Source: Fibrisoma montanum (lineage in GTDB: Bacteria > Bacteroidota > Bacteroidia > Cytophagales > Spirosomataceae). From it: DNA of 64,000 nucleotides. The position numbers were made by a program, and so were the translations under genes. Of the stretch, positions 1-64,000 are shown piece after piece (the stretch's first letter is position 1; every line of letters begins with the position of its first letter). Below the pieces are notes generated by a model, which was not told the origin of the DNA, made no database searches, and worked only from the letters and a program-made list of their open reading frames with translations. The stretch is taken from assembly GCF_003583365.1 (NCBI RefSeq), contig NZ_QXED01000013.1, positions 1-64,000 of the forward strand. The letters run 5' to 3'.

Positions 1-24
1 CCACGCCCCCAACCCCCTGCCCCT

Positions 25-753
25 ATGCAGTTAATCATCAAAAAAGACTCCGACGAACTCGCTCGGGCCGTAGCCGACTGGCTCGTTACGTACATCAATG
101 ACGTGTTGCAGCGTCAGGAGCGGTTCACCATTGCCCTGTCGGGTGGCAGCACGCCCGAAGCCCTGTTCAAACTCCTGGCCGAATTGCCGTACCGGGAAGT
201 GATTCCCTGGGATAAACTGCATATCTTCTGGGGGGATGAACGGTACGTGCCCCTCGACGACGACCGCAGCAACGCCCGCATGGCGTACCAGACCCTGCTG
301 AATCATGTACCGGTCGAACCGACGCAGGTGTTTGTCTGGCCCACCAATCAGGAACCCGACGTAGCGGCCGACCGATATGCTAACATCCTGCATACTTACT
401 TTGATGGCTACAACCGGACGTTCGATCTGGTGATGCTCGGCATGGGCGATGATGGTCATACGCTTTCGCTTTTCCCCGGTACGGAGGTCGTCCACGAAGA
501 CAAGGCCTGGACAAACGCGTATTTTCTGAAAGCGCAGAATATGTACCGCCTGACGCTGACCGCGCCGGTGGTGAACAAGGCCGCTGCCGTGGCGTTTTTG
601 GTGGCTGGACCCAAAAAAGCGGCCCCCCTCAACGAAGTGATCAACGGCGATTACCGCCCCGATGTGTACCCGTCGCAGGTGATCCGGCCAACCGACGGCG
701 AACTGTACTGGTTCGTCGACGAAGCCGCGGCCGCGCAGGTACAACCGTCGTAG
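25..753 (+). CDS. pgl: 6-phosphogluconolactonase
   Basis: Hydrolyses 6-phosphogluconolactone to 6-phosphogluconate in the cytosolic oxidative pentose phosphate pathway. The 242-aa product has the family blocks in order: the Ser/Gly-rich ALSGGSTPE phosphate-binding loop near residue 38, the WGDERYVP block near residue 69, and the GMGDDGHTLSLFPG block near residue 140. The length is normal for the DevB/Pgl type. The ATG at 25 is used because the family begins a few residues before the first beta strand. In many Bacteroidota pgl follows zwf, which would lie just outside the window to the left. It is convergent with the glycosyltransferase gene, leaving only 9 nt between them. Confidence 0.95.
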   Translation: MQLIIKKDSDELARAVADWLVTYINDVLQRQERFTIALSGGSTPEALFKLLAELPYREVIPWDKLHIFWGDERYVPLDDDRSNARMAYQTLLNHVPVEPTQVFVWPTNQEPDVAADRYANILHTYFDGYNRTFDLVMLGMGDDGHTLSLFPGTEVVHEDKAWTNAYFLKAQNMYRLTLTAPVVNKAAAVAFLVAGPKKAAPLNEVINGDYRPDVYPSQVIRPTDGELYWFVDEAAAAQVQPS

Positions 754-762
754 GCCGGGGTG

Positions 763-1626
763 TCAGTAAAAACTTTCAATTTTCAGAATCTGCCGTTCTA
801 CGTGGACCGGCACTACCCGGCGTTTGGAGAGCAGCAACAGCAACACGCGTACGGCTTCCTGATAGCCCTTGCGGACGTTCTCGTCGGAACGACTTCGCTG
901 GTAAATGTGCAGCGTATGCCGAAGGGCGTAGTACCACGGCCGGCGAAGCCAGTAGTACCAGAGCGTGTCGCGGGTCAGGAGCTGGATGCGGTGCGAACAG
1001 TCCCGAACGGGCGAGGGGTAATGGTGGCACACCATATCGTCGGCGTAGGATAAACTCCATCCGCTGGCCAGCATATCCACCGAGAAAAGACGTTCTTCGC
1101 CCGCGATGGCAAACTGCTGATTGAAACCGCCCATCGCCAGAAACGCCTGTCGGCGGATGACGACCGCACAGCACACGAAGCCCAGAATAGCCGGACCCGG
1201 CAGTGGTAACTGACTGCTGAGGGGGCTGTTGCGCATGGCTTCGCAGACCGGTTCCAGGCGGTTGTCGTCGCCCAGCAGCACTTTACCCGCCAGAACGCCC
1301 AGATGGGTGTATTGCCGGAAGTACTGCACAGCTTTGGTCAAGGCGCCGGGCTCCCAGAACGAATCATCGTCGCAGAACGCAACCAGGGGTGTTCGGGCCG
1401 CCTGAACGCCGATGTTTCGGGCGTTCAAACCCTGGTTAGTGGGCAGTGCCACTACGTTCACGGCCGGGAACGCGGCCCGAACGCGCTCCGGCGTCCCGTC
1501 GGTAGAGGCATTGTCGACAACGATGATGGGCGGCTTTTCGGGTAACTGTGCCAGATGCCCCAGGGTCCAGAGTAATGTGTCAACCCGGTTACGGGTCACA
1601 ATCAGCACGGAAATGTCGGAAGTCAT
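763..1626 (-). CDS. Family 2 glycosyltransferase
   Basis: A GT-A fold, family 2 glycosyltransferase, probably moving a sugar from a nucleotide donor onto a surface glycan. The N-terminal part shows the nucleotide-binding strand (ISVLIVTRNR), the VVDNASTDGT motif and an acidic AFCDDDS motif where the DxD metal site is expected; an ED-type acceptor site (AGEERLF) follows near residue 195. No transmembrane segment is visible, so it is probably cytosolic or membrane-associated. An upstream in-frame start at 1695 exists, but the ATG at 1626 places the first strand directly at the N-terminus, as is usual in the family. Acceptor and sugar are unknown. It stands alone, with no polysaccharide cluster around it. 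Confidence 0.85.
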   Translation of the reverse strand: MTSDISVLIVTRNRVDTLLWTLGHLAQLPEKPPIIVVDNASTDGTPERVRAAFPAVNVVALPTNQGLNARNIGVQAARTPLVAFCDDDSFWEPGALTKAVQYFRQYTHLGVLAGKVLLGDDNRLEPVCEAMRNSPLSSQLPLPGPAILGFVCCAVVIRRQAFLAMGGFNQQFAIAGEERLFSVDMLASGWSLSYADDMVCHHYPSPVRDCSHRIQLLTRDTLWYYWLRRPWYYALRHTLHIYQRSRSDENVRKGYQEAVRVLLLLLSKRRVVPVHVERQILKIESFY

Positions 1627-1734
1627 GATCAGGTTGCTCAAATGCCTTGTCAACCGGGCGGCTGAATGAATGTTGACAAAGAAGAGCAACGGCACGGTAG
1701 ATTTAGCGTACAGCCCACCCCCGACGACGGACCG

Positions 1735-2841
1735 CTACGTTTTCCACGCGTTTTGCAGGAAACGCAGCCAGTTTTTAAAGAAAATATTCTCGATGTCCCC
1801 GGCCGAATACCCTCGTCTGGTCAGCAGCCCCTGAAGGTTCTGCAAATCGCTGATGGTATCCAGATCGGTCGGTGACTGCTCGCGGCCAAACGTACCGTCG
1901 AGATCGGAGCCGATGGCACAATGCAGGGAGTTGCCCGCCATCTGGCAGATGTGGTCGAAGTGGTCGATTACCGTGTCGAGGGTAATGCCAAAATCGGCCG
2001 GATTGCTTTTCCGCTGCGTAAAGCCCGGTTTCAGCATCCACGCGTCGAAGCACCCGCCGATCACCGACCCCCGCTCAATCAGACGTTTGATCTGGTCGTC
2101 AGCAAGCTGGCGCTGGTGCGGTACCAGCGCCCGGCAATTGTGGTGACTGGCCCATACCGGTCCCTGGTACGAGTCCATCGCTTCGGTAAACCCCTCGTCG
2201 GTTAGGTGCGTTACGTCCAGAATCAGATTCAGCCGGTCCATTTCGCGCAGCAGGTCGCGGCCCAGGGCGGTCAGCGGCCCCGCCAACCCCGTGCCCGGAG
2301 CGTAGCGGCCGGTGCTGTAATGAGCCGGTCCGGTGGCCCTGAGCCCGTAGGCGTAGGCGGTTTCCAGATACGACAGATCGACCAGCGAGTCGGCCCCTTC
2401 GAGACTGAGAATGTACCCCACCGGTTTAGTTTCATTCGGCAGGCTGTCGTCGAGCCAGAGCGCTACGTGCCGGTCGAGCGATGCCCGGTCGGTGATCTGC
2501 ACCAGCTCGGCAACGCCATCCGGCCCGGGTTGGGTCATGGCTTCGTACCACGCCCGCTGGGCCTGGGTCATGGCCCAGGCCTGATGCGGGGAGTTCCAGC
2601 CGGCACCGGGTAAAATGCCGCCTGATCCGGTAGGTTGATTAAACCGGGCGATCTGCGTAGCTACCACCAGCCCGATGTTGCCCCGGCGGAGTTCCGGCAG
2701 TGATACGGTGCCCTTCGCCCGGTCGATCCTGTCCGTCATCCCCGCTTCCGATGCCCGGATGGCACTGACCGGCTGCCGGTAATCGCGGTTCCATTCGATG
2801 GCGTTGAGCGCCATGTCGAGGTGAGCATCAATCAGGAACAT
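1735..2841 (-). CDS. Membrane dipeptidase, peptidase family M19
   Basis: A zinc dipeptidase of the renal dipeptidase family. The 368-aa product begins with the family's DAHLD metal motif (His7, Asp9), followed by the bridging Glu in LSLEGAD, a His in DVTHL, the ASHHNCR block and the GSDLDGTFG C-terminal block. No signal peptide precedes the DAHLD motif, so despite the family name it is likely cytoplasmic. Bacterial members cleave dipeptides, including D-amino-acid ones; the substrate cannot be read from sequence. It lies 8 nt downstream of the RidA gene on the same strand and is probably cotranscribed with it. Confidence 0.93.
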   Translation of the reverse strand: MFLIDAHLDMALNAIEWNRDYRQPVSAIRASEAGMTDRIDRAKGTVSLPELRRGNIGLVVATQIARFNQPTGSGGILPGAGWNSPHQAWAMTQAQRAWYEAMTQPGPDGVAELVQITDRASLDRHVALWLDDSLPNETKPVGYILSLEGADSLVDLSYLETAYAYGLRATGPAHYSTGRYAPGTGLAGPLTALGRDLLREMDRLNLILDVTHLTDEGFTEAMDSYQGPVWASHHNCRALVPHQRQLADDQIKRLIERGSVIGGCFDAWMLKPGFTQRKSNPADFGITLDTVIDHFDHICQMAGNSLHCAIGSDLDGTFGREQSPTDLDTISDLQNLQGLLTRRGYSAGDIENIFFKNWLRFLQNAWKT

Positions 2842-2849
2842 AGCAACGG

Positions 2850-3239
2850 CTACGGTAATTTGGCGACTACGTCGATCTCTACCTTGATGCCATTACCCAG
2901 CACCGACTGCACAGTTGTCCGGGCCGGTTTGATTCCGGGGAAGTAGCTGGCGTAGATTTGGTTATAAACCGCGAAATCGTTGATATCGGCCAGGTGAACG
3001 GTGCTCTTCACAACGTCGTCGAACGTACAGCCGGCCGCTTCCAGAATTCGCCCGACGTTTTGCAGAGTCAGGTGGGTTTCGGACTCGATGGTGCCCAGCA
3101 CGAATTCGCCCTTGGCGTAATCGACCGGACCCTGACCGGATACGTACAGCCAGCCGTCGATGAGTACGCCGGACGAATACGCGCCGGTTGAAAAGCCTTC
3201 TTTTACGTCGGGATGGTGTATCTGAATTTTTGTCGCCAT
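2850..3239 (-). CDS. RidA family enamine/imine deaminase
   Basis: A 129-aa protein of the RidA/YjgF/UK114 family, which hydrolyses reactive enamine/imine intermediates released by PLP enzymes. Typical features are LYVSGQGPVD in the first third, the LQNVGRILEAAG helix, the DVVKSTVHLADI strand and the PARTTVQS arginine motif that binds the substrate carboxylate. An upstream in-frame extension to 3476 would run into the preceding gene and has no family similarity, so ATG 3239 is chosen. Followed after 8 nt by the M19 dipeptidase gene, suggesting a small amino-acid or peptide catabolism operon. Confidence 0.92.
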   Translation of the reverse strand: MATKIQIHHPDVKEGFSTGAYSSGVLIDGWLYVSGQGPVDYAKGEFVLGTIESETHLTLQNVGRILEAAGCTFDDVVKSTVHLADINDFAVYNQIYASYFPGIKPARTTVQSVLGNGIKVEIDVVAKLP

Positions 3240-3312
3240 GTCTGTTTTGGTTTTGCGTCCGCTAAAGTAGATGCTTTCTTGACATGACGCTTCGGTTACC
3301 CCAAAAATAGGG

Positions 3313-4929
3313 TCAGACAATTGGCTCATTGAGCACAACGGCCTTATCCAGCCCGCAGCGCTCCATAAACTCGTTGGTAAACACCTTCCGGGTGTCGTTG
3401 TCGAGCAGTTGGTTCCGGGCCAGCAACCACGCATCCACGCTGGCGTCGCCGTACATGTTCCGCACCCGTTGGGCATCCAGGTTGAAGTTGACTTTACCCC
3501 AGTGCAGGGTGTACGGAATGCCGAGCGTTTCCAGGCGATTCCAGGTTTTCTGCAGGAACTGCCGGGTTGGGGTTGATTCGATGCCGTCCAGTTCCAGCAC
3601 GCACGTTACGGGAAAGCGCGTAAATCCCAACGTAGCGGGTGTCTGCCTCACCCACCGCAAGCCAAGTACGCCCGGAAACGCCGATTGTTTGTTGAGTTCG
3701 ATAATCTCCTCCAGCACCCGGGGGCTGTCGGTGGCGTCGATCCCAATGGCCGCGCTGGAGGCCTTGCCCCGGATGTTGGTGTAGCCAAAAAAATCGGCCA
3801 TGGTACCGACCCAGCCGTCGGTATTCTCCAGCGCCTGCGGATACAATGCGTTGACCATAGCCGGTACCAGCCTGGCCGAGAACGGCCTCAGCTTGTCGAG
3901 CAGCGTCTGGATCAGGCCCATCGTATCGTCGCCGTAAACGAATCCCGGCTTTGGCGGGGGCGGCACGGCCCCGGCCGGCTTGACGGTATGTTTGTTCAGG
4001 ATGCGGATAAACGCCCCGTGTGCCGGGTTGGTCCCCGTTACGTCGAACTGGTGCGGATTGACAATCATCTGGAAATGATACGGCTCACCCCCGTCCGGTT
4101 GCGTAGGTAGTCGGAGTGCCGTTTGTAAACCCGAAAAATCGAGCTGGGTCATGGCTCGTTTCAGGTCGTCGTTGTAAACAACCCGGTCGTTGCTATAAGC
4201 TTTCAGCCAGAACAGCGGCTCGGTCTGGAGCATGACGCCATGAATAAACCCAAAACTGCCGAAACTGACTACGGCCGCGTTGAACAGATCGTCGTCGCGC
4301 AAGACGTCGGTCACGCCAAGCCAGTCGGTAAACGCCGGGGAAGCTACCGGAAACGACGCCCGTTCGAGCCATACGTGGCGGTCGGCACCCGTAACCAGGT
4401 GCAGGCCGACGACCGTGTCGTGCACCGCCCCCAGGTTAAAGGCTGCGCCATGGGTACCGGTCGAAAAGGCCCCGGCGATGGTCTGGCCGTTGCTGGCTCC
4501 CGACGCCCGCATCGATTTGCCGTTGGCTTCCAGCATTTCTTCGATGATGTGGATGGTCGTGCCGCATTCGGTGAAGAACAGGTCGCCGGCCGAATGCCCG
4601 GCGTTCAGGTACGCCGGGGCGACCATCGAGTTGCCCAGCGGGAAGGTCTGCATCAGGGCATTGGCGTCGATCAGTCCACCGTTGGTAACCCCTACCTTCG
4701 TGAACGACCAGTTTTTGCCGATTGCCCGCAGGCGCAGGTTATGGCTGATGGCGTGCTGAATCAGCCACTGAAAGTTGGCCGTTGTCTGGCGATATTGCGC
4801 CTGACTCCCCGATACGGTCGGGATACGTAGTTTGAAGGACGCGCCCGGCGTCAGGGGCTGCGTAAAGTTCTGGTGCCGGTTGGTGAGTTCCGTCACCGAC
4901 AGGCGTTCAAGTCCGTTTGGCAGGCTCAT
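3313..4929 (-). CDS. FAD-dependent aldonolactone-oxidase-like protein
   Basis: A 538-aa flavoprotein of the VAO/PCMH fold. The N-terminal half (about residues 50-230) is an FAD_binding_4 domain, with the RAIGKNWSF segment and the GASNGQTIAGAFSTGTHG loop that contacts FAD. The C-terminal half ends with an HWGK motif, characteristic of D-arabinono-1,4-lactone oxidase / L-gulonolactone oxidase type enzymes. It probably oxidises a sugar lactone or polyol with O2 and makes H2O2. No signal peptide is visible. Substrate is not determined by sequence; alditol oxidase and other sugar oxidases share this architecture. Upstream in the same direction is the Bor-like lipoprotein gene, 31 nt away. Confidence 0.82.
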   Translation of the reverse strand: MSLPNGLERLSVTELTNRHQNFTQPLTPGASFKLRIPTVSGSQAQYRQTTANFQWLIQHAISHNLRLRAIGKNWSFTKVGVTNGGLIDANALMQTFPLGNSMVAPAYLNAGHSAGDLFFTECGTTIHIIEEMLEANGKSMRASGASNGQTIAGAFSTGTHGAAFNLGAVHDTVVGLHLVTGADRHVWLERASFPVASPAFTDWLGVTDVLRDDDLFNAAVVSFGSFGFIHGVMLQTEPLFWLKAYSNDRVVYNDDLKRAMTQLDFSGLQTALRLPTQPDGGEPYHFQMIVNPHQFDVTGTNPAHGAFIRILNKHTVKPAGAVPPPPKPGFVYGDDTMGLIQTLLDKLRPFSARLVPAMVNALYPQALENTDGWVGTMADFFGYTNIRGKASSAAIGIDATDSPRVLEEIIELNKQSAFPGVLGLRWVRQTPATLGFTRFPVTCVLELDGIESTPTRQFLQKTWNRLETLGIPYTLHWGKVNFNLDAQRVRNMYGDASVDAWLLARNQLLDNDTRKVFTNEFMERCGLDKAVVLNEPIV

Positions 4930-4960
4930 GGGAAAGGGGGGGAGGAGGGTTAGGAAACAC

Positions 4961-5347
4961 TTAGCGGGAACCTATTGGCTGAGGAGCCGGAACGTAGGGT
5001 GCGCAGCACCACCGAACGCGTCGTTTGGTAACGATGCCGAGCGTAAGGGTCGTGAGTACGTAGTGACCAAACGACGATCTGACCGTTACGCCGTTGAGGT
5101 GGTTGAACCGTTTATCGCAGGGCGGATGGATGTCGGCCGGTTGTTTCAGCCCCCAGAAATAAGCCGTCACGACCGTATCGGTGTACGTAACGTTGGCGGG
5201 GGTGTCGCAGTCGGTTTCGGTAACCACGCGCGTGGTCATGCAGCCGGGCAGCGCAGGCAGCAGCAGAAACAGGAGCACCGCCATCCGGCCACGCAGCCGG
5301 CCGGAATGGTATCGGGGTTTAGAATCGGAAAAACGGGTCAGGAGCAT
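4961..5347 (-). CDS. Bor-like small lipoprotein
   Basis: A 128-aa predicted lipoprotein: Arg-rich n-region, the hydrophobic stretch AVLLFLLLPALPGC, and lipobox LPGC. After the Cys the mature part carries a YFWGL motif, an asparagine-glycine turn and a TLGI...C ending. This pattern resembles the Bor family of phage-lambda and enterobacterial lipoproteins (AYxFWGL...TLGIxTP...C). Bor is known as a surface lipoprotein linked to serum resistance; that role cannot be carried over here. An upstream start at 5404 would put 40 polar residues before the signal; ATG 5347 gives a normal signal sequence, and 5284 is a shorter alternative. Confidence 0.6.
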   Translation of the reverse strand: MLLTRFSDSKPRYHSGRLRGRMAVLLFLLLPALPGCMTTRVVTETDCDTPANVTYTDTVVTAYFWGLKQPADIHPPCDKRFNHLNGVTVRSSFGHYVLTTLTLGIVTKRRVRWCCAPYVPAPQPIGSR

Positions 5348-5507
5348 GGTGTCGGGACGTTGGATGATCGGTTGGTCGGAGTATACAAAATCCGGCAAAC
5401 ACAACGGTCGGCCAATTGAGGAAACGGTCGGGCATTTGAGAAAGCGGCCGTTTCGTACGTGCCTGAAAACCTGTTATTTTAGCGGATGTACTGGCGACCT
5501 CCCGACA

Positions 5508-6257
5508 ATGAACTACTCTGAAGTATTACCGGCCATGCCGCTGCAGCCCTACGTTGAATGCTACTGGATTCGGCGGGGGCGGCCGGTGGCGCAAGCCGCC
5601 CGAATCCTCCCCGATGGCTGCACGGATATCCTCTACGTATTTGGTAGCAAGGCGGCCGTTTCGGATGGGGCGTTGCTGGTTGGTACCATGACCCGGGCCG
5701 TGCTGAGTTCGGTAGCGCCGGAAGCTGACGTACTGGGGGTTCGTTTCAGGCCCGGCGGTCTGTTTCCCTTTGTGCAGACGCCCCTGCACCTCTTCACGGA
5801 TGGGCTGGTCGAACTGGCCGGTGTGCAGAAGCAGTTAGGCGATTCGGTTTTTTCTGCACTTGGCGATACCGATGCGTGGGCCGTGCGTATTGACCGACTG
5901 GATCGGGCGCTGCTGAAACGATTGTCTGCCGGACAGCTTCCCCCGCCCTCCGTGCTGGCCAGCGTCCGGCACCTGGAAGGCCAGCACGGCCAGTTTTCCA
6001 TTGAACGGCTGGCCGATCAGGGCGGAATCAGCCGCCGACAACTGGAGCGGCAGTTTCAGCAGTACGTCGGGGTTTCACCCAAGCTGCTGGCCCGAATCCT
6101 GCGTTTTCGGCGGATGCAGGCTCTCCTGCGAACTCAGCCGGCCGATTCGCTCATGGGGCTGGCTTTCGATAACGGCTACACCGATCACGCGCACCTGACG
6201 AAAGAATTCAGGGCGTTTGCAGGTATTACGCCCAGTACGTACTGGGGGGAGGGGTAG
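5508..6257 (+). CDS. AraC family transcriptional regulator
   Basis: A 249-aa regulator. The N-terminal half resembles the DUF6597 domain found in front of AraC domains (the segment with ECYW, then RILPDGCTDILY, then GVRFRPGG). The C-terminal 100 residues are an HTH_18 AraC DNA-binding domain with two helix-turn-helix units; the second ends with the usual FDNGYTDHAHLTKEFRAFAGITPSTY. The DUF6597 type usually binds a small ligand that is not known. ATG 5508 is preferred over the upstream in-frame start at 5181, because the region before it overlaps the divergent lipoprotein gene. Its likely target is the VOC gene 91 nt downstream, a common pair, but this is inference. Confidence 0.88.
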   Translation: MNYSEVLPAMPLQPYVECYWIRRGRPVAQAARILPDGCTDILYVFGSKAAVSDGALLVGTMTRAVLSSVAPEADVLGVRFRPGGLFPFVQTPLHLFTDGLVELAGVQKQLGDSVFSALGDTDAWAVRIDRLDRALLKRLSAGQLPPPSVLASVRHLEGQHGQFSIERLADQGGISRRQLERQFQQYVGVSPKLLARILRFRRMQALLRTQPADSLMGLAFDNGYTDHAHLTKEFRAFAGITPSTYWGEG

Positions 6258-6348
6258 CCCTAATCAGGCAATTTTAAGCGGTGTCGCATTTTTACAAACG
6301 AGTTGGCGGGTCGGTAATGCATCTTTGCCGGGACAAATCAACGCAGCC

Positions 6349-6699
6349 ATGAACGCAACCGAACAGAACCTTCGTATTGACTACATTGAATTTCCGGCGG
6401 CTGACCTACCCGCCACCCAGCGTTTCTACCAGACGGTTTTCGGCTGGCAGTTTGAAGAGTATGGGCCGGAGTACACCAGCTTTTCCGACGGCCGCATGAC
6501 CGGTGGTTTCTACCAGGCAGACGGGCTGCGGGCCGCACAGCCATTGGTTGTCATGTACGCAACCGACCTTGAAGCCGTTGAATCGGCCGTACGGGCTGCG
6601 GGCGGAGCCATCACCAAAGCGATTTTTTCCTTTCCCGGTGGCCGGCGGTTTCACTTCACCGACCCGAACGGCAACGAACTGGCGGTCTGGTCGGAGTAG
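6349..6699 (+). CDS. VOC family (glyoxalase/bleomycin-resistance fold) protein
   Basis: A 116-aa single-chain VOC-fold protein. It shows the two beta-alpha-beta-beta-beta halves: residues 9-60 begin with DYIEFPAADLPATQRFYQTVFGW and residues 65-115 end with FTDPNGNELAVW. The ending Glu in GNEL and an early His/Glu position usually bind metal in this superfamily; the first ligand is not obvious here (Glu in IEFP is a candidate). Function may be an isomerase, dioxygenase-like or drug-binding protein and cannot be fixed. It abuts the GH43 gene end to end: stop at 6699, convergent stop at 6700. Confidence 0.85.
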   Translation: MNATEQNLRIDYIEFPAADLPATQRFYQTVFGWQFEEYGPEYTSFSDGRMTGGFYQADGLRAAQPLVVMYATDLEAVESAVRAAGGAITKAIFSFPGGRRFHFTDPNGNELAVWSE

Positions 6700-7689
6700 T
6701 TACTTCAGGGGGCGTCTTTTCACCCCTTCTACGGTCAGTTTAACGGGTTTGATAGCGCCGTTCTCGTCAAAATACATACGTTCGATGCAGGTTTCCCGGT
6801 GATTACCGTCGGTTTCCGTCAGCGGGCGACGGTGGTAAACTATGTACCACTCGTCGGTGCCCGGAACCTGTATCACCGAGTGGTGTCCTGCCCCGGTCGC
6901 TACGGTGGGGTCCTGCTGCAGAATCTTCCCTACACGCTCAAAAGGGCCGAAGGGAGAGTCAGCCACCGCATAAGCCACTGAATAATTGGGGCCGGTCCAG
7001 CCGCCTTCCGACCACATGAAATAATACTTGCCGTTCCGGATGAACATAATCGGACCTTCCACATAGCCCTGTGGGGTGATTTCCTTGAACGTGGTACCAT
7101 CCGGAAACGGCACGACACCCGTAAAGTCGTCTTTCAGCCGGGCGATGTTGCAGTGCCGCCAGCCACCGTAGATGAGGTAATACTGCCCGTCTTTGTCGTG
7201 AAATACAAACTGATCAATGGGTTGCGCGCCGTTGTGAAACTGGCCGATGAGAGGTTTGCCCAGCAGATCTTTGAACGGTCCGGCGGGGTTGTTGGCCACG
7301 GCGACCCCAATACCACCGGCTTCGTTGTTGTTCTGGATGTCGTTGGCACCGAAGAAAAGGTAATACTTACCGCCTTTTTCCAATGCGGCCGGTGCCCACA
7401 TGGCGCGTTTGGCCCACTTCACCGCCGACGTATCGATAATACGTTGGTGTTTGGTCCAGTTAATCAGGTCGGGCGACGAAAACGCGTCCATAAACACCTG
7501 CTGGTTATACGGTGCCGAGTAGGTTGGATACACCCAGTACGTTTTGTTGAAGATGGTGCCTTCCGGATCGGCGTACCAGCCGGGAAAAATAGGGTTGCCG
7601 GAGGTCGCTTTCGACGCGGTTGATTGAGCGGATACGAAGCAGGGTAGCAGAACAGCGAGCAGGCAGAAGGTGAAAAAGGAGCGAGTCAT
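6700..7689 (-). CDS. Secreted glycoside hydrolase family 43 enzyme
   Basis: A 329-aa exported enzyme with a signal peptide (first 21 residues, ending VSA-QS). The mature part is a five-bladed propeller GH43 domain: general base Asp in GWYADPEG, the pKa-modulating Asp in QPIDQFVF, and the general acid Glu in YVEGPIMF. The WAPAAL and GAGHHSVIQ blocks are also typical. GH43 enzymes attack arabinan or xylan side chains (alpha-L-arabinofuranosidase, beta-xylosidase, arabinanase). No carbohydrate-binding module and no SusC/SusD pair is nearby, so it is not part of a visible polysaccharide utilisation locus. Confidence 0.93.
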   Translation of the reverse strand: MTRSFFTFCLLAVLLPCFVSAQSTASKATSGNPIFPGWYADPEGTIFNKTYWVYPTYSAPYNQQVFMDAFSSPDLINWTKHQRIIDTSAVKWAKRAMWAPAALEKGGKYYLFFGANDIQNNNEAGGIGVAVANNPAGPFKDLLGKPLIGQFHNGAQPIDQFVFHDKDGQYYLIYGGWRHCNIARLKDDFTGVVPFPDGTTFKEITPQGYVEGPIMFIRNGKYYFMWSEGGWTGPNYSVAYAVADSPFGPFERVGKILQQDPTVATGAGHHSVIQVPGTDEWYIVYHRRPLTETDGNHRETCIERMYFDENGAIKPVKLTVEGVKRRPLK

Positions 7690-7798
7690 GCGGTTGATTC
7701 AATAAATATTACGAATAACGTCTTCTTTTCGTGCAATTTGGTACGTTATGAGAAGAAGTATCCTGATATGGCTAAGAAAGGAGCACTACGTAGCAGTT

Positions 7799-8842
7799 CT
7801 AATGAGTTTGAAGCCACTGAAAATATTCTTTCTCGACCGTTACTCCATTATAAATTTTGTTAATAACCTTACGGTCAGCCCCGTAAACGAGTTTATGGTA
7901 GGTGTGGTCATGGTCGGGATACGCTTTCAGAGTAAGGTTTGTTTTACCGCGCCGTGCAAACTCAAGAGGTAATATGTCGTTTGACGTAGCGGCTATATCG
8001 GCCGTGCCATAAATAACGAGAATTGGGATACTTAGCGACAGCAGATAGTCTTTATTATAAGGATGAGAAAATGAATACGTTGTGCGGGGTGGGTCACCTA
8101 CTTTGGCTGAAGAGCTCAGTGAATCTCGACATATTTCAAGCCACTGGTTTTGCCGAGCTTCTACGTTGCGTTGTGCATCTTCCTGACTAATCTCACCAGT
8201 TAGGCCTCTGAACCGCTCCTGCCGAATAAGGCCTTGCTGCCGGCCGTCCAGAAAACCCGACGAAACGATCAGGTGGGTGACTTTGGGATTAGTATAAGCC
8301 GTCTTAATGGCCACAAAATAACCTTCCGAGCCACCTGCTACAACCACTCGTTTGACATCGGCCCACGGTTGGCTTAGGACAAAGCTAAGCACAACATTGG
8401 TTTGCCGAACGTAATAATCGAGGTAATTGTGGGTTTGATAAACAGCTGGGTACATGGACGGTTTTGGACGACTTCGCGTACTAAACAATGTATCCAGATA
8501 TGCAGCATTAGAGATTAATGGAACACCGGGCTTCGCAATCATGATGGAATAAAAATCCTGTTCATGATCATAGCAGGTGATAGGTAGTTCGGTGAGTGAG
8601 GGCCGATTGCTTCCGGGATTAGTTGTGAAGAGTGGAATAGGTAGAGAACCTTGTCGGAAGAGAAAGATAGGTTTGGGTTTAGTCAGTTCTCCCTGTTTAG
8701 CTACTACTGCAAATGTGATAGAATCGTCTTCAAACGGTATACTGAATACTGTGTATCCACCAATAAACCGTTGAGAATATTGTCCGCATGCTACTGTACT
8801 GGTTGTAGCAACTATAAGCATAAAGATGGATAGGTGTTTCAT
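7799..8842 (-). CDS. Exported alpha/beta hydrolase
   Basis: A 347-aa exported protein with an N-terminal hydrophobic signal ending VACG, which could serve as a lipobox (lipoprotein) or a normal cleavage site. The core is an alpha/beta hydrolase: nucleophile elbow GGSEGY near residue 170, an acid in YGTADIAA, and a His in DHDHTYHK near the end. The lid region between is long. It may be an esterase or a peptidase of the S9/DLH-like group; substrate unknown. Codon use and base composition look AT-richer than the neighbouring genes, which suggests later acquisition. The 109-nt gap to the GH43 gene contains no gene. Confidence 0.75.
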   Translation of the reverse strand: MKHLSIFMLIVATTSTVACGQYSQRFIGGYTVFSIPFEDDSITFAVVAKQGELTKPKPIFLFRQGSLPIPLFTTNPGSNRPSLTELPITCYDHEQDFYSIMIAKPGVPLISNAAYLDTLFSTRSRPKPSMYPAVYQTHNYLDYYVRQTNVVLSFVLSQPWADVKRVVVAGGSEGYFVAIKTAYTNPKVTHLIVSSGFLDGRQQGLIRQERFRGLTGEISQEDAQRNVEARQNQWLEICRDSLSSSAKVGDPPRTTYSFSHPYNKDYLLSLSIPILVIYGTADIAATSNDILPLEFARRGKTNLTLKAYPDHDHTYHKLVYGADRKVINKIYNGVTVEKEYFQWLQTH

Positions 8843-8901
8843 GAGTACGAGATATAAGATCTCTACCGTAAATATGAAAATACCTTACTGACCTCTCCAA
8901 G

Positions 8902-9882
8902 TTAATGTTTGTTAAAAGGTACTCGGGCTGCAGATACCCGTTTCCGTTTTCGCGGGTTCAGGGTAAGCCAGACGCCAAGCAGAAGTATCCCCCAGAAGAG
9001 CAGTGGAATGATGTAGACCTCAGGAGGCAGTACGTAATGGACCGACATCAGGTCATTCAGGGCGCTGGAGTACAGTACTTGTAAACGATCTCCTTTCGTT
9101 CGTGTGCCATACTCCGCTTCGGTGATCGCGATCTCCCGCTTCTGCTGCCGGAACTGGACGGTAGCCTGGTAGGCGTAGGTGCTGAATGACCGGTTCCGTC
9201 GACTGGTCGAGTGCGTTTTGTTGGTACTGAGTACAATCGCTTCGTCGGGTTGGCTGGTGGCTCGCAGCCGATTCCAGTATTGGTACCGACCGGCCGCATC
9301 GTACGTGATAAACGCGGCTACGCCAAAAAGCGTGGCAAAGAGTACCAGTTTGCTGAGCCATTGGAGAGTAGGGACGGGAATGAGGTAGTTAATCAACCCC
9401 GACACCAGAAAAAACAAGACAACAGCCAATACCACCAGAACGCTCAGGAGTTTGTTTGCACCGCTCAGGTCGTCGGCAATTGTCCACCTGACCAGGCGGG
9501 ATACGGTAAGCTGGGCACTGGGCCGGCTCAAGGCGGGTTGGCGAAAGGCATCCAGCGAAGGATGGTATACTACGTTCACCGTCTGCCCTTTGTCGACAGC
9601 GACTGTGTCGGTCAGAAAACGGGTGGTGTACGGCCGGGCGCCATGCCGGAACGTAATGTAGACCGCGTTCTGAAAGGCATCCAGCCAGGTGCGCTGTTCA
9701 AAATTGACCTCGTCGATCCGGACCCGAACAATCCGGCCTTCCTGATCGAAACGGCGTTGCAGGGCGGCTTCTTCATAAACAGGCCACAAAAACCACAGAA
9801 TCCCCCCCACAACCGCTATTTGCAGGAGCAGCACAAGGACTGTGAACACTCGTTTCAGTACGTCGAGAAGTTGCTGGAGCAT
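8902..9882 (-). CDS. DUF3592-like membrane protein
   Basis: A 326-aa membrane protein. It has one N-terminal TM helix (about residues 10-33), a soluble beta-rich block with VRVRIDEV, a basic turn and VNVVYHP, two central TM helices, a second similar beta block (ATVQFRQQKREIAI... LQVLYSS), and a last TM helix ending in a basic tail. The beta block has the pattern of DUF3592 domains (a strand, then a V-x-Y-x-P turn), seemingly present twice. Function unknown. ATG 9882 is chosen because it directly precedes the first TM helix; an upstream start at 10011 would add a polar leader. Confidence 0.6.
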   Translation of the reverse strand: MLQQLLDVLKRVFTVLVLLLQIAVVGGILWFLWPVYEEAALQRRFDQEGRIVRVRIDEVNFEQRTWLDAFQNAVYITFRHGARPYTTRFLTDTVAVDKGQTVNVVYHPSLDAFRQPALSRPSAQLTVSRLVRWTIADDLSGANKLLSVLVVLAVVLFFLVSGLINYLIPVPTLQWLSKLVLFATLFGVAAFITYDAAGRYQYWNRLRATSQPDEAIVLSTNKTHSTSRRNRSFSTYAYQATVQFRQQKREIAITEAEYGTRTKGDRLQVLYSSALNDLMSVHYVLPPEVYIIPLLFWGILLLGVWLTLNPRKRKRVSAARVPFNKH

Positions 9883-10053
9883 GGATTCCGAATGGCCTGA
9901 GCGCCTGATGGGTAAAGGAAGATACGGGTTTCTGGCGCTGCACTCGGAAAGCTTTGAGGAAACGGTAACACCGTCGGCCTCAACGCTGCTGAACAAAAAA
10001 AGCCAGTTCATACGTATGAACTGGCCCTGATGAATCGAAATGCCGGGAGACTT

Positions 10054-11463
10054 TTACCGATTTTCGGAGATGACTTCCTTGATGTCAGCGATGATCTTAC
10101 CGGCCAGGTGCTCGGCTGTAGCCAGCGTATCCGACTCGGAATAGATCCGGATGATCGGCTCGGTATTGGACTTACGCAGATGCACCCACTCCTTATCGAA
10201 CTCGATCTTGACGCCGTCGATGGTATTGATCGGGTTGCGGGCATACCGCGCCTGAATCCGTTCCAGCACGGTATCCACGTTGATGTCGGGGGTCAGTTCA
10301 ATCTTATTTTTCGAGATATAGTAGTTCGGATACGTCCGGCGCAGCATCGAGGCCGACTTGCCGAAGCGGGCCAGGTGGCTCAGAAACAACGCAATACCGA
10401 CCAGGGCGTCGCGGCCGTAGTGCAATTCGGGATAGATGATACCACCGTTGCCTTCGCCACCGATCACCGCCTGCTGTTCCTTCATCATTTCCACCACGTT
10501 CACTTCGCCCACTGCCGACGCAGAGTGCTTGCCGCCGTATTTCTGGGTGACGTCACGCAGGGCCACCGTTGAGGACAGATTCGATACGGTGTTGCCCGGC
10601 TGACTGCCCTGCGGCCGATTACGAAGTACGTAGTCAGCTACGCCGACTAACGTATATTCCTCACCGAACGGAGATCCGTCTTCGCAGATCAGGGCCAGCC
10701 GATCGACGTCGGGGTCGACAACAATACCCAGATCGAAACCTCCTTTTTCAATCTCCTTGATGATGTCGCGGAGGTTTTCGGGGAGGGGTTCCGGATTGTG
10801 GGCAAACTGCCCGGTTGGTTCGCAGTGCAGTTTCGTAATCTGCTCAACGCCGAGGGCTTCCAGCAGCATCGGTACGGCCAGACCGCCCGTGGAGTTGACC
10901 GCATCAACTACCACCCGGAAGTTACGCGCGGCAATGGCGTTGCGGTCTACCAGCGGCAGGGCCAGAATCTGGTCAATGTGCTTTTGAAGCCAGGTTGTAT
11001 CCTGCCGGTAACTCCCCAGCTTCCGGACTTCCGCAAACTCAAATGACTCGGCTTCGGCAATAGCCAGCAGTTCGGCCCCGTCGTCGGCCGAAATAAACTC
11101 ACCCTGTTCATTCAGCAGTTTGAGCGCGTTCCATTGAATAGGGTTATGGCTGGCGGTCAGGATGATCCCCCCCGCAGCCCCTTCGCCCGGAACGGCCAGT
11201 TCGACCGTGGGGGTTGTCGACAGGCCCAGGTCAATCACGTCAAAGCCAAGCCCCTGCAGCGTAGCCGACACGAGCCGGGAAATCATATCGCCCGACAACC
11301 GTCCGTCGCGGCCGATCACAACCGTTTTACTCTGGGCGTTTCGCTGCCGGAGCCATTGCCCGAAAGCCGCCGTAAATTTGACCGCATCCAAGGGCGTCAA
11401 TGCTTCTCCGCTGCGCCCTCCAATCGTTCCTCGAATCCCGGAAATAGACTTAATTAATGCCAC
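10054..11463 (-). CDS. glmM: Phosphoglucosamine mutase-type phosphohexomutase
   Basis: A 469-aa alpha-D-phosphohexomutase. It has all four family motifs: the phosphoserine loop TASHNP (Ser105), the Mg-binding DPDVDRL, the sugar-binding GGEGNGG, and a C-terminal phosphate-binding SNTEPIIRIY. In Bacteroidota this type is annotated as phosphoglucosamine mutase (glucosamine-6-P to glucosamine-1-P, for UDP-GlcNAc and cell wall synthesis), although phosphomannomutase/phosphoglucomutase activity cannot be excluded. The conserved N-terminus (x)ALIKSISGIRGT begins at a GTG codon at 11463; no ATG is available in frame nearby, so a GTG start is proposed. It stands alone. Confidence 0.9.
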   Translation of the reverse strand: MALIKSISGIRGTIGGRSGEALTPLDAVKFTAAFGQWLRQRNAQSKTVVIGRDGRLSGDMISRLVSATLQGLGFDVIDLGLSTTPTVELAVPGEGAAGGIILTASHNPIQWNALKLLNEQGEFISADDGAELLAIAEAESFEFAEVRKLGSYRQDTTWLQKHIDQILALPLVDRNAIAARNFRVVVDAVNSTGGLAVPMLLEALGVEQITKLHCEPTGQFAHNPEPLPENLRDIIKEIEKGGFDLGIVVDPDVDRLALICEDGSPFGEEYTLVGVADYVLRNRPQGSQPGNTVSNLSSTVALRDVTQKYGGKHSASAVGEVNVVEMMKEQQAVIGGEGNGGIIYPELHYGRDALVGIALFLSHLARFGKSASMLRRTYPNYYISKNKIELTPDINVDTVLERIQARYARNPINTIDGVKIEFDKEWVHLRKSNTEPIIRIYSESDTLATAEHLAGKIIADIKEVISENR

Positions 11464-11614
11464 GCTGATGGGTTCAGAAAGTGTACCAGATGTTAGCCTG
11501 CAAAGATAGGTGTCTGTTGTCAGTCGACAGTAGACCATTCAGAAAAAAGATGCCGACGGCCGCAGTAGGTTAAACGCAGCCCCCGCCGGTATATAAACAA
11601 AAACGTAGCTACGT

Positions 11615-12472
11615 TTAGTGGCTTAAGTTAGGCACCTGTCCGTTATTGATAAATAACTCGGCCCGGAAGGTAGACTGCGCCTGCCCCGTAAACGTGCCGC
11701 TGATGGGTGCGGCCAGTTCGGGCCTGGCGGTTGAGGTCAGAAAAATATGCCGGTTGCTGATCACTTCATTTTCGGTTGGGTCAAAACCCCGCCAGCCGGC
11801 TCCCGGCAGGTACACTTCGGCCCAGGCATGAAGCTGGTGTTCCTGCTGCGGATTGCCCGACAGATAGCCGCTCACGAACCGGGCGGCAATCCCCAGACTT
11901 CGGCAGGCCGCCATGAACAGCGTTGTATAATCCCGGCAGGACCCGGCCCGGTCAATAAGGGTTTGTTCGGGCGCAAACGGTGGCCCCTCGGGACGGACTT
12001 CGTAGCGGAACTGGCGGATGCTCCGGTTCAGCCGCAGCAGGAAGTCGACGGTATCGCCGTTGGCTTCCTCAACCAGACTCCGCGCCCACTCATTGACCAT
12101 CGAACTGGGATTGGTGCCGCTTAGGTAGGGCGACAGCAATTCCCGAATGGATTCAGGATAGACAAACGGCAGCTTGTTGGCTTCGTAGGGATAAAAGATG
12201 AAGTTGAGCGAGTTGAATTCGTTCGATTCGATCTCCAGCTCCATCGTTACGTGCAGCTGCCGGGTCTGGCCCGCAAAATAAACGACCTGCTGCACATTAC
12301 TTTCCACGTCTACGTTTCGCACGATCTGCGTAGGAGCCGGATCGATCGTCAGATCGTAGCGCAGCAGCCGCTGGTGTGGGTAGGGGCGTGGGTAGAGATA
12401 CAGGGTATGAGGCTTCAATACAACCGCCTGGTCGTAGGTATAGTCAGAAGTATGCCGAACGTAGAGTTGCAT
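11615..12472 (-). CDS. Transglutaminase-like cysteine protease, Anbu-associated
   Basis: A 285-aa cytosolic protein with an N-terminal bacterial transglutaminase beta domain (residues 1-80) and a transglutaminase-like papain-fold core (residues 150-240). The catalytic triad is visible: Cys179 in AGSCRDYT, His215 in HAWAEVYL and Asp231 in GFDPTE. Such proteins are commonly encoded next to Anbu peptidases and are thought to act as proteases or in peptide processing rather than crosslinking. Here the Anbu gene lies 24 nt upstream on the same strand, which strongly supports a two-gene operon. The C-terminus is a short beta extension ending without a membrane segment. Confidence 0.88.
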   Translation of the reverse strand: MQLYVRHTSDYTYDQAVVLKPHTLYLYPRPYPHQRLLRYDLTIDPAPTQIVRNVDVESNVQQVVYFAGQTRQLHVTMELEIESNEFNSLNFIFYPYEANKLPFVYPESIRELLSPYLSGTNPSSMVNEWARSLVEEANGDTVDFLLRLNRSIRQFRYEVRPEGPPFAPEQTLIDRAGSCRDYTTLFMAACRSLGIAARFVSGYLSGNPQQEHQLHAWAEVYLPGAGWRGFDPTENEVISNRHIFLTSTARPELAAPISGTFTGQAQSTFRAELFINNGQVPNLSH

Positions 12473-12496
12473 ATGAATTGCCTGAGAAAGCAGACG

Positions 12497-13234
12497 TTAC
12501 TCCTTGACCGAACGCATTTTCTCGAAGATTGGGTCCATCCAGTACGTCGGAAGTTTCCGAACGGAGTTACTCAGCAGGGCGCTCCACTGGTGCGATACTT
12601 CGTCCATGTCGTCTTTTTCCAGCCGGTACTCGGTCATGTGGAAGCTGTTTTTCGGGTAGACAACCACGTCGAGCGGGTAGTCCACGTCGTTGGCACTAAC
12701 CCGGGTAGCATCGAAGGCCAGAAACCCGATTTTAAGCGCTTCCTGCAAACTGGTTTCGTACGATAGGTTTCTGAAAAGCAGGGGTTTACCGTAGCCTGAG
12801 TTGCCGATTATCTTGAACGGTGCCCCATGGTCTACCTCTACCCAGTTGCCTTCCGGATACAGCAGATACAGCTTGTGTTCGGTGTCGTCTTCGAGCTGCC
12901 CGCCAACGATGGCGTTCAGGTTGAAATTGAGCCCGCTGGCAGTAAGCGATTCTTTATCTTCCTGCGCTACCCGCTTGACCTGCTCACCAAAGGCATTAAC
13001 GGCTTTATACAGCTTATTGAACGAGCGGTCCTGTTCGGCAATAACTTCCCGGAAGTACGTGATGGCCTTGTCGCGTACGGACCGCAGGCCCGAGGTCATA
13101 ATAAACAGGGAGTGATTTTCGACTTCATGAACCGAAATCTTGCGATTTGAGGACACCTCGGTGCCGGAAGTAAGGCGCGTGTCGGCGATGGCGACTAAGC
13201 CCGACGCTACCTTGATGCCTAAACAATACGTCAT
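12497..13234 (-). CDS. Anbu, ancestral proteasome-like peptidase
   Basis: A 245-aa Ntn-hydrolase of the Anbu family (COG3484, proteasome-type protease). The product begins MTYCLGIKV, so removal of Met exposes the N-terminal nucleophile Thr expected in the proteasome beta fold; VAIADTRLTSG and the RKI lysine-type motif follow. The length matches Anbu (about 240-250). This choice of start is decisive, since an upstream in-frame start at 13309 would bury the threonine. Anbu proteins assemble into open-ring oligomers of uncertain function. It is paired with a transglutaminase-like protease; the usual ATP-grasp and alpha-E partners are not in this window. Confidence 0.88.
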   Translation of the reverse strand: MTYCLGIKVASGLVAIADTRLTSGTEVSSNRKISVHEVENHSLFIMTSGLRSVRDKAITYFREVIAEQDRSFNKLYKAVNAFGEQVKRVAQEDKESLTASGLNFNLNAIVGGQLEDDTEHKLYLLYPEGNWVEVDHGAPFKIIGNSGYGKPLLFRNLSYETSLQEALKIGFLAFDATRVSANDVDYPLDVVVYPKNSFHMTEYRLEKDDMDEVSHQWSALLSNSVRKLPTYWMDPIFEKMRSVKE

Positions 13235-13328
13235 CCTGTACAGTGGGAATGCAGGTTGTATGCCGAACAAATATACGGTTTGCAGCCGTCTTTGTTTGGC
13301 AATATGCATCCTTTTCTGGAAAACAGGC

Positions 13329-15935
13329 TTATTTATTTGGCTTCTGGCCCGTAAACCGATGCTGGGTGGAGGCCGACGGTTTTGGCGAAGTGGCTGGTTG
13401 CGTGGTGCTTTCGGTAGCTGCCAGCCGCCCGCCCGATGCCGCTCCGTTCACCCGCAGACTGACCTGGGCCGTGTCGTCTTCTCCGTTGGTCGTGCCGTTG
13501 CCGGGCTGACTGTCCGGGTCGGGTTGCCCGGCTGCGCTGATCTGGGCGGCATTGACGAGCGTACTGCCTCCGGTTACGTTGGCCACGAACGACAGGCTGA
13601 CTTCCTGACCGGCAGCGAGCTGTGCGATGGACCCGGTCACGACCGTACCATTGGCCATCATCCCCGATGCCGACGACGCAAACTGCAGTCCGGCGGGTAG
13701 TTCGTCGCGGACGGTGATGTTGGTGGCCGTCTGGCCTCCCCGGTTGCGGATGGTCAGGGTAAACGTAACGGGCTGCCCAATCCGGACCGATGGCCGGCTG
13801 GCCTGCATCACCAGGCTCAGATCAGCTTTAGCGGGGTCGGGAGCGGGCTGGTTACTCTGCACGGCCGGGAGCGGGGTCTGGTTGGGGTTAGGCGAATTAA
13901 AGGAGCCGGCGGTTTCCGTGCTGAGGGTCCGCACCTGGGTAGAGGCTGCGTCGTCCTGTCCGTCCCCGGTACCGGAGTTCGGCTGGCTGTCGGGATCAGG
14001 GCCGGATGACGCCGTCAGTTCAGCCGCGTTGACGTAGTTGCCCGCTGCGGTTAGCCGGGCCACGTAGCGCTGAACAACCGAATTGCCGGCCGACAGACTG
14101 GCAATGGTGCCACTGACTATGCCGTTGGCGGCTGTCATGTTGCCCGACGAAACAAAGGCAAGGTTGGCCGGCAGCCGGTTCTGTACCGTTATGTTGCCTG
14201 CATCGCATCCGCCTTCATTCCGGACGGTCAGGAAAAACGTAACGGTATCGCCGACGGCGGGTGTTCGGCGGCTGGCCCGCAGAGACAGCGCGAGGTCCGT
14301 TCCGCCGGTGTTCACCGTTCTGGTTGTAGCATCAGACAGACAGCCGTATGCCGGATTACGGGCTTTGAGCGTGTAGGTTCCAGCCGACGGGATCGTGATG
14401 GACTGCGTGGTGGCCCCGGTGCTCCAGAGATTCGGGCCGTTGTAGTTGGATGTCAGCGTAACGCTGCCCGCCTTGCAGAATGTTTCGGAGCCACTGGTGC
14501 TGATACTCGGCGTGGCCGGGCGCACTTCTGCGGGTACCGTTACCGCCGGCGGAAACAGAATGCGTTTCTGCGGACTGCGCAGCCGGGCCGAATACGTTCC
14601 GGCCCCTACCGTCTGGCTGCGGTCGGTACTGCCGTTGCTCCACGAGTATTCGTAGCCGTCGGGCTGGGTCAGAACGAGCTGGTTACCCGTTGGCGCACAC
14701 GCGATGCTGGCTATGGGCTGTGCCTGCGGCAGAATAGGCTGGATGCGCTGGAGTATATCGTCGGTGATGGCATTGGCCCAGAGTTCACCCGCTCGGGCCT
14801 GTCCGGCCGGGGAAAAATGCAGACCGTCCGGACGATCTTCGCGGGAGGTGATCTGGTCAATGTCCGGGCCCGGGTACGTATTGTAATTGGCCCGGTTGAT
14901 AACCTGCGTCTGCGCCTGCCGGACGTTGTCGAACGGGCCATACACAAACGACGACTTGGCGACGATGAACCCCAGATTGGGCTGGTTAAATTCCTGGCGG
15001 GTCTTGTCGATAACGCCGAAATGGTGCGTAACGATCAGGTCGGTGGGGTTGCCGCGGTCGTTTTCGCCGTGGTGAATCAGCACCGCCCGCAAACCCGTTG
15101 ACGGTACGTAGAGGTTCATCAGGTTGCGAATGTTCACAAACGGCATCCGGAGGTCGTACCGGATAAACCCGTGTTCAAACGGAATGTCGTAGGCCGATTT
15201 GTAGACGTGCTCCATGTTGGAGCCGCCAAACCCGGCATTGTAGATGAGTACGGGTACGTTGATGCGCTGGGTCAGTACATCCCCCATGCGGCCCCAGAGC
15301 CAGGCCACTTTCGAAAACGGCGAAGGGCCGTTGTATTGAAGCATCTTTTCGAACGCCAGACCGGGCAGGTAGCGCGTGTCGGCCGTGAGTTCGTACTGGT
15401 AGAAAGTAGCCGCACCGTCCGGCGTGTCGGTGTGCAGTGGCACAACCGTTACGCGGTCGTCGTTTGCTCCTTCGCGGGTGGGGCAATAGTCAACCCCGTC
15501 GATGTAGCAGCTACTGCCCTGTGCGTTGGAGTGCCCCAGGATGGCAAACACCTCGCCGACGCCAAACCGCTCAACTACGTCTGTACCGACCACCTGACCA
15601 TTGCGCAGGCCGCGCACTTCGAGCTGATACCAACCGCCTTTAATTACCAGGTTGCCATTGAACTGACCGTTGATCGGGTTGAGCTGGATGGCTGTCCAGT
15701 CGGTGTTGGTGCCCTGCCCGGCTGCCCGGGCTACCACGCGGGCTTCGACCCGGTCAATGCCCTGCGAAAAACTACCCGCCACCTGAACGGTCGCCTGGTT
15801 GTTGTTGTCGCGCTGCACAACCATCCGGTTCGTGGGATACGTGACGTCGATCTGAGCCAGTGCCTGAACGGCAGTCAGGCAGGTTACTACGGTTGCTACA
15901 AACGCTGTAAGCAGTCGGTTCGTACAAGTTCTCAT
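13329..15935 (-). CDS. Exported SGNH esterase-like protein with Ig-like and two DUF11 domains
   Basis: An 868-aa exported protein. Order: signal peptide (residues 1-28, ending ALAQ); a beta domain; an SGNH / sialate-O-acetylesterase-like domain with block I GHSNAQGSS, a GEND block, and a C-terminal DGLHFSPAGQ with the Asp/His pair; Ig-like segments with YSWSNGS and LWSTGATT; then two DUF11 repeats, each with a TVRNEGG or TIRNRGG turn and a LPA(N/G)L strand. The family suggests a deacetylase/esterase acting on acetylated glycans at the cell surface. No clear type IX sorting domain is visible at the end, which is Ser/Thr/Pro-rich. ATG 15935 gives a clean signal peptide. Confidence 0.78.
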   Translation of the reverse strand: MRTCTNRLLTAFVATVVTCLTAVQALAQIDVTYPTNRMVVQRDNNNQATVQVAGSFSQGIDRVEARVVARAAGQGTNTDWTAIQLNPINGQFNGNLVIKGGWYQLEVRGLRNGQVVGTDVVERFGVGEVFAILGHSNAQGSSCYIDGVDYCPTREGANDDRVTVVPLHTDTPDGAATFYQYELTADTRYLPGLAFEKMLQYNGPSPFSKVAWLWGRMGDVLTQRINVPVLIYNAGFGGSNMEHVYKSAYDIPFEHGFIRYDLRMPFVNIRNLMNLYVPSTGLRAVLIHHGENDRGNPTDLIVTHHFGVIDKTRQEFNQPNLGFIVAKSSFVYGPFDNVRQAQTQVINRANYNTYPGPDIDQITSREDRPDGLHFSPAGQARAGELWANAITDDILQRIQPILPQAQPIASIACAPTGNQLVLTQPDGYEYSWSNGSTDRSQTVGAGTYSARLRSPQKRILFPPAVTVPAEVRPATPSISTSGSETFCKAGSVTLTSNYNGPNLWSTGATTQSITIPSAGTYTLKARNPAYGCLSDATTRTVNTGGTDLALSLRASRRTPAVGDTVTFFLTVRNEGGCDAGNITVQNRLPANLAFVSSGNMTAANGIVSGTIASLSAGNSVVQRYVARLTAAGNYVNAAELTASSGPDPDSQPNSGTGDGQDDAASTQVRTLSTETAGSFNSPNPNQTPLPAVQSNQPAPDPAKADLSLVMQASRPSVRIGQPVTFTLTIRNRGGQTATNITVRDELPAGLQFASSASGMMANGTVVTGSIAQLAAGQEVSLSFVANVTGGSTLVNAAQISAAGQPDPDSQPGNGTTNGEDDTAQVSLRVNGAASGGRLAATESTTQPATSPKPSASTQHRFTGQKPNK

Positions 15936-16446
15936 GACAGATAAAGCTGGCCTACCCTGAACGGTGGCGGGTCTTGTAGCCAAATATAATTGGATATTGA
16001 GTAAACGGTTACCATTTTGTATTATTTATTAATTATTTAATTTGTATCGTCTATGTAGTTGGAATATCAGGACGGTAACGAAAAGGCCTCCGAACTAGTG
16101 GTTGATGGCTTGTTTTTCCAGGTCGCTCCCTTTGATCTGAAGCCCAGGACGGGCAATTTTTGTAACCGATCGCGTCACTACAGCACCTATGTTGCAGGGG
16201 CTGATCTGAACCGGTGGTAACCGTTTTTAGTTGCCCGATCAGGTACGCTCAGGGTTTGTCCGGACAGGGTCGGAAACCAGTTGGTAACTGTGATCAGCGA
16301 GTTGAAAACAGGTGAGAAAAAGAAGGCAGACCGGCTAACGATCAGCTTTGTAACCGGCATATTTTCAGTGTCAAACGTTTGTTTTTGCCAAAGGTTTGTG
16401 TTGATTTGTATTGCTTAAGGCCAAAACCCCTTTCGACCAATTGCCG
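15936..16446. other. Intergenic region with a widely spaced inverted repeat
   Basis: About 510 nt between divergent genes with no plausible coding sequence. The left quarter is very AT-rich (16014-16050). A perfect 11-bp inverted repeat, AAACGGTTACC at 16003-16013 and GGTAACCGTTT at 16216-16226, is separated by about 200 nt. Two more partial GTAAC-type copies lie between and beyond them (TTTGTAACCG near 16160 and TTGGTAACTG near 16283). They may be binding sites for one regulator; no family can be named. Confidence 0.4.
15981..15988 (-). promoter_or_regulatory. -7 promoter element for the SGNH/DUF11 gene
   Basis: On the minus strand these bases read TATATTTG, a perfect match to the Bacteroidota -7 element TAnnTTTG. 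It lies 45 nt upstream of the SGNH/DUF11 start. No good -33 TTG was found at the right distance, so the element alone supports the call. Confidence 0.5.
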
Positions 16447-16941
16447 ATGAACTTTGACGACGACGATGACGACGACAGTTACATGGACTGGGACGGGTTC
16501 GATGAGGACTATGACCCGGAAGAGGCTCGTCGGGAGATGGAGGCCGAAAACCGGCGGATCAATAATCTGCCTATTCTGCGGAAAGCCAAAGAGTTGATGG
16601 AGCTGACTCAGGCCATTGTCGATACCTTCAACAAGGAAGACGATGTGCTGATGATGCATGAACAGATGCTGGCAAACGCCATGATGCTGGCCCCGAAGAT
16701 CGTTGGTGCCGAGGGGGGCGATTTGTATACCCTTCGGATGGAAAACGCGGTGATTATCAAGATGCACGCCCGGGAGCTACTGGCCCAGACGTCGTACTGC
16801 AAGGCCGAGAAACTGGCTAATCCGGCGTATCTGAACCTGCTGCGCGACGAAATTGAGCAGTTCCGCGTCCTGTTTGTGGATTGGGTGAACAGCTTCGATA
16901 AGGATAACGATGCACCCGACGACTGGGGGCTCTTTTACTAG
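16447..16941 (+). CDS. Conserved-looking acidic helical protein of unknown function
   Basis: A 164-aa soluble protein with an extremely acidic start (a run of seven Asp from residue 3) and a C-terminal part predicted mainly helical (IVDTFNKEDD, MHEQMLANAMM, ENAVIIKMHARELL, LRDEIEQFRVLFVDWVN). No signal, no membrane segment, no enzyme motif. I do not recognise the family; its gene-like codon pattern and the strong terminator 20 nt after its stop show it is real. An upstream TTG start at 16411 is possible but ATG 16447 looks more natural. Confidence 0.7.
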   Translation: MNFDDDDDDDSYMDWDGFDEDYDPEEARREMEAENRRINNLPILRKAKELMELTQAIVDTFNKEDDVLMMHEQMLANAMMLAPKIVGAEGGDLYTLRMENAVIIKMHARELLAQTSYCKAEKLANPAYLNLLRDEIEQFRVLFVDWVNSFDKDNDAPDDWGLFY

Positions 16942-16961
16942 AATTTCTTCACCAGAGATGC

Positions 16962-16997
16962 CGCAAAAGGTCTGCATAACCATGCAGACCTTTTGCG
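16962..16997. terminator. Perfect stem-loop terminator
   Basis: A perfect 16-bp inverted repeat (left arm 16962-16977, right arm 16982-16997) with an AACC loop and a T-rich end (TTTTGCGTTTT), placed 20 nt after the stop of the acidic protein gene. It has the form of an intrinsic terminator. Confidence 0.85.
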
Positions 16998-17087
16998 TTT
17001 TCAGGCTATACAATAATAAAAGTAGATGTATGACGAAAATTTAAAGCTGCCGTAACCTGAAGCTATAGCATACATGATGTAAACCAA

Positions 17088-17095
17088 TAACTTTG
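17088..17095 (+). promoter_or_regulatory. -7 promoter element for the SprB-repeat gene
   Basis: Reads TAACTTTG, a perfect TAnnTTTG Bacteroidota -7 element, 24 nt before the ATG at 17120. The expected -33 TTG is not clear. Confidence 0.5.
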
Positions 17096-17119
17096 CTTGC
17101 ATATCTTATCACCAGATTC

Positions 17120-19429
17120 ATGAGAAAGTATTTACCCTTTTCTTTTCAGTCGAGGAGTTGGTCCGTGTGTTTTTTTCTGCTTATCGGGGTGTTTTCTGGA
17201 GGTTCTTTTCAGCCGGTACAGGCTGCCACCGACCCTGCCGACAACCTATTGGTCCCACCCGTAATCACCGTAGCACCAAGATCTACTTCTGCCTGCGAGG
17301 GCTCCACTGTATCGCTCTCTGTAACTGCAACCGGTACGAACGTAACGTATGCGTGGTTTCGCAATGGCCAGCCAATCCCGTCAGCAACCGCCAGCTCACT
17401 GGTGTTCGCTAACGTAACAACGGCCAATGCCGGTGACTACACCGTTCAGGTTACCAACCCTGAAGGAACGGCCAATACCAATGCATCGCCGGCCCGGCTG
17501 ACCGTAAATCCCCGGGTTACCGTGACGGCAACGACCACGCCCGTGACCTGCGCCGGTGGAGCCAATGGTATTGCCGTGTTGACAGCCGCCGGAGGCACCG
17601 CACCCTACCAGTATCAGTTGGGCAGCAGCGCGTTTCAGGCATCACCAACGTTTACGGGCCTGCGCGATGGCGTGTATCCTGGTGTTGTTCGTGATGCCGT
17701 CGGGTGCACGGCCCAGGCGAACGTACAGATCTCGCAGCCCGAATCCATTTCCCTGGCCCTGCAGGCCGTAGCGGCCAAATGCCCCGGCGGTTCAGACGGG
17801 GGGATCGTCAGTACAGCTACCGGCGGAAACGGGGGATTCCGCTATCAGATCAATGGCGGCCCTTACCAGGAAAGCGGGGTGTTTTTCGACCTGACAGCCA
17901 ATACCAATTACTTCGTTACGGCAACGGACCGGATTGGTTGTACGGTTAGCCTGAATGCGTTTATCGGGGGACCGGCGCCCTTCGACGTAAAGCCGGGGGT
18001 AAAGCTGGCCAGTTGTGTAGGCTCCACCGATGGAACCGTCAGCCTGACCGTTACGGGCGGAACCGGCCCGTATCAGTATCAGCTCGGCAACGGGGCTTTC
18101 CAGACCAGCAATACGTTTACCAGCCTGGGGGCTAATACCTATGAGTTCACCATCCGGGATGCCATCGGCTGTATCAGCCCCAGAACATCCGTACGGATCG
18201 AACAGCCTGCCCCGATCGTCGTGCGGGCTACCTCGATTCCGACCAACTGCTTCGGTACGACCAGTGGTTCGATCAGCGTATCGACCACGGGCGGAACCAC
18301 TCCGTTCCAGTATCAGCTCAATACCGCGCCGACGTTCCAGAGTGAGAATACGTTCCGGAATATAGGCGCAGGCTCCTATACCGTAACGGCCCGGGATGCG
18401 AACGGCTGTACGGCCACGACGCCGGTCTCGGTCAGTAGTTCTCCGTCGCTGCGGGCGCGGGCGGCCACTGTTCCGGCGGCCTGCTGTAACTGCCCGACCG
18501 GTTCGGTGATTCTGGGCAGTGAAGGTGGAGCCGGTACGCTCCGACAATATAATCTGCCCGGACGGCCGATCCAGGCCAGCAGCCAGTTTACCGGCCTGGG
18601 ACCCGGTACATACAAGTTCAGGGTCATTGATGAAGCCGGTTGCGCCGACTCGCTCGACGTAACCGTAGGCAATGCATCGCCGGTAACGGTCGCGCCCAGC
18701 CGAACACGAGACGTAACCTGCCCGGGTCGGCGCGATGGCGAAGCGGTTGTAGCACCGACCGGTGGCCGGGGGCCCTACACCTTCTTCTGGCAGACCGAAC
18801 GGCGGGATACGCTCGCCAGCCGCACCGGATCGCAGACGGGGCTGGCCGAAGGAGTATATACCATCACGGCCGTGGACAGCAACCGCTGCCCGTCGACCGC
18901 AACGACGGTGACGATCCGGTCTATTTTTCCGCAACCGCCAAAACCAACGGTTACGCTCACCGGCAGTTCGCTGACGGTTAATGATACGACCGGTATCCAG
19001 TGGTATTTCCGGACCGACACCTCGGCCGCCCGCCCGCTGCCGGCTGCTACGTTGCCAACGTTGACGCCTTTTGCCAGCGGTCTGTACTATGTGATCGTAA
19101 CCCGGAATGGTTGTCCGTCGCCCCAGTCAGATCCATTCCAGTTTGTGCTGACAGCGGCCCCTGAGCCGGTTACTGAACTGGCCATCCGGGTGTATCCCAA
19201 CCCGATAACGTCGGAACGGGTGCAGGTAGAGATCAATCAGGCACGGCGCTCAGCGGTTACATTGCAGATGGTCGATCTGTCGGGGCGCAGTGTCAGTCAG
19301 AAGAACGTACCCGCCTTCAGCGGCAAACAGCAGGTTGACTGGGCCCTGCCGAACCTGCCCGCCGGCCTGTATCTGATCAAAGCCCAGGCCGGACAACGGA
19401 AGTCGGTTCTCCGCGTGATGGTGCAGTAG
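17120..19429 (+). CDS. SprB-repeat surface protein with type IX secretion sorting domain
   Basis: A 769-aa surface protein. Order: signal peptide (about residues 1-36, ending VQAA); an Ig-like domain (VSLSVTATGTNVTYAWFRNG); six SprB-type repeats, each of the form TxxxC-x-G-x-x-(D/N)G...GG..PYQYQL...F..L..G.Y...V.D..GC; another Ig-like segment; and a C-terminal type A T9SS sorting domain that starts IRVYPNP and ends LPAGLYLIKAQ...VLRVMVQ. SprB repeats are known from the gliding adhesin of Flavobacterium. It is probably secreted through the type IX system and held on the cell surface or released. The fifth repeat carries an odd ACCNC cluster. ATG 17120 is chosen over 17093 as giving a regular signal peptide. 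Confidence 0.88.
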   Translation: MRKYLPFSFQSRSWSVCFFLLIGVFSGGSFQPVQAATDPADNLLVPPVITVAPRSTSACEGSTVSLSVTATGTNVTYAWFRNGQPIPSATASSLVFANVTTANAGDYTVQVTNPEGTANTNASPARLTVNPRVTVTATTTPVTCAGGANGIAVLTAAGGTAPYQYQLGSSAFQASPTFTGLRDGVYPGVVRDAVGCTAQANVQISQPESISLALQAVAAKCPGGSDGGIVSTATGGNGGFRYQINGGPYQESGVFFDLTANTNYFVTATDRIGCTVSLNAFIGGPAPFDVKPGVKLASCVGSTDGTVSLTVTGGTGPYQYQLGNGAFQTSNTFTSLGANTYEFTIRDAIGCISPRTSVRIEQPAPIVVRATSIPTNCFGTTSGSISVSTTGGTTPFQYQLNTAPTFQSENTFRNIGAGSYTVTARDANGCTATTPVSVSSSPSLRARAATVPAACCNCPTGSVILGSEGGAGTLRQYNLPGRPIQASSQFTGLGPGTYKFRVIDEAGCADSLDVTVGNASPVTVAPSRTRDVTCPGRRDGEAVVAPTGGRGPYTFFWQTERRDTLASRTGSQTGLAEGVYTITAVDSNRCPSTATTVTIRSIFPQPPKPTVTLTGSSLTVNDTTGIQWYFRTDTSAARPLPAATLPTLTPFASGLYYVIVTRNGCPSPQSDPFQFVLTAAPEPVTELAIRVYPNPITSERVQVEINQARRSAVTLQMVDLSGRSVSQKNVPAFSGKQQVDWALPNLPAGLYLIKAQAGQRKSVLRVMVQ

Positions 19430-19579
19430 AAGAGGGAGGAAAGGAGGAAGGGGAGGAAAGGAGGAAGGGGAGGAAAGGAAGAAAGGGGAGGAAAGGAGGA
19501 AGGGGAGGAAGGGAGAAGAGGGATAGTAGTTGCCCCCTTTTCTCCTTTCCTCCCCTTCCTTCTTTCCTCCTTCTCCTTT
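19428..19579. repeat. Homopurine tandem repeat with a complementary homopyrimidine tract
   Basis: From 19428 to 19523 every base on the plus strand is A or G (96 nt). It contains four tandem 17-18-bp units of the form AAAGGAGGAAGGGGAGG (19440-19456, 19457-19473, 19474-19491, 19492-19508) plus a decayed fifth. Nine bases later a pure pyrimidine run of 47 nt (19533-19579) is nearly the reverse complement of the repeat, so the transcript could form a long hairpin and the DNA could form a triplex. It fills the gap between two convergent genes and reaches both stop codons. Confidence 0.9.
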
Positions 19580-22085
19580 ATAACTTCTCTTCAAACAGTT
19601 TCAGGATTCGCTTGTATTCGTCCATCCAGCTCGTTGGTTCAACGAAGCCGTGGTCTTCGACGGGGTAGGAGGCCAGTTCCCAGTTTTCTTTCCGGAGTTC
19701 GATCAGCCGCTGCGCCAGCCGTACGACGTCCTGGTAATGGACATTGACATCCACCATGCCGTGGCAGATCAGCAGGTGACCTTTCAGGCCGTCGGCAAAA
19801 TAAATAGGCGATGACCGGCGGTAGGCCAGCGAATCGGACTGGGGTTCGTTGAGGATGTTGGCCGTATACGGGTGATTGTAGGCGGCCCAGTCCGTAACGG
19901 GGCGCAGGGCCGCGCCGGCTTTGAATACGTCCGGCTGAGTAAACAGGGCCATCAGCGTGATGAAACCGCCGTACGAACCGCCGTAGATGCCAATCCGCTT
20001 TGCATCGACGCCGTGGTTCTGAACCAGCCAGCGGGCTGCATCTACGTGGTCGTCGAGGTCTTTGCCGCCCATGTGCCGGTAGATGCCCGTGCGCCAGTCG
20101 CGGCCGTAGCCGGCGCTGGCCCGGTAGTCGATATCCAGTACCGTATAGCCTTTGTCGGCCAGCAGGTTGTGGAACATATACTCGCGGAAGTACTGGCTCC
20201 ACCACTTATGGGCATTTTGCAGATAACCGGCTCCGTGAACAAACACCACCGCCTTACCGTTGGGGTTGGCCGGCTTGTAGATCCGCCCGTAGATCGTCTG
20301 ACCATCGCGGGCGGGAATCGTGACCAGTGCAGGGTCACGCCAGGCATACGCTTTAAATTCGTCGGTGAGGGAGTTCGTCAGCTTAACCGCCGGACGGGCA
20401 CTCACCAGCGGAACGGCTTCGGATTTCCGGCTGGCCAATAACGTCGGGTTTACTTCCGACAGGTAAAGCTCCCAGGGCTGGTTGCCGGACGAGTACCGAA
20501 TCGCGAGCCTGGTTTCGTCGGGCGACAGGGTTACGTCGTTCGCGCCGGTCATGGTCGTGAGCCGGACACGGGGTCCGCCCGTAACGGCCATCCGGTAAAA
20601 ATGCTGCTCGCCGGGGTGTACCTCGTTGGTTTGCAGGAAGAAATGGGTTTTATCCTTCGAGAGGATTACCTGCTGAACCTCAAATCTTCCTTTGGTCAGT
20701 TGCTTCTTTTCGCCCGTCAGTACGTTGACGGTGTAGATGTGCGAATACCCATCGGCCTCCGACTGGTACCAGAGCGTCTGGTTATCGCTCAGGAAATTCA
20801 TGTTGCCGGTAGCGTACGTAAAGCCCATGCCCGGCCCACCAATCCAGGCTTCGTCGCGCTGGCGGTCAAGGAGCGTCAGCTTCAGGGTTTCGGGGTCAAG
20901 GCGCATCAGCCAGCGGTCTTTGTTGTCGAGCGACCGGACGACCACAACGCACAGCTTACCGTCGTCAGACCAGACCGGCCCGTTGACGACCACCGGCCGC
21001 GTCGTATTTTTCTTCGTCGTATCGGCTTTGGCGACTCCGGCCCTGGTAGAATCCCGTTTGGTACCCACCGCCGGCTGACCGGCACTGGTGCTGGCGGTGG
21101 CCCGGAGGTAGTCGGGTTTGTCGCTGATGCCCGGAATGTCCTTCACACTGACCGCCCGAACGGTATCCTTCTGGGTGTCGTACACAAAAAACTCCTGGGC
21201 CGCCAGCGGAACGCCCACTTTCGTACGGGCTGCAATGTCCTCCGTATACCCACTCTCCGTTACGTAGTTCGGTACCTGCGCGGTTTTGGCGGCTGTTGGG
21301 TTTTTCGCCAGCCGGTACGTCACAAAGCGGCCGTTGGGGCTGAGCTGCGGGTTGAATAACTGCCGGTCTTCGAGGTAGATTTCTTTCGGGCGTTTTGGGC
21401 GGTCGGCTTTGCTGATACGCTCGGCTTCGTCGCGCTTGTCTTTGCGCTCTTTTAGGACCTCGAACATCCGGAGCTGGTCCTGTTTCAGGAATTTCTCCTC
21501 ATCATTGGCTTTAGGCTCCGCTTTCTTGTTGCCCTGCCGGAAATCGGTGAGCTGGCTCAGTTCGCCGGTTGGCAGATGCATCCGAAACAGATTGGAACCA
21601 CCCCGCCGGAACACGACGCTCTGCTCATCGCCCGAGAACTGAGGATCCGTTTCGGTGTCGACCGTATTGGTCAGTCGCCGGACGCGGCTGGTTTTGACAT
21701 CGATCAGAAACAGGTCGCCCTGTTTTTCGAACAGCCGTTGCGTACGGGCGCGGTTATACGCTCCGGCTGCCGGCGGAACGGCCCGGCGCTCGGCGGGAGC
21801 AACCTTAACCGGCTGACCCGGCTTCCCGTCCCTGGCGAGCGTGATCTTGTAAAGGGAATCGCCTTTCGCTTTTTCGGGGTTCCAGTTGAAGTAGAGCGTT
21901 TGTGAATCGTCGGACCAGAACGGGTTGGAGGGCGAGGTGCCAATCCAGCGTTTCGGGTCCTGCATGATTTTTTCGATGGTAAGCGTGGGCGGCAGATCGG
22001 CCGGTTTTCGCACGGACGGGGGCGAGGGCTGGGCGAGTACCCGACCGACCAGCAGAACCGTCAACAGGGGTGACAGGTAGTTCAT
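19578..22085 (-). CDS. Secreted S9 family peptidase (prolyl oligopeptidase / DPP-IV like)
   Basis: An 835-aa exported serine peptidase. A signal peptide (residues 1-19, ending VLAQ) is followed by a beta-propeller region with repeated WSDD-type strands and an unusual charged insertion near residue 200 (many Lys/Glu/Asp), then a C-terminal alpha/beta hydrolase domain. The nucleophile is in GGSYGGF, the acid in HGMVDVNVHYQD and the His in VEDHGFVEP. This is the usual order in the S9 family. It probably trims peptides in the periplasm. Its stop lies inside the purine/pyrimidine tract shared with the convergent SprB-repeat gene. Confidence 0.92.
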   Translation of the reverse strand: MNYLSPLLTVLLVGRVLAQPSPPSVRKPADLPPTLTIEKIMQDPKRWIGTSPSNPFWSDDSQTLYFNWNPEKAKGDSLYKITLARDGKPGQPVKVAPAERRAVPPAAGAYNRARTQRLFEKQGDLFLIDVKTSRVRRLTNTVDTETDPQFSGDEQSVVFRRGGSNLFRMHLPTGELSQLTDFRQGNKKAEPKANDEEKFLKQDQLRMFEVLKERKDKRDEAERISKADRPKRPKEIYLEDRQLFNPQLSPNGRFVTYRLAKNPTAAKTAQVPNYVTESGYTEDIAARTKVGVPLAAQEFFVYDTQKDTVRAVSVKDIPGISDKPDYLRATASTSAGQPAVGTKRDSTRAGVAKADTTKKNTTRPVVVNGPVWSDDGKLCVVVVRSLDNKDRWLMRLDPETLKLTLLDRQRDEAWIGGPGMGFTYATGNMNFLSDNQTLWYQSEADGYSHIYTVNVLTGEKKQLTKGRFEVQQVILSKDKTHFFLQTNEVHPGEQHFYRMAVTGGPRVRLTTMTGANDVTLSPDETRLAIRYSSGNQPWELYLSEVNPTLLASRKSEAVPLVSARPAVKLTNSLTDEFKAYAWRDPALVTIPARDGQTIYGRIYKPANPNGKAVVFVHGAGYLQNAHKWWSQYFREYMFHNLLADKGYTVLDIDYRASAGYGRDWRTGIYRHMGGKDLDDHVDAARWLVQNHGVDAKRIGIYGGSYGGFITLMALFTQPDVFKAGAALRPVTDWAAYNHPYTANILNEPQSDSLAYRRSSPIYFADGLKGHLLICHGMVDVNVHYQDVVRLAQRLIELRKENWELASYPVEDHGFVEPTSWMDEYKRILKLFEEKL

Positions 22086-22197
22086 TACGGCTTGGATGAG
22101 ACAAAACAAACCATAAAAATAGCGATAAAAATGAAAGGGTTGATGAGCGTACTGGTAGATACGCCCGTCAACCCTGGTTTATGGATAACCAATCAGG

Positions 22198-22731
22198 TTA
22201 GTTCGACCACTTCATCGTCATACCCTGGGCATCGTTCGGGCTGTCGCGCAGCACCATCTGTTTCTGCCCCTGGCTCGTCACGATGTCGTAGTAGAACGTC
22301 GCCGTCTTTAATTCACCCGCTTTGGCATCGCGCTTGAAATTGTTCTTTGGGTAGCACGAATAAAAGCCCCGGTAGTTGCCGCTCTGGGGAGTGAGCGTAA
22401 ACGACTGCTGGTCCTCATTGAATTTCACTTTGCCCTTAAAGTACGTGAAGGCTTCCGTCCGGCAATTATAGCTGCTGGCCGAGTTGATCACATATTCCTC
22501 AAATTCGCCGTTGGGCTTGAAATCCAGGACAAAGGCCTGCTCGAACGGCTTGCCCTGGTAGCTACCGTCGTACCCCCAGAAATTGCTCAGCGAGAACGTG
22601 CCCCACATCCACTTACCGGTCACGTCGGTTGGTACGTTACTTTGAATGGCTGGGTCGATTTTATCCGAATCGGTTGTACAGGCGATGGACAACGACAGCA
22701 GGGCGAACACGGTAAACAGGTGTTTCTTCAT
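22198..22731 (-). CDS. Lipoprotein with lipocalin-like pattern
   Basis: A 177-aa predicted lipoprotein with signal MKKHLFTVFALLSLSIAC (lipobox SIAC) followed by acidic residues. The mature part begins with a GKWMWG strand, continues with FKPNGEFEEYVI, and contains several aromatic beta strands and a conserved-looking pair of Cys (CRTEAFTYF, YSCYPK). This layout is like the lipocalin-like lipoproteins common in Bacteroidota. No known ligand. The membrane-protein gene on the same strand starts upstream with a 34-nt gap. Confidence 0.7.
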   Translation of the reverse strand: MKKHLFTVFALLSLSIACTTDSDKIDPAIQSNVPTDVTGKWMWGTFSLSNFWGYDGSYQGKPFEQAFVLDFKPNGEFEEYVINSASSYNCRTEAFTYFKGKVKFNEDQQSFTLTPQSGNYRGFYSCYPKNNFKRDAKAGELKTATFYYDIVTSQGQKQMVLRDSPNDAQGMTMKWSN

Positions 22732-22765
22732 GATTTTATAGTTTTTGTTGGTAAAAAATTGAGGT

Positions 22766-23338
22766 TCATACGTGTGAAAGAGGTGCGGCAGCGTGCCCGG
22801 ACCGGTGGTTTGTCAGGATCACCAGGGCCAGCAGAGACCAGGCGACGGCGCTGTAGGCCGTAACCAGGCTGAAGCCCAGTTCGGATGGTAACCAGAACTT
22901 ACTGGTCAGCGCCATCGGCAGCCAGAGACCACACAGCAGCGGAACGAAGCGCTGCCAGCCGGGCAGCCGGTTGGCTACTATAACTGTAATGCCGTAGATC
23001 AGCATCAGGACATTGCTCAGCGGCCAGCACATATCCAGCGCCCAGAACAGCGTCGGCTTAAAGGTTGGTGCTACCAGTTGCCAGCCGTTCGATACATTGG
23101 CGATGGCCAGCGTACCGAGCATAATCAGAGGCAGCGTTCGGCCGAACCGGCTGCTACCGGTGGCACCGATGCGGTTGAGGGCAACCATGCTGCCCATCCA
23201 GGCGGTGATGTAAACGATGCCCCACACTCCCGTCCACCAGGAGTTGGCGAGGGGTTTGAACTGGTCTTCGACGTATATGCCGATGGCCATAGAGGGTGCG
23301 CCCAGCAGGGCCAGCACGCCCAGCGTTTTGTTGTTCAT
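22766..23338 (-). CDS. Six-helix integral membrane protein of unknown function
   Basis: A 190-aa hydrophobic protein with about six TM helices, containing Trp-rich turns (SWWTGVWGIVYITAWMGSMVALNR, NGWQL, LDMCWPLSNVLMLIYG). No enzyme or transporter motif is visible. ATG 23338 starts just before the first TM helix; the longer frame back to 23419 adds an unlikely leader. Followed by the lipoprotein gene on the same strand, so the two may form an operon. The orphan LytS kinase gene just upstream could control them, but this is inference. Confidence 0.65.
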   Translation of the reverse strand: MNNKTLGVLALLGAPSMAIGIYVEDQFKPLANSWWTGVWGIVYITAWMGSMVALNRIGATGSSRFGRTLPLIMLGTLAIANVSNGWQLVAPTFKPTLFWALDMCWPLSNVLMLIYGITVIVANRLPGWQRFVPLLCGLWLPMALTSKFWLPSELGFSLVTAYSAVAWSLLALVILTNHRSGHAAAPLSHV

Positions 23339-23564
23339 TCGCGTATGTGTTGTTTGATTACTTAATAACCGGGCAGGGGTTGGTGCTGCGTCGGTGTTGA
23401 TAATGCAAAGCAACAGCACCGGACAGCCGCTGCAAACGGACTACCGACCGACTCGTAGCATAGACCGCGTGAGTTGGTAAATCGAAAGCCTGAGTCGCGA
23501 ATTGACCGGACCGAATGAGAAGGGGGAGAGCCGCCGGCAAAAGCGGTCAGAAGGCGTGGAGAGC

Positions 23565-24683
23565 CTATAAATCGATTGTGAGCTGTACGTCAAACACGCC
23601 ATGCTGGTCGTGAATCACCAGCTTGTGCCGGTTCGGGTAGATCAGAGCCAGCCGCTGCCGAACGTTATTGATACCGGTACCGGTGCTGCTTTCGAGCCGG
23701 TTCTGAGAAATGATACTATTCCGGCAGCGGAACAGAACATGACCATGCCGGACTGTTAGCTGGATGTCGACAAAACAGGGCTGATCCATGCTGATGCCGT
23801 ACTTGAAGGCGTTTTCGATGAACGAAACCAGCAGCAGCGGGGCAATCTCGGCCGGGCGGCCACTGGGGGTTGGTTCTTCGTCCCATTCCAGTACCGAACT
23901 GACCCGAATGGTATCGCGCTGGGGCAGCCGCATCCGGTGCAGGTCAACGGTATTTTCGAGAAAGCGGAGTTCTTTCTGGATGGGTGTGCGGTCGTGGCGC
24001 GATTCTTCGACCATGTGGCGCATCACGCTCGAAAGCTGCTCAATGCCGGCGGCTGTCCGCTCACTGTCGCCGGAGAGGGCCGTTCCGTACAGGTTGTTCA
24101 GGGCGTTGAACAGGAAATGCGGATTCACCTGCGCTTTCAGGGCGGCCAGTTCGGCTTCCATTTTCTGCTGGTGGAGTAGCCGCTGGTTTCGGCGGGAAGC
24201 CCGGTAGGCCCGAACGCCCACAAAAAACAGGGCGTACAGCCAGCAGAACACGATCACGGAAAAGACAACGCCATTGTCCAGCTTCAGACCGGTATACCCG
24301 TAGTAAAAGCCCGTCATGACCGCCAGCAGGAAGAAATAAACAAATTCGATCCCAACCAAGGCAATGATGGCCCCGATGCTGTCTCGACGAAGCAGGCGCC
24401 TGAAGATGAAGTAGTTGCCGTGGACGGTGAGCAGATAAACCGTGCTGGCAACGAGGGTAATCCGGGCGTGGGTCCACAGGTCGTTGCGGTATTTGTAAAT
24501 CGGAATCAGTTCGGCCCGCTGCGGATCGATGGGCAGCCAGTATAGCAATACGTACGACTGGACGAGGTCATAAACCAACCAGATAGCCAGGTGTAGCCCA
24601 AACAGCCGCACCTCCCGGTTGAGGAGCCGCTGTCTGACGGTGGGCCAGAAGGTGGTTTTTGCGACAGGCAGACTGACGTTCAT
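23565..24683 (-). CDS. LytS/YehU-type sensor histidine kinase
   Basis: A 372-aa kinase with four TM helices in the first 160 residues, a linker helix, then the His_kinase (PF06580) domain with phospho-acceptor His189 in QVNPHFLFNALNN, and an ATP-binding domain with IENAFKYG (N box) and a GTGINNVRQRL G box. This type usually phosphorylates a LytTR response regulator that controls a neighbouring membrane or secretion gene. No LytTR regulator is encoded within the window, so this kinase appears orphaned or acts on a distant partner. Confidence 0.92.
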   Translation of the reverse strand: MNVSLPVAKTTFWPTVRQRLLNREVRLFGLHLAIWLVYDLVQSYVLLYWLPIDPQRAELIPIYKYRNDLWTHARITLVASTVYLLTVHGNYFIFRRLLRRDSIGAIIALVGIEFVYFFLLAVMTGFYYGYTGLKLDNGVVFSVIVFCWLYALFFVGVRAYRASRRNQRLLHQQKMEAELAALKAQVNPHFLFNALNNLYGTALSGDSERTAAGIEQLSSVMRHMVEESRHDRTPIQKELRFLENTVDLHRMRLPQRDTIRVSSVLEWDEEPTPSGRPAEIAPLLLVSFIENAFKYGISMDQPCFVDIQLTVRHGHVLFRCRNSIISQNRLESSTGTGINNVRQRLALIYPNRHKLVIHDQHGVFDVQLTIDL

Positions 24684-24746
24684 GGAGTAGCAGACTGGAT
24701 TCCGAAAGATAGAGCGGTTTGGTATGAATAAGCTGATCAGGGGCGC

Positions 24747-25592
24747 TTACTCCGGTTGAGGGGCCGGCGTCCGGGCGGGCAGCAGTCGGTTCAGGAGCAG
24801 GTAACAGCCGAACGTAATCAGGGCCGCTCCGATCAGTACCCCGATGTAGAGCGGGTCGCTGCCCACCCACTGCCGGGTGTAGTTGCGGCTCATGTCCAGA
24901 TTCTCCTCAAACAGCAGGCCCAGCGAACCCACCGAGTTATTGACGAAGTGCAGAAAGATACACAGCCACAGCGACCGCGTCCGGTAGTATAGCCAGCCCA
25001 AAGCCAGCCCCAGGATGAAGGCCCCGACGGACTGAACCGGGTTCAGGTGCATGATGCCGAAAATAGCCGCCGACCAGACAATGGCCTTGGTGGGGCTATA
25101 GCGCTTCAGGAAACCGTCGAGGATGATGCCGCGAAGCAGAATTTCTTCGACGATGGGAGCGGCCAGCACCGCCGACCAGATCAGGTCTTTCGTGAATATA
25201 TCCTCCAGTAACCGCTGCATCCAGGAGGGTGTGGGCAGGATCGAGGTCAGCGGTTCGATCAGCAGGCCGAGCGTAACCGTACCGATCGCCACCACCGGAA
25301 AAGCAGCGGCATTGACCGGTGCCAGGGCCAGTTGCGAGCTGCCGCGTTTGCGGAGACCATACCGGATGGTCAGAACGAAAGCCACTACGTAGATTACCAG
25401 TTCGGGCAGGCCGTACAGCGTCCAGTCGTTTTCCTTTGAAAAATAAGTCAGCGCCCCGATGGGAATGGACAGCGGAATCTGCCACAGAAACAGGACAATA
25501 ATCAGCCACCAGGCCTGCCGCAGCGACGGATAACTGGAAGGGGCGAGTTCACTAGGTTGCGTGGTTGTCATCGAAGGTGAAGTAAGTTCCAT
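24747..25592 (-). CDS. CPBP family intramembrane glutamic endopeptidase
   Basis: A 281-aa membrane protein with about seven to eight TM helices. It contains the CPBP (Abi/CAAX protease) motifs in order: APIVEEILLRG (paired Glu), FGIMHLNP (His), and a third helix with FLHFVNNS (His/Asn). In bacteria such proteins may act as prenyl-type proteases or in bacteriocin self-protection; substrate unknown. The gene is directly upstream of the LytS kinase on the same strand (63-nt gap). Confidence 0.9.
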   Translation of the reverse strand: MELTSPSMTTTQPSELAPSSYPSLRQAWWLIIVLFLWQIPLSIPIGALTYFSKENDWTLYGLPELVIYVVAFVLTIRYGLRKRGSSQLALAPVNAAAFPVVAIGTVTLGLLIEPLTSILPTPSWMQRLLEDIFTKDLIWSAVLAAPIVEEILLRGIILDGFLKRYSPTKAIVWSAAIFGIMHLNPVQSVGAFILGLALGWLYYRTRSLWLCIFLHFVNNSVGSLGLLFEENLDMSRNYTRQWVGSDPLYIGVLIGAALITFGCYLLLNRLLPARTPAPQPE

Positions 25593-25696
25593 GAGGCCGG
25601 TTCGTTCAAAAGGTTAGAAACAGACCAAAACTAACGGCTTCCGGGGGTGGGATCAACAAAGTGGGATCAAGGTCGGGCGGTTTGTGACAAATGGGT

Positions 25697-27001
25697 CTAT
25701 TCCTGGGATATGGGTTCCGGTCGGCGGACTACGTTCAGTTCGGTAAGCCGTTTATAAGCCAGCCAGACCATACCACCTACGCAGCCCACCGTAGCGGCTT
25801 CGAGTGCATAAACCAGCAGGTTTACGGGACTGGCCAGCTGACCGGGTGAGTTGAACAGGGGCTGGCCGTAATACACCGACACGAACGGTTGCACCACCAC
25901 CAGCCAGTTAATCACGACCAGCCAGGCAATGCGCCGGCGGTTTGACAGCGGAACCAGTTCGAAGACAAACGCCACCAGAAAAATAAAGATATAGTAGGCC
26001 ATGGCACTGGCCTGCAACAGCATAAACCAGCCAAAGGTAATGATCCAGATGGCCGGAAAGGCCTGTTGGTAGGGCAGGTGCCGGAAGCTTAAACCCGTAG
26101 CTATCAGCAGCGCCAGTGTCAGGCAGAGGCCAATCCAGTTCAGGGTCTTGAGCGGTACGTCTGCCATCCAGAACCCCAGGAACGGCCGCAGTACCGTTGA
26201 CAGATTAGGGGAGAAGGGCAGGTCGCCGTGCTGCATCGGCATCAGAAAGGCCGTGCCCATGATGATGTAAAGACCAAGCAGGGCCGGAATGCCCACCAGG
26301 GCCAACGCCCTCACAAACCGTACTTTGTCGCGTACCAGAAAGAACACCGGAAACAGAATCATCGCGAACGTAACTTTCAGGCACAGCAGCGCAGCGGCCA
26401 TAACCAGACCGACCCGAAACCAGCCCTGACCAGCCGGCTGTTGGCCGCGATTAAGGACCAGAACAGACAGCAGGCCGAACAGCCAGAGCCAGATATCCTC
26501 CTGGCCGCCCAGCAGGCAGATGACCAGCGGAGCAGGCTGCAGCCAGTAGAGCAGCGCCGACAGGGCCGACTCATCGGCTGATTTTCCGGAGCGGGCTGCG
26601 TATAAGCGGAACGTCAGATGCACCGTCAGCCATTCGCCCAGCAGCATCAGCAGAACAATAGCTTTGGCGCTGTGCCAGATCAGGAGCGGCAAGGCCAGGA
26701 TGTACGCAAAACCAGGCGCGTGAAACGACCAGAAATCCACATAAACCAGACCGCCCTGTAACGCGTTGGCACCTTTTTCGTAGAAGAACGGTACGTCGCC
26801 CCGCGGGGATTCGTCCAGGATCAGATACACCACCACGAACGGAACAAGCCGGAATACGACGAAAGCACCCGTCAGCCAGCGGGTTTCCTGACCAGCCAGA
26901 CGGTGCCGGAAGCGATCGGCCCGGGTGCTCACAAAGAAAATGAGGCCGGTGAGGAAAAAACAGAGTAAAAGTTTGCCAATGAAGACGAGTTCGACGGACA
27001 T
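25697..27001 (-). CDS. GT-C-like integral membrane glycosyltransferase
   Basis: A 434-aa protein with about 11-12 TM helices. After the second helix the first outer loop holds the acidic motif DESPRGDVPFFYEKGANALQGG, followed by a segment with aromatic residues (YVDFWSFHAPGFAYI). This arrangement is typical of GT-C glycosyltransferases that use polyprenyl-phosphate sugars (GT87/DUF2029-like or PIG-M-like). It also carries a basic cytoplasmic C-terminal tail. The sugar and acceptor are unknown; assignment rests on topology and the acidic loop. Confidence 0.6.
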   Translation of the reverse strand: MSVELVFIGKLLLCFFLTGLIFFVSTRADRFRHRLAGQETRWLTGAFVVFRLVPFVVVYLILDESPRGDVPFFYEKGANALQGGLVYVDFWSFHAPGFAYILALPLLIWHSAKAIVLLMLLGEWLTVHLTFRLYAARSGKSADESALSALLYWLQPAPLVICLLGGQEDIWLWLFGLLSVLVLNRGQQPAGQGWFRVGLVMAAALLCLKVTFAMILFPVFFLVRDKVRFVRALALVGIPALLGLYIIMGTAFLMPMQHGDLPFSPNLSTVLRPFLGFWMADVPLKTLNWIGLCLTLALLIATGLSFRHLPYQQAFPAIWIITFGWFMLLQASAMAYYIFIFLVAFVFELVPLSNRRRIAWLVVINWLVVVQPFVSVYYGQPLFNSPGQLASPVNLLVYALEAATVGCVGGMVWLAYKRLTELNVVRRPEPISQE

Positions 27002-27092
27002 TGGATACGAAAAAAGATGGTATCTTGGCGACTTTCGAGTACAAAATAACAGAGCTTGCTGTAAACAGCTTATTTTCAGGATTACATTTTTT

Positions 27093-27380
27093 ATGCAATA
27101 CGTTGTTCACGCCTACGACCATACCGACGCCGGGGCGTATGACCGGCGCATGGCGGTGCGGCCGGCGCATTTTGAGCTGGTTCGGGACCTCAAAGCGAAG
27201 GGACAGTTCATCATCGGCGGAGCGCTGCTGGATCCCGATGGAAAAATGATCGGCTCTATGCTGGTGGTTGACTTTGACACCGACGAAGCGCTTCAGGAGT
27301 GGCTTCAGCGCGAACCATACCTCACCGGCAACGTATGGGATAAAGTCGATATTAAACCGTTTCGCAAAGCAGACGTTTAA
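27093..27380 (+). CDS. YciI family protein
   Basis: A 95-aa ferredoxin-like protein of the YciI family. Visible features are the N-terminal strand MQYVVHAYDH, the RMAVRPAHFELVRDLKAKGQFIIGGALLD segment with the conserved His/Asp pair region, and the DEALQEWLQREPY helix. Family members may be small dehydrochlorinase-like enzymes or binding proteins. ATG 27093 is clearly the start, since the upstream frame is out of family. It is in line with the HAD phosphatase and PhzF genes downstream (68-nt and 10-nt gaps). Confidence 0.85.
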   Translation: MQYVVHAYDHTDAGAYDRRMAVRPAHFELVRDLKAKGQFIIGGALLDPDGKMIGSMLVVDFDTDEALQEWLQREPYLTGNVWDKVDIKPFRKADV

Positions 27381-27448
27381 GAGTGTAGTTTGTGCGATGA
27401 GCACACCCGGCCGTACGGACCGGCTTTTAAGGAATACAACCGATACGT

Positions 27449-28114
27449 ATGATTCAAGCTGCCATTTTTGATATGGACGGTCTGCTGGTGGACTCTGAGC
27501 CTCACTGGCGGATCGTTGAAATAGACGTGTTCCGAACCGTTGGGCTGGAACTGACCGACGAAGACTGCATGCGGACCACCGGCCTGCCGACCCGCGCCGT
27601 TGTCGATTATTGGTACGAGCGCTCTCCCTGGACCGGGCGCGACCCCGACGAACTCAGTGATGCAATCCTGGCCGGTGCCTACGACCGGATCGGGCGGCTG
27701 GCCGGACCGATGCCGGGCGCCCTGGCGCTGCTGCAATTCTTCAAAGAAAAGTCAATTCCGATGGCCATTGCCTCGGCGTCGCCCATGGAACTGATCGAAC
27801 TGGTAATCGATCGGCTGGGCATTCGGGACTATTTTACCGTCTGGCATTCCGCCACGCTCGAAGCCCATAACAAACCCGCACCCGACGTTTACCTCGGAAC
27901 CGCCCGCAAACTGAACGTATCACCCGCCGATTGTCTGGCTTTTGAGGATTCGGGCAACGGACTGAAATCGGCCCACGCAGCCGGGATGCGAACCGTTGCG
28001 GTGCCGGCGGAGTACGAACGGGATGATCCTAAATTTGCCATTGCCGACTATATCATTCCTTCATTGACCGCTTTTGACGCCGAATTATTCCTAAAACTTG
28101 AAACCGTAAACTGA
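27449..28114 (+). CDS. HAD family sugar phosphatase (HxpB/YniC-like)
   Basis: A 221-aa HAD-superfamily hydrolase of the beta-phosphoglucomutase-like subgroup. Nucleophile Asp8 and acid/base Asp10 lie in IFDMDGLLVDSEPHW; the Ser/Thr of motif II is in IASASPM, the Lys of motif III in NKPAPDVYL, and the metal Asp of motif IV in AFEDSGNG. A four-helix cap follows the first motif. Sequence features match the 2-deoxyglucose-6-phosphatase/hexitol phosphatase (HxpB) type. Just upstream of phzF (10-nt gap). Confidence 0.88.
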   Translation: MIQAAIFDMDGLLVDSEPHWRIVEIDVFRTVGLELTDEDCMRTTGLPTRAVVDYWYERSPWTGRDPDELSDAILAGAYDRIGRLAGPMPGALALLQFFKEKSIPMAIASASPMELIELVIDRLGIRDYFTVWHSATLEAHNKPAPDVYLGTARKLNVSPADCLAFEDSGNGLKSAHAAGMRTVAVPAEYERDDPKFAIADYIIPSLTAFDAELFLKLETVN

Positions 28115-28124
28115 CCCTCGTTAC

Positions 28125-28931
28125 ATGCGCCTTTATCAACTTGATGCGTTCGCCGATCGGTTATTCGCTGGTAACCCGGCCGCCGTCTGCCCACTCGATC
28201 AATGGTTGCCCGACGAAACCATGCAGCGGATTGCGGCCGAAAATAACCTGGCCGAAACCGCTTTCTACGTCAGAACCGACGAGCCGAATCATTACCACAT
28301 CCGGTGGTTCACGCCTACCGTCGAAGTCGATCTCTGTGGCCATGCAACGCTGGCAACGGCCTATGTCGTTTACTTCCTGGAAGACCGCCCGGATGTTGAC
28401 GAAATTCAGTTCGATTCGCGCAGCGGTACCCTGAAGGTGTGCCGGAGTGAAGACGGCTGGCTGACGCTGGATTTTCCCGTTGATGTCATACAGAAACCCA
28501 ACGTACAGCCACCGGCGCTTCAGAACAGCTTCCACGAACGGCCCACTACCATTCTGAAAGGTCGCTCGGATTATCTGCTGGTGTTTGAGCGGCAGGAGCA
28601 GATTGAAGCGCTGGACCCCGATTTTCGGGAGTTGAGTACGGTGCCCGCCCGGGGGATCATCGTTACGGCGCCGGGTAATCCCGACAGCGGAATCGATTTT
28701 GTGTCGCGGTTTTTCGGGCCGCAGTCCGGTATCGACGAAGACCCGGTAACAGGTTCGGCCCACACGACGCTCGTACCGTACTGGGCTGAGAAACTGGGTA
28801 AAAATGAACTGACCGCCCGCCAGCTTTCCAAACGGGGAGGGTACCTCCGCTGTAAGCTCCACGACGATCGGGTCGATATTACAGGGCAGGTTCAGCTCTA
28901 CCTCAGAGGTGAAATTGTGCTGGGGGATTGA
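28125..28931 (+). CDS. PhzF family isomerase
   Basis: A 268-aa PhzF/diaminopimelate-epimerase-fold protein. The catalytic Glu44 lies in NNLAETAF, and the family blocks GHATLATAYV and DEDPVTGSAH (second half) are present. Most members lie outside phenazine pathways and have unknown isomerase or hydrolase functions; there is no phenazine gene here. A hairpin terminator lies 44 nt after its stop, marking the end of the YciI-HAD-PhzF unit. Confidence 0.92.
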   Translation: MRLYQLDAFADRLFAGNPAAVCPLDQWLPDETMQRIAAENNLAETAFYVRTDEPNHYHIRWFTPTVEVDLCGHATLATAYVVYFLEDRPDVDEIQFDSRSGTLKVCRSEDGWLTLDFPVDVIQKPNVQPPALQNSFHERPTTILKGRSDYLLVFERQEQIEALDPDFRELSTVPARGIIVTAPGNPDSGIDFVSRFFGPQSGIDEDPVTGSAHTTLVPYWAEKLGKNELTARQLSKRGGYLRCKLHDDRVDITGQVQLYLRGEIVLGD

Positions 28932-28975
28932 CGACCGATCCGGAAAGTAAGAACGTAGCCATAGAGTAAAATTGT

Positions 28976-29015
28976 CTCAGACTGGTACAATAAGAGCCTC
29001 GGGTGCCAGTCTGAG
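28976..29015. terminator. Hairpin terminator after the PhzF gene
   Basis: A 13-bp inverted repeat (28976-28988 and 29003-29015, one G-U type mismatch) with a 14-nt loop, followed by AAAAAATTTATT. Placed just after the PhzF gene it probably ends that operon. The rest of the 344-nt gap to the hybrid kinase gene (28932-29275) is AT-rich, with no coding sequence visible. Confidence 0.7.
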
Positions 29016-29275
29016 TAAAAAATTTATTAAGTTTAGTAAATGGTTTCATTATGAGCTAAATAGGTTGCTTCTGACATTGAAAGAAGTTGCCGGGAAAGCT
29101 GTACATGGATAAGAAAATAGATCGCCCTCTTTTTTGACTATATTGATATTCCTATTTTTTCATCAAAATAAGTAATTCTGACAGTGTCCTAATGTGTCAG
29201 TGGCGGTTCGGCCGTGGGTTTGGCGGGCGTTGCCGAAGCCGTTAAGTAGCGTTCATATCAGTTTGTTGCGATAGT

Positions 29276-32200
29276 ATGTCAATGTTGAGTGCGACCGAGT
29301 CTACCGCGCAGTTTCTGGCTGGTGGGGGAGAGATGGGGAAGCTAATCCGATCCATGGATTGGTCAAAGACTCCGCTGGGCCCAATCGACGAGTGGCCCCA
29401 GAGTTTACGCACCTCGGTGAGCCTTTGTCTTTCGTCTACCTTCCCAATTCTGATTGCCTGGGGGCCTGAAACCATCCAGTTGTATAACGACAGCTACCGG
29501 CCTATCTGCGGAGCCAAGCATCCGGAATCCATGGGCCAGAACTTCCGCATCTGCTGGGAAACTGCGCTACCGGTAGTCGGCGATGCGTTTACCCGGGGTC
29601 AGCAGGGCGAGGGCACCTACATTCATGACCAGCGGATGTTTCTCGACCGGAATGGGTACCTCGAAGAAGCGTTCATGACGTTTTCATTTGCGCCCATCCG
29701 CGCCGAATCGGGCGAAGTAGGGGGCATCTTTCACCCCATTACGGAAACAACCGATAAGATGCTGAGCGCCCGCCGAACGCAGGTGCTGCGGGACATAGCC
29801 GCCCTGACGGGACCGGCTAAGACAAATACCGAAATCTACGAAGGCCTGACCGGTAAACAGGCGGATTTTGCCCTTGATTTGCCTTTTCTGCTGGTGTATG
29901 AGCTTGATTCTGACGGACAAACAGCCCGGCTTGTGCACACCACGGGACTGGCGTCGGCGGCTCCGGTTCCGGCTGGGTTATCAGCAATTAACGTAACCCA
30001 TACCCGCTGGATCGGCAGCCTGACAAAGACGCAGGTAGTCGAACACCTGGCCGAAGCCGTAGGGCCGCTGGTCGGTGGCCCTTACCCGGAGTCTCCCCAC
30101 ACGGCCGTATGCCTGCCCATTCAGCTGTCGACCAGGAACCAGCCCGTTGGCTTTCTGCTTGCCGGGGTAAGTCCCCGCCGGGCGCTCGACGCCGACTACC
30201 TGACGTTTTATGACCTGCTGGGCAACACGATCAGCACCGCTTTCTCAAACGTATATGCCTATCAGGAAGAGCAGAAACGGGCCGAAGCGCTGGCGGCCAT
30301 CGATCGGGCCAAAACCGCTTTTTTCAGCAACATCAGTCATGAGTTCCGCACCCCGCTTACCCTGATGCTCGGTCCGCTGGAGGAGCTTATTCACACCCGC
30401 GAGGCCCAGGTGCCGGCGCTGGCAGAGCCCCTTCAGATTACGCACCGCAATGCCCTGCGGTTGCTCAAACTGGTGAACAACCTGCTTGATTTCAGCCGGA
30501 TTGAAGCGGGACGTGTGCAGGCAACGTACCGCCCCGTCGACCTGGCCGGGCTCACGACCGATCTGGTCAGCAGCTTCCGGTCGCTCGTCGAAAAGGCCGG
30601 GTTGCAGTTGATCGTACATTGTCAGCCGCTCGATGCTCCCGTGTACGTAGATGTCGATATGTGGGAGAAAATTGTGCTCAATCTGCTTTCCAATGCCTTC
30701 AAATACACCCTGCGGGGCACTATTGGCGTTGAGCTGATCACTGAAGCGGACATGGTCGTTCTGCGCGTTTCCGATACCGGTGTCGGCATTCCGGAACGCG
30801 AACTGCCGCATATGTTTGAGCGGTTTCACCGGGTCGAGAACGCCGGGGGCCGTACGCACGAGGGAACCGGCATCGGGCTTTCGCTGGTCAGTGAACTGGC
30901 GCGGCTGCATCAGGGCCGTGTCGACGTAGTCAGCCGGGAGGGGGTGGGCAGTACGTTCTCGGTTCGTATTCCGCTCGGAAAACACCATCTGCCGGCCGGT
31001 CAGGTGGTAGAGGAGGAACGTCGCGACGGTATCAGCCAACTGGCCGATAGTTTTCTCCAGGAAGCCAGTACGCTGCTTGCGGGTGAACCGTCGGCAGTAG
31101 CCGCGTCTGACCTGCCGGTGGAGCAGAGCCGCCCCGACAAGGTCACCACGATTCTGATTGTTGACGATAATGCCGATATGCGGGCGTATCTGACCCGCCT
31201 GCTGGAGCCGCACTTTTCCATTCGTACGGCCGACAACGGAGCCGACGCCCTGCAACAGGTTACGGTCGACCCTCCGCAGTTAATTCTGAGCGACGTCATG
31301 ATGCCGGTCATGGATGGGCGGGCGTTTCTGCGGCACATCAAAGATAATCCGGCAACGGCGCGCATTCCGCTGATCTTTTTGTCGGCCCGGGCAGGTCAGG
31401 ATGCCCGGATCGACGGACTGGAAGCCGGGGCCGACGATTATCTGGTGAAGCCGTTCTCCGCGCAGGAGCTTCTGACCAAGGTACGTGCGCTTGTCGAATT
31501 ATCGCGCTCCCGGCAGCAGGCCGAAACCCGGCTGCGTCAGCTGGTGCAGCAGGCGCCCGTGGCCATGCTGCTGGTCAAGGGCGAGGAGTTGATTATTGAA
31601 CTGGCCAACCAGGCGGTACTGAACGCGCTGGAGTGGCGCCCGGAGGTGCTGGGTACGTCGCTCCTGACAGTGATGCCGGAACTGATCGGACAGGACGTTG
31701 TGGAGCAGTGCCGGCGGGTGTATCAAACGGGGCAGCCCTATCATGGCTGGGGCGTATCGATGCCGGTGTACCGCAGCGGGCGGCTGGAAACGGCGTATTT
31801 CAACGTATCCTGCACCCCATACTACGAAGGCGACGATCGTACGGGCGTTCTACAGGTCATGACGGAAGTAACCGAGCAGATTCGGGCGGCCCGGCAAACC
31901 GAAGAAAGTGAAGCGAAGTATCGGCAGCTATCGGCTGAACTGGATCGGCTCGTTCAGCAACGTACTCAGGAACTTCAGACCTCAGTGCAGGATTTGCTGC
32001 GTTCAAACGAAAACCTGCAGCAGTTTGCCTACGTAGCGTCGCATGATCTTCAGGAGCCGCTGCGTAAAATTCAGTCGTTCGGTACGATTCTGGAAACCCA
32101 ATACGGGGATGTCATAGACGATTCGGGCCGGGACATGATTCACCGGATGCAATCGGCGTCTGGCCGGATGTCGGTGCTGATCAAAGACTTGCTTACCTTC

Positions 32201-32731
32201 TCCCGCATCTCAACCCGGCAGGCGCCCCCCGCACCTGTGTCGCTGCGGGAGGTGGTTAATCAGGTGCTCGATACGCTGTCGATCGTTATCGACGAATCGG
32301 GGGCCCATATCCGGGTTGGGGAGTTGCCCAGCGTACCGGGCGATGCCTCGCAACTGGGGCAGCTCTTCCAGAACCTGCTGAGTAACGCCCTGAAGTTTCA
32401 ACGGGTAGGCGTGGTGCCGGAGATCCGGATAACCGTCGACGAACTGGCGGCCGGAGAGCTACCCGCTACCGTGAAGCCCGCGCGGGAGGCTACCACGTAT
32501 TACCGGATCAATGTCAGCGACAATGGTATCGGCTTCGAGGATAAGTACGTCGACCGCATCTTTGGGGTCTTCCAGCGACTGCACGGCCGAAACGAATTTG
32601 CCGGTACGGGTGTGGGTCTGGCCATCTGCCGCAAAGTAGTGCAGAACCACGGGGGCGTTATCACGGCCACCAGCCAGCCTGGTCAGGGGGCCACGTTCAG
32701 CGTGTATCTGCCGGCCGGGTTCTTGGACTAA
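29276..32731 (+). CDS. Soluble hybrid sensor kinase with two kinase modules
   Basis: An 1151-aa cytosolic protein without TM helices. Order: PAS-like N-terminus (MDWSKTPLGPIDEWP style) about 15-140; GAF-like region about 150-340; HisKA with His355 in SNISHEFRTP and its HATPase; receiver with Asp673 in ILSDVMMPVMDG; a second PAS about 745-880; a coiled coil; then a second HisKA with His923 in VASHDLQEPLRK and a second HATPase (DNGIGFED, GTGVGLAICRK). Two different kinase types around one receiver suggest an internal phosphorelay. No DNA-binding domain is present, so it must signal to another protein. The gene is convergent with the amidase, 6 nt apart. Confidence 0.9.
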   Translation: MSMLSATESTAQFLAGGGEMGKLIRSMDWSKTPLGPIDEWPQSLRTSVSLCLSSTFPILIAWGPETIQLYNDSYRPICGAKHPESMGQNFRICWETALPVVGDAFTRGQQGEGTYIHDQRMFLDRNGYLEEAFMTFSFAPIRAESGEVGGIFHPITETTDKMLSARRTQVLRDIAALTGPAKTNTEIYEGLTGKQADFALDLPFLLVYELDSDGQTARLVHTTGLASAAPVPAGLSAINVTHTRWIGSLTKTQVVEHLAEAVGPLVGGPYPESPHTAVCLPIQLSTRNQPVGFLLAGVSPRRALDADYLTFYDLLGNTISTAFSNVYAYQEEQKRAEALAAIDRAKTAFFSNISHEFRTPLTLMLGPLEELIHTREAQVPALAEPLQITHRNALRLLKLVNNLLDFSRIEAGRVQATYRPVDLAGLTTDLVSSFRSLVEKAGLQLIVHCQPLDAPVYVDVDMWEKIVLNLLSNAFKYTLRGTIGVELITEADMVVLRVSDTGVGIPERELPHMFERFHRVENAGGRTHEGTGIGLSLVSELARLHQGRVDVVSREGVGSTFSVRIPLGKHHLPAGQVVEEERRDGISQLADSFLQEASTLLAGEPSAVAASDLPVEQSRPDKVTTILIVDDNADMRAYLTRLLEPHFSIRTADNGADALQQVTVDPPQLILSDVMMPVMDGRAFLRHIKDNPATARIPLIFLSARAGQDARIDGLEAGADDYLVKPFSAQELLTKVRALVELSRSRQQAETRLRQLVQQAPVAMLLVKGEELIIELANQAVLNALEWRPEVLGTSLLTVMPELIGQDVVEQCRRVYQTGQPYHGWGVSMPVYRSGRLETAYFNVSCTPYYEGDDRTGVLQVMTEVTEQIRAARQTEESEAKYRQLSAELDRLVQQRTQELQTSVQDLLRSNENLQQFAYVASHDLQEPLRKIQSFGTILETQYGDVIDDSGRDMIHRMQSASGRMSVLIKDLLTFSRISTRQAPPAPVSLREVVNQVLDTLSIVIDESGAHIRVGELPSVPGDASQLGQLFQNLLSNALKFQRVGVVPEIRITVDELAAGELPATVKPAREATTYYRINVSDNGIGFEDKYVDRIFGVFQRLHGRNEFAGTGVGLAICRKVVQNHGGVITATSQPGQGATFSVYLPAGFLD

Positions 32732-32737
32732 CGGCGC

Positions 32738-34003
32738 TTATCGGGGCTTCTGCCGAACAAACCGCCTGATGCCGCGTCGGATGGCGGTGGCCATCTGCTC
32801 CCGGTACGCTTCCGACGTAATCAGCGCTTCGTCGGCCGAGTTGCTCAGGAACGGCCCCTCGACCAGCACATTCGGATAGTCGGTTGGGCCATTGAAAAAG
32901 AAGTTGAAATGGCCAATGTTTCCGAAGGCGCCCGTGGCCGACCGGCCGACCCTGGCCCGAACCAGTTCATTCAGCACAGTCTCACTTAGCCGCCGGAAAC
33001 CGACGTGTTTGTAATACGTACTGACGCCCCGCACCGCTTTGTTGCCCGATGCATTGAAGTGAATGCTGACCAGCAAATCCGGCAGCGCCCGGCGCATGGC
33101 CCGGATCCGATCGCTGGGGCCGATGTTGGTATCCGACTGGCGCGTCATCAGGACAATAGCGCCGGCCCGTTCCAGCCGCGTCTGCAGCCGACGGGCTACG
33201 TCGAGCGTCAGGTTTTTCTCCAGCTGCCCCGATTGCAGGCCCCGCGCCCCCGTATTGGAACCGCCATGCCCGGCATCTACGGCGATGGTCAGCCCCCGGA
33301 GCGAACGCCGGACCTGGGGCCGCCGAACCCGGACAATCAGCGTGGTTTTCTGATAATACACCGAATACCCCCACGACTGCGCCTGCTTCAGGTCGATGTA
33401 AATCCGGAACATGTCGTCGGCCATCTGTTCAAACCAAACGGCCCGGATTGCCTGCACCGACCGGAGTTGGGTAATCCAGTTGGTGTTGGCCGTCGCGCCA
33501 AAAACATCGATCAGGATGCGGCTGGGGTCCACCTGCTGCTGGCTGCGGTACGGCAGTCGGGCGGGCAGGCGAATTGCTACGTAGTCGAAGCGGGCGGGGC
33601 GGGACGTATCACCGTAAACGGTCCAGTTGCCGGTCAGCAAACCCGTTGTTCCGACCGTCAACGTATCGGTAGTGACCTGGGTATCGGGAACGAAGCCCGT
33701 CAGCGATCCGGCCAGCCGAACGCGCCAGAGTCGCTGCGTGGTATCCGGGCCACGATCCATCCGCCCCGTAATGGTGAGCACCACGCCCGAGTCAAGGGTT
33801 TCCATCCGGGCTCCCCCGAGCCGGTCGCTGCCGAGGCCGTAGTACAGCGGGGTCAGGGACGAGGTCGTGTAGCCGGTCAGGACCGTATCCTGAATCGCGG
33901 GGTTAGGGGCTTCGATCACCGTTGTCTGGGCAAAGGCTGGGAGGGTAATCAGCAGCCCAAACGCCGGCAGGCGCAGGAAACGTAACCAATTAAAGTCCTT
34001 CAT
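32738..34003 (-). CDS. N-acetylmuramoyl-L-alanine amidase (Amidase_3)
   Basis: A 421-aa exported zinc amidase that cleaves the bond between MurNAc and the stem peptide. A signal peptide (ending PAFAQ) precedes a beta-rich domain of about 190 residues resembling an AMIN domain, then the Amidase_3 domain: Zn ligands in VDAGHGG, the Glu of EKNLTLDVA and the His of SIHFNAS, and the catalytic Glu in LVEGPFLSN. ATG 34003 is used; the codon before is TTG. The start overlaps the end of the DoxX gene by 14 nt, so the two are translationally linked. Confidence 0.92.
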   Translation of the reverse strand: MKDFNWLRFLRLPAFGLLITLPAFAQTTVIEAPNPAIQDTVLTGYTTSSLTPLYYGLGSDRLGGARMETLDSGVVLTITGRMDRGPDTTQRLWRVRLAGSLTGFVPDTQVTTDTLTVGTTGLLTGNWTVYGDTSRPARFDYVAIRLPARLPYRSQQQVDPSRILIDVFGATANTNWITQLRSVQAIRAVWFEQMADDMFRIYIDLKQAQSWGYSVYYQKTTLIVRVRRPQVRRSLRGLTIAVDAGHGGSNTGARGLQSGQLEKNLTLDVARRLQTRLERAGAIVLMTRQSDTNIGPSDRIRAMRRALPDLLVSIHFNASGNKAVRGVSTYYKHVGFRRLSETVLNELVRARVGRSATGAFGNIGHFNFFFNGPTDYPNVLVEGPFLSNSADEALITSEAYREQMATAIRRGIRRFVRQKPR

Positions 34004-34400
34004 CAATCGAGGGTTTGCCGGGGCCGTTGAGCAGGAGAAAAACGCTCATGGCGAACAAGTTAATGGCCGGCATGGCGTTTTTGTACGTATCGCCGATGGC
34101 TACGTGGCCGACGAGGATAGCCAGCGAAAAATTAATCAGCAGCACCACGGCGGCCCACCGGGTTTTATAGCCCAGCACCATCAGGATGGCGCCAATGAAC
34201 TCGGCGTAGGCCGACAGTGCGGCACTGACCAGCGGGAAGGGAAATCCCAGGCTTTTGAGCCATTCGGCATAGCCCGGTACGCCTTCGGCCGGATGCAGGG
34301 CCGTGTGTCCGGCCGCGTCGTACAGTTCGTAGGCGAACGCCAGCCGAAGCAGGAGGGGTGCGTAGGGGCGAAGGGTCTGGATTGTGGACTGGACGTTCAT
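33990..34400 (-). CDS. DoxX family membrane protein
   Basis: A 136-aa protein with four TM helices and the DoxX pattern (PLLLRLAFAYELYDAAGH, an EFIGAILMVLGYKTRWAA turn, then LVGHVAIGD). Family members may take part in thiosulfate:quinone or redox membrane complexes, but most are uncharacterised. The start codon shares an ATGA overlap with the stop of the DUF4198 gene, and its own end overlaps the amidase, making a three-gene coupled unit. Confidence 0.85.
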   Translation of the reverse strand: MNVQSTIQTLRPYAPLLLRLAFAYELYDAAGHTALHPAEGVPGYAEWLKSLGFPFPLVSAALSAYAEFIGAILMVLGYKTRWAAVVLLINFSLAILVGHVAIGDTYKNAMPAINLFAMSVFLLLNGPGKPSIDEGL

Positions 34401-35233
34401 CGGCAACCAAAGGTTAAACTGCCCCAGTAACTCTGCCAGTCGGCGGCTGCCTTGTCGGTGTGAGGGACCATTTTCACCAGGCTGACCATGTTGCTGCCCG
34501 CCCGCAGCCGGAACCGGACGTGTCCCTGCGCGTCGGAACGCTGCTGTTCTTCGGTGAGGTGGTTGGCTGCGTCGCGGTTCCAGTAGCGGACCAGCGCACC
34601 GGCCAGCGGCTGGCTGTTGAACAGAATTCGGAACTCGGCCGGCTGGCCGGGTTTCTGGCTATAGGGGTTCTGAGTGGGAATGATCTCAAGCGGCATCCCC
34701 GTGTTTCGGGCATACGTATCATCCGGTTGATTGCCCGCCTGAATCAGGGTTTTGACGCACCGGCGATACAGCTCGCGGCTGCGTCTGCTGGTTTCGCCCC
34801 GCTGCTCACGGGCGCTGATGACATCGTCGAGGCCGTCTTCCTTTAGGTACAGCAGGAAGCTGTCGGCCCGCATTTCAAGGTATCGGTTGGTAGTGAACAG
34901 CGAAATGAGGTGCGTTCCGGGCTGGGCGAGGGTCAGTTCGGCGTCGGTTAGTTCCTCGGCTGCGTCGGCCGGTACCAGCGACGACGAACCCCTGGCCGAG
35001 AGGTGCTGATACGTAACGATCCGACTTTTTCGAATGCCCCACCGGTCACCGTTGAAGTGTTCGCCAACTCGTACGGTCAGCCGGACCGCATCGCCGGCGT
35101 TGGCAAAAAAGCGATCCGGCTGAATCCAGAACTCATGCGCAATCGCCAGCAGCGACATCGTAACGAGCAGTCCGGTAGTGATGCAAAATTTTTTAAGCAC
35201 GTTGTTTGTATTTATTCTAAATAAGCTTGACAT
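34397..35233 (-). CDS. Exported DUF4198 protein
   Basis: A 278-aa exported protein with a signal peptide ending near AIAHEFWIQ, where the His after the cleavage site is typical of DUF4198 proteins (NikM/CbiN-like Ig folds that may bind metals). Two beta-domains follow, with EFRILFNSQPLAGALVRYWNRD in the second. Start is uncertain: ATG 35233 adds 11 polar residues; a GTG at 35200 gives a more usual signal sequence (MLKKFCITTGLLV). First gene of the DUF4198-DoxX-amidase operon. Confidence 0.8.
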   Translation of the reverse strand: MSSLFRINTNNVLKKFCITTGLLVTMSLLAIAHEFWIQPDRFFANAGDAVRLTVRVGEHFNGDRWGIRKSRIVTYQHLSARGSSSLVPADAAEELTDAELTLAQPGTHLISLFTTNRYLEMRADSFLLYLKEDGLDDVISAREQRGETSRRSRELYRRCVKTLIQAGNQPDDTYARNTGMPLEIIPTQNPYSQKPGQPAEFRILFNSQPLAGALVRYWNRDAANHLTEEQQRSDAQGHVRFRLRAGSNMVSLVKMVPHTDKAAADWQSYWGSLTFGCR

Positions 35234-35258
35234 TTGTGTCGTAAACGACAGTTAAAGT

Positions 35259-35411
35259 ATGTTCGCTGAGTCTGAGCAGGTTGGAGTTAAGTTCAATGCA
35301 GTAGCCAAATCGTTTGGCGATAACCCTTTTGTTGGTCAGGAGTGCGTTTTGAAAAAGTGCTGCAAGAAATACAAGAAGGGGAAGCGCTGCAAGAAGTGCC
35401 CCGATGATTGA
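35259..35411 (+). CDS. Cys/Lys-rich microprotein, 50 residues
   Basis: A 50-aa ORF beginning ATG at 35259 and ending TGA at 35409-35411, with no overlap with any other gene and its stop touching the convergent membrane gene. The N-terminal half is ordinary (FNAVAKSFGDNPFVGQE); the last 22 residues hold five Cys among ten Lys/Arg (CVLKKCCKKYKKGKRCKKCP). The clustered CC and CxxC pattern suggests a small metal- or nucleic-acid-binding protein, or a redox peptide. Codon use is gene-like. I do not recognise a named family. Confidence 0.65.
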   Translation: MFAESEQVGVKFNAVAKSFGDNPFVGQECVLKKCCKKYKKGKRCKKCPDD

Positions 35412-36821
35412 TTACTTCTCCGGTACGTACCAGAACGGAATCTGGTAATACATTTTTGGTTTGCTTGCCGAGTCAGGTACGGTAAGTTTCAGCACGTTTT
35501 TTCCAACGGGCAGATTATCCACCGGCAGTACGGTAGTCAGGCCGAGCTGATCGTTGTCGGGGCGCTGGGTAAACAGATAGTCCGGCTGCCGATACAGCGA
35601 ATCGTTCAGTTCTATCTGAAAATACGTCGCAAACGTTTGCAGGTACCAGTTTGCCCGTTCTTTCCGTTTTTCTTCCTTCGTCAGCGTATCGGACCAGGTC
35701 GGTTCTGTGAACCGCTTGCTGATGTCCGCATCCAGCGTTTTCGGGTACGCGATAAAAAGCCGGATATACGGCTCCCGAATCACATCCGACTGAATACTGG
35801 CCTTCTGAATTAATTCACTGGCTGGCCGCAGGTTATCGAACGAGTTGGCATCGGCCGTTCGGCCCGGGTCACGAAGGGTAACGAACGAGCGGCCGTCGAA
35901 CGCACTCATTGCGCCACTATACTGCGTAATCTCAACAAACATTGACACAATCAGCACACCGGTAAAACACAGCATAAACGTCAGCAGACGTCGTTGCAGA
36001 ATCGCTTTGGGAATCTGGCTGTAAAACGTGAACAGGATATAGACGGCCGGGCGGTACAGACCAAAGAACATAAAGCTGCTGGCCTGATTTAAACGGAAGG
36101 CTATAGCGGCTATTTTGGGATCGTCGCGGTATCTGGGCAGGCTCATAACAAGAATCGCCACCATGTAAACGACAAAAAGCACCGTGAAAACAGGTCCGGC
36201 AATACGTTCGAACGTTGCATAAGCAGCTGAGGGAAGCAGCCACTGAATAAGCGTAACGGAAATGACCAGGATAACGTAAAAAAAGGCGACGCCGAGCAGT
36301 GTGATCGTCAGCATGAAGGCTAAGGCGAAAATAACGTTGCAGCGCTGGTCGAGCCGAATAGCGTAGTCAGACAGCCGACCCATCCGCCGGGCGTATTCGT
36401 TTTGGGCGTATTGACCAAGTCTGTAAATTTGATTGTATTTGATGCCATCGGGGTAAACGGCCAGCAGGCCAACCAGCCCGACCCAGAATGCCCGCATGAT
36501 GAAGTTGGCCAGAAACGCTACAAACAGGACGTAACAGGCCCCTTTGCTCAGTCCAATTACCTGAATAGGCAGGATATCATGGAAATAGTCGTTGTTGAGC
36601 ATGAGGTTGTAGCGGTAGTAACCCAGGGCATTGTCCAGCAGCTCAGGGAGACTGAGGGTAGCGTACAGGGCTGCGCCGGAGATCAGCAACTCCAGATTCC
36701 AGCTCTGGCTGGCAAGTTCGCGCAGTTGTTCGTGCCGTTCAGTAACAGCAGGCTCGTGAACGTCGGGAAGCGGGGTTTCATTAGCTTGTTCAATCATAGC
36801 GACGGGTACGGGATCATCCAT
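35412..36821 (-). CDS. Polytopic membrane protein with soluble C-terminal domain
   Basis: A 469-aa protein. Soluble acidic N-terminus of about 45 residues, then about seven TM helices up to residue 300 (two near 80-130, two near 165-205, others near 205-235 and 255-310), then a soluble C-terminal domain of about 160 residues ending with a beta-strand pattern (VGKNVLKLTVPD). I do not recognise a family; similar unannotated proteins occur in Bacteroidota. ATG 36821 is used (the codon before it is TTG). A divergent GNAT gene starts 29 nt away. Confidence 0.65.
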   Translation of the reverse strand: MDDPVPVAMIEQANETPLPDVHEPAVTERHEQLRELASQSWNLELLISGAALYATLSLPELLDNALGYYRYNLMLNNDYFHDILPIQVIGLSKGACYVLFVAFLANFIMRAFWVGLVGLLAVYPDGIKYNQIYRLGQYAQNEYARRMGRLSDYAIRLDQRCNVIFALAFMLTITLLGVAFFYVILVISVTLIQWLLPSAAYATFERIAGPVFTVLFVVYMVAILVMSLPRYRDDPKIAAIAFRLNQASSFMFFGLYRPAVYILFTFYSQIPKAILQRRLLTFMLCFTGVLIVSMFVEITQYSGAMSAFDGRSFVTLRDPGRTADANSFDNLRPASELIQKASIQSDVIREPYIRLFIAYPKTLDADISKRFTEPTWSDTLTKEEKRKERANWYLQTFATYFQIELNDSLYRQPDYLFTQRPDNDQLGLTTVLPVDNLPVGKNVLKLTVPDSASKPKMYYQIPFWYVPEK

Positions 36822-36850
36822 CAAAAATACCTTTTTTGCCAGTTTTGCTC

Positions 36851-37303
36851 ATGACCATTCAGTACAATTCGCTAATCGGCCTGCCTCAGGAGCCACTGTA
36901 TTCGTCGTTGGTTACGTTGCTGGCCGGGGTGTTCGTCAACCAGTCGCCGGAGGAGATTGCCGCCGACCTGACGTACCACCAGCACCGAACTCCGCTCGTC
37001 CTGCTGTTCGCAACTGATCACGAACGGCTAGTCGGCTGTAAAATTGGCTACGAACGTCAGCCAGGGCATTTTTATAGTTGGCTGGGTTGCGTCGATCCGG
37101 CGTATCGGGGGCGGGGAATTGCGTCGGAGCTGATGCGCCGACAGCACGACTGGTGCTGCCAGAACGGCTACCACACGGTTCGGACGCACACGTACAATGC
37201 ATGGCGGGAGATGCTCCTGCTGAACCTCCGCCACGGCTTCGACATCATCGGAACCATGCAGGGCAAATACGGCCTGACTATTATGCTGGAGAAAAAAAAT
37301 TAA
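36851..37303 (+). CDS. GNAT family N-acetyltransferase
   Basis: A 150-aa GNAT-fold acetyltransferase. The acetyl-CoA pyrophosphate loop is visible as YRGRGIASELMRRQHDWC (R/QxxGxG/A type, about residue 87), preceded by a WLGCVDP strand and followed by TVRTHTYNAWREMLLLNLRHGFDIIGT, where Asn and the GF pair are usual. Substrate unknown. Confidence 0.88.
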   Translation: MTIQYNSLIGLPQEPLYSSLVTLLAGVFVNQSPEEIAADLTYHQHRTPLVLLFATDHERLVGCKIGYERQPGHFYSWLGCVDPAYRGRGIASELMRRQHDWCCQNGYHTVRTHTYNAWREMLLLNLRHGFDIIGTMQGKYGLTIMLEKKN

Positions 37304-37407
37304 TTCAAACAAGCTGGTTATCAGTAACGTTTTAACGAAAGTTGCCGCTGGCTGGAACCCGGTTGGCTACGTTGCACGTTCGAAAAATTAGGTGGAACTT
37401 TGTTGGG

Positions 37408-37794
37408 ATGAAGCAGACGACGTTGGACATACGGCAACAGATCAAGTGGTTGGGGGGCCTGCTGGCCATCTGGCTGCTGGTTTGGCTGTCCGTCCGGCCG
37501 GAAGTCGCTACAGCCCCCACGAGTAAACAAGCCTATCTATCGTGCGATGTGCCGCGCACGGCTGCCGATGAGTCGCGCTGCCTTCCGGAAATCCACGGAA
37601 CCGCTCCGCTGGCCCTGATTAGCCCGCGGGCCGGTTTCTCGTTCACATCGCCACCGGAACTACTGCCGGCCTGGACCAATCAATTCTGCCGCCTGGCGGT
37701 GGTCTTCTCACCGAAGCAGTCGTATCGCTCCTACTATTCCTTTGGTTTTCTGCGGTCTATCTTCGAACACCAGATTACCATCAATGCGCCCTGA
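37408..37794 (+). CDS. Single-TM hypothetical protein
   Basis: A 128-aa protein with one N-terminal hydrophobic helix (about residues 13-29, WLGGLLAIWLLVWLSV) and a mature part of about 95 residues that has four Cys and a C-terminal aromatic patch (SYRSYYSFGFLRSIF). It could be a membrane-anchored periplasmic protein. No family recognised. ATG 37408 places the helix near the N-terminus. Confidence 0.5.
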   Translation: MKQTTLDIRQQIKWLGGLLAIWLLVWLSVRPEVATAPTSKQAYLSCDVPRTAADESRCLPEIHGTAPLALISPRAGFSFTSPPELLPAWTNQFCRLAVVFSPKQSYRSYYSFGFLRSIFEHQITINAP

Positions 37795-38036
37795 GCCATT
37801 GTCTCCTTATAATTTGCTGCCTCTTCGTTCATCCAGCCAGCTGGTTTAGATGTCATCCGTAGTTCGGTCGTCGGTCATTGGTCTGTCGGTCAACGTACTG
37901 CCTGGCACCTGCCTGACCTGACCCGCCCGTGTCTATCGGTACTGTGGGGCGGCTTCACCTTGCCCGGACGGTTCAGCGGGCGGACCTGCCCGATGCGCGC
38001 CGGTATGTTGTTTTACACACTCAATCATTTTTTGGT

Positions 38037-38927
38037 ATGGTATCATCTACAACCCATATAACATCAACACAAACGCAGCTCCGGTGGTTGAAAGACCTCG
38101 GCTTTCTGAGTGCCGGCGTACTTTGCGCCGGCATGGGCCTGAAAGGGTTTTTGCTGCCCAATAATTTTCTCGACGGGGGGGCCATGGGCATCTCGCTGCT
38201 TCTTGAACTGGTCACGGGCGTTGAACTCGCTTTTCTGGTTATACTGGTCAATATCCCGTTTATCTGGATGGGGTTCCGGCAGATTTCACCCGGTTTTGCC
38301 ATGCGGACCGTTGTAGCCATCGGGCTGCTGGCCATTTGTCTGGTAACCGTTCCCTACCCGGTCGTGACCAGTGACAAGCTGCTGATTTCCGTATTCGGAG
38401 GCTTTTTTCTAGGGGCCGGGATCGGGCTGGCTATCCGGGGTGGGGGCGTCCTCGACGGAACCGAAGTGCTGGCCATTTACGTGAGCCGCCGGTCGGCCCT
38501 GACCGTGGGCGACGTGATCATGGTCATCAATATTCTGGTGTTTGGGGCGGCTGCAATGCTGACCAACATCGAAACGGCACTGTATGCCATGCTTACCTAC
38601 CTCGCGGCTTCCAAAACGATCGACTTTCTTATTCACGGTATCGAAGAGTACACGGCCGTGCTGATCATTTCGGATGAGCACGAGGCCATCCGCCAGATGA
38701 TTACCGAAGACATGGGGCGCGGGGTTACGGTGTTCAAAGGCGAGAAAGGCTACGGCAAACGCGGCCACCGCAACCAGGACACGAACATTATTTACGCGGT
38801 GGTGACCCGCCTTGAACTGACGCGGCTGAAAGACCGGATCGGTACTATCGACGATCAGGCGTTCATCGTCAACCACGGTGTCGATGATGCCAAGGGAGGG
38901 ATGGTCAAGGGAAGGCCACTCCATTAG
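38037..38927 (+). CDS. YitT family membrane protein
   Basis: A 296-aa protein with five to six TM helices (the YitT_membrane region, residues 18-200, with FLLPNNFLDGGAMGISLLLE and GVLDGTEVLAIYVSRR) and a C-terminal cytosolic DUF2179 domain (KGYGKRGHRNQDTNIIYAVVTRLELTRLK) of ferredoxin-like fold. Substrate unknown; the family is probably a transporter. ATG 38037 puts the first TM helix after a short cytosolic leader. The 242-nt gap upstream (37795-38036) holds no clear gene. Confidence 0.88.
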   Translation: MVSSTTHITSTQTQLRWLKDLGFLSAGVLCAGMGLKGFLLPNNFLDGGAMGISLLLELVTGVELAFLVILVNIPFIWMGFRQISPGFAMRTVVAIGLLAICLVTVPYPVVTSDKLLISVFGGFFLGAGIGLAIRGGGVLDGTEVLAIYVSRRSALTVGDVIMVINILVFGAAAMLTNIETALYAMLTYLAASKTIDFLIHGIEEYTAVLIISDEHEAIRQMITEDMGRGVTVFKGEKGYGKRGHRNQDTNIIYAVVTRLELTRLKDRIGTIDDQAFIVNHGVDDAKGGMVKGRPLH

Positions 38928-38949
38928 CCAGGTCAACATCGAAAAGGCT

Positions 38950-39489
38950 ATGGAGGAACATATTGCACCAACCGTACTGGGTGCCTGGGCCGGCTGCTGT
39001 GGAATCTGGGCGTGGAGTCAGTTCCGGCAGGCGCACTGGGAGCATCTGCGGCCATTGGCTCAGCCGTCGAAGCACGTAAAATACAGCCGGCGAGCCTTGT
39101 CCGGAATCCTGCTGATCGCGTCGGGCGTGATTGTCCTGTACTGGCCCACGGTAGCCCTGCGGTCGTGGTTATTGCCCATTGAGCTGATGAACCGGCCGGT
39201 CATTAATCAGGCCGGGTTGTTTGTCATCAAGCTGGCCCTGCTCTGGACCGTGGTGATGACCATGCAGCGGGAGCGGTGGTATGGGCTGTGGTGGCGCGAC
39301 CGTACGCTGTCGCTCAAACGCTGGCGTGACTGGGAGCCTTACTACGCCGGACACGCTGCCCTTGCTGCCGGCGGGCTGCTGCTGGGCTTGTTCATTACGT
39401 TGTCGAGTGGTGCCACGGCCCTGCTTTGCCTGATCGGCTGGTGGCTTTGCTGGCGTATGTGGCGATACAGCGTGCTTTCCTATACGTAG
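38950..39489 (+). CDS. Membrane protein of unknown function, Trp-rich
   Basis: A 179-aa protein with about four to five TM helices and unusually many Trp (including WAGCCGIWAWSQF, WWRDRTL, GWWLCWRMWRYS). A cytosolic Arg-rich loop lies between the helix pairs. It starts 22 nt after the YitT stop and is probably cotranscribed. No family recognised. Confidence 0.6.
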   Translation: MEEHIAPTVLGAWAGCCGIWAWSQFRQAHWEHLRPLAQPSKHVKYSRRALSGILLIASGVIVLYWPTVALRSWLLPIELMNRPVINQAGLFVIKLALLWTVVMTMQRERWYGLWWRDRTLSLKRWRDWEPYYAGHAALAAGGLLLGLFITLSSGATALLCLIGWWLCWRMWRYSVLSYT

Positions 39490-39592
39490 TGGCGAGGGTC
39501 AGGAGGCAGGCCCATAGGCTCAGATAGTGAGGAGTTGCAAATCAAATGACCCGCTGTGCTGGTAATAGAAGGTTAGTGTTTCAACAATTAAT

Positions 39593-40846
39593 ATGACATC
39601 ATATAATCTGTTGCTGGTGGTTCTGGGAGTGGCCATACTGGCGGTTTCCTGGCTGCCGTCGCTCCTTAAGAATCACCCGCTTTCGTACCCGACCCTGGTG
39701 GTCGGGTTTGGTTTGCTGCTGTACGCCCTGCCGTTTCCGCTGCCCGATGCCGACCCCATTCGATACAAGACCCTGACGACTCACCTGAGTGAACTGTGCG
39801 TTATTGTGGCCCTGACGGGTACGGGGCTTAAAATTGACCGGCCCTTTTCGGTTCGCACCTGGCGAATGCCCATCCGGCTGGTATTGTACACGATGATCCT
39901 GACCATTGCGGGTATTGCGTTGTCGGGGTGGCTGGGGCTGGGGCTGCATCCGGCGTCGGCGATGTTGCTGGCGGCTTCGCTGGCCCCGACTGATCCGGTG
40001 CTGGCCAGTGATGTGCAGGTAGGCGACCCGGGGGAGGGTGGGGAAGATAACGTCCGCTTTGCCCTGACCGGCGAAGCGGGGCTGAACGATGGGCTGGCCT
40101 TTCCGTTTGTGTACGGAGCGATTGCCCTGCTGCCTTCCGCTGCGTCGCCGGAGTCGCGACTGATCGACTGGCTGACTATGGACGTATTGTACCGGGTATC
40201 GGTCGGGTTGCTGGCGGGGTGGCTGTCGGGGCGGTTGCTGTCGGCCCTGATTTTTGGGCTCCCTCAACGGATCAGTATCAAGACTACGGCTTACAGTTTT
40301 GTTATTCTGGCCGTTACGCTCACGACATACGGGCTCACGGAACTGGTGAAGGGCTACGGCTTTCTGGCTGTATTCATTGCCGCCATTACGTTGCGGGGCT
40401 ACGAACGGTCGCACGAATACCACCAGCACATGCACGATTTCTCCGATCAGATCGAGCGGGTGTTTATTGTCATACTCTTGCTTTTGTTCGGCGGGGCCAT
40501 CGGGCAGGGGCTGCTGGCTCCGCTGCGCTGGTCTGACGTAGCGCTGGGGCTGGGGCTGCTGTTTATCATCCGTCCGCTGGCAGGGTTTATACCCATGGCG
40601 GGCACCCGGGCCACCCTGAGCGAACGCTGGGTGATCGCCGGTTTTGGCATTCGCGGTATCGGCTCGTTTTTTTACCTGTCATTTGGTCTGGAAAAGGGCA
40701 ACTTTCCGGAACCTGAGCGATTGTGGGCTATTCTGGGTTTTGTGGTGCTGGTTTCGATCGTGATGCACGGCATGCTGGCCACACCGGTGATGAACTGGCT
40801 CGACCGGCGGCACAACCGGCTAGAAACGAAAGAATCGGTAAGCTGA
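39593..40846 (+). CDS. Cation/proton antiporter, CPA1 family
   Basis: A 417-aa membrane protein with about 12-13 TM helices. The core of the Na+/H+ exchanger fold is visible: ALTGTGLKIDRPF near residue 80, APTDPVLASDVQ (the TDP motif for unwound helix 4) near residue 136, and FALTGEAGLNDGLAFP (acidic pair for ion binding) near residue 160. It exchanges Na+ or K+ against protons at the inner membrane; cation specificity is not readable. A long soluble C-terminal regulator domain is absent, so it is a short NhaP-like form. Confidence 0.93.
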   Translation: MTSYNLLLVVLGVAILAVSWLPSLLKNHPLSYPTLVVGFGLLLYALPFPLPDADPIRYKTLTTHLSELCVIVALTGTGLKIDRPFSVRTWRMPIRLVLYTMILTIAGIALSGWLGLGLHPASAMLLAASLAPTDPVLASDVQVGDPGEGGEDNVRFALTGEAGLNDGLAFPFVYGAIALLPSAASPESRLIDWLTMDVLYRVSVGLLAGWLSGRLLSALIFGLPQRISIKTTAYSFVILAVTLTTYGLTELVKGYGFLAVFIAAITLRGYERSHEYHQHMHDFSDQIERVFIVILLLLFGGAIGQGLLAPLRWSDVALGLGLLFIIRPLAGFIPMAGTRATLSERWVIAGFGIRGIGSFFYLSFGLEKGNFPEPERLWAILGFVVLVSIVMHGMLATPVMNWLDRRHNRLETKESVS

Positions 40847-40883
40847 CGGGAACCTGCGCCGGCCGTTCGTTGTCATCTGTTTA

Positions 40884-42020
40884 ATGCACCTGTATCTTCA
40901 CATACCGTTTTGTAAGCAAGCCTGTCATTACTGTGATTTTCACTTCAGCACCAGTCTGAAACAGAAGGGGCCGCTGGTAGATGCGCTGTGTCGGGAGATT
41001 CGGCTGCAGCGGGAATACCTGCCGTCCCGAACCCTGGAAACGATCTATTTTGGCGGTGGTACGCCCTCGCTGCTGACCGAGTCCGAACTAGCTCAGCTCT
41101 TCGGGACAATTTACGACCTGTATACCGTAGCCCCCGGTGCCGAAATTACTCTTGAAGCCAATCCGGATGATCTGGCAGCCAGCAAACTGGCCACCCTCCG
41201 GCGGTATGTAAACCGACTAAGCATCGGTATCCAGACCTTCGATGAAGCGACGCTCCGCTGGATGAACCGGGCCCACTCGGCCACTGAAGCCGAAGCCTGC
41301 GTCTGGCTGGCCCGCGACGCCGGTTTCGACAACCTGAGTATCGATCTGATTTATGGCATTCCCAACCGCCCGACCGACCGCTGGGCGTACGACCTCGACC
41401 GGGCGCTGTCCCTCGACGTACCGCACCTGTCGGCCTACGCCCTGACCATCGAGCCGGACACGGCGTTTGGTCGCTGGGAGAAAACCGGCAGGCTTACCCC
41501 CGCCGACGATGCGCTGGCCGCCGAACAGTTTTCAGAATTGACCCAGGCGCTGAAACAGGCCGGCTACGAACACTACGAAATCTCAAATTTTGCGAAAAAA
41601 GGCAACGGCTCAGCGGCCCACTACGCCCGACACAACACCGCGTACTGGCAGCGTCGGCCGTACCTGGGGATAGGTCCCAGCGCCCATTCGTATAATGGTC
41701 AGAGTCGGCAATACAACATAGCGAACAATTCACGTTATATGAAGGCAATTGAACAGGGTGAACTGCCGGCAACGGTTGAAAATCTGACGATTGCGGATCA
41801 GGTGAATGATTACTTGCTGACGGGCTTGCGGACCCAGTGGGGCTGCTCACTAACCGAACTGTCGGCGTTACTGGGCGCTGATTTTACGCGCCAACAGGCC
41901 AGCGACCTCGCCGACATGCAACGGGCGGGCTGGTTGATTATGGAGAATGATACCCTGCGACTAACCGAAGCGGGCAAGCTTTTTGCCGACCGGGTGGCGG
42001 CTACGTTATTTGTCGAGTAA
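40884..42020 (+). CDS. hemW: Radical SAM heme chaperone HemW
   Basis: A 378-aa radical SAM protein. The cluster motif CxxxCxxC uses Cys10, Cys14, Cys17 in HIPFCKQACHYCDFHF; the GGGTPS motif follows near residue 58 and the HemW_C domain is at the end. The further Cys seen in the true coproporphyrinogen oxidase HemN is absent after the third Cys (here Asp-Phe-His), as in HemW, which delivers heme to respiratory proteins. The length is usual. It is preceded at 37 nt by the antiporter gene and followed by mtgA. Confidence 0.93.
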   Translation: MHLYLHIPFCKQACHYCDFHFSTSLKQKGPLVDALCREIRLQREYLPSRTLETIYFGGGTPSLLTESELAQLFGTIYDLYTVAPGAEITLEANPDDLAASKLATLRRYVNRLSIGIQTFDEATLRWMNRAHSATEAEACVWLARDAGFDNLSIDLIYGIPNRPTDRWAYDLDRALSLDVPHLSAYALTIEPDTAFGRWEKTGRLTPADDALAAEQFSELTQALKQAGYEHYEISNFAKKGNGSAAHYARHNTAYWQRRPYLGIGPSAHSYNGQSRQYNIANNSRYMKAIEQGELPATVENLTIADQVNDYLLTGLRTQWGCSLTELSALLGADFTRQQASDLADMQRAGWLIMENDTLRLTEAGKLFADRVAATLFVE

Positions 42021-42124
42021 CAAAAGGCAACAATTAGTTGCTTTGGTGAGTACAGTAAAAAAGGGCAACCCGCTGGTCGGCCCTACGGCAAAATTTCTCC
42101 ATTTTCGCAGCTTAGACCAACCGA

Positions 42125-42946
42125 ATGAATACGCAGCGCCCGTCCAACACCTTTCGTCAGCCGCCCCGGCCTCGTCAGCCCCACCCGTCGTCCTATCGGT
42201 CGCAGCCGCCGGGCCGATGGCGTCAGTTCCGTTCCTATGTGCAGCAGCGCCCGTTGCTTGAGCGCGTTTACCGGTTCCTGCTCAAAACGTTTCTGGTGCT
42301 GTTCCTCGGGTCGATCGGCTACGTGATCCTGCTGAAATACGTACCCGTTTGGGTAACGCCCCTGATGGTGTCGCGGTGGGTCGATTCGCTGAGAACCGAC
42401 GAGCCCAGTAAACTCTACAAGGACTGGCGGCCGTACGACGAAATCAGCAAGGAAGCCGCTCTGGCGGTGGTGGCATCTGAAGATCAGCAGTTTCCGACCC
42501 ACTGGGGTTTCGACTTTGAGGGAATTCAGGAGGCCATCCGGGAAAATCAGCACCGGAAACGACCACGCGGAGCCAGCACGATCTCGCAGCAGGTCGCCAA
42601 AAACGTATTTCTCTGGAACGGCCGCAGCTACATCCGGAAGGGGCTGGAGGTGTATTTCACCGTGCTGATTGAGCTGATCTGGGGGAAGAAACGCATTCTG
42701 GAAGTGTACCTGAACGTAGCGGAAACCGGCCCCATGACCTTCGGGGTCGAAGCTGCCAGCCAGCGTTTCTACAGGCATCCGGCCAACTCACTGACCCGCG
42801 ACGAAGCCGCCCGGATTGCGGCCGTGCTGCCCAATCCGCGCCTTTTCTCCATCAAGAACCCGTCCAGCTACATCCAACGGCGTACCCGCTGGATCAGTCG
42901 GCAGATGCGCCGGCTGGGTGGGCAGCGCTACATCCGGAATCTGTAA
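42125..42946 (+). CDS. mtgA: Monofunctional peptidoglycan glycosyltransferase
   Basis: A 273-aa inner-membrane enzyme that polymerises lipid II into glycan strands. Pro/Arg-rich cytosolic tail (residues 1-35), one TM helix (about 52-72), then the GT51 domain: motif 1 ASEDQQFPTHWG with catalytic Glu119, motif 2 RGASTISQQVAKN, motif 3 RKGLEV, motif 4 KKRILEVYLN. No penicillin-binding domain follows, hence monofunctional. Confidence 0.94.
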   Translation: MNTQRPSNTFRQPPRPRQPHPSSYRSQPPGRWRQFRSYVQQRPLLERVYRFLLKTFLVLFLGSIGYVILLKYVPVWVTPLMVSRWVDSLRTDEPSKLYKDWRPYDEISKEAALAVVASEDQQFPTHWGFDFEGIQEAIRENQHRKRPRGASTISQQVAKNVFLWNGRSYIRKGLEVYFTVLIELIWGKKRILEVYLNVAETGPMTFGVEAASQRFYRHPANSLTRDEAARIAAVLPNPRLFSIKNPSSYIQRRTRWISRQMRRLGGQRYIRNL

Positions 42947-42968
42947 ATCAATACTGATACTGCGCTTT

Positions 42969-42996
42969 ACCCCAAGCCCCTTCGGGGGTTTGGGGT
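42969..42996. terminator. TTCG-capped hairpin after mtgA
   Basis: A 12-bp stem (42969-42980 with 42985-42996, one G-U type mismatch) closed by a TTCG tetraloop, 22 nt after the mtgA stop. There is no U-run after it, so it may be a weak or factor-assisted terminator, or one copy of a dispersed palindromic repeat. Confidence 0.55.
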
Positions 42997-43129
42997 GGGG
43001 GAAGGCAAGAGCTATCCTGAAGTAGTACCAATACATTAGTAGGTAATTGAGCGGGGGCGGTTCGTCGGTTGAAACGCTCCATCTGCCGATGTTTCTGGTC
43101 TATCCCGTCTATTGCATAGGTATTTCTGC

Positions 43130-43160
43130 TTGGCTTTCGGGCTGAATTCGCGTAGTTTTA
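43130..43160 (+). promoter_or_regulatory. Promoter of the YceI gene
   Basis: TTGG at 43130-43133 and TAGTTTTA at 43153-43160 are separated by 19 nt, close to the Bacteroidota pattern (TTTG-N19-21-TAnnTTTG) with one mismatch in each box. It lies 43 nt before the ATG at 43204. Confidence 0.5.
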
Positions 43161-43203
43161 ACTAGAAACTAAACCGGATTTATCCAGAAAACCCCAGACC
43201 CTT

Positions 43204-43800
43204 ATGAAAACAGGACTCCTTTCTGTTGCCGCCTTGCTGACGATATCAGCGGCCAACGCGCAAACCTGGATGGTTGACAAATCGCACGCTAAAGTGGGCT
43301 TTACCGTGACGCACCTGATGCTGTCGGAGGTAGACGGGAACTTCAAAACCTACGATGCCAAGATTACGGCCGGCAAGCCCGATCTGTCTGATGCGGTGGT
43401 GGAACTAACGGTCGATGCCAATAGCGTCGACACCGACAACGAACGCCGGGACAACGACCTGCGGGGCGACCGGTTTTTCAACGTAGCGCAGTACCCCACG
43501 ATCACGTTCAAGAGTACGTCGTTTCAGAAAGTAGAGGGTAAAAAATACAAACTGAACGGCAACCTGACCATGCACGGCGTTACGAAGCCCGTGACGCTGG
43601 ATGCCGTACTGACCGGGCCGGTTACGATGGATAGCCCGCGGGGCAAGCAGGAGAAAGCCGGTCTGAAAGTGACGGGCACCATCAAGCGCTCCGATTTCAG
43701 TCTGGGTACCATCCCGGTAGCGGTTGTGAGCGATGAGGTAGAACTAAAGGCGGCCGGAGAGTTTGCCAAGCAGGACGCGTCCATGGCTGAAAAGAAATAA
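43204..43800 (+). CDS. YceI family periplasmic lipid-binding protein
   Basis: A 198-aa exported protein with a signal peptide ending NAQT and a lipocalin-like YceI beta barrel. Signature segments: WMVDKSHAKVGFTVTHLMLSEVDGNF at the start of the mature part, then a DLRGDRFFNVAQYPTITFKST block and a TMHGVTKPV block. Family members bind polyisoprenoids such as ubiquinone or menaquinone tails. A hairpin follows 28 nt after the stop. Confidence 0.92.
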   Translation: MKTGLLSVAALLTISAANAQTWMVDKSHAKVGFTVTHLMLSEVDGNFKTYDAKITAGKPDLSDAVVELTVDANSVDTDNERRDNDLRGDRFFNVAQYPTITFKSTSFQKVEGKKYKLNGNLTMHGVTKPVTLDAVLTGPVTMDSPRGKQEKAGLKVTGTIKRSDFSLGTIPVAVVSDEVELKAAGEFAKQDASMAEKK

Positions 43801-43828
43801 CGCTTTGCTTCCATCCACACCATACAGT

Positions 43829-43858
43829 CAGAAAGGCGCCAGTGATGACGCCTTTCTG
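43829..43858. terminator. Stem-loop terminator between convergent genes
   Basis: Perfect 10-bp repeat, CAGAAAGGCG at 43829-43838 and CGCCTTTCTG at 43849-43858, with a 10-nt loop, between the convergent YceI gene and the beta-helix lipoprotein gene. Its place suggests termination in both directions. Confidence 0.75.
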
Positions 43859-43891
43859 GGTATGTAGCCTTAGCTGTCTGAATCAGTGCGT

Positions 43892-45418
43892 TTATTTTTC
43901 AATCTGGATGTTTGCCTGAGCGTTGGATTCGAACGTATTGACCGTCGATGCGTCGCTGTTCAGAACGGAGTTGTAGCTCACGAAAATACCGTGACCGGCG
44001 CTGCCGCTGATTTTTGTGTTTTTGATCGTCATCGTGGCCTTAGCACCGTACAGGGCGATGTTCGTTTTCTTGCCCGATACGATGGCATTGCTGCCGCCGT
44101 AGCTAACCTCGGCATTTTCGATGACGTTCTGCGGACTGGTTGTGTAGCAGATCAGTCCGCGCCAGTAGCCGGGGGTGCGGGTAGCGCCCGTGATGGTGAT
44201 TTTCTGCGTTGGGGTGCCCTTTGCCGACAGGTAGGCGTCGTCGCTGATGCGGATGGCAACGTCGCGGCCCATCTCAATCGTTACGCCGGGGTTCAGTTTC
44301 CAGCCGTTGCTGACCGTCAGATCGGCCGTGATGCGATACGCTGAGTTGTCGGTGAAGTTCGTCCAGACGATCTCGTCCACGTTGCCTTTCCGAATGGCTG
44401 ATCCGAATATCTCTACGACGTTGCGCCCGTTACCCCCGGTGAACGACGAGGCCGCGTCCAGCCTGGCTACGTTGGCCGCATCCATCAGCATACCGGCTTC
44501 GGTATTGTTGCGGAACGTATTGACCGCAAACTCGCGGAGAATGGCGCCGTCCTGTACGTACAGACCGTAGCCGTCGTTGTCGGAGAATAGGCTGTTTTTC
44601 AGGGCAATCTGTGCCTTGTTGCCCCCGAACATAGCCATACTGGCTTTTACGCCACTCAGCATCACGCGGCTACCGGCGTGCAGTACGTCGACGTGCTCGA
44701 ATACGTTGGCGTTGCTGCCCGAGTAAACCATGATACCGACCCAGTAGCCTTTGGTTTTTTCAACCCCAACGAAACGAATTTTCTTGCCGGCTTCCCCTTT
44801 CGCCATGATCACCCCGCCGTCATTAATATCAAAGCGGGTGTCCCGTTCAAACGCTACAACTACGCCCGGATTGATCGTCAGTTCCGACGTCAGCACGATG
44901 CTCTTCGTAACAATGTAGTCGGGCAGATCCGGATTCGCCACGCGGTCGTTCAGGACCGTTTTGACCGTAATGTTTGAGGTCAGCGCCAGTGGCTGCGCCA
45001 CCGAAGCGGCTATCAGAACCTTGTCGGTACTGCGGCCGTTGGCGTTCGAAACGGTCAGCTCCAGCTCATATTCACCCGTTTCGTCGGGGGTAAACGTTGG
45101 CTTGGCCGTAGCCGGGCTGCTCAGCGATACCGTACTTTTAGCCGGTTTGCGGGTAATGGCCCACTGAAACGAAAGCGGAGCCGCTTTGCTGTCGGTCGAT
45201 GCGCTGCCGTCGAGTGTAACAACCTGACCCACTTGTACGTTTTGATCAGGGCCGGCCACCGCCGTCAGCGTGTTGGTAGGAGTTGGTTCGACATCGGGGT
45301 CTTTCTTACAGCCCGTTACGAGGAACGTCGCGGAAAGAAGAAAAACAAAAAGCTGTTTGGTTAAGGCCAGGGACCGTTGGCCGCGCTGGACCGGAGAAGA
45401 GGAAGAAGTTAGTTGCAT
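43892..45418 (-). CDS. Lipoprotein with PKD-like and parallel beta-helix domains
   Basis: A 508-aa predicted lipoprotein: polar leader, hydrophobic stretch FVFLLSATFLVTGC (lipobox VTGC), then KKDPDVEPTPT. A PKD/Ig-like domain follows (residues 50-140, with VTLDGSASTDSKAAPLSFQWAI). The rest is a right-handed beta-helix with repeated patterns of GYWxGIMVYSGS/GYWRGLICYTTS and IENAEVSYGGSNA. This resembles other Bacteroidota surface proteins of unknown role. The aligned Asn/Gly turns indicate two halves that may be an internal duplication. The 265-nt gap upstream (45419-45683) shows no clear gene. Confidence 0.8.
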   Translation of the reverse strand: MQLTSSSSPVQRGQRSLALTKQLFVFLLSATFLVTGCKKDPDVEPTPTNTLTAVAGPDQNVQVGQVVTLDGSASTDSKAAPLSFQWAITRKPAKSTVSLSSPATAKPTFTPDETGEYELELTVSNANGRSTDKVLIAASVAQPLALTSNITVKTVLNDRVANPDLPDYIVTKSIVLTSELTINPGVVVAFERDTRFDINDGGVIMAKGEAGKKIRFVGVEKTKGYWVGIMVYSGSNANVFEHVDVLHAGSRVMLSGVKASMAMFGGNKAQIALKNSLFSDNDGYGLYVQDGAILREFAVNTFRNNTEAGMLMDAANVARLDAASSFTGGNGRNVVEIFGSAIRKGNVDEIVWTNFTDNSAYRITADLTVSNGWKLNPGVTIEMGRDVAIRISDDAYLSAKGTPTQKITITGATRTPGYWRGLICYTTSPQNVIENAEVSYGGSNAIVSGKKTNIALYGAKATMTIKNTKISGSAGHGIFVSYNSVLNSDASTVNTFESNAQANIQIEK

Positions 45419-45683
45419 GAGCCGTATTTGTTGTGTGTTAGCTACGCCAAAATTGGGCGTAACTCACGCGCCGGCCCAGTATAACCCCTTTGAAGTGGTC
45501 AAAAACCTGAATGAATTGACATACGAGTAAGACGAAGCGGTGAAGCTGCCGGATGGCCCAGTCAGAGTTCGGTCGGGCTACTGGCTCGATTCGCCAAACC
45601 GATTAAACGTTTGCCTGGTTAGCGAATCAAAGACATACATTCGCGTAGGAGTGGATGTACATGTTTAACAGAAGACTCGACCT

Positions 45684-46445
45684 ATGAAACGCATAGCAAT
45701 CATATTCTTCCTGCTGACGTCGGTACCGATGGTATCGTCGGCGCAGATCGATCCCAGTCTCCTGCAGGCTGGGCTGGACGCCCTGAATTCGGCTACACTG
45801 ACCAATGCGCAGGTGGCGGCTTACTCGCGGCAGGCGGTGCAGCAAATGGATGCGCAGAATCCGGTGGCTGGCCCCAGCGACCCCTACACGCTCCGGCTGA
45901 ATCGCATTGTACAGCGGCATCGTACCGTTGCCGGGCTACCCATCAACTACAAGGTTTATAAAGTCGGGCAGGTAAACGCGTTTGCCACCGCCGACGGTAG
46001 TGTGCGGGTGTTTAAGGGCCTGATGGACATCATGACCGACAGCGAGATTCTGGCCATTATCGGGCACGAGATTGGCCACGTGGTGAACAAAGACTCCCAC
46101 GATGCGATGAAAAGTGCGCTCCGGCGCTCGGCCGTCCGGAATCTGGCGGCTTCCAATTCCGGAGTAATTGGTCGGTTGTCGCGGTCGCAGATCGGGGGCG
46201 TTGCGGATTATCTGCTGGGGGCCTCGTTCAGCCGTCGGCAGGAGACCGAGGCCGATGATTACAGCTATACCTTCCTGCGAAAAAATGGGTACAACGTGCT
46301 GGCCCTGGCTACGTCGTTTGAGAAACTGGCAAAACAGGGCGGGGGCGGTGGCCGGCTGACGCAGTTCGTGTCCACCCACCCCGACAGCAAGGCCCGCGCC
46401 GACCGGATTCGGGCCCGGGCCCGCAAAGATGGGCTGATCCGGTAA
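45684..46445 (+). CDS. Periplasmic M48 family metalloprotease
   Basis: A 253-aa exported zinc protease. The signal peptide (MKRIAIIFFLLTSVPMVSSAQ) precedes an M48C-type domain: zinc motif HEIGH (His128, Glu129, His132) in AIIGHEIGHVV and a third ligand Glu in RRQETEADDYS. It resembles BepA/LoiP-type envelope proteases that handle misfolded outer-membrane proteins, without BepA's TPR domain. A possible promoter (TTTG at 45610, TACATTCG at 45636) lies upstream. A long hairpin ends the gene at 46469. Confidence 0.92.
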   Translation: MKRIAIIFFLLTSVPMVSSAQIDPSLLQAGLDALNSATLTNAQVAAYSRQAVQQMDAQNPVAGPSDPYTLRLNRIVQRHRTVAGLPINYKVYKVGQVNAFATADGSVRVFKGLMDIMTDSEILAIIGHEIGHVVNKDSHDAMKSALRRSAVRNLAASNSGVIGRLSRSQIGGVADYLLGASFSRRQETEADDYSYTFLRKNGYNVLALATSFEKLAKQGGGGGRLTQFVSTHPDSKARADRIRARARKDGLIR

Positions 46446-46468
46446 AACCGCTTAGTCCGAATTACTTT

Positions 46469-46521
46469 GACGCCCCCGTATACCGTCTGACGTATCGTCA
46501 GAACGGTAATACGGGGGCGTC
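46469..46521. terminator. Long bidirectional hairpin terminator
   Basis: A 53-nt almost perfect inverted repeat between the convergent M48 gene and a small lipoprotein gene. The outer stem GACGCCCCCGTAT pairs with ATACGGGGGCGTC, with inner pairs ACCGT/ACGGT and CTGAC/GTCAG closed by a short loop around 46493. It ends 5 nt before the minus-strand stop. Confidence 0.8.
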
Positions 46522-46526
46522 GTTCA

Positions 46527-46730
46527 TTACGGCCTCTCCAGCGCAATTTCCACCGGAACGTTCAGCTTCGAGGAGTCAATCTCAATAATGCCGTAGTTTG
46601 GTGGAGCAATGTGTACCGGAATTGGGTCAACCAGCGGTGGAACATCAGGTTGTTCGCTGCAACTGGTCAGGGTTACCAGAAAGCCGATTGTCAAAGCGGC
46701 AAAAGAAAGGTGGTGTGGATAGCGTTTCAT
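46527..46730 (-). CDS. Small lipoprotein, 67 residues
   Basis: A 67-aa predicted lipoprotein: MKRYPHHLSFAALTIGFLVTLTSC with lipobox TLTSC, followed by a Pro-rich linker and an acidic/hydrophobic tail (NYGIIEIDSSKLNVPVEI). No known family. An upstream start at 46838 is rejected because the segment before Met is not signal-like. The similar-sized lipoprotein gene upstream (46805-47014) is on the same strand. Confidence 0.65.
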   Translation of the reverse strand: MKRYPHHLSFAALTIGFLVTLTSCSEQPDVPPLVDPIPVHIAPPNYGIIEIDSSKLNVPVEIALERP

Positions 46731-46804
46731 GATGTGCGGATAGTAAAAGGTTGATACTGAATTAGTCGTCCAATTTTCAGATCTGGCAAACAGCCAGGTT
46801 ATGG

Positions 46805-47014
46805 CTAAAACGTTTTTTCGTCGCGGATTGCCGGGCATTCGGTATAGCGGGCTTTAGCACTGGTCGAGTCAGCGTATGTAGCCGCCAGGCGGGGTAGTGC
46901 CAGCCGACCTTTGCTTAGCTGAGGCTTAACTTCGATGGTCTCGGTGCAGCCGGTGACCATATGGGAACCGGCCAGCAGAACCACAAAGAGCAGGAGGTGT
47001 CGATACGTTTTAAT
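46805..47014 (-). CDS. Small lipoprotein apparently starting at ATT
   Basis: A 69-aa reading frame that has all marks of a lipoprotein: xKTYRHLLLFVVLLAGSHMVTGC (lipobox VTGC) followed by a polar mature part ending YTECPAIRDEKTF. The codon where Met is expected is ATT (minus strand, 47014-47012), and no ATG, GTG or TTG is found in frame for at least 16 codons upstream. The only in-frame ATG inside is at the lipobox itself and would destroy the signal. Either ATT is used as a rare start, or the start codon is mutated and the gene is silent. Confidence 0.55.
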   Translation of the reverse strand: MKTYRHLLLFVVLLAGSHMVTGCTETIEVKPQLSKGRLALPRLAATYADSTSAKARYTECPAIRDEKTF

Positions 47015-47269
47015 GGCCTTTGAGTGGATGTGTGTTTGACTGCGTTTGTATGGTTCAAAGGTCGGGTGCAGCCGGCAAAACGACTTTCGGATTCAGGACA
47101 GCTATGTTCGGACTTGAGACAGGCTGATAAAAATCGACCGACGAACACAAAGAGGCCAGGTTGCAGAGCCAGAGCCCCTCAAAGGACCAGCCACCGCTTA
47201 CTAAAAATACAAATCAGGATGTAACGATTATTGTACCTTTTACGACAGTACACTCGCCCTGCCTTTCCT

Positions 47270-49255
47270 ATGATTACGATCCTGGTCGTTGACGACGAGC
47301 TAGATCTGGAGCCGTTGATGCTGAAGTGGTTTCGGCGCAGGATTCAGCAGTCGCACTACGCATTTCGGTTTGCCTATTCCGGCCGCGAAGCCCTGGCGCT
47401 GTTGCAGAGCGATCCCAGTATCGACCTGGTGCTGCTGGATATCAACATGCCCGAAATGGATGGGATGACCCTGCTCAACGAACTGCCCACGGTGAACCCG
47501 CTGCTGCGGGCGGTGATGGTATCGGCTTACGGGGATATGAACAACATCCGAATGGCCATGAACCGGGGGGCGTTCGATTTCGTCTGCAAGCCCATTGATT
47601 TCAGGGATCTGGACGTTACAATCGAGAAAACGGCGGAACACATCCGGCAACTTCACGAATCGCGTCAGCTCAAAGTGATCGACGAACTGAAAACCCGCTT
47701 CTTCGACAACATCACCCACGAGTTCCGCACCCCGCTGACGCTGATCCTGTCGCCGGTTGAAAAACTGCTGCAGCGCCATAGCGAGCCACCCGACCTGCAC
47801 AATGGCCTGCTGATGGTCGAACGAAATGCGTATCAGCTGCTTCAGCTAATCAACCAGTTGCTCGATCTGGCCAAACTGGAATCCGGTCACCTGACTCTTT
47901 CGCCAATGGCGGGTAACCTGAGCGACTTTATCAGCCAGATTGTCCGTCGGTTCGAGCCGCTGGCGCAGGAAAAAAAGCTGGCCCTGAGCTATGAGAGCGA
48001 TTTGGCGGAGATTGTGGTCTTTGATGCCGAGAAAGTGGAGCAGATCGTGTATAATCTGCTGGCTAATGCCCTGAAGTTCACGAACGCGGGGGGCGTTACC
48101 GTCCGGCTGACTGGTGGACCGCCGGTGCAGCTGACCGTAACCGATACGGGCATCGGGATTGTTGCCGAAAAGCTGCCGTTCATCTTCAACCGGTTTTATC
48201 AGGTACAGCGGCAGGCCACCAATGGGGCAGCCCTTAGCTTTACAAACCCGGGCACGGGCATCGGACTAGCCCTGGTAAAGGAATTGACTGAGCTGATGGG
48301 CGGCACGGTTTCGGTTCGTAGCGTATCAACCCGTGATTCGACCGGGAAGCCACCGGGTACTACGTTTACCATCACTTTGCCACTGGAACGGGTGGGCAGC
48401 AAGGAGTCCGTTCAGCTTAACCCGCAGCCCGCCCTGCGGGTCGCTTCGGTGGTGCCTCTGCTGGCGTCTGCCACACAGACTACCAATGGGCACACGAGCG
48501 ACTCCGCCGAAAAACCGCTCGTGCTGGTCGTGGAGGATAATACCGAACTGGCGGCCTTCGTAGCGGGCGAACTGACCAGCCAGTACCGGGTTCTAACCGC
48601 CTTCGACGGCGACGAAGGCTGGCAACTGGCCCAGACCGAACTCCCTGATGTGGTGCTGACGGATGTTATGATGCCGGGTCTCGACGGCTACGAACTGACG
48701 CACCGGCTGAAGACCGACCCGGCCACCGACCACATTGCGGTGGTGATGCTGACGGCCAAAACCGCCCAGACAAGCCGCATTGAGGGTTTGCAGCAGGGCG
48801 CCGACGACTACGTCAGTAAGCCATTTCACGTCGACGAACTGCGGCTGCGGATTCACAACCTGCTGGTTCGGCAGCAGACCCTGCGGGCGCACTACCACAC
48901 CCTGTTCAGTCGACCCGAAACCCCGCTGGCTCCCGAAGCACTCGACCCGTTTTTGCAGAAACTGCACACGATTATCGAAGAACACCTCGACGACAGTACG
49001 TTCCGGGTGGATGAATTAGCCCACGAAATAGGCATGAGTCGCCGGACGCTGCACCGCAAGCTAACGGCCGTGGCCAATCTGACCATCAACGACTTTGTCC
49101 GTCAGTATCGCCTGAAGCGAGGGGCAATGATGCTGCACGAAGGACGTAACGTGTCTGAAACGGCGTATCTGGTGGGCTACGAAAGCCCGGCTCACTCCAG
49201 TACGGTGTTCAAGGAGTTTTTCGGAAAAACGCCCTCGGAGTACATGGTCAGTTAA
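47270..49255 (+). CDS. Soluble hybrid response regulator/kinase with AraC output
   Basis: A 661-aa cytosolic protein. Order: receiver (Asp57 in LVLLDINMPEMDG), HisKA (His150 in FFDNITHEFRTP), HATPase (NALKFT, DTGIGI, GTGIGLALVKEL), second receiver (Asp465 in VVLTDVMMPGLDG), and an AraC HTH_18 domain at about 565-661. Compared with normal Bacteroidota one-piece regulators (HTCS), the periplasmic sensor is replaced by a receiver, so another kinase probably feeds it. Phosphorelay from the first receiver or His to the second receiver could then control DNA binding. ATG 47270 begins directly with the receiver. Confidence 0.92.
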   Translation: MITILVVDDELDLEPLMLKWFRRRIQQSHYAFRFAYSGREALALLQSDPSIDLVLLDINMPEMDGMTLLNELPTVNPLLRAVMVSAYGDMNNIRMAMNRGAFDFVCKPIDFRDLDVTIEKTAEHIRQLHESRQLKVIDELKTRFFDNITHEFRTPLTLILSPVEKLLQRHSEPPDLHNGLLMVERNAYQLLQLINQLLDLAKLESGHLTLSPMAGNLSDFISQIVRRFEPLAQEKKLALSYESDLAEIVVFDAEKVEQIVYNLLANALKFTNAGGVTVRLTGGPPVQLTVTDTGIGIVAEKLPFIFNRFYQVQRQATNGAALSFTNPGTGIGLALVKELTELMGGTVSVRSVSTRDSTGKPPGTTFTITLPLERVGSKESVQLNPQPALRVASVVPLLASATQTTNGHTSDSAEKPLVLVVEDNTELAAFVAGELTSQYRVLTAFDGDEGWQLAQTELPDVVLTDVMMPGLDGYELTHRLKTDPATDHIAVVMLTAKTAQTSRIEGLQQGADDYVSKPFHVDELRLRIHNLLVRQQTLRAHYHTLFSRPETPLAPEALDPFLQKLHTIIEEHLDDSTFRVDELAHEIGMSRRTLHRKLTAVANLTINDFVRQYRLKRGAMMLHEGRNVSETAYLVGYESPAHSSTVFKEFFGKTPSEYMVS

Positions 49256-49416
49256 GTCTGTCCCAAACTCAAAGAAAGTTGGCCGAAAATCCAAAGTAAG
49301 TTTTGGCCGATGTGCTGAATTTGGGCGGGTTGGCAGGTGGTTGCTTTGAACGGTTTAGTACACCCGACGATAAAGCCATATCCGTGGTTTGACAATATCT
49401 ATCCTTCCTCTTTATT

Positions 49417-50466
49417 ATGAAACGTGCCACACTCTCAATTTTGCTGATGCTGACGCTGATCAAGGCTATGGCCCAGACTGAACCAAGCGGTCTTCAGCGG
49501 TATGAGGTAGGGGGAGCACTGGGGCGAAATCAATATTTCGGCGATATGCATTGCAGCAGCCCGTATGTGTCGTCCGGGCTGAACATGAGCATCAACGCCA
49601 TGGTCCGGCGACAACTAAACCCGTTTATCAGCCTGCGGGGTAATCTTGTTTTCGGTGCACTTTCGGGCAAGGATGTAGACAACCCGGCTGGACGCTGGGA
49701 CTACCGCCAGATGAATTTTTCGACACCATTGATTGAATTATCGGCTTTGCTGGAGATGTACCCACTAAAAAAGCCGGTTCCTACAGGGTCAATTTTAAGA
49801 CGATTTGCCCCCTATGCCTTCATTGGACTAGGCCAGGTGTATACAAACCCGGCACTAAGTGGAGCGGCTGATCGAACATCGCCCGAAACCCTGGAGAAAA
49901 TAGCCCTTGATGCTGAGCTTAAAAAACGGCTCGCCCCTGTTGTGCCTGTAGGGGTCGGGATTGCGTATGCAATCAAGCAGAAATTAGCTGCTCATGTCGA
50001 AGTCGGTTACCGATTTACAACGTCCGACTATCTGGATGGATTCAGGGAGGCTGGCTATGGGTATTCACAGTACAAAGACAGCTACCTCATTGCCAGCGTA
50101 GGGATAACGTATCGACTGGGAAAAACAAAACCTAACACAGGTGCAATGAAGACTATTGAAATAACGCCTGATGCCGACGGCGATGGCATTGTTGACCCCG
50201 ACGATAACTGCCCCGATGAATTTGGTGACCCGGCTACATGCGGCTGCCCCGATGATGATGGCGACGGTGTGCCGAATGCCTGCGACTGCTGCCCCAATGA
50301 ACCCGGCGAACGGGCGTACCACGGTTGTAGTAAGGCACATAACATTGAATACAACCACATTCGGGTTCCAGTCCAGATGCGTTATTGCCCACTTTGCCCT
50401 CCTGACCAACCGAACGCCAGCCGCACCCGGAAGGAGAAGAAAACGACATTAATCATATCACGCTAA
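49417..50466 (+). CDS. Outer-membrane barrel protein with calcium-type repeats
   Basis: A 349-aa exported protein. Signal peptide (ending AMAQ), then a DUF6089-like outer-membrane barrel: GRNQYFGDMH near residue 35, RRQLNPFISLRGNLVFG, then alternating strands up to SYLIASVGITYRLG. Near the end are thrombospondin type 3-like loops (DADGDGIVDPDDNCPDEFGD and DDDGDGVPNACDCC) with alternating Asp that normally bind calcium. An extra C-terminal tail, rich in Cys and Arg/Lys, is atypical and replaces the OmpA-like domain usually found there. First gene of a tightly spaced four-gene unit. Confidence 0.75.
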   Translation: MKRATLSILLMLTLIKAMAQTEPSGLQRYEVGGALGRNQYFGDMHCSSPYVSSGLNMSINAMVRRQLNPFISLRGNLVFGALSGKDVDNPAGRWDYRQMNFSTPLIELSALLEMYPLKKPVPTGSILRRFAPYAFIGLGQVYTNPALSGAADRTSPETLEKIALDAELKKRLAPVVPVGVGIAYAIKQKLAAHVEVGYRFTTSDYLDGFREAGYGYSQYKDSYLIASVGITYRLGKTKPNTGAMKTIEITPDADGDGIVDPDDNCPDEFGDPATCGCPDDDGDGVPNACDCCPNEPGERAYHGCSKAHNIEYNHIRVPVQMRYCPLCPPDQPNASRTRKEKKTTLIISR

Positions 50467-50483
50467 TCTAACCCACCTACCGT

Positions 50484-51887
50484 ATGAATCTCACCAATAC
50501 AAGTTTATTAAACCTTAATGATCAGCAGCGTAGATCACTGATTGATTCAATCCGCTGTGGGGAGTGTATACTAGTGCTGGGTCCGTACGCAAATCTGGTT
50601 GAGGATGGCCTTGCTCAGCGAGTTCGATTGGCTAATCATCTGGTGAAAGCACTGCCAACGGAACCACCCGTTGACTCACATGAGCAGGATAGTTTCAGTA
50701 GTGTGGTTTGCCGACTTTTACTGGACCGAAACTACAAGCGTGGTGATATTCAGAAAGAAATAACTACGTTTTATCGGCAACAAAGGGGCAGGATTTTACC
50801 TAATAGCCCTTATGATTTAATTCTAAAGTTAGGTTTTCGGACTATTTTCACAACCGACCCGGATTGTCGGCTTATGAAAGCGTTTGATGACCGAAACCGA
50901 AATCCATTGGGCCTATTTTTCACACAGGTTCCTCAGCCTGACATCATTCCTCAACTCAATCCCTCCGATGGTCTTACCGAAGAAACGCCGGTAATCTTAA
51001 ACTTATTTGGATCCACTGATCGCCCAGATTCTCTTGCGATTGGTCCTGAAGAAGAACTGGCTCAATTATATGCGCTTACTTCCGGTGAAATTGGCAACAA
51101 AATAAACCTACGAATTGCTCCTCGGCTTGCAAACTGCCGGTGGTATTTGTTTGTGGGCTACAATTTCAATTCGTGGTCACTGGGGTCCATATTTTACTTT
51201 TTCAGTAAGCTAACGGAAAAGATTCGGGATGCCCGCGTGTTCGGGCTGCATAGTAAGCCTCAGGCGCAGCTAACCGACACAACTGTTGTCTATTATAAAA
51301 ATCTGTTTCCTGTTGAGGGTAATAAGGATGATGTTCGGATTGTGAATTCGGATGCACAAACGTTCTTCACCGAGCTCAATGAACTGGCTGAGCAGTTTCC
51401 TCCGCCCCCGCCCCCAAGTAGTCGTGTGGCATTTATAGTATACCATCCTAAGGACCGTGACATCCTTGAGACCTTCAGGCAATCGATAGAAACTAAATGT
51501 CAAGAATATGATTTGACCGTGAAGTACAGCCAACCCGTTACGTCGTTCGATCGTCCTTTGTCGGATGATCAGATTCACCAGCATGTTTTGAAGGAAGAGA
51601 TCGTCCTATACCTGATTTCTACCAACTGGGAGATCGACTTTCAATATGAAGATTTTCTGGATCTAGCTCAGCAGCGGAATATGGATGCAGGCGTAAAAGG
51701 TGTTCTGTTAGATAATTACAATCTGTTTGGCGCTAATCGGCAGCGGAAACCGGCCTTTGTTGATGGTTCTATTAAATTGCTAAACAAACAGCGGCCATTT
51801 AATTCCCAGACTGACTGTGATAGCCTGATTCAGGAGGTGGATGCTTTTCTGGAAGACATGGAAGACATCGTAAGCACGACCATCTGA
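50484..51887 (+). CDS. SIR2-like and TIR-like domain protein
   Basis: A 467-aa cytosolic protein. Residues 20-295 look like a SIR2-like fold: a first strand/loop CILVLGPYANLVEDG, FRTIFTTDPDCRL where the TTNxD motif is usual, VILNLFGSTDRP where the catalytic His (LHG) is expected, and YLFVGYNFNSWSLGS at the end. The His and the Asn are replaced by Phe and Asp, so NAD hydrolysis is doubtful. After a Pro-rich linker (305-312), residues 313-460 show a TIR-like pattern: RVAFIVYHPKDRDILETF, then EEIVLYLISTNWEIDFQYEDF. Its gene ends 1 nt before the nSTAND ATPase gene. Base composition is AT-richer than the flanks. Confidence 0.68.
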   Translation: MNLTNTSLLNLNDQQRRSLIDSIRCGECILVLGPYANLVEDGLAQRVRLANHLVKALPTEPPVDSHEQDSFSSVVCRLLLDRNYKRGDIQKEITTFYRQQRGRILPNSPYDLILKLGFRTIFTTDPDCRLMKAFDDRNRNPLGLFFTQVPQPDIIPQLNPSDGLTEETPVILNLFGSTDRPDSLAIGPEEELAQLYALTSGEIGNKINLRIAPRLANCRWYLFVGYNFNSWSLGSIFYFFSKLTEKIRDARVFGLHSKPQAQLTDTTVVYYKNLFPVEGNKDDVRIVNSDAQTFFTELNELAEQFPPPPPPSSRVAFIVYHPKDRDILETFRQSIETKCQEYDLTVKYSQPVTSFDRPLSDDQIHQHVLKEEIVLYLISTNWEIDFQYEDFLDLAQQRNMDAGVKGVLLDNYNLFGANRQRKPAFVDGSIKLLNKQRPFNSQTDCDSLIQEVDAFLEDMEDIVSTTI

Positions 51888-51888
51888 T

Positions 51889-53835
51889 ATGCGACGCTAT
51901 CCAGGAATTACGCCGTTTAAGGTTCAGGATGCTCCCGTTTTTAAGGGGCGGGCTACCGAAACGCAGGAGGTTACCAACTTGATTCTGACCCAGAAAACGT
52001 TGGTGCTGTTTGCTAAATCGGGAATGGGTAAAACGTCATTGTTAAATGCGGGCGTTGTACCAGCGTTAAAGCGGTACGGATTTTACTCCATTCCCATTCG
52101 GTTTAACCAGTTTGCTTCCGGTGGGGGCGATGCAGAACAAACAGGACCCATGGCCCGGTTCATAAGCCAGTACCAGCAGGCTTATGATGCATTCAACCGG
52201 ACACGCTCCCGTGCCGAAGCCTTCGCACCTCAGGCAACGCTTCGCGAAGTAGTTAGCAATAACCCGTTCATATTGCGCAGACAGCCACTGATTCCACTGC
52301 TTGTTTTCGATCAATTTGAGGAGTTTTTTCGTACGTATCCCCAACGAGATCAGCGAGTTGCATTTCTGCAACAACTCGCTGAGTTACTCTCTGATACGAT
52401 GCAGCACGCCAATGGCTTTTCCGGCGAGCAAGTATTGGATCATGTAGAGAGTAAGCCTGTGAACGTACGAGTCGTGTTCTCCATCCGTTCAGATATGCTT
52501 AACCTGATGCAGGAAGTGAGTGATTTTCTGCCGTTTGTACTGCAAACGCGTTATGAATTGCTGCCCATGTTACGAAAGCAGGCTGAACAAGCCATACGAG
52601 AGCCGGGACTTGTAGCCGACGGACCATACGAAACAGGGCCTATTACGTTTCCTGATGCGTGCGTAAATGATATTCTGACGGGTGTACAGGATGCGTATTC
52701 TGGCGAAATTGAAAGTTTTCAACTCCAGTTGGTGTGTAGCTACCTGGAAGATAAATACATTGCTGAGGCTGGTGGACCCATTCCGTCGAAGGCCATCACC
52801 GTAAAACAGACCGACTATGGTGGCCTTACAGGCCTTCAAAACATAAACGAAGCGTACTTCTCAAATACAATTAACGCGATTAACGAGCAGCCAAGAACTG
52901 TGATCATGAGCCAGCTTGTTACGTTGCTTAACGATAATGGGAATCGTATCTTAAAAGAGGATAGCGAGTTGGATTTAATGTCTTCTGTAAAGGATAGACT
53001 GGTAGATCATCGGATTCTGAAACGTGACAAGATACAGGGTAATACGTATTATGAGATAAGCCACGACAAGATTGCACTGGGCGTAAAGAAAGAAAAAGAA
53101 AAGTTTGAAGCCGATCAAAAGCTTGCTCAAGAACGTAGTGAAAGAAACAGGAAAATCAGAAACGCAATTATAGGCTTAGGGATATTAACGCTAGTGCTTT
53201 CGTCATTTTTTACTATTGAGATAAACAGCACTAATAAAGAACTTGAAAGAAAGAGCGATTCACTAATCTTGGCCCAAGACTCACTTCAAAAGACGGTTGG
53301 GTTTTTACAGGATACCCGAGATTCTTTAAAAGCCAAGTCTGATACGCTGGAAAAGTATAATAATAAATTAAAGCAGGCCAGGCTCAAGAAAGCATGGAGC
53401 GATTTTGAAAATGCTAAAACGCTCATGAAGGCAAGATTATTTATGGAAGCGAAGAGAACTTTAGATAGCGTAGATGCAGGTACAAATAATGCGAATTTAT
53501 CCAGTTACCATCGGCTCAGAAAGTTAACAGATCAGGCACGCAAGATTTGCGAACAGATGATTCCTGTTCAGAAATTGATGGAGAAGGGAGCCTGCCTGGA
53601 AGGAATGTATTATCTGCGTTGCGCTAATGAGGCTTATGTAATGGCTAACGGTAAACAGAAAAAATTAAAAGGGCGTTTTAAAGCATACTATTTCTCAGAG
53701 AAACAATTAGCTACGCGCCTTCTGCTTACTGATCAGACTACCAGAAGCTACGCTTATTCAGGACTTAATCGAGCTGATTCGCCCATTAAAGACATCAACG
53801 TAATCGAGCAGTCGAAACCCTGTAACTGTAAATAG
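51889..53835 (+). CDS. Membrane-anchored nSTAND1-type ATPase
   Basis: A 648-aa protein. Begins with the nSTAND1 signature YPGITPFKVQDAPVFKGR; Walker A is KSGMGKTS (43-50), Walker B is PLLVFDQFEE (136-145), and the sensor Arg lies in VVFSIRSDM (near 200). A winged-helix region follows (LQLVCSYLEDKY...). Then comes one TM helix (about 425-445), a coiled coil (446-515) and a helical C-terminus that would lie in the periplasm. STAND ATPases are signal-triggered switches of defence and cell death; usually a WD40 or TPR sensor is fused where this one has the TM helix and coiled coil. It lies between the SIR2/TIR and exported-protein genes. Confidence 0.85.
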   Translation: MRRYPGITPFKVQDAPVFKGRATETQEVTNLILTQKTLVLFAKSGMGKTSLLNAGVVPALKRYGFYSIPIRFNQFASGGGDAEQTGPMARFISQYQQAYDAFNRTRSRAEAFAPQATLREVVSNNPFILRRQPLIPLLVFDQFEEFFRTYPQRDQRVAFLQQLAELLSDTMQHANGFSGEQVLDHVESKPVNVRVVFSIRSDMLNLMQEVSDFLPFVLQTRYELLPMLRKQAEQAIREPGLVADGPYETGPITFPDACVNDILTGVQDAYSGEIESFQLQLVCSYLEDKYIAEAGGPIPSKAITVKQTDYGGLTGLQNINEAYFSNTINAINEQPRTVIMSQLVTLLNDNGNRILKEDSELDLMSSVKDRLVDHRILKRDKIQGNTYYEISHDKIALGVKKEKEKFEADQKLAQERSERNRKIRNAIIGLGILTLVLSSFFTIEINSTNKELERKSDSLILAQDSLQKTVGFLQDTRDSLKAKSDTLEKYNNKLKQARLKKAWSDFENAKTLMKARLFMEAKRTLDSVDAGTNNANLSSYHRLRKLTDQARKICEQMIPVQKLMEKGACLEGMYYLRCANEAYVMANGKQKKLKGRFKAYYFSEKQLATRLLLTDQTTRSYAYSGLNRADSPIKDINVIEQSKPCNCK

Positions 53836-53837
53836 CT

Positions 53838-55298
53838 ATGAAAGCGACTCTTTTCTGCTTACAAGTAGTGTTTGGCATGGCTCCGTTGTTCGGATGGTGT
53901 CAGCACAAGCTCATGGGCTCGTTCCAGTCAGATTTTATTGTCCCTAATGGCAAAGAGTCTAACTACCCTAATCTCAATTATAAAAATCGAAATTTATCCT
54001 CAAAGGCAAAAAATTATAACTACTTAGATTCATCGAAAGTTGAGGATCGACTTATTCTAAGTATCGGTAATTTTTTTCGGTCAAAAGTTGCTGGAAATGA
54101 CCTGCTGGATAAATACGATCCCGAAGCAACAGCTATACGAAAGGCCTTACACGAGTTATTAACCGGATATTCAAAATATAAACTGTTGAAAGGCGATTCC
54201 ACTAATTATATTAAAAAAAGCACTGTGTTTCAAGATGCTACGTACGTAGCTGAGCGGCCGGAACCAAAACCGAAAATTAACTTGTCGTTGAATAAAGGTG
54301 CCGGTCAGAATGATCTGCTCACCATACATGAAGTGGGAAAACCGGGATATACCATCAAATTCAGGGGGGACTGTGCATCATCGGTGGATACTTGTCTGAC
54401 ACATTTATTGGCAAAGAATGATAAGTTCATTGCTATTGCGACCCGTGGTCAGCTTCAAGTAAGAAAAAAAGAATCGGGTTGTCTAATTGGAAAAATGGGG
54501 ACTAATCATAGACCTCTAACGTATGCGTTTTCTGATCGTACATCAATGTTGCATGCCATTCATCAGTCGAATCCAGTTGAACTGTTTCTAATTGATACTG
54601 TCGGTAGGCTTACTACTATGAGCCTGCCCGAAAGCCTTATGAGGTCGAATTACCGCATCGATCAAATTTTGCCAGACCACAATCTGTTGGTGACACGACG
54701 TATTTTGAACGGGCAGGCAACAGAGATAGTGATCTTTAATTTAAACGAGACACAAATAGAACGGCAGCAACTTCTCATCAAAACCTTACCTTATGTCGTT
54801 AGTCAATGCCGATTGGAGCCTTCCCGTTCAGACCAGTGGCTATTGGCCGCATACCATCCTGACCAACAGGGTTATCACTTATTCCGTCACCAACTCGACA
54901 CGTTAATAAGCCTAACGGAGTCACTTGTTAAAGAATACGAGTTTGATGCAACTCAGGCCCGAATTCTCGCTTTACAGAATGATGGTACATTGATTGCTTT
55001 TGATCTGGATAATCCTCAAAAGCTGATTCTTAATGTTAAGAACGCTCGTTTTTTCGACTGGCGCAAACAGGATAATCTGATTGTGTACTGGAAGCAGATC
55101 AAGGAAAAAGAATGGGCATTGCACGCGCAAAACATAAACAGTCGGCTGACAAAGCCTAAAAACGGGTTTATCTATGAAACCGATCTTCGGCCTGACGTTC
55201 CTCGGATTAGACTGGAAGGAGATACAGTGCGTTTTGTAGATCGTTTTAATAATACTGATAATTCGGTCAGTATCGCGCGTATACGAATCGATCAATAG
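53838..55298 (+). CDS. Exported protein with propeller-like pattern
   Basis: A 486-aa protein with an N-terminal signal sequence (about 22 residues). The first 150 mature residues are Lys/Asn-rich; the rest has repeated strand patterns (KFIAIATRGQLQVRK, EIVIFNLNETQIERQ, WLLAAYHPDQQGYHLFRHQLD, GTLIAFDLDN, RIRLEGDTVRFVDR), suggesting a six- or seven-bladed beta propeller in the periplasm. Family not recognised. AT-rich base composition. Starts 2 nt after the STAND gene, which normally carries such a propeller itself; it may be the separate sensor module. Confidence 0.6.
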   Translation: MKATLFCLQVVFGMAPLFGWCQHKLMGSFQSDFIVPNGKESNYPNLNYKNRNLSSKAKNYNYLDSSKVEDRLILSIGNFFRSKVAGNDLLDKYDPEATAIRKALHELLTGYSKYKLLKGDSTNYIKKSTVFQDATYVAERPEPKPKINLSLNKGAGQNDLLTIHEVGKPGYTIKFRGDCASSVDTCLTHLLAKNDKFIAIATRGQLQVRKKESGCLIGKMGTNHRPLTYAFSDRTSMLHAIHQSNPVELFLIDTVGRLTTMSLPESLMRSNYRIDQILPDHNLLVTRRILNGQATEIVIFNLNETQIERQQLLIKTLPYVVSQCRLEPSRSDQWLLAAYHPDQQGYHLFRHQLDTLISLTESLVKEYEFDATQARILALQNDGTLIAFDLDNPQKLILNVKNARFFDWRKQDNLIVYWKQIKEKEWALHAQNINSRLTKPKNGFIYETDLRPDVPRIRLEGDTVRFVDRFNNTDNSVSIARIRIDQ

Positions 55299-55300
55299 CG

Positions 55301-56488
55301 TTACCGTTTTTGCCGCATCAGTCGCATCCATTGGTTGTATAGCTCATTACTGAATTCATCCAGCATGTTGGCAGTAACCGGCTCACCAGAAAGGGGGAAT
55401 GAATTAAAGGACCCTGCGGCTGAATCTTGCCAATTACACTCGACAGTGGGTAATACAATGGGTGGAGAGCTTAGTTGCCCTGTGTCGAAACGAGCCTTGG
55501 TTAGGCTGATCACCTGTTCCAGCAAAGGGTTTGTGAGAAAAGCGTCGTTGACTAACAGAAATACAAAGTCGGCCAGATTTAGATTGTCAGTTAGTTGTGA
55601 TGTTCGCTGAGTTGCATCGGTTCGTGAATCGTCCTGCCAGATAGAATCCATTTTTCCATAGAGCCGAAAAGCCACTTGAATCTGGTGAACGAGGGTTTGC
55701 GCTACTTCTTTATCCGCTATCGTATAGGATAGAAAAAACGAGAACGGACGTCCGGCTGCTGATTTGGGTGTTACCCTGTATAGGGCATTAAGTTCGGTGG
55801 ATTTACTAAGAACAGGAGCTTTAGGTGGAATTAGCGTCCAGTTTCGCTGCTCGTCGGTGAGGTCGTCGCGCTTGTGCAGCTGCCACGGAAAATCGGCTGA
55901 CTTCCGCATTGATCCTCCCCGGTGATCATCTGCTAACTGGCCCAGAGGCTGATCAGGATGGTTCTTGAAATAACGTTTTGTAGCTTCAAAGGCGTCTTCT
56001 ACGGTGGTTGATTGATTAATGTCACCAAGGATTTCATAGAATTTCTTGGCAACCAGTACGGCGGTTTTGTCGCTGATTGCTTTACTGGTACCAACCACGT
56101 AGGGAATACCGGCTTGTAGTAAAGCCCGGGCGGTAGTATCCGAACAGCAGCTATTAAGAAAAACGAAGCGCAGTGGTTTGGGTAAGCGTTTAAATAGAGC
56201 ACTCAGATCATCGTTGGCTAGTTGCATCGTGCCACCGGGCCCCTGCATTAATAAACCTTCTTCCGACGAATGGCCAATGTAATGAAGCATGGTGATAGCT
56301 TGACCAGAAGATGTACCGAACAGGTCCCAGAGGGACGGGTAGTCGAGGCTGTTCAGTTCGGATAAGTCAACCAGTTCACCAGCATCATATAAGATCGCTC
56401 CTCGAATTTCGCGCCGTTCACGATCGAGTTGTTTTAAAAAATCAGGAGTTAGATTAGCTGTTGTGATGAGTAGTTTTTCGCTTGCCAT
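55301..56488 (-). CDS. CHAT protease fused to a TIR-like domain
   Basis: A 395-aa protein. Residues 1-200 are a CHAT (caspase-like) protease: His73 in HYIGHSSEEG and Cys114 in VFLNSCCSD, with YVVGTSKAISD and the FYEIL helix after it. Residues 250-390 resemble a TIR domain: PFSFFLSYTIADKEVAQTL, ADFVFLLVNDAFLTNP, and PIVLPTVECNW near the end. CHAT enzymes act as cell-death proteases in several conflict systems and TIR domains may make or sense NAD-derived signals. The gene is convergent with the propeller gene (2-nt gap) and divergent from the GH19/gasdermin unit, sharing a 203-nt regulatory gap. Confidence 0.82.
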   Translation of the reverse strand: MASEKLLITTANLTPDFLKQLDRERREIRGAILYDAGELVDLSELNSLDYPSLWDLFGTSSGQAITMLHYIGHSSEEGLLMQGPGGTMQLANDDLSALFKRLPKPLRFVFLNSCCSDTTARALLQAGIPYVVGTSKAISDKTAVLVAKKFYEILGDINQSTTVEDAFEATKRYFKNHPDQPLGQLADDHRGGSMRKSADFPWQLHKRDDLTDEQRNWTLIPPKAPVLSKSTELNALYRVTPKSAAGRPFSFFLSYTIADKEVAQTLVHQIQVAFRLYGKMDSIWQDDSRTDATQRTSQLTDNLNLADFVFLLVNDAFLTNPLLEQVISLTKARFDTGQLSSPPIVLPTVECNWQDSAAGSFNSFPLSGEPVTANMLDEFSNELYNQWMRLMRQKR

Positions 56489-56632
56489 ATAGATGTCAAA
56501 TAGTACATGCTAAACATAAGTCTAGATTCGATTGCTAAAGCCAATAACTCTGTAAATCTAATTCAACAGTACTTTGGCCAATTTTCGAAGGTTTTTGGCC
56601 GGTTTCCATACGTCTGATCCTGCCAAAGACGC

Positions 56633-56640
56633 TACGTTTG
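56633..56640 (+). promoter_or_regulatory. -7 promoter element before the GH19/gasdermin unit
   Basis: TACGTTTG is a perfect TAnnTTTG element, 51 nt before the GH19 ATG in the divergent gap. A clear -33 TTTG at the right spacing is missing (the nearest T-rich box is at 56603), so the promoter may need an activator. Confidence 0.5.
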
Positions 56641-56691
56641 TTACACGCAAATCGCGGGAAGTCAACCGATTCACCATAATCCACAACAGCC

Positions 56692-57303
56692 ATGTTCCAG
56701 TTCAACGAAAATAAACTGATCGACACGTATCAAAGTCGGTTTGGACGCCTGCATCTGCCAATGGTCCAGGCGCTGGGTTTCCTGAAAGTGCAGGTAGAGA
56801 ACGATGTCCGTTTCTCCGGGTCGGTGAAAGATCGGCAGCAACTGGCCTACTGCCTGGCCACGTTCAAATGGGAAACCGCCCACACCATGCTGCCCATCGA
56901 TGAGTTCGGTTCGGATGATTACTTTAACCGGCGCTACGGGCCACACACCAGGGTAGGCCGGATGTTGGGCAACACGCAGGTAGGCGACGGCGCTCGGTTT
57001 CACGGTCGTGGCTACGTGCAGCTAACGGGCTGGGCTAACTACCAGAGGGCTAGTCAGCGATTTAAGGTCGATCTGATTACATCGCCCGATCTGGCCAAAG
57101 AGCCTAAGCTGGCTTATGAAATTGCTGTTAATGGTATGCGGGAGGGCTGGTTTACCGGTCGTAAACTCGATCAGTTCATTAAAGAAGGCGTTCCACCCGA
57201 ATACGAAAAGGCCCGGTCAATCATCAACGGTACCGATAAAGCCCAGACCATTGCCGATATCGCCCGCCGGTACGATGAAGTCCTCACGGCGGCTTTACGT
57301 TAG
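56692..57303 (+). CDS. Signal-less GH19 chitinase/lysozyme-like hydrolase
   Basis: A 203-aa protein of the glycoside hydrolase family 19 / endolysin type. The catalytic-type Glu lies in FKWETAHTM (Glu61), a second Glu follows in IDEFGSDDYF (Glu71), and the family block FHGRGYVQLTGWANYQ is at 103-118. It probably cuts the glycan backbone of peptidoglycan (or chitin). No signal peptide is visible, so it would stay in the cytosol unless released. No phage structural gene or transposase is nearby. It is first in line before the gasdermin gene (44-nt gap), which suggests a wall-lysing partner of the pore. Confidence 0.88.
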   Translation: MFQFNENKLIDTYQSRFGRLHLPMVQALGFLKVQVENDVRFSGSVKDRQQLAYCLATFKWETAHTMLPIDEFGSDDYFNRRYGPHTRVGRMLGNTQVGDGARFHGRGYVQLTGWANYQRASQRFKVDLITSPDLAKEPKLAYEIAVNGMREGWFTGRKLDQFIKEGVPPEYEKARSIINGTDKAQTIADIARRYDEVLTAALR

Positions 57304-57347
57304 TTTGATTGCTTATCATTGTCGTACACCACAACCCTCCCTTTACC

Positions 57348-58193
57348 ATGAGTTTTCAAATCCGCCTGTGTCGAAACGACACCACGACGTACCTGCGCGA
57401 TACCTTCAAGGCAACTCCGCTGCTGGTACCCGAAGCCCGGGTTAAACCCCTGATGGTAGTTGCCCGACGTAATGCCGACATTCAGTTTCGGGGCGAGCTA
57501 CGCTTCCTGCTCGACGATCCGGACTGGGCGTTCGGCCTGCGCGACGAAGCTGTTTCGTCCGCTAGCCTGGACAAAACCCGTAAGGTCGATGCAGGACTGG
57601 GCCTCCAGATTTTGCGGGGATTTCTGAAAGGCCTGAACGCGGGTCATGCACCGGTGGAGGCATCGCTGAGTGGCGTAAAAACGCTGTCCTTATCTTTTCA
57701 CAACGTACGTCGTCACTTCGCCGATCTCAACGAACTGGGGCTGGCCCTGGCCGGTCGGCGGCTGAACCTGAACCACCCGTCGCTGGGCCTGTTTCGGGGC
57801 GACGACCCGTACCAGATGCTGCTCGTGTCCGATGCCATCGTCAGCAGCGAGTTTTCCATCAACAAAGAGTCGGGTGGAGAAGGCAGCCTGGAAGCCGGTG
57901 TGCCGGCCCTGCACGATTACCTCGCCAAGGCTCAAACCAATCTCAGACGCGTATCAAACACAAAGTCGTCTATTACGTTTGAGGGTGATCAACCGCTGAC
58001 GTTTGCGTTTTCGTGTGTGCGCTTGGAGACCGACCCAGCTACGGGGGCTTTGCAGATTCTGGAAGCGGTCACGCTGCGGGGCGATGGACCGCAGGAATCG
58101 CAGCCGCGCATACTGCTCGACAATGACCTGAACGAACCAGGGCTGCTGGTATTCGACGACGAGCCGGCTACCACAGAGAAATCTGACAAATGA
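57348..58193 (+). CDS. Bacterial gasdermin (bGSDM)-like pore-forming protein
   Basis: A 281-aa protein with bGSDM features: a Cys at position 8 near the N-terminus (palmitoylated in studied bGSDMs), YLRDTF followed by LLVPEARVKPL (residues 25-35), a G-rich turn, an amphipathic strand-rich middle (LSLSFHNVRRHF, MLLVSDAIVSSEFSI), the late strand PLTFAFSCVRL, and a flexible acidic tail of about 25 residues. In known systems a protease cuts the C-terminal tail to free the pore-forming part. A caspase-like gene follows, as expected. ATG 57348 is chosen because it sets Cys8 near the end; an upstream start at 57309 adds 13 residues. No signal peptide or TM helix. Confidence 0.83.
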   Translation: MSFQIRLCRNDTTTYLRDTFKATPLLVPEARVKPLMVVARRNADIQFRGELRFLLDDPDWAFGLRDEAVSSASLDKTRKVDAGLGLQILRGFLKGLNAGHAPVEASLSGVKTLSLSFHNVRRHFADLNELGLALAGRRLNLNHPSLGLFRGDDPYQMLLVSDAIVSSEFSINKESGGEGSLEAGVPALHDYLAKAQTNLRRVSNTKSSITFEGDQPLTFAFSCVRLETDPATGALQILEAVTLRGDGPQESQPRILLDNDLNEPGLLVFDDEPATTEKSDK

Positions 58194-58204
58194 ACTTTTA
58201 GTCC

Positions 58205-58243
58205 TTGATAATCAGTGGTATTATCAATAGGTTTGTTTCAAAC
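58205..58243 (+). promoter_or_regulatory. Near-consensus promoter with palindromic operator before the caspase gene
   Basis: TTGA (58205-58208) and TAGGTTTG (58228-58235) are spaced by 19 nt, an almost ideal Bacteroidota -33/-7 pair. The 8-bp palindrome TTGATAAT (58205-58212) and ATTATCAA (58220-58227) fills the spacer exactly up to the -7 box, so a dimeric repressor could block it. A second small palindrome GTTTG-TTT-CAAAC (58231-58243) overlaps the -7 box and the expected transcript start. ATG of the caspase gene is at 58255. Confidence 0.65.
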
Positions 58244-58254
58244 CCTTTCACACC

Positions 58255-61200
58255 ATGACAACCCCTAACCCGACTTCAACGAAAGCAGATACGCCCCACC
58301 TGTACGCTCTTCTGGTAGGTATCGGCGCGTATAAACAAGTGAAAGCATTGAGCGGTCCGGTCAACGATGCTCAGGCTGTAGAACGGTACATTCAGCAACT
58401 CACCGATTTCAACGTTCATCCGCTTGTCCTGACCGACCGGCAGGCTACTAAAGCGGCTGTTATCGACGGATTTCTGAACCATTTAATTCAGGCCGGACCA
58501 AACGACACGGTCTTGTTTTTCTTTGCTGGTCATGGGACGCAGGAAGATGCTGATCCCGGTCTGTGGCCAACCGAGACCGACAGAAAACTGGAGTCCCTGG
58601 TCTGTTATGATGGCGATGCCGGTAGCCCCTGGAACTACCTCCTGGCCGACAAGGAACTCCGTTACCTGATCGGGAAAGTGAGCGCTACAGGAGCGCACAT
58701 CGCGACGATTTTTGACTGCTGTCATTCGGGCGACAACACTCGTTCGGCTGATATAGTGGCTGAACTGCTCAGTGGGAGAGACGTGCGGGAACGGCAGATA
58801 CAACCGTTTGCCGGTTGGCGTCCCTATGAAGCTTTTTGCTTTCATAATGAATTCTCTGAAGAACTGCTACGGGATCAGGGGATAGGCGTGGTGCTACCGC
58901 AGGGGGCGCACGTGCAGATAGCCGCCTGCCAGTCGGACGAAACGGCTAAAGAAGTAGATGGCGAGGGCGTGTTTACCAAAAGCCTGCTGGCTGTGCTGAA
59001 GGCCTCTCATGGGCAGTTGTCGTACCAGGATCTGCATAACCGCGTTCGGCAGTACCTGCGGTTTAGTTACGTGCAACGGCCAAGAGTGTATACACCGGAT
59101 GAGAAGACAGATGGGTTACTAAACCGGGGTTTCCTGAATCGTCCGGTAGAGACAGGTACCGTAACGGCGTCGATCCTGTATAACAACGAGAAAGGCTGGC
59201 TACTCGATGTGGGCGCTATTCATGGGGTTGGGCAGACAGCCCGCACCATTCGACTTTATGATCCAATCACGCAAACGGCTCATCCGGTCGAAGTTGGTGA
59301 AATTGGCGCTGATTACACCATACTGACTATCGCTGACGATATCCGGCAGCGCCTGGACAAAGCCGTTGTGTACCGGGCTACCGTTGAGGGCCTGCTCACG
59401 CAGCCCATCCGGCTTCACTACAAAAATCACGATGGGCTGAAAAGTGAACTCACCGACTGGCTGGCGTCAACGGATTCGGGGCAACCTGATTCGCTGGACG
59501 GCATCATGATTCTTGAAGACGATGAAAAACAGGCCGATTACACGCTGCATAGCCGGAATGGCCTGTATTATCTCGCACGTCCTTGTGACGAGAACCGACC
59601 GCTGGTTGAACCTATCCGGTCCGATGATCCCGAAAAATTTACGACACTAACCCGTTACCTCAAACAGATCGCGCGGTGGCAATACCTCCGGGACCTGCGT
59701 AATCCGGCATTGGACGAGCCACGACTGAGCGTTTCAATAACGGTTGGCGATAGTGAGCCCGTTTCGGTGACGGGCGCTAACCCTGACCCGGTACCCGTTT
59801 CGTTTACAAAACAGGCCGATGGCACCTGGAGTACGTCGCTGACGATCCGGCTGACGAACACAACCAATCGGCCACTGTTCTGCACCCCTTTGTATCTGTC
59901 GCGGGACTTCATATCAGACCCTACTTATCTATCTAAAATTCATCAACTAATTAAACCGGGTGACAGCATTGAGCTGTCGCAGTCAGATATATATGACTCG
60001 AACATACGCTATAGCCCAATGGGATTTGGGCTGGAAGAAGTAATCCGGCAATACAACTGGCCTAAAGCGACTGAATACTTCAAGCTGATTGTAACGACCG
60101 ACCCGCTTTCTGAGGTAACCCTGAACTTTTTAACGCTCGAAAAGCTTCCGGACCCACCGGTCCTGGTACTCGATGACGATCGGGGTGGATCGAAGCCACC
60201 GTCAACCCGAACGGTTGCGCTTCCACAGTGGAGTACCCAGACGATTACGCTCGATCTGATCAATCCAGAATACAATAAAGTTCGGCTAAACGAACTGGAA
60301 CGCATGCTAGCCGTACCGGAGGATGAGCAACTGGTCGATGACACGGCGATTCGTCTGGAAAAGAACAAGCGGTTTATGATGGCCGATTTTGCGCTTGGTC
60401 TGTACTACGAAACGGATACAACCAACCCCCTCCATCCGACACTTAAGCTGCGCGACGAACTGACCGTGATTCAGCCCGACGGCGAACGGGGCCTGTTCAA
60501 GGATCTGGCGCTGAATCTGGCCAACAAGGCGGCTAACTGGTCCCAGAACCGGCAGTATCGGCAGCGGCTGGTCAGCTATCCCGACGAGCTACGGATCGTG
60601 GCCGAGGGGGATTCATGGTTTCAGTATCCGTTTCTGCTGCGCGACGTAGTCGATTACCTGTCGGGCGTTTACACGGTGTACAGCGTGGCCGCTGCCGGTG
60701 CTACCCTGAAGGACTACCTGAAAGATAGCCGGTTCACCGAAGCGATTAACGCGATAAAGCCGGGTTTCTTTCTGCTCAGTGGTGGAGGGAACGATCTGCT
60801 GGGCGAAGGATTCGCAGAACTGATTGCCGACGTGCCAAACCCTGCTCAGACCGGTCCTGAGCGTTACCTGGCGCATGGGTTTGAGAAAAAACTGACCGAT
60901 ATAGAAGAACACTTCAAACGGATTTTTGAGCTGGTCAGTCTCGCCAATTCGCAGGTGAAAGTACTCGTCCACGGCTACGATTACGTAGTGCCCGCCGGGT
61001 CCCACAAATTGCCGGGCGGTTCGGTGTGGATGGGTAACGTGCTGACGCAGAAAGGTGTCAGTAATCCGGCCGAGCGGGAAGCTATAGCCCGCTACGTGAT
61101 CGACGCCTTCAACGAGCGGCTGCGTGGGGTGGCAGCTGCCTTTCCGAACGTAACGTACCTCGATCTGCGGGGTACCATCCAGCGTACCGAGCGGCTGGCC

Positions 61201-63285
61201 GACTACTGGTACGATGAAATTCACCCGAATGACAAAGGCTTTCTTAGCGTAGCCAACCAATTTGTTAAACAGATCCGACGCTTAAAAGGGGATTCGGCTG
61301 CGGAGTCTGATACTACGTCGTCGGCAGCCGATCGGTGGACCGACGAGTTCCTATGGAGCAAACGTCAGGTGGGTGACCCGCTCGCCGATGGCGTTATCAC
61401 GACGTTGCTGGCTGAGAATCAGAAAGGCGAAGTCGACCAGATCTTTCAGCTGCTTGTGCAGAACCGGCAGTTTCCGAATCCGGCATTCTATAACCTGCCC
61501 GAGCCGGTGCGGAAGGTGGTGGAGAACTATTTTACCGAAACCAGGGCGCTGCCCGACTTCGCGGAGCCGTTCAAGCTCATGACGGCGGCCGACGTGTTCC
61601 GGCAGCACGGGCCCAAAATACTCTTCATCCTGCTGTGTAAGTCCCTGCCGCTGTGCTACACCTGCTGGCGGGGCGCTAAGGTGCTTTATCGTACCGGCCG
61701 GCTGCGTGTGCACGACGGGTCCCTGGATTCGTTTACCCGGCGGCTAATGGAAACGGCGCAGTTTGTGGTGGACATGCTGACCCACGACAACTTCAGGCAC
61801 GACGGTACGGCCATTGTGGCCGCGCAGAAAGTCCGGCTCATGCACGCCATCATTCGCCATTTTGCGCAGGAGCGGAACTGGGATACCGAAACCTATGGAA
61901 TTCCCATCAATCAGGAAGATCAGGTCGGTACGCTGCTGTCGTTCAGTGTTGTTATCATCGACGGTCTGGAGCAACTCGGCATTACCCTCACCCCCGACGA
62001 GCGGGCCGCGTACCTGCACCTGTGGCACGTTGTCGGCCGGATGATGGGCATCGACGAAGACCTGCTGTCGGAGAACGAAGCCGACTGCCGGTTGCTGATG
62101 AGCCGGATTCTGGACCAGCAGGCTGGTCCATCGGTTGAGGGGGCCGCGCTGACCGAGGCCTGTATCGACCTCATGACCGAGCGCATGATGATTAAGCCCC
62201 TGCAACGGTTGTCGCCGTATTTTGTGCGCTTTTTTATCGGCGACAACTACGCTGATATGCTCAGTGTACCTACTGCTGAAGCCGACGAGTCGACGCTGCT
62301 CAAAGCCGTACAGTGGTTCGATCAAAGCATCCGTGATCTGGGCAATAAAAACCGTATTCTGGCGTCGCTGGGCCGAACGTTCAGTCACGGCATGATCCGG
62401 CAGATACTGGCGTTCACAAATGCGGCTAAAAAGGAGCAGTTCTACCTGCCCTCGGCCCTGACCGACCACTGGGACGAAACCGTACTGCCCGACTTCCGGA
62501 TTCCAACGCTTGAACGTATCGACGACGTTATTTTCTATCTCGACAAAGTAGCCCGGCACCTGCGGGCGCAGAACAATCCGATGGGCTATTTCTGCGCGGT
62601 GTATAAACTCGTGACCCAGCGTGTAGCTGAAGGGCTGCGGCTGGGGGTTTTCGAGAATCCGTTGGAAATGGAGCAGGTTGATGTTGGCTTTGGTAACCGG
62701 TACTTCGAAGCCCTGAATCAGTATTTCGACGGCAAGCCGGCTACCGGGCCCTGGCAGGTATCGTTTGACGCAGCTAAATCGCTCATAACTACCAACCAGC
62801 ACATTTTTGTCGCGGCCAATGCCCACATCTCGTTCGATCTGCCCATTGTGGTGGCGGAGGTCTACCGAGGGAAAGATATTACCCGGTTCATGGGTGATTT
62901 TGAGCGCATGAACAAGCTCTTCGACGGTATGTACACCCAGATGAACGATGACATCGGTCGTATTTTCAAACCGTTCGGGCTGGCCGTCGAACACCTGTCG
63001 CAGGAGTTGATAGCGATGGAAAACAAGGTGATGAAAGCCGGCCGTGACCTGGCCTGGGCCAAAAGCCTTGAGCTGCACCAGGCCCGGACAGACAACGAGC
63101 ACCGGCAACTGATCGATGAGCTGGAAATTGAATCGGCAAACCGGGGGCGTATCCTCACCCAGCCCTTTGCGTTGATTGGTACGGTAACCGAAGTCATTGC
63201 TCAACAGGAGTTCGGAACAGTAGCGCATAAAGTAGATGTGATGCTGCGAACGGCTTTATTACCCGTTGTACCCGAGCGCCTATGA
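58255..63285 (+). CDS. Giant caspase-SGNH-Lcp/MpaB-DUF5995 fusion protein
   Basis: A 1676-aa cytosolic protein with several effector modules. Residues 14-300: caspase-like peptidase (C14), catalytic His93 in FFAGHGTQ and Cys156 in DCCHSGD. Residues 300-770: beta-rich region with ARWQYLRDLRNP and Ig-like strands. Residues 779-1010: SGNH hydrolase, Ser787 in EGDSW, the GGGND block (843-847), and Asp987/His990 in DEIHP. Residues about 1110-1320: DUF2236 domain of Lcp rubber oxygenase/MpaB type, with ETAQF, RLMHA (His1197, likely heme ligand) and GIPINQEDQ. Residues 1420-1676: DUF5995-like, with MGYFCAVYKLVTQ and ANAHISFDLP. It likely activates the neighbouring gasdermin; the added lipid- or polyprenoid-attacking domains are unusual. 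Overlaps the next gene by ATGA. Confidence 0.86.
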   Translation: MTTPNPTSTKADTPHLYALLVGIGAYKQVKALSGPVNDAQAVERYIQQLTDFNVHPLVLTDRQATKAAVIDGFLNHLIQAGPNDTVLFFFAGHGTQEDADPGLWPTETDRKLESLVCYDGDAGSPWNYLLADKELRYLIGKVSATGAHIATIFDCCHSGDNTRSADIVAELLSGRDVRERQIQPFAGWRPYEAFCFHNEFSEELLRDQGIGVVLPQGAHVQIAACQSDETAKEVDGEGVFTKSLLAVLKASHGQLSYQDLHNRVRQYLRFSYVQRPRVYTPDEKTDGLLNRGFLNRPVETGTVTASILYNNEKGWLLDVGAIHGVGQTARTIRLYDPITQTAHPVEVGEIGADYTILTIADDIRQRLDKAVVYRATVEGLLTQPIRLHYKNHDGLKSELTDWLASTDSGQPDSLDGIMILEDDEKQADYTLHSRNGLYYLARPCDENRPLVEPIRSDDPEKFTTLTRYLKQIARWQYLRDLRNPALDEPRLSVSITVGDSEPVSVTGANPDPVPVSFTKQADGTWSTSLTIRLTNTTNRPLFCTPLYLSRDFISDPTYLSKIHQLIKPGDSIELSQSDIYDSNIRYSPMGFGLEEVIRQYNWPKATEYFKLIVTTDPLSEVTLNFLTLEKLPDPPVLVLDDDRGGSKPPSTRTVALPQWSTQTITLDLINPEYNKVRLNELERMLAVPEDEQLVDDTAIRLEKNKRFMMADFALGLYYETDTTNPLHPTLKLRDELTVIQPDGERGLFKDLALNLANKAANWSQNRQYRQRLVSYPDELRIVAEGDSWFQYPFLLRDVVDYLSGVYTVYSVAAAGATLKDYLKDSRFTEAINAIKPGFFLLSGGGNDLLGEGFAELIADVPNPAQTGPERYLAHGFEKKLTDIEEHFKRIFELVSLANSQVKVLVHGYDYVVPAGSHKLPGGSVWMGNVLTQKGVSNPAEREAIARYVIDAFNERLRGVAAAFPNVTYLDLRGTIQRTERLADYWYDEIHPNDKGFLSVANQFVKQIRRLKGDSAAESDTTSSAADRWTDEFLWSKRQVGDPLADGVITTLLAENQKGEVDQIFQLLVQNRQFPNPAFYNLPEPVRKVVENYFTETRALPDFAEPFKLMTAADVFRQHGPKILFILLCKSLPLCYTCWRGAKVLYRTGRLRVHDGSLDSFTRRLMETAQFVVDMLTHDNFRHDGTAIVAAQKVRLMHAIIRHFAQERNWDTETYGIPINQEDQVGTLLSFSVVIIDGLEQLGITLTPDERAAYLHLWHVVGRMMGIDEDLLSENEADCRLLMSRILDQQAGPSVEGAALTEACIDLMTERMMIKPLQRLSPYFVRFFIGDNYADMLSVPTAEADESTLLKAVQWFDQSIRDLGNKNRILASLGRTFSHGMIRQILAFTNAAKKEQFYLPSALTDHWDETVLPDFRIPTLERIDDVIFYLDKVARHLRAQNNPMGYFCAVYKLVTQRVAEGLRLGVFENPLEMEQVDVGFGNRYFEALNQYFDGKPATGPWQVSFDAAKSLITTNQHIFVAANAHISFDLPIVVAEVYRGKDITRFMGDFERMNKLFDGMYTQMNDDIGRIFKPFGLAVEHLSQELIAMENKVMKAGRDLAWAKSLELHQARTDNEHRQLIDELEIESANRGRILTQPFALIGTVTEVIAQQEFGTVAHKVDVMLRTALLPVVPERL

Positions 63286-64000
63286 AACACGTTTTCCTGC
63301 GGTTTTTCCTGTTTATAAGCCTCGTTGGGTCACTCAAGGCTGCACCGGTCCGGTTTCGGGATCCGGTGCAGCCTTACGACCTGTTTACGGCGAGTTCGCT
63401 GCTGGAAATACAGGCAGGGAGTGTCTCTATTGACCAATTGCTGCAAAACCCCGGTCGCTACCCGTTCGAACCTGCCCGAAATGAACTGATCAAACCGTAT
63501 GATCGGCAGTTGAGCTATTGGCTGCGGGTTGAGATTACGAACGAAACCGACGAAAACCTGTTCCTGCATTTCGTGTATGCCGGTACGGAGTACATCACCG
63601 TTTACGAAGTGGTCGACCAAAAAGTGGTGGACGTGCACCGGTTAGGTACGCTTCAGCCCGAAACGACATACACCTATCTGAAAAGTAATGAAGTCTGTCC
63701 AACGCGGGTGCGCCGGGGGCAGACTCATACATTCTACGTGTCCATGCAGGGCGTTTATACAACCGCCTGGCCTGTTTTCTGCCGGTCGACGGATAATCTG
63801 CTGAATTACCTGCACCGCACTGATCTGTTTTATGGATTGTATTACGGCTTTATCCTGATCATCATCGTATACAGTCTGATCCTGTACGTCCGACTCCGAG
63901 AAACCGATACGCTGCGCTATGCCATCTGGGTGATTTTTGTAGGGCTGCAACTGGCCTTGTTCCGGGGGCACACCAACGAGTTTTTCTGGCCGTCGAATCC
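63282..64000 (+). CDS. 7TMR-DISM sensor protein (cut by window end)
   Basis: Partial gene; the first 239 codons are visible. Signal peptide (ending LKAAP), a 7TMR-DISMED2-type extracellular beta domain (DRQLSYWLRVEITNETDENLFLHF and a following strand set), then the first TM helices of the 7TMR-DISM membrane module (YGLYYGFILIIIVYSLILYV and the next one). Such receptors are usually followed by a histidine kinase, cyclase or HTH output domain, which lies outside the window. The ATG overlaps the caspase stop (ATGA), so this receptor is co-translated with the caspase and might be its signalling partner. Confidence 0.82.
   Translation, partial: MKHVFLRFFLFISLVGSLKAAPVRFRDPVQPYDLFTASSLLEIQAGSVSIDQLLQNPGRYPFEPARNELIKPYDRQLSYWLRVEITNETDENLFLHFVYAGTEYITVYEVVDQKVVDVHRLGTLQPETTYTYLKSNEVCPTRVRRGQTHTFYVSMQGVYTTAWPVFCRSTDNLLNYLHRTDLFYGLYYGFILIIIVYSLILYVRLRETDTLRYAIWVIFVGLQLALFRGHTNEFFWPSN

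Follow-up and report, generated by a model that had tools for sequence, protein, structure and literature searches.

The locus of Fibrisoma montanum described here probably encodes a protease-activated gasdermin cell-death system of known sort in a multi-domain variant, in which a gasdermin has been added to an older caspase unit and a neighbouring GH19-type lysin gene comes from a separate block and stands outside the mechanism. Within the window (the whole stretch of 64,000 nucleotides analysed) three plus-strand genes follow one another, first a GH19-type lysin, then a bacterial gasdermin (bGSDM) and last a C14 caspase-like gene, with gaps of 44 nt and 61 nt, an arrangement that the sequence-only reading had described correctly in order, strand and spacing (Table 1). 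A fourth gene, encoding a histidine kinase of the 7TMR-DISM type, shares 4 nt with the end of the caspase gene and extends past the window end. The unusual feature of the locus is the caspase, which carries C14, SGNH hydrolase, Lcp-type haem-oxygenase-like and DUF5995 domains in a single chain and is followed by this 7TM sensor kinase.

Table 1. Features of the gasdermin locus (positions in the window)
Feature	Position	Strand	Basis
Hybrid two-component regulator (two receivers, kinase, AraC-type HTH)	47231..49255	+	counterpart in F. limi
Block missing from F. limi locus, 7,995 nt	49328..57322		blastn break points
CHAT-TIR gene, divergent from GH19, within block	55301..56488	-	PF12770 1.8e-06; TIR_2 below cut-off; PADLOC ThsB-like
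Leaderless GH19 / phage-endolysin-like enzyme, 203 aa	56692..57303	+	PF00182; phrog_181; PDB 7r6s, 4ok7
Bacterial gasdermin (bGSDM), 281 aa	57348..58193	+	NF051890; PADLOC bGSDM; PDB 7n51/8sl0; model and Foldseek
Bacteroidetes-type promoter-like TTG-N20-TANNTTTG	58205..58235	+	pattern match in bGSDM/caspase gap
Multi-domain caspase-like protein, 1676 aa	58255..63285	+	domain profiles
C14 caspase domain, aa 17-279	58303..59091	+	PF00656; His93, Cys155/156
Linker region without known family, aa 301-760	59155..60534	+	predicted beta-rich
SGNH/GDSL hydrolase domain, Pfam match aa 796-995	60640..61239	+	PF13472
MPAB/Lcp (rubber-oxygenase-like) domain, aa 1153-1352	61711..62310	+	PF09995; PDB 5o1m/5o1l
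DUF5995 domain, aa 1422-1637	62518..63165	+	PF19458
7TMR-DISM sensor histidine kinase, 707 aa, start only in window	63282..64000	+	L027 8282-10405 (to contig position 65405)

Judged by both sequence profiles and predicted structure, the second gene is certainly a bacterial gasdermin, and the proposed bGSDM identity has thus held. The protein scored 182.5 bits against prok_gasdermin NF051890 (curated cut-off 100), matched the PADLOC bGSDM profile with an E-value of 1.7e-69 and found the bGSDM chains of the PDB (7n51/8sl0) by sequence search at about 1e-15. Its structure model (mean pLDDT 70.4, with tail residues 245-281 below pLDDT 50) has the gasdermin fold when compared with solved bGSDMs; Foldseek placed 7n51 at the top (E 1.3e-15, TMq 0.72), followed by 7n52 and 7n50, and ranks 1-29 were all gasdermin entries or complexes with one. 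Cys8 aligns with the N-terminal Cys (LC) of 7n51 and is a candidate palmitoyl carrier; a Cys occupies this column in nine of 18 aligned bGSDMs. Published bGSDM cuts fall after Leu or Arg, and in one case an adjacent Gly is required (excerpt of PMC9612521). The Arg-Gly present in the C-terminal tail of all three caspase-paired bGSDMs is in line with these excerpted cases and makes Arg244-Gly245 the candidate cut site here; its position 35-37 residues before the C-terminus, against about 20 in published cases, counts against it.

Family profiles confirm that the gasdermin lies next to a caspase-like protease gene. The C14 domain matched PF00656 with an E-value of 4.2e-22, PADLOC's own caspase profile covers aa 14-977 of the giant protein, and His93, Cys155 and Cys156, which supply the His-Cys dyad, are invariant in 14 of 14 alignment rows. 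The sequence-only reading was right about this protease and did not list the SGNH/GDSL, MPAB_Lcp_cat and DUF5995 domains that share its chain. For the linker no Pfam match at E <= 0.01 was found among 13 members, the best PDB sequence match reached only E 0.24, and the model (pLDDT 77.8) gave merely middling Z-scores to Ig-like sandwiches. The SGNH/GDSL domain (PF13472, E 9.8e-12) has Ser787, just before the Pfam match, Gly815, Asn846, Asp987 and His990, which we take to be the SGNH block residues. DUF5995 is matched by PF19458 at 4.1e-49, and the MPAB/Lcp domain by PF09995 at 8.1e-24 and by the rubber oxygenase structures 5o1m/5o1l at about 7e-17 to 9e-17. The haem-site residues of LcpK30, given as Arg164, Thr168 and His198 (and Arg195, Arg202) in an excerpt of PMC5522427, are all present when mapped through the 5o1m/5o1l alignment (R1163, T1167, H1197, R1194 and R1201), and these five are conserved in 18/18 aligned rows. 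The domain thus belongs to the same Pfam family as the Lcp / DUF2236 rubber oxygenases and has five of their haem-site or structural residues; it differs from them in that it forms part of a caspase fusion and that no secretion signal was seen. Comparison with the sister species Fibrisoma limi gave dN/dS values of 0.109 for bGSDM and, along the giant protein, of 0.090 (C14), 0.175 (linker), 0.099 (GDSL), 0.075 (MPAB) and 0.051 (DUF5995); the gasdermin and the giant-protein domains are under purifying selection in this comparison.

The pattern TTG-N17-22-TANNTTTG, which we take to be the Bacteroidetes promoter consensus, was scanned for on both strands of the window and gave four matches, one of them in the bGSDM/caspase gap; in F. 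limi a TTG-N20-TANNTTTG pattern stands at the equivalent place (L013 10859-10889). With its own promoter-like sequence before the caspase gene, gasdermin and caspase need not share one transcript. The hybrid regulator has an 85% identical counterpart in F. limi (L013 7860-9878), directly upstream of bGSDM.

We propose that the giant protein next door would use its C14 domain to cut off the C-terminal tail of bGSDM, possibly at Arg244-Gly245, and that the freed pore domain would insert into the inner membrane and kill the cell. The SGNH hydrolase, the presumably haem-binding Lcp-type domain and DUF5995 may be further effector or sensor parts, the trigger is likely to arrive through the 7TM sensor kinase and the hybrid regulator, and an anti-phage role is conceivable; the GH19 gene would have arrived with a separate 8-kb block and would take no part. 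In its bGSDM fold and family and its adjacent C14 caspase-like protease the locus resembles the bacterial gasdermin-protease systems of Runella, Vitiosangium, Bradyrhizobium and Lysobacter (PADLOC bGSDM/caspase). What sets it apart from those systems is that the protease here also carries SGNH, Lcp-like and DUF5995 domains, that a 7TM sensor kinase gene comes after it, and that the caspase unit also occurs without gasdermin.

Among the 17 genomes inspected of 25 family genomes with DUF5995, 14 carry caspase-SGNH, MPAB-DUF5995 and DISM kinase together; G135 is a fifteenth genome with the unit and has no caspase part at the locus. A bGSDM gene is found at three of these 15 loci, in two different positions. 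On either tree this distribution takes two gains or losses to explain, a single event being sufficient in 0/200 bootstrap trees. Gasdermin therefore appears, from these trees, to have been gained or lost at least twice in unit-bearing genomes, and looks like an optional effector that joined an older unit made up of caspase-SGNH, Lcp-DUF5995 and kinase. The 12 loci without gasdermin would also fit a giant protein that does not act on gasdermin at all, with SGNH and Lcp-like domains as the real effectors and bGSDM cut by another protease such as the CHAT-TIR protein, whose gene is about 860 nt from bGSDM; at seven other loci bGSDM has a neighbouring gene in which Pfam recognises a CHAT domain. 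We consider this unlikely, as bGSDM directly adjoins the C14 protein in 3/3 gasdermin-bearing copies despite the differing positions, and the F. limi locus has no CHAT-TIR gene.

The origin of the GH19 gene was addressed by comparison of the two Fibrisoma genomes. F. limi keeps the regulator, bGSDM (86% identical), caspase and downstream kinase and by blastn lacks the block, which encodes OMP-like, SIR2_2-like and nSTAND1 proteins, an unknown gene, CHAT-TIR (PF12770; TIR_2 17.1 bits; PADLOC ThsB-like 3.7e-05) and GH19; the difference would reflect an insertion here or a loss in F. limi. It is improbable, in our estimate, that GH19 forms, with CHAT-TIR, nSTAND1 and the SIR2_2-like gene, a defence-like cassette of its own kind that came to lie next to the gasdermin operon. 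GH19 does lie inside the same block, shares a 203-nt divergent intergenic region with CHAT-TIR, and the block has a GC content of 46% against 55%; GH19 itself, unlike the remainder of the block, is host-like at 54%, tblastn searches covering about 10 kb around the six near orthologues located none of the other block genes, and the entire block was not found at DNA level in 222 family genomes (two candidates scored per genome), of which six had the GH19 part and four more had fragments of 33-50 nt. The host-like GC of GH19 also counts against the preferred reading, in which the gene arrived with the block.

The GH19 gene is intact, and its product has no signal-like hydrophobic stretch at the N-terminus. 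PF00182 scores 26.2 bits, barely above the cut-off of 25.5, and the phage endolysin family phrog_181 matches at 6.6e-29; PDB matches are endolysin and GH19 chains (7r6s, 4ok7). Glu61 and Glu71 are invariant in seven rows, the best solved-chain match spanning only aa 89-148. With phage GH19 endolysins it has in common the core motif region, the missing leader and a length of about 200 aa; unlike them it belongs to a chromosomal Spirosomataceae family, and no phage genes were noticed around it. A mimicry of holin and endolysin by bGSDMs was reportedly proposed by Johnson and Kranzusch in 2022. The sequence-only reading knew of no such layout; the gasdermin/endolysin idea was in print in 2022 for bGSDM operons near lysozyme or amidase genes (excerpt of PMC9612521), and what is particular here is that the hydrolase is GH19-like. 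The likeness to the excerpted proposal lies in a wall hydrolase gene near the gasdermin, the difference in the GH19-like type and unconserved placement. A lineage-specific recruitment of GH19 as the wall-cutting partner, leaving through the gasdermin pore, would agree with its adjacent, co-directional position, its leaderless, endolysin-like nature, and the wide pores (130-330 A) and occasional endolysin-like neighbours of bGSDM operons given in the same excerpt. We regard it as quite improbable. The gene is missing from the syntenic F. limi locus, and no GH19 relative was found beside gasdermin in 22 other gasdermin genomes (five loci being short-flanked); the GH19-bGSDM-caspase order is thus not conserved in related genomes, which the sequence-only reading had itself named as evidence against a GH19 third member. 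Its inference that a signal-less GH19 would reach the wall only via the pore is not supported either, since the nearest orthologues (68-72%), located elsewhere in six genomes, are leaderless too, judged from the aligned start, and five of the six genomes gave no gasdermin match; a leaderless enzyme need not therefore leave by that route. The block parts bGSDM from its old upstream DNA, so that GH19 read-through could now express bGSDM, and a lineage-specific tie may exist. We nevertheless return to the multi-domain gasdermin system as the preferred reading, in which GH19 looks like a neighbour, apparently a later arrival, and not a working part.

A bolder reading, which we advance tentatively, is that Spirosomataceae have a death or stress system built around a caspase (7TM sensor kinase; C14-SGNH; Lcp-type haem oxygenase-DUF5995), with gasdermin as an exchangeable effector that was acquired or lost on two or more occasions; no description of such a system was found in the literature. 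In its boldest form the Lcp-like domain would hit polyisoprenoid lipids, e.g., the undecaprenyl wall carrier, and SGNH would hit acyl lipids, an attack on both wall and membrane that would need no endolysin. The attractive GH19-bGSDM-caspase trio is probably accidental and should no longer be counted among gasdermin lysis modules. A single caspase operon that occurs naturally both with and without gasdermin could show how a caspase acts when no pore-former is present and how one is acquired, and the coupling of a haem-oxygenase-like domain to a caspase would unexpectedly connect regulated death in bacteria with lipid oxidation and with oxygen or redox state.

The three genes lie as the sequence-only reading had placed them, on the forward strand, separated by 44 and 61 nt. 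The middle gene scores 182.5 bits against the curated gasdermin profile NF051890 (cut-off 100), and its identification as a bGSDM-like pore-former is also upheld by PADLOC, by a PDB sequence match and by fold: structure prediction (18 rows, mean pLDDT 70.4) gave a gasdermin fold whose best Foldseek match, of 258 at E <= 10, is the Vitiosangium bGSDM (7n51, TMq 0.72). The third gene carries a C14 domain, as expected of the caspase-like protease proposed beside the gasdermin. The first gene matches Pfam GH19 weakly (26.2 at a cut-off of 25.5) and scores well with a phage-endolysin profile; its product, a GH19/endolysin-like enzyme, lacks a hydrophobic N-terminus.

Coordinates of the features in the window and in the related loci (L numbers)
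Feature	Location	Strand	Remarks
Left part paired with F. limi	window 46875-49327; L013 7491-9953		~80% identical
Hybrid regulator	window 47231-49255		
Block missing from F. limi	window 49328-57322		7,995 nt; includes CHAT-TIR (- strand) and GH19
Four-gene group	window 49417-55298	one strand	OMP beta-barrel-like; SIR2_2-like; nSTAND1 with hydrophobic stretch; unknown protein with hydrophobic start
GH19 gene	window 56692-57303	+	
Gasdermin	window 57348-58193	+	
Right part paired with F. limi	window 57323-64000; L013 9976-16651		~80% identical
Caspase-like protein	window 58255-63285	+	1676 aa; C14 caspase, SGNH/GDSL, MPAB_Lcp_cat, DUF5995
7TMR-DISM histidine kinase	directly after caspase gene, 4-nt overlap		707 aa
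Locus of second MPAB-DUF5995 gene, G184/G185	L094 34-10392; L095 5139-15998		divergent
G259 gasdermin locus	L039 9802-16127		C14-TIR fusion; TIR-nSTAND1-propeller protein
G172 gasdermin locus	L033 6943-10537		LRR-Roc-COR protein, then gasdermin directly
G141 gasdermin match	C1:1614409-1614839		two pieces, stop in one

F. limi (G115, locus L013) is the only same-genus relative in the collection, where two genomes represent Fibrisoma, a member of the Spirosomataceae. Alignment by blastn gave two blocks with a break between them, which means that the two species share regulator, gasdermin, caspase and kinase at this locus but not GH19 and five other genes. In L013 the missing block is replaced by 22 nt, and the right break point falls 19 nt past the GH19 stop and 25 nt ahead of the gasdermin start. 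GC content is 46% in the block, 55% in the window and 54% in the GH19 gene itself. A DNA search for the block in 222 family genomes, scoring two candidates per genome, turned up nothing more than the GH19 part in six and fragments of 33-50 nt in another four. We infer the direction of the 8-kb change from composition and relatives. The closely packed four-gene group in the AT-rich block is possibly a separate conflict system.

The gasdermin profile NF051890 was run on three draws of genomes. It matched 11 of 222 at family level, 14 of 390 at order level and 4 of 395 at phylum level, in all 23 distinct genomes including the window's own (15 over the curated cut-off, 8 below). The GH19-bGSDM-caspase order, looked for in relatives, did not turn up in F. 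limi or in the other gasdermin genomes: tblastn with the GH19 protein (E <= 1e-3 in one search; best E 0.36 in another) placed none beside a gasdermin in the 22 neighbourhoods; in five of these (L029, L034, L036, L038, L078) the contig is short or ends within ~2 kb of the gasdermin. With a profile built from seven GH19 orthologues, relatives appeared in five of the 23 genomes (the window's own, G115, G138, G172 and G188), adjoining the gasdermin in the window only; in G138 they lie on contigs C1 (GH19) and C11 (gasdermin), and the remote relatives in F. limi are placed at ~770 kb from it and on a separate contig. That GH19 was recruited to the gasdermin specifically in this lineage is unlikely, the adjacency that speaks for it being weak evidence, noticed post hoc as one striking neighbour among many possible.

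The sequence-only reading had GH19 leave through the gasdermin pore, like a holin/endolysin pair; mimicry of such a pair by gasdermin and endolysin was already proposed in PMC9612521. A search of 222 family genomes with the GH19 protein gave matches at E <= 0.001 in 38. Six of these, all in genus g21, are 69-72% identical; an ABC-type ATPase gene (our own P-loop reading) adjoins GH19 in each. Read from the ATG aligned with the window's start, these six orthologues begin without a hydrophobic leader: within residues 1-40, the mean hydropathy over 15 residues peaks at 0.76-1.01. The open frame extends upstream of this start in L070 and L072, and in L072, where the longer frame includes a moderately hydrophobic stretch (1.79), a leader is not strictly excluded. 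The NF051890 search found no gasdermin match in five of the six genomes. With leaderless orthologues in gasdermin-less genomes, the missing signal peptide is, on sequence grounds, a trait of this GH19 family and no pointer to gasdermin exit.

DUF5995 was detected in 25 of 222 family genomes, of which 17 were inspected (the remainder, G048, G058, G110, G117, G126, G127, G158 and G221, have frames of 252-422 aa). The DISM kinase follows MPAB-DUF5995 in 15 of the 17, and C14-SGNH stands ahead of MPAB-DUF5995 in 14 of those 15. The two parts form one protein in six genomes (window, F. limi, G112, G114, G184, G185), and eight encode C14-SGNH as a gene of its own. The caspase is absent at the G135 locus, G209 is a 3.2-kb contig ending inside the unit, and G120 has a remote DUF5995 only. 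Three of the 15 unit genomes have a gasdermin, located upstream of the caspase in the window and F. limi and between C14-SGNH and MPAB-DUF5995 in G138; the other 12 gave no gasdermin match at E <= 0.001. Where G138 has its gasdermin, five g21 split-unit genomes carry an opposite-strand kinase/LytTR-regulator pair (domains verified in L080 only). In G196 a hybrid regulator with the domain make-up of the window's stands directly ahead of the caspase, a layout that fits a putative ancestral order regulator-caspase-kinase with the gasdermin entering later. Trees of C14-SGNH (14 rows) and MPAB-DUF5995 (16 rows, two G184/G185 paralogues omitted) both require two changes of the gasdermin label, which well-supported branches make unavoidable, and a one-change history occurs in 0 of 200 bootstrap trees; a single gain without loss is excluded on these trees. 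Shuffled labels need about as many changes (means 2.8 and 2.9), so three rows are little informative on clustering. The second MPAB-DUF5995 gene of G184/G185 adjoins a C14-nSTAND1 fusion and a methyltransferase (domains verified in L094), and a nearby frame is similar to the linker and SGNH portions of the caspase protein.

C14 residues His93 and Cys155/156 are conserved in 14 of 14 rows, as are SGNH residues Ser787, Gly815 and Asp987 (His990 in 13). Asn846 is retained in half of the rows, seven of 14 (window, F. limi, G112, G114, G138, G196, G125); some of the copies without a gasdermin may therefore have a damaged SGNH domain. The MPAB domain matches rubber oxygenase Lcp in the PDB (5o1m, E 6.9e-17), and R1163, T1167, R1194, H1197 and R1201, conserved in 18 of 18 rows, would by our own mapping on that alignment correspond to Arg164, Thr168, Arg195, His198 and Arg202 of LcpK30, described in PMC5522427 as haem-site or structural residues. 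The PADLOC caspase profile gives 543.7 bits for the window copy, 278.4 for G138 and 264.5-292.5 for five scanned gasdermin-less copies. SGNH block III residues Asn846 and Asp847 are substituted in five gasdermin-less g21 genomes (L080, L082-L085).

In G259 the gasdermin adjoins the C14-TIR fusion and the TIR-nSTAND1-propeller protein, an inflammasome-like arrangement, and its frame contains a stop in that assembly. Pfam found no CHAT domain in the G172 LRR-Roc-COR protein, but tblastn pairs the C-terminal end of this protein with the CHAT region of the window (E 5.6e-7), which makes a Roc-COR-CHAT fusion likely. The G141 gasdermin is apparently decayed.

Gasdermin, protease and kinase are conserved and under purifying selection. 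The 61-nt gap holds a Bacteroidetes-type promoter-like sequence for the caspase, likewise present in F. limi, so caspase dose could be set apart from gasdermin. Arg244-Gly245 is common to all three caspase-paired gasdermins, and the CHAT-paired gasdermin of G050 has Arg247-Gly. PMC9612521 describes bGSDMs as cut behind a Leu or Arg that lies ~20 residues before the C-terminal end, with Leu and the adjacent Gly essential in one case, a palmitoylated N-terminal Cys in the majority, and pore sizes of 130-190 and 240-330 A. It is speculation that the SGNH and Lcp-like domains act as lipid-directed effectors, or that the haem domain senses redox state. In the most likely account, computed throughout and with cleavage, pores and killing all predicted, a signal through kinase or regulator would raise or activate the caspase protein, which would cut off the gasdermin tail, perhaps at Arg244-Gly245, and the resulting pores would lead to cell death.
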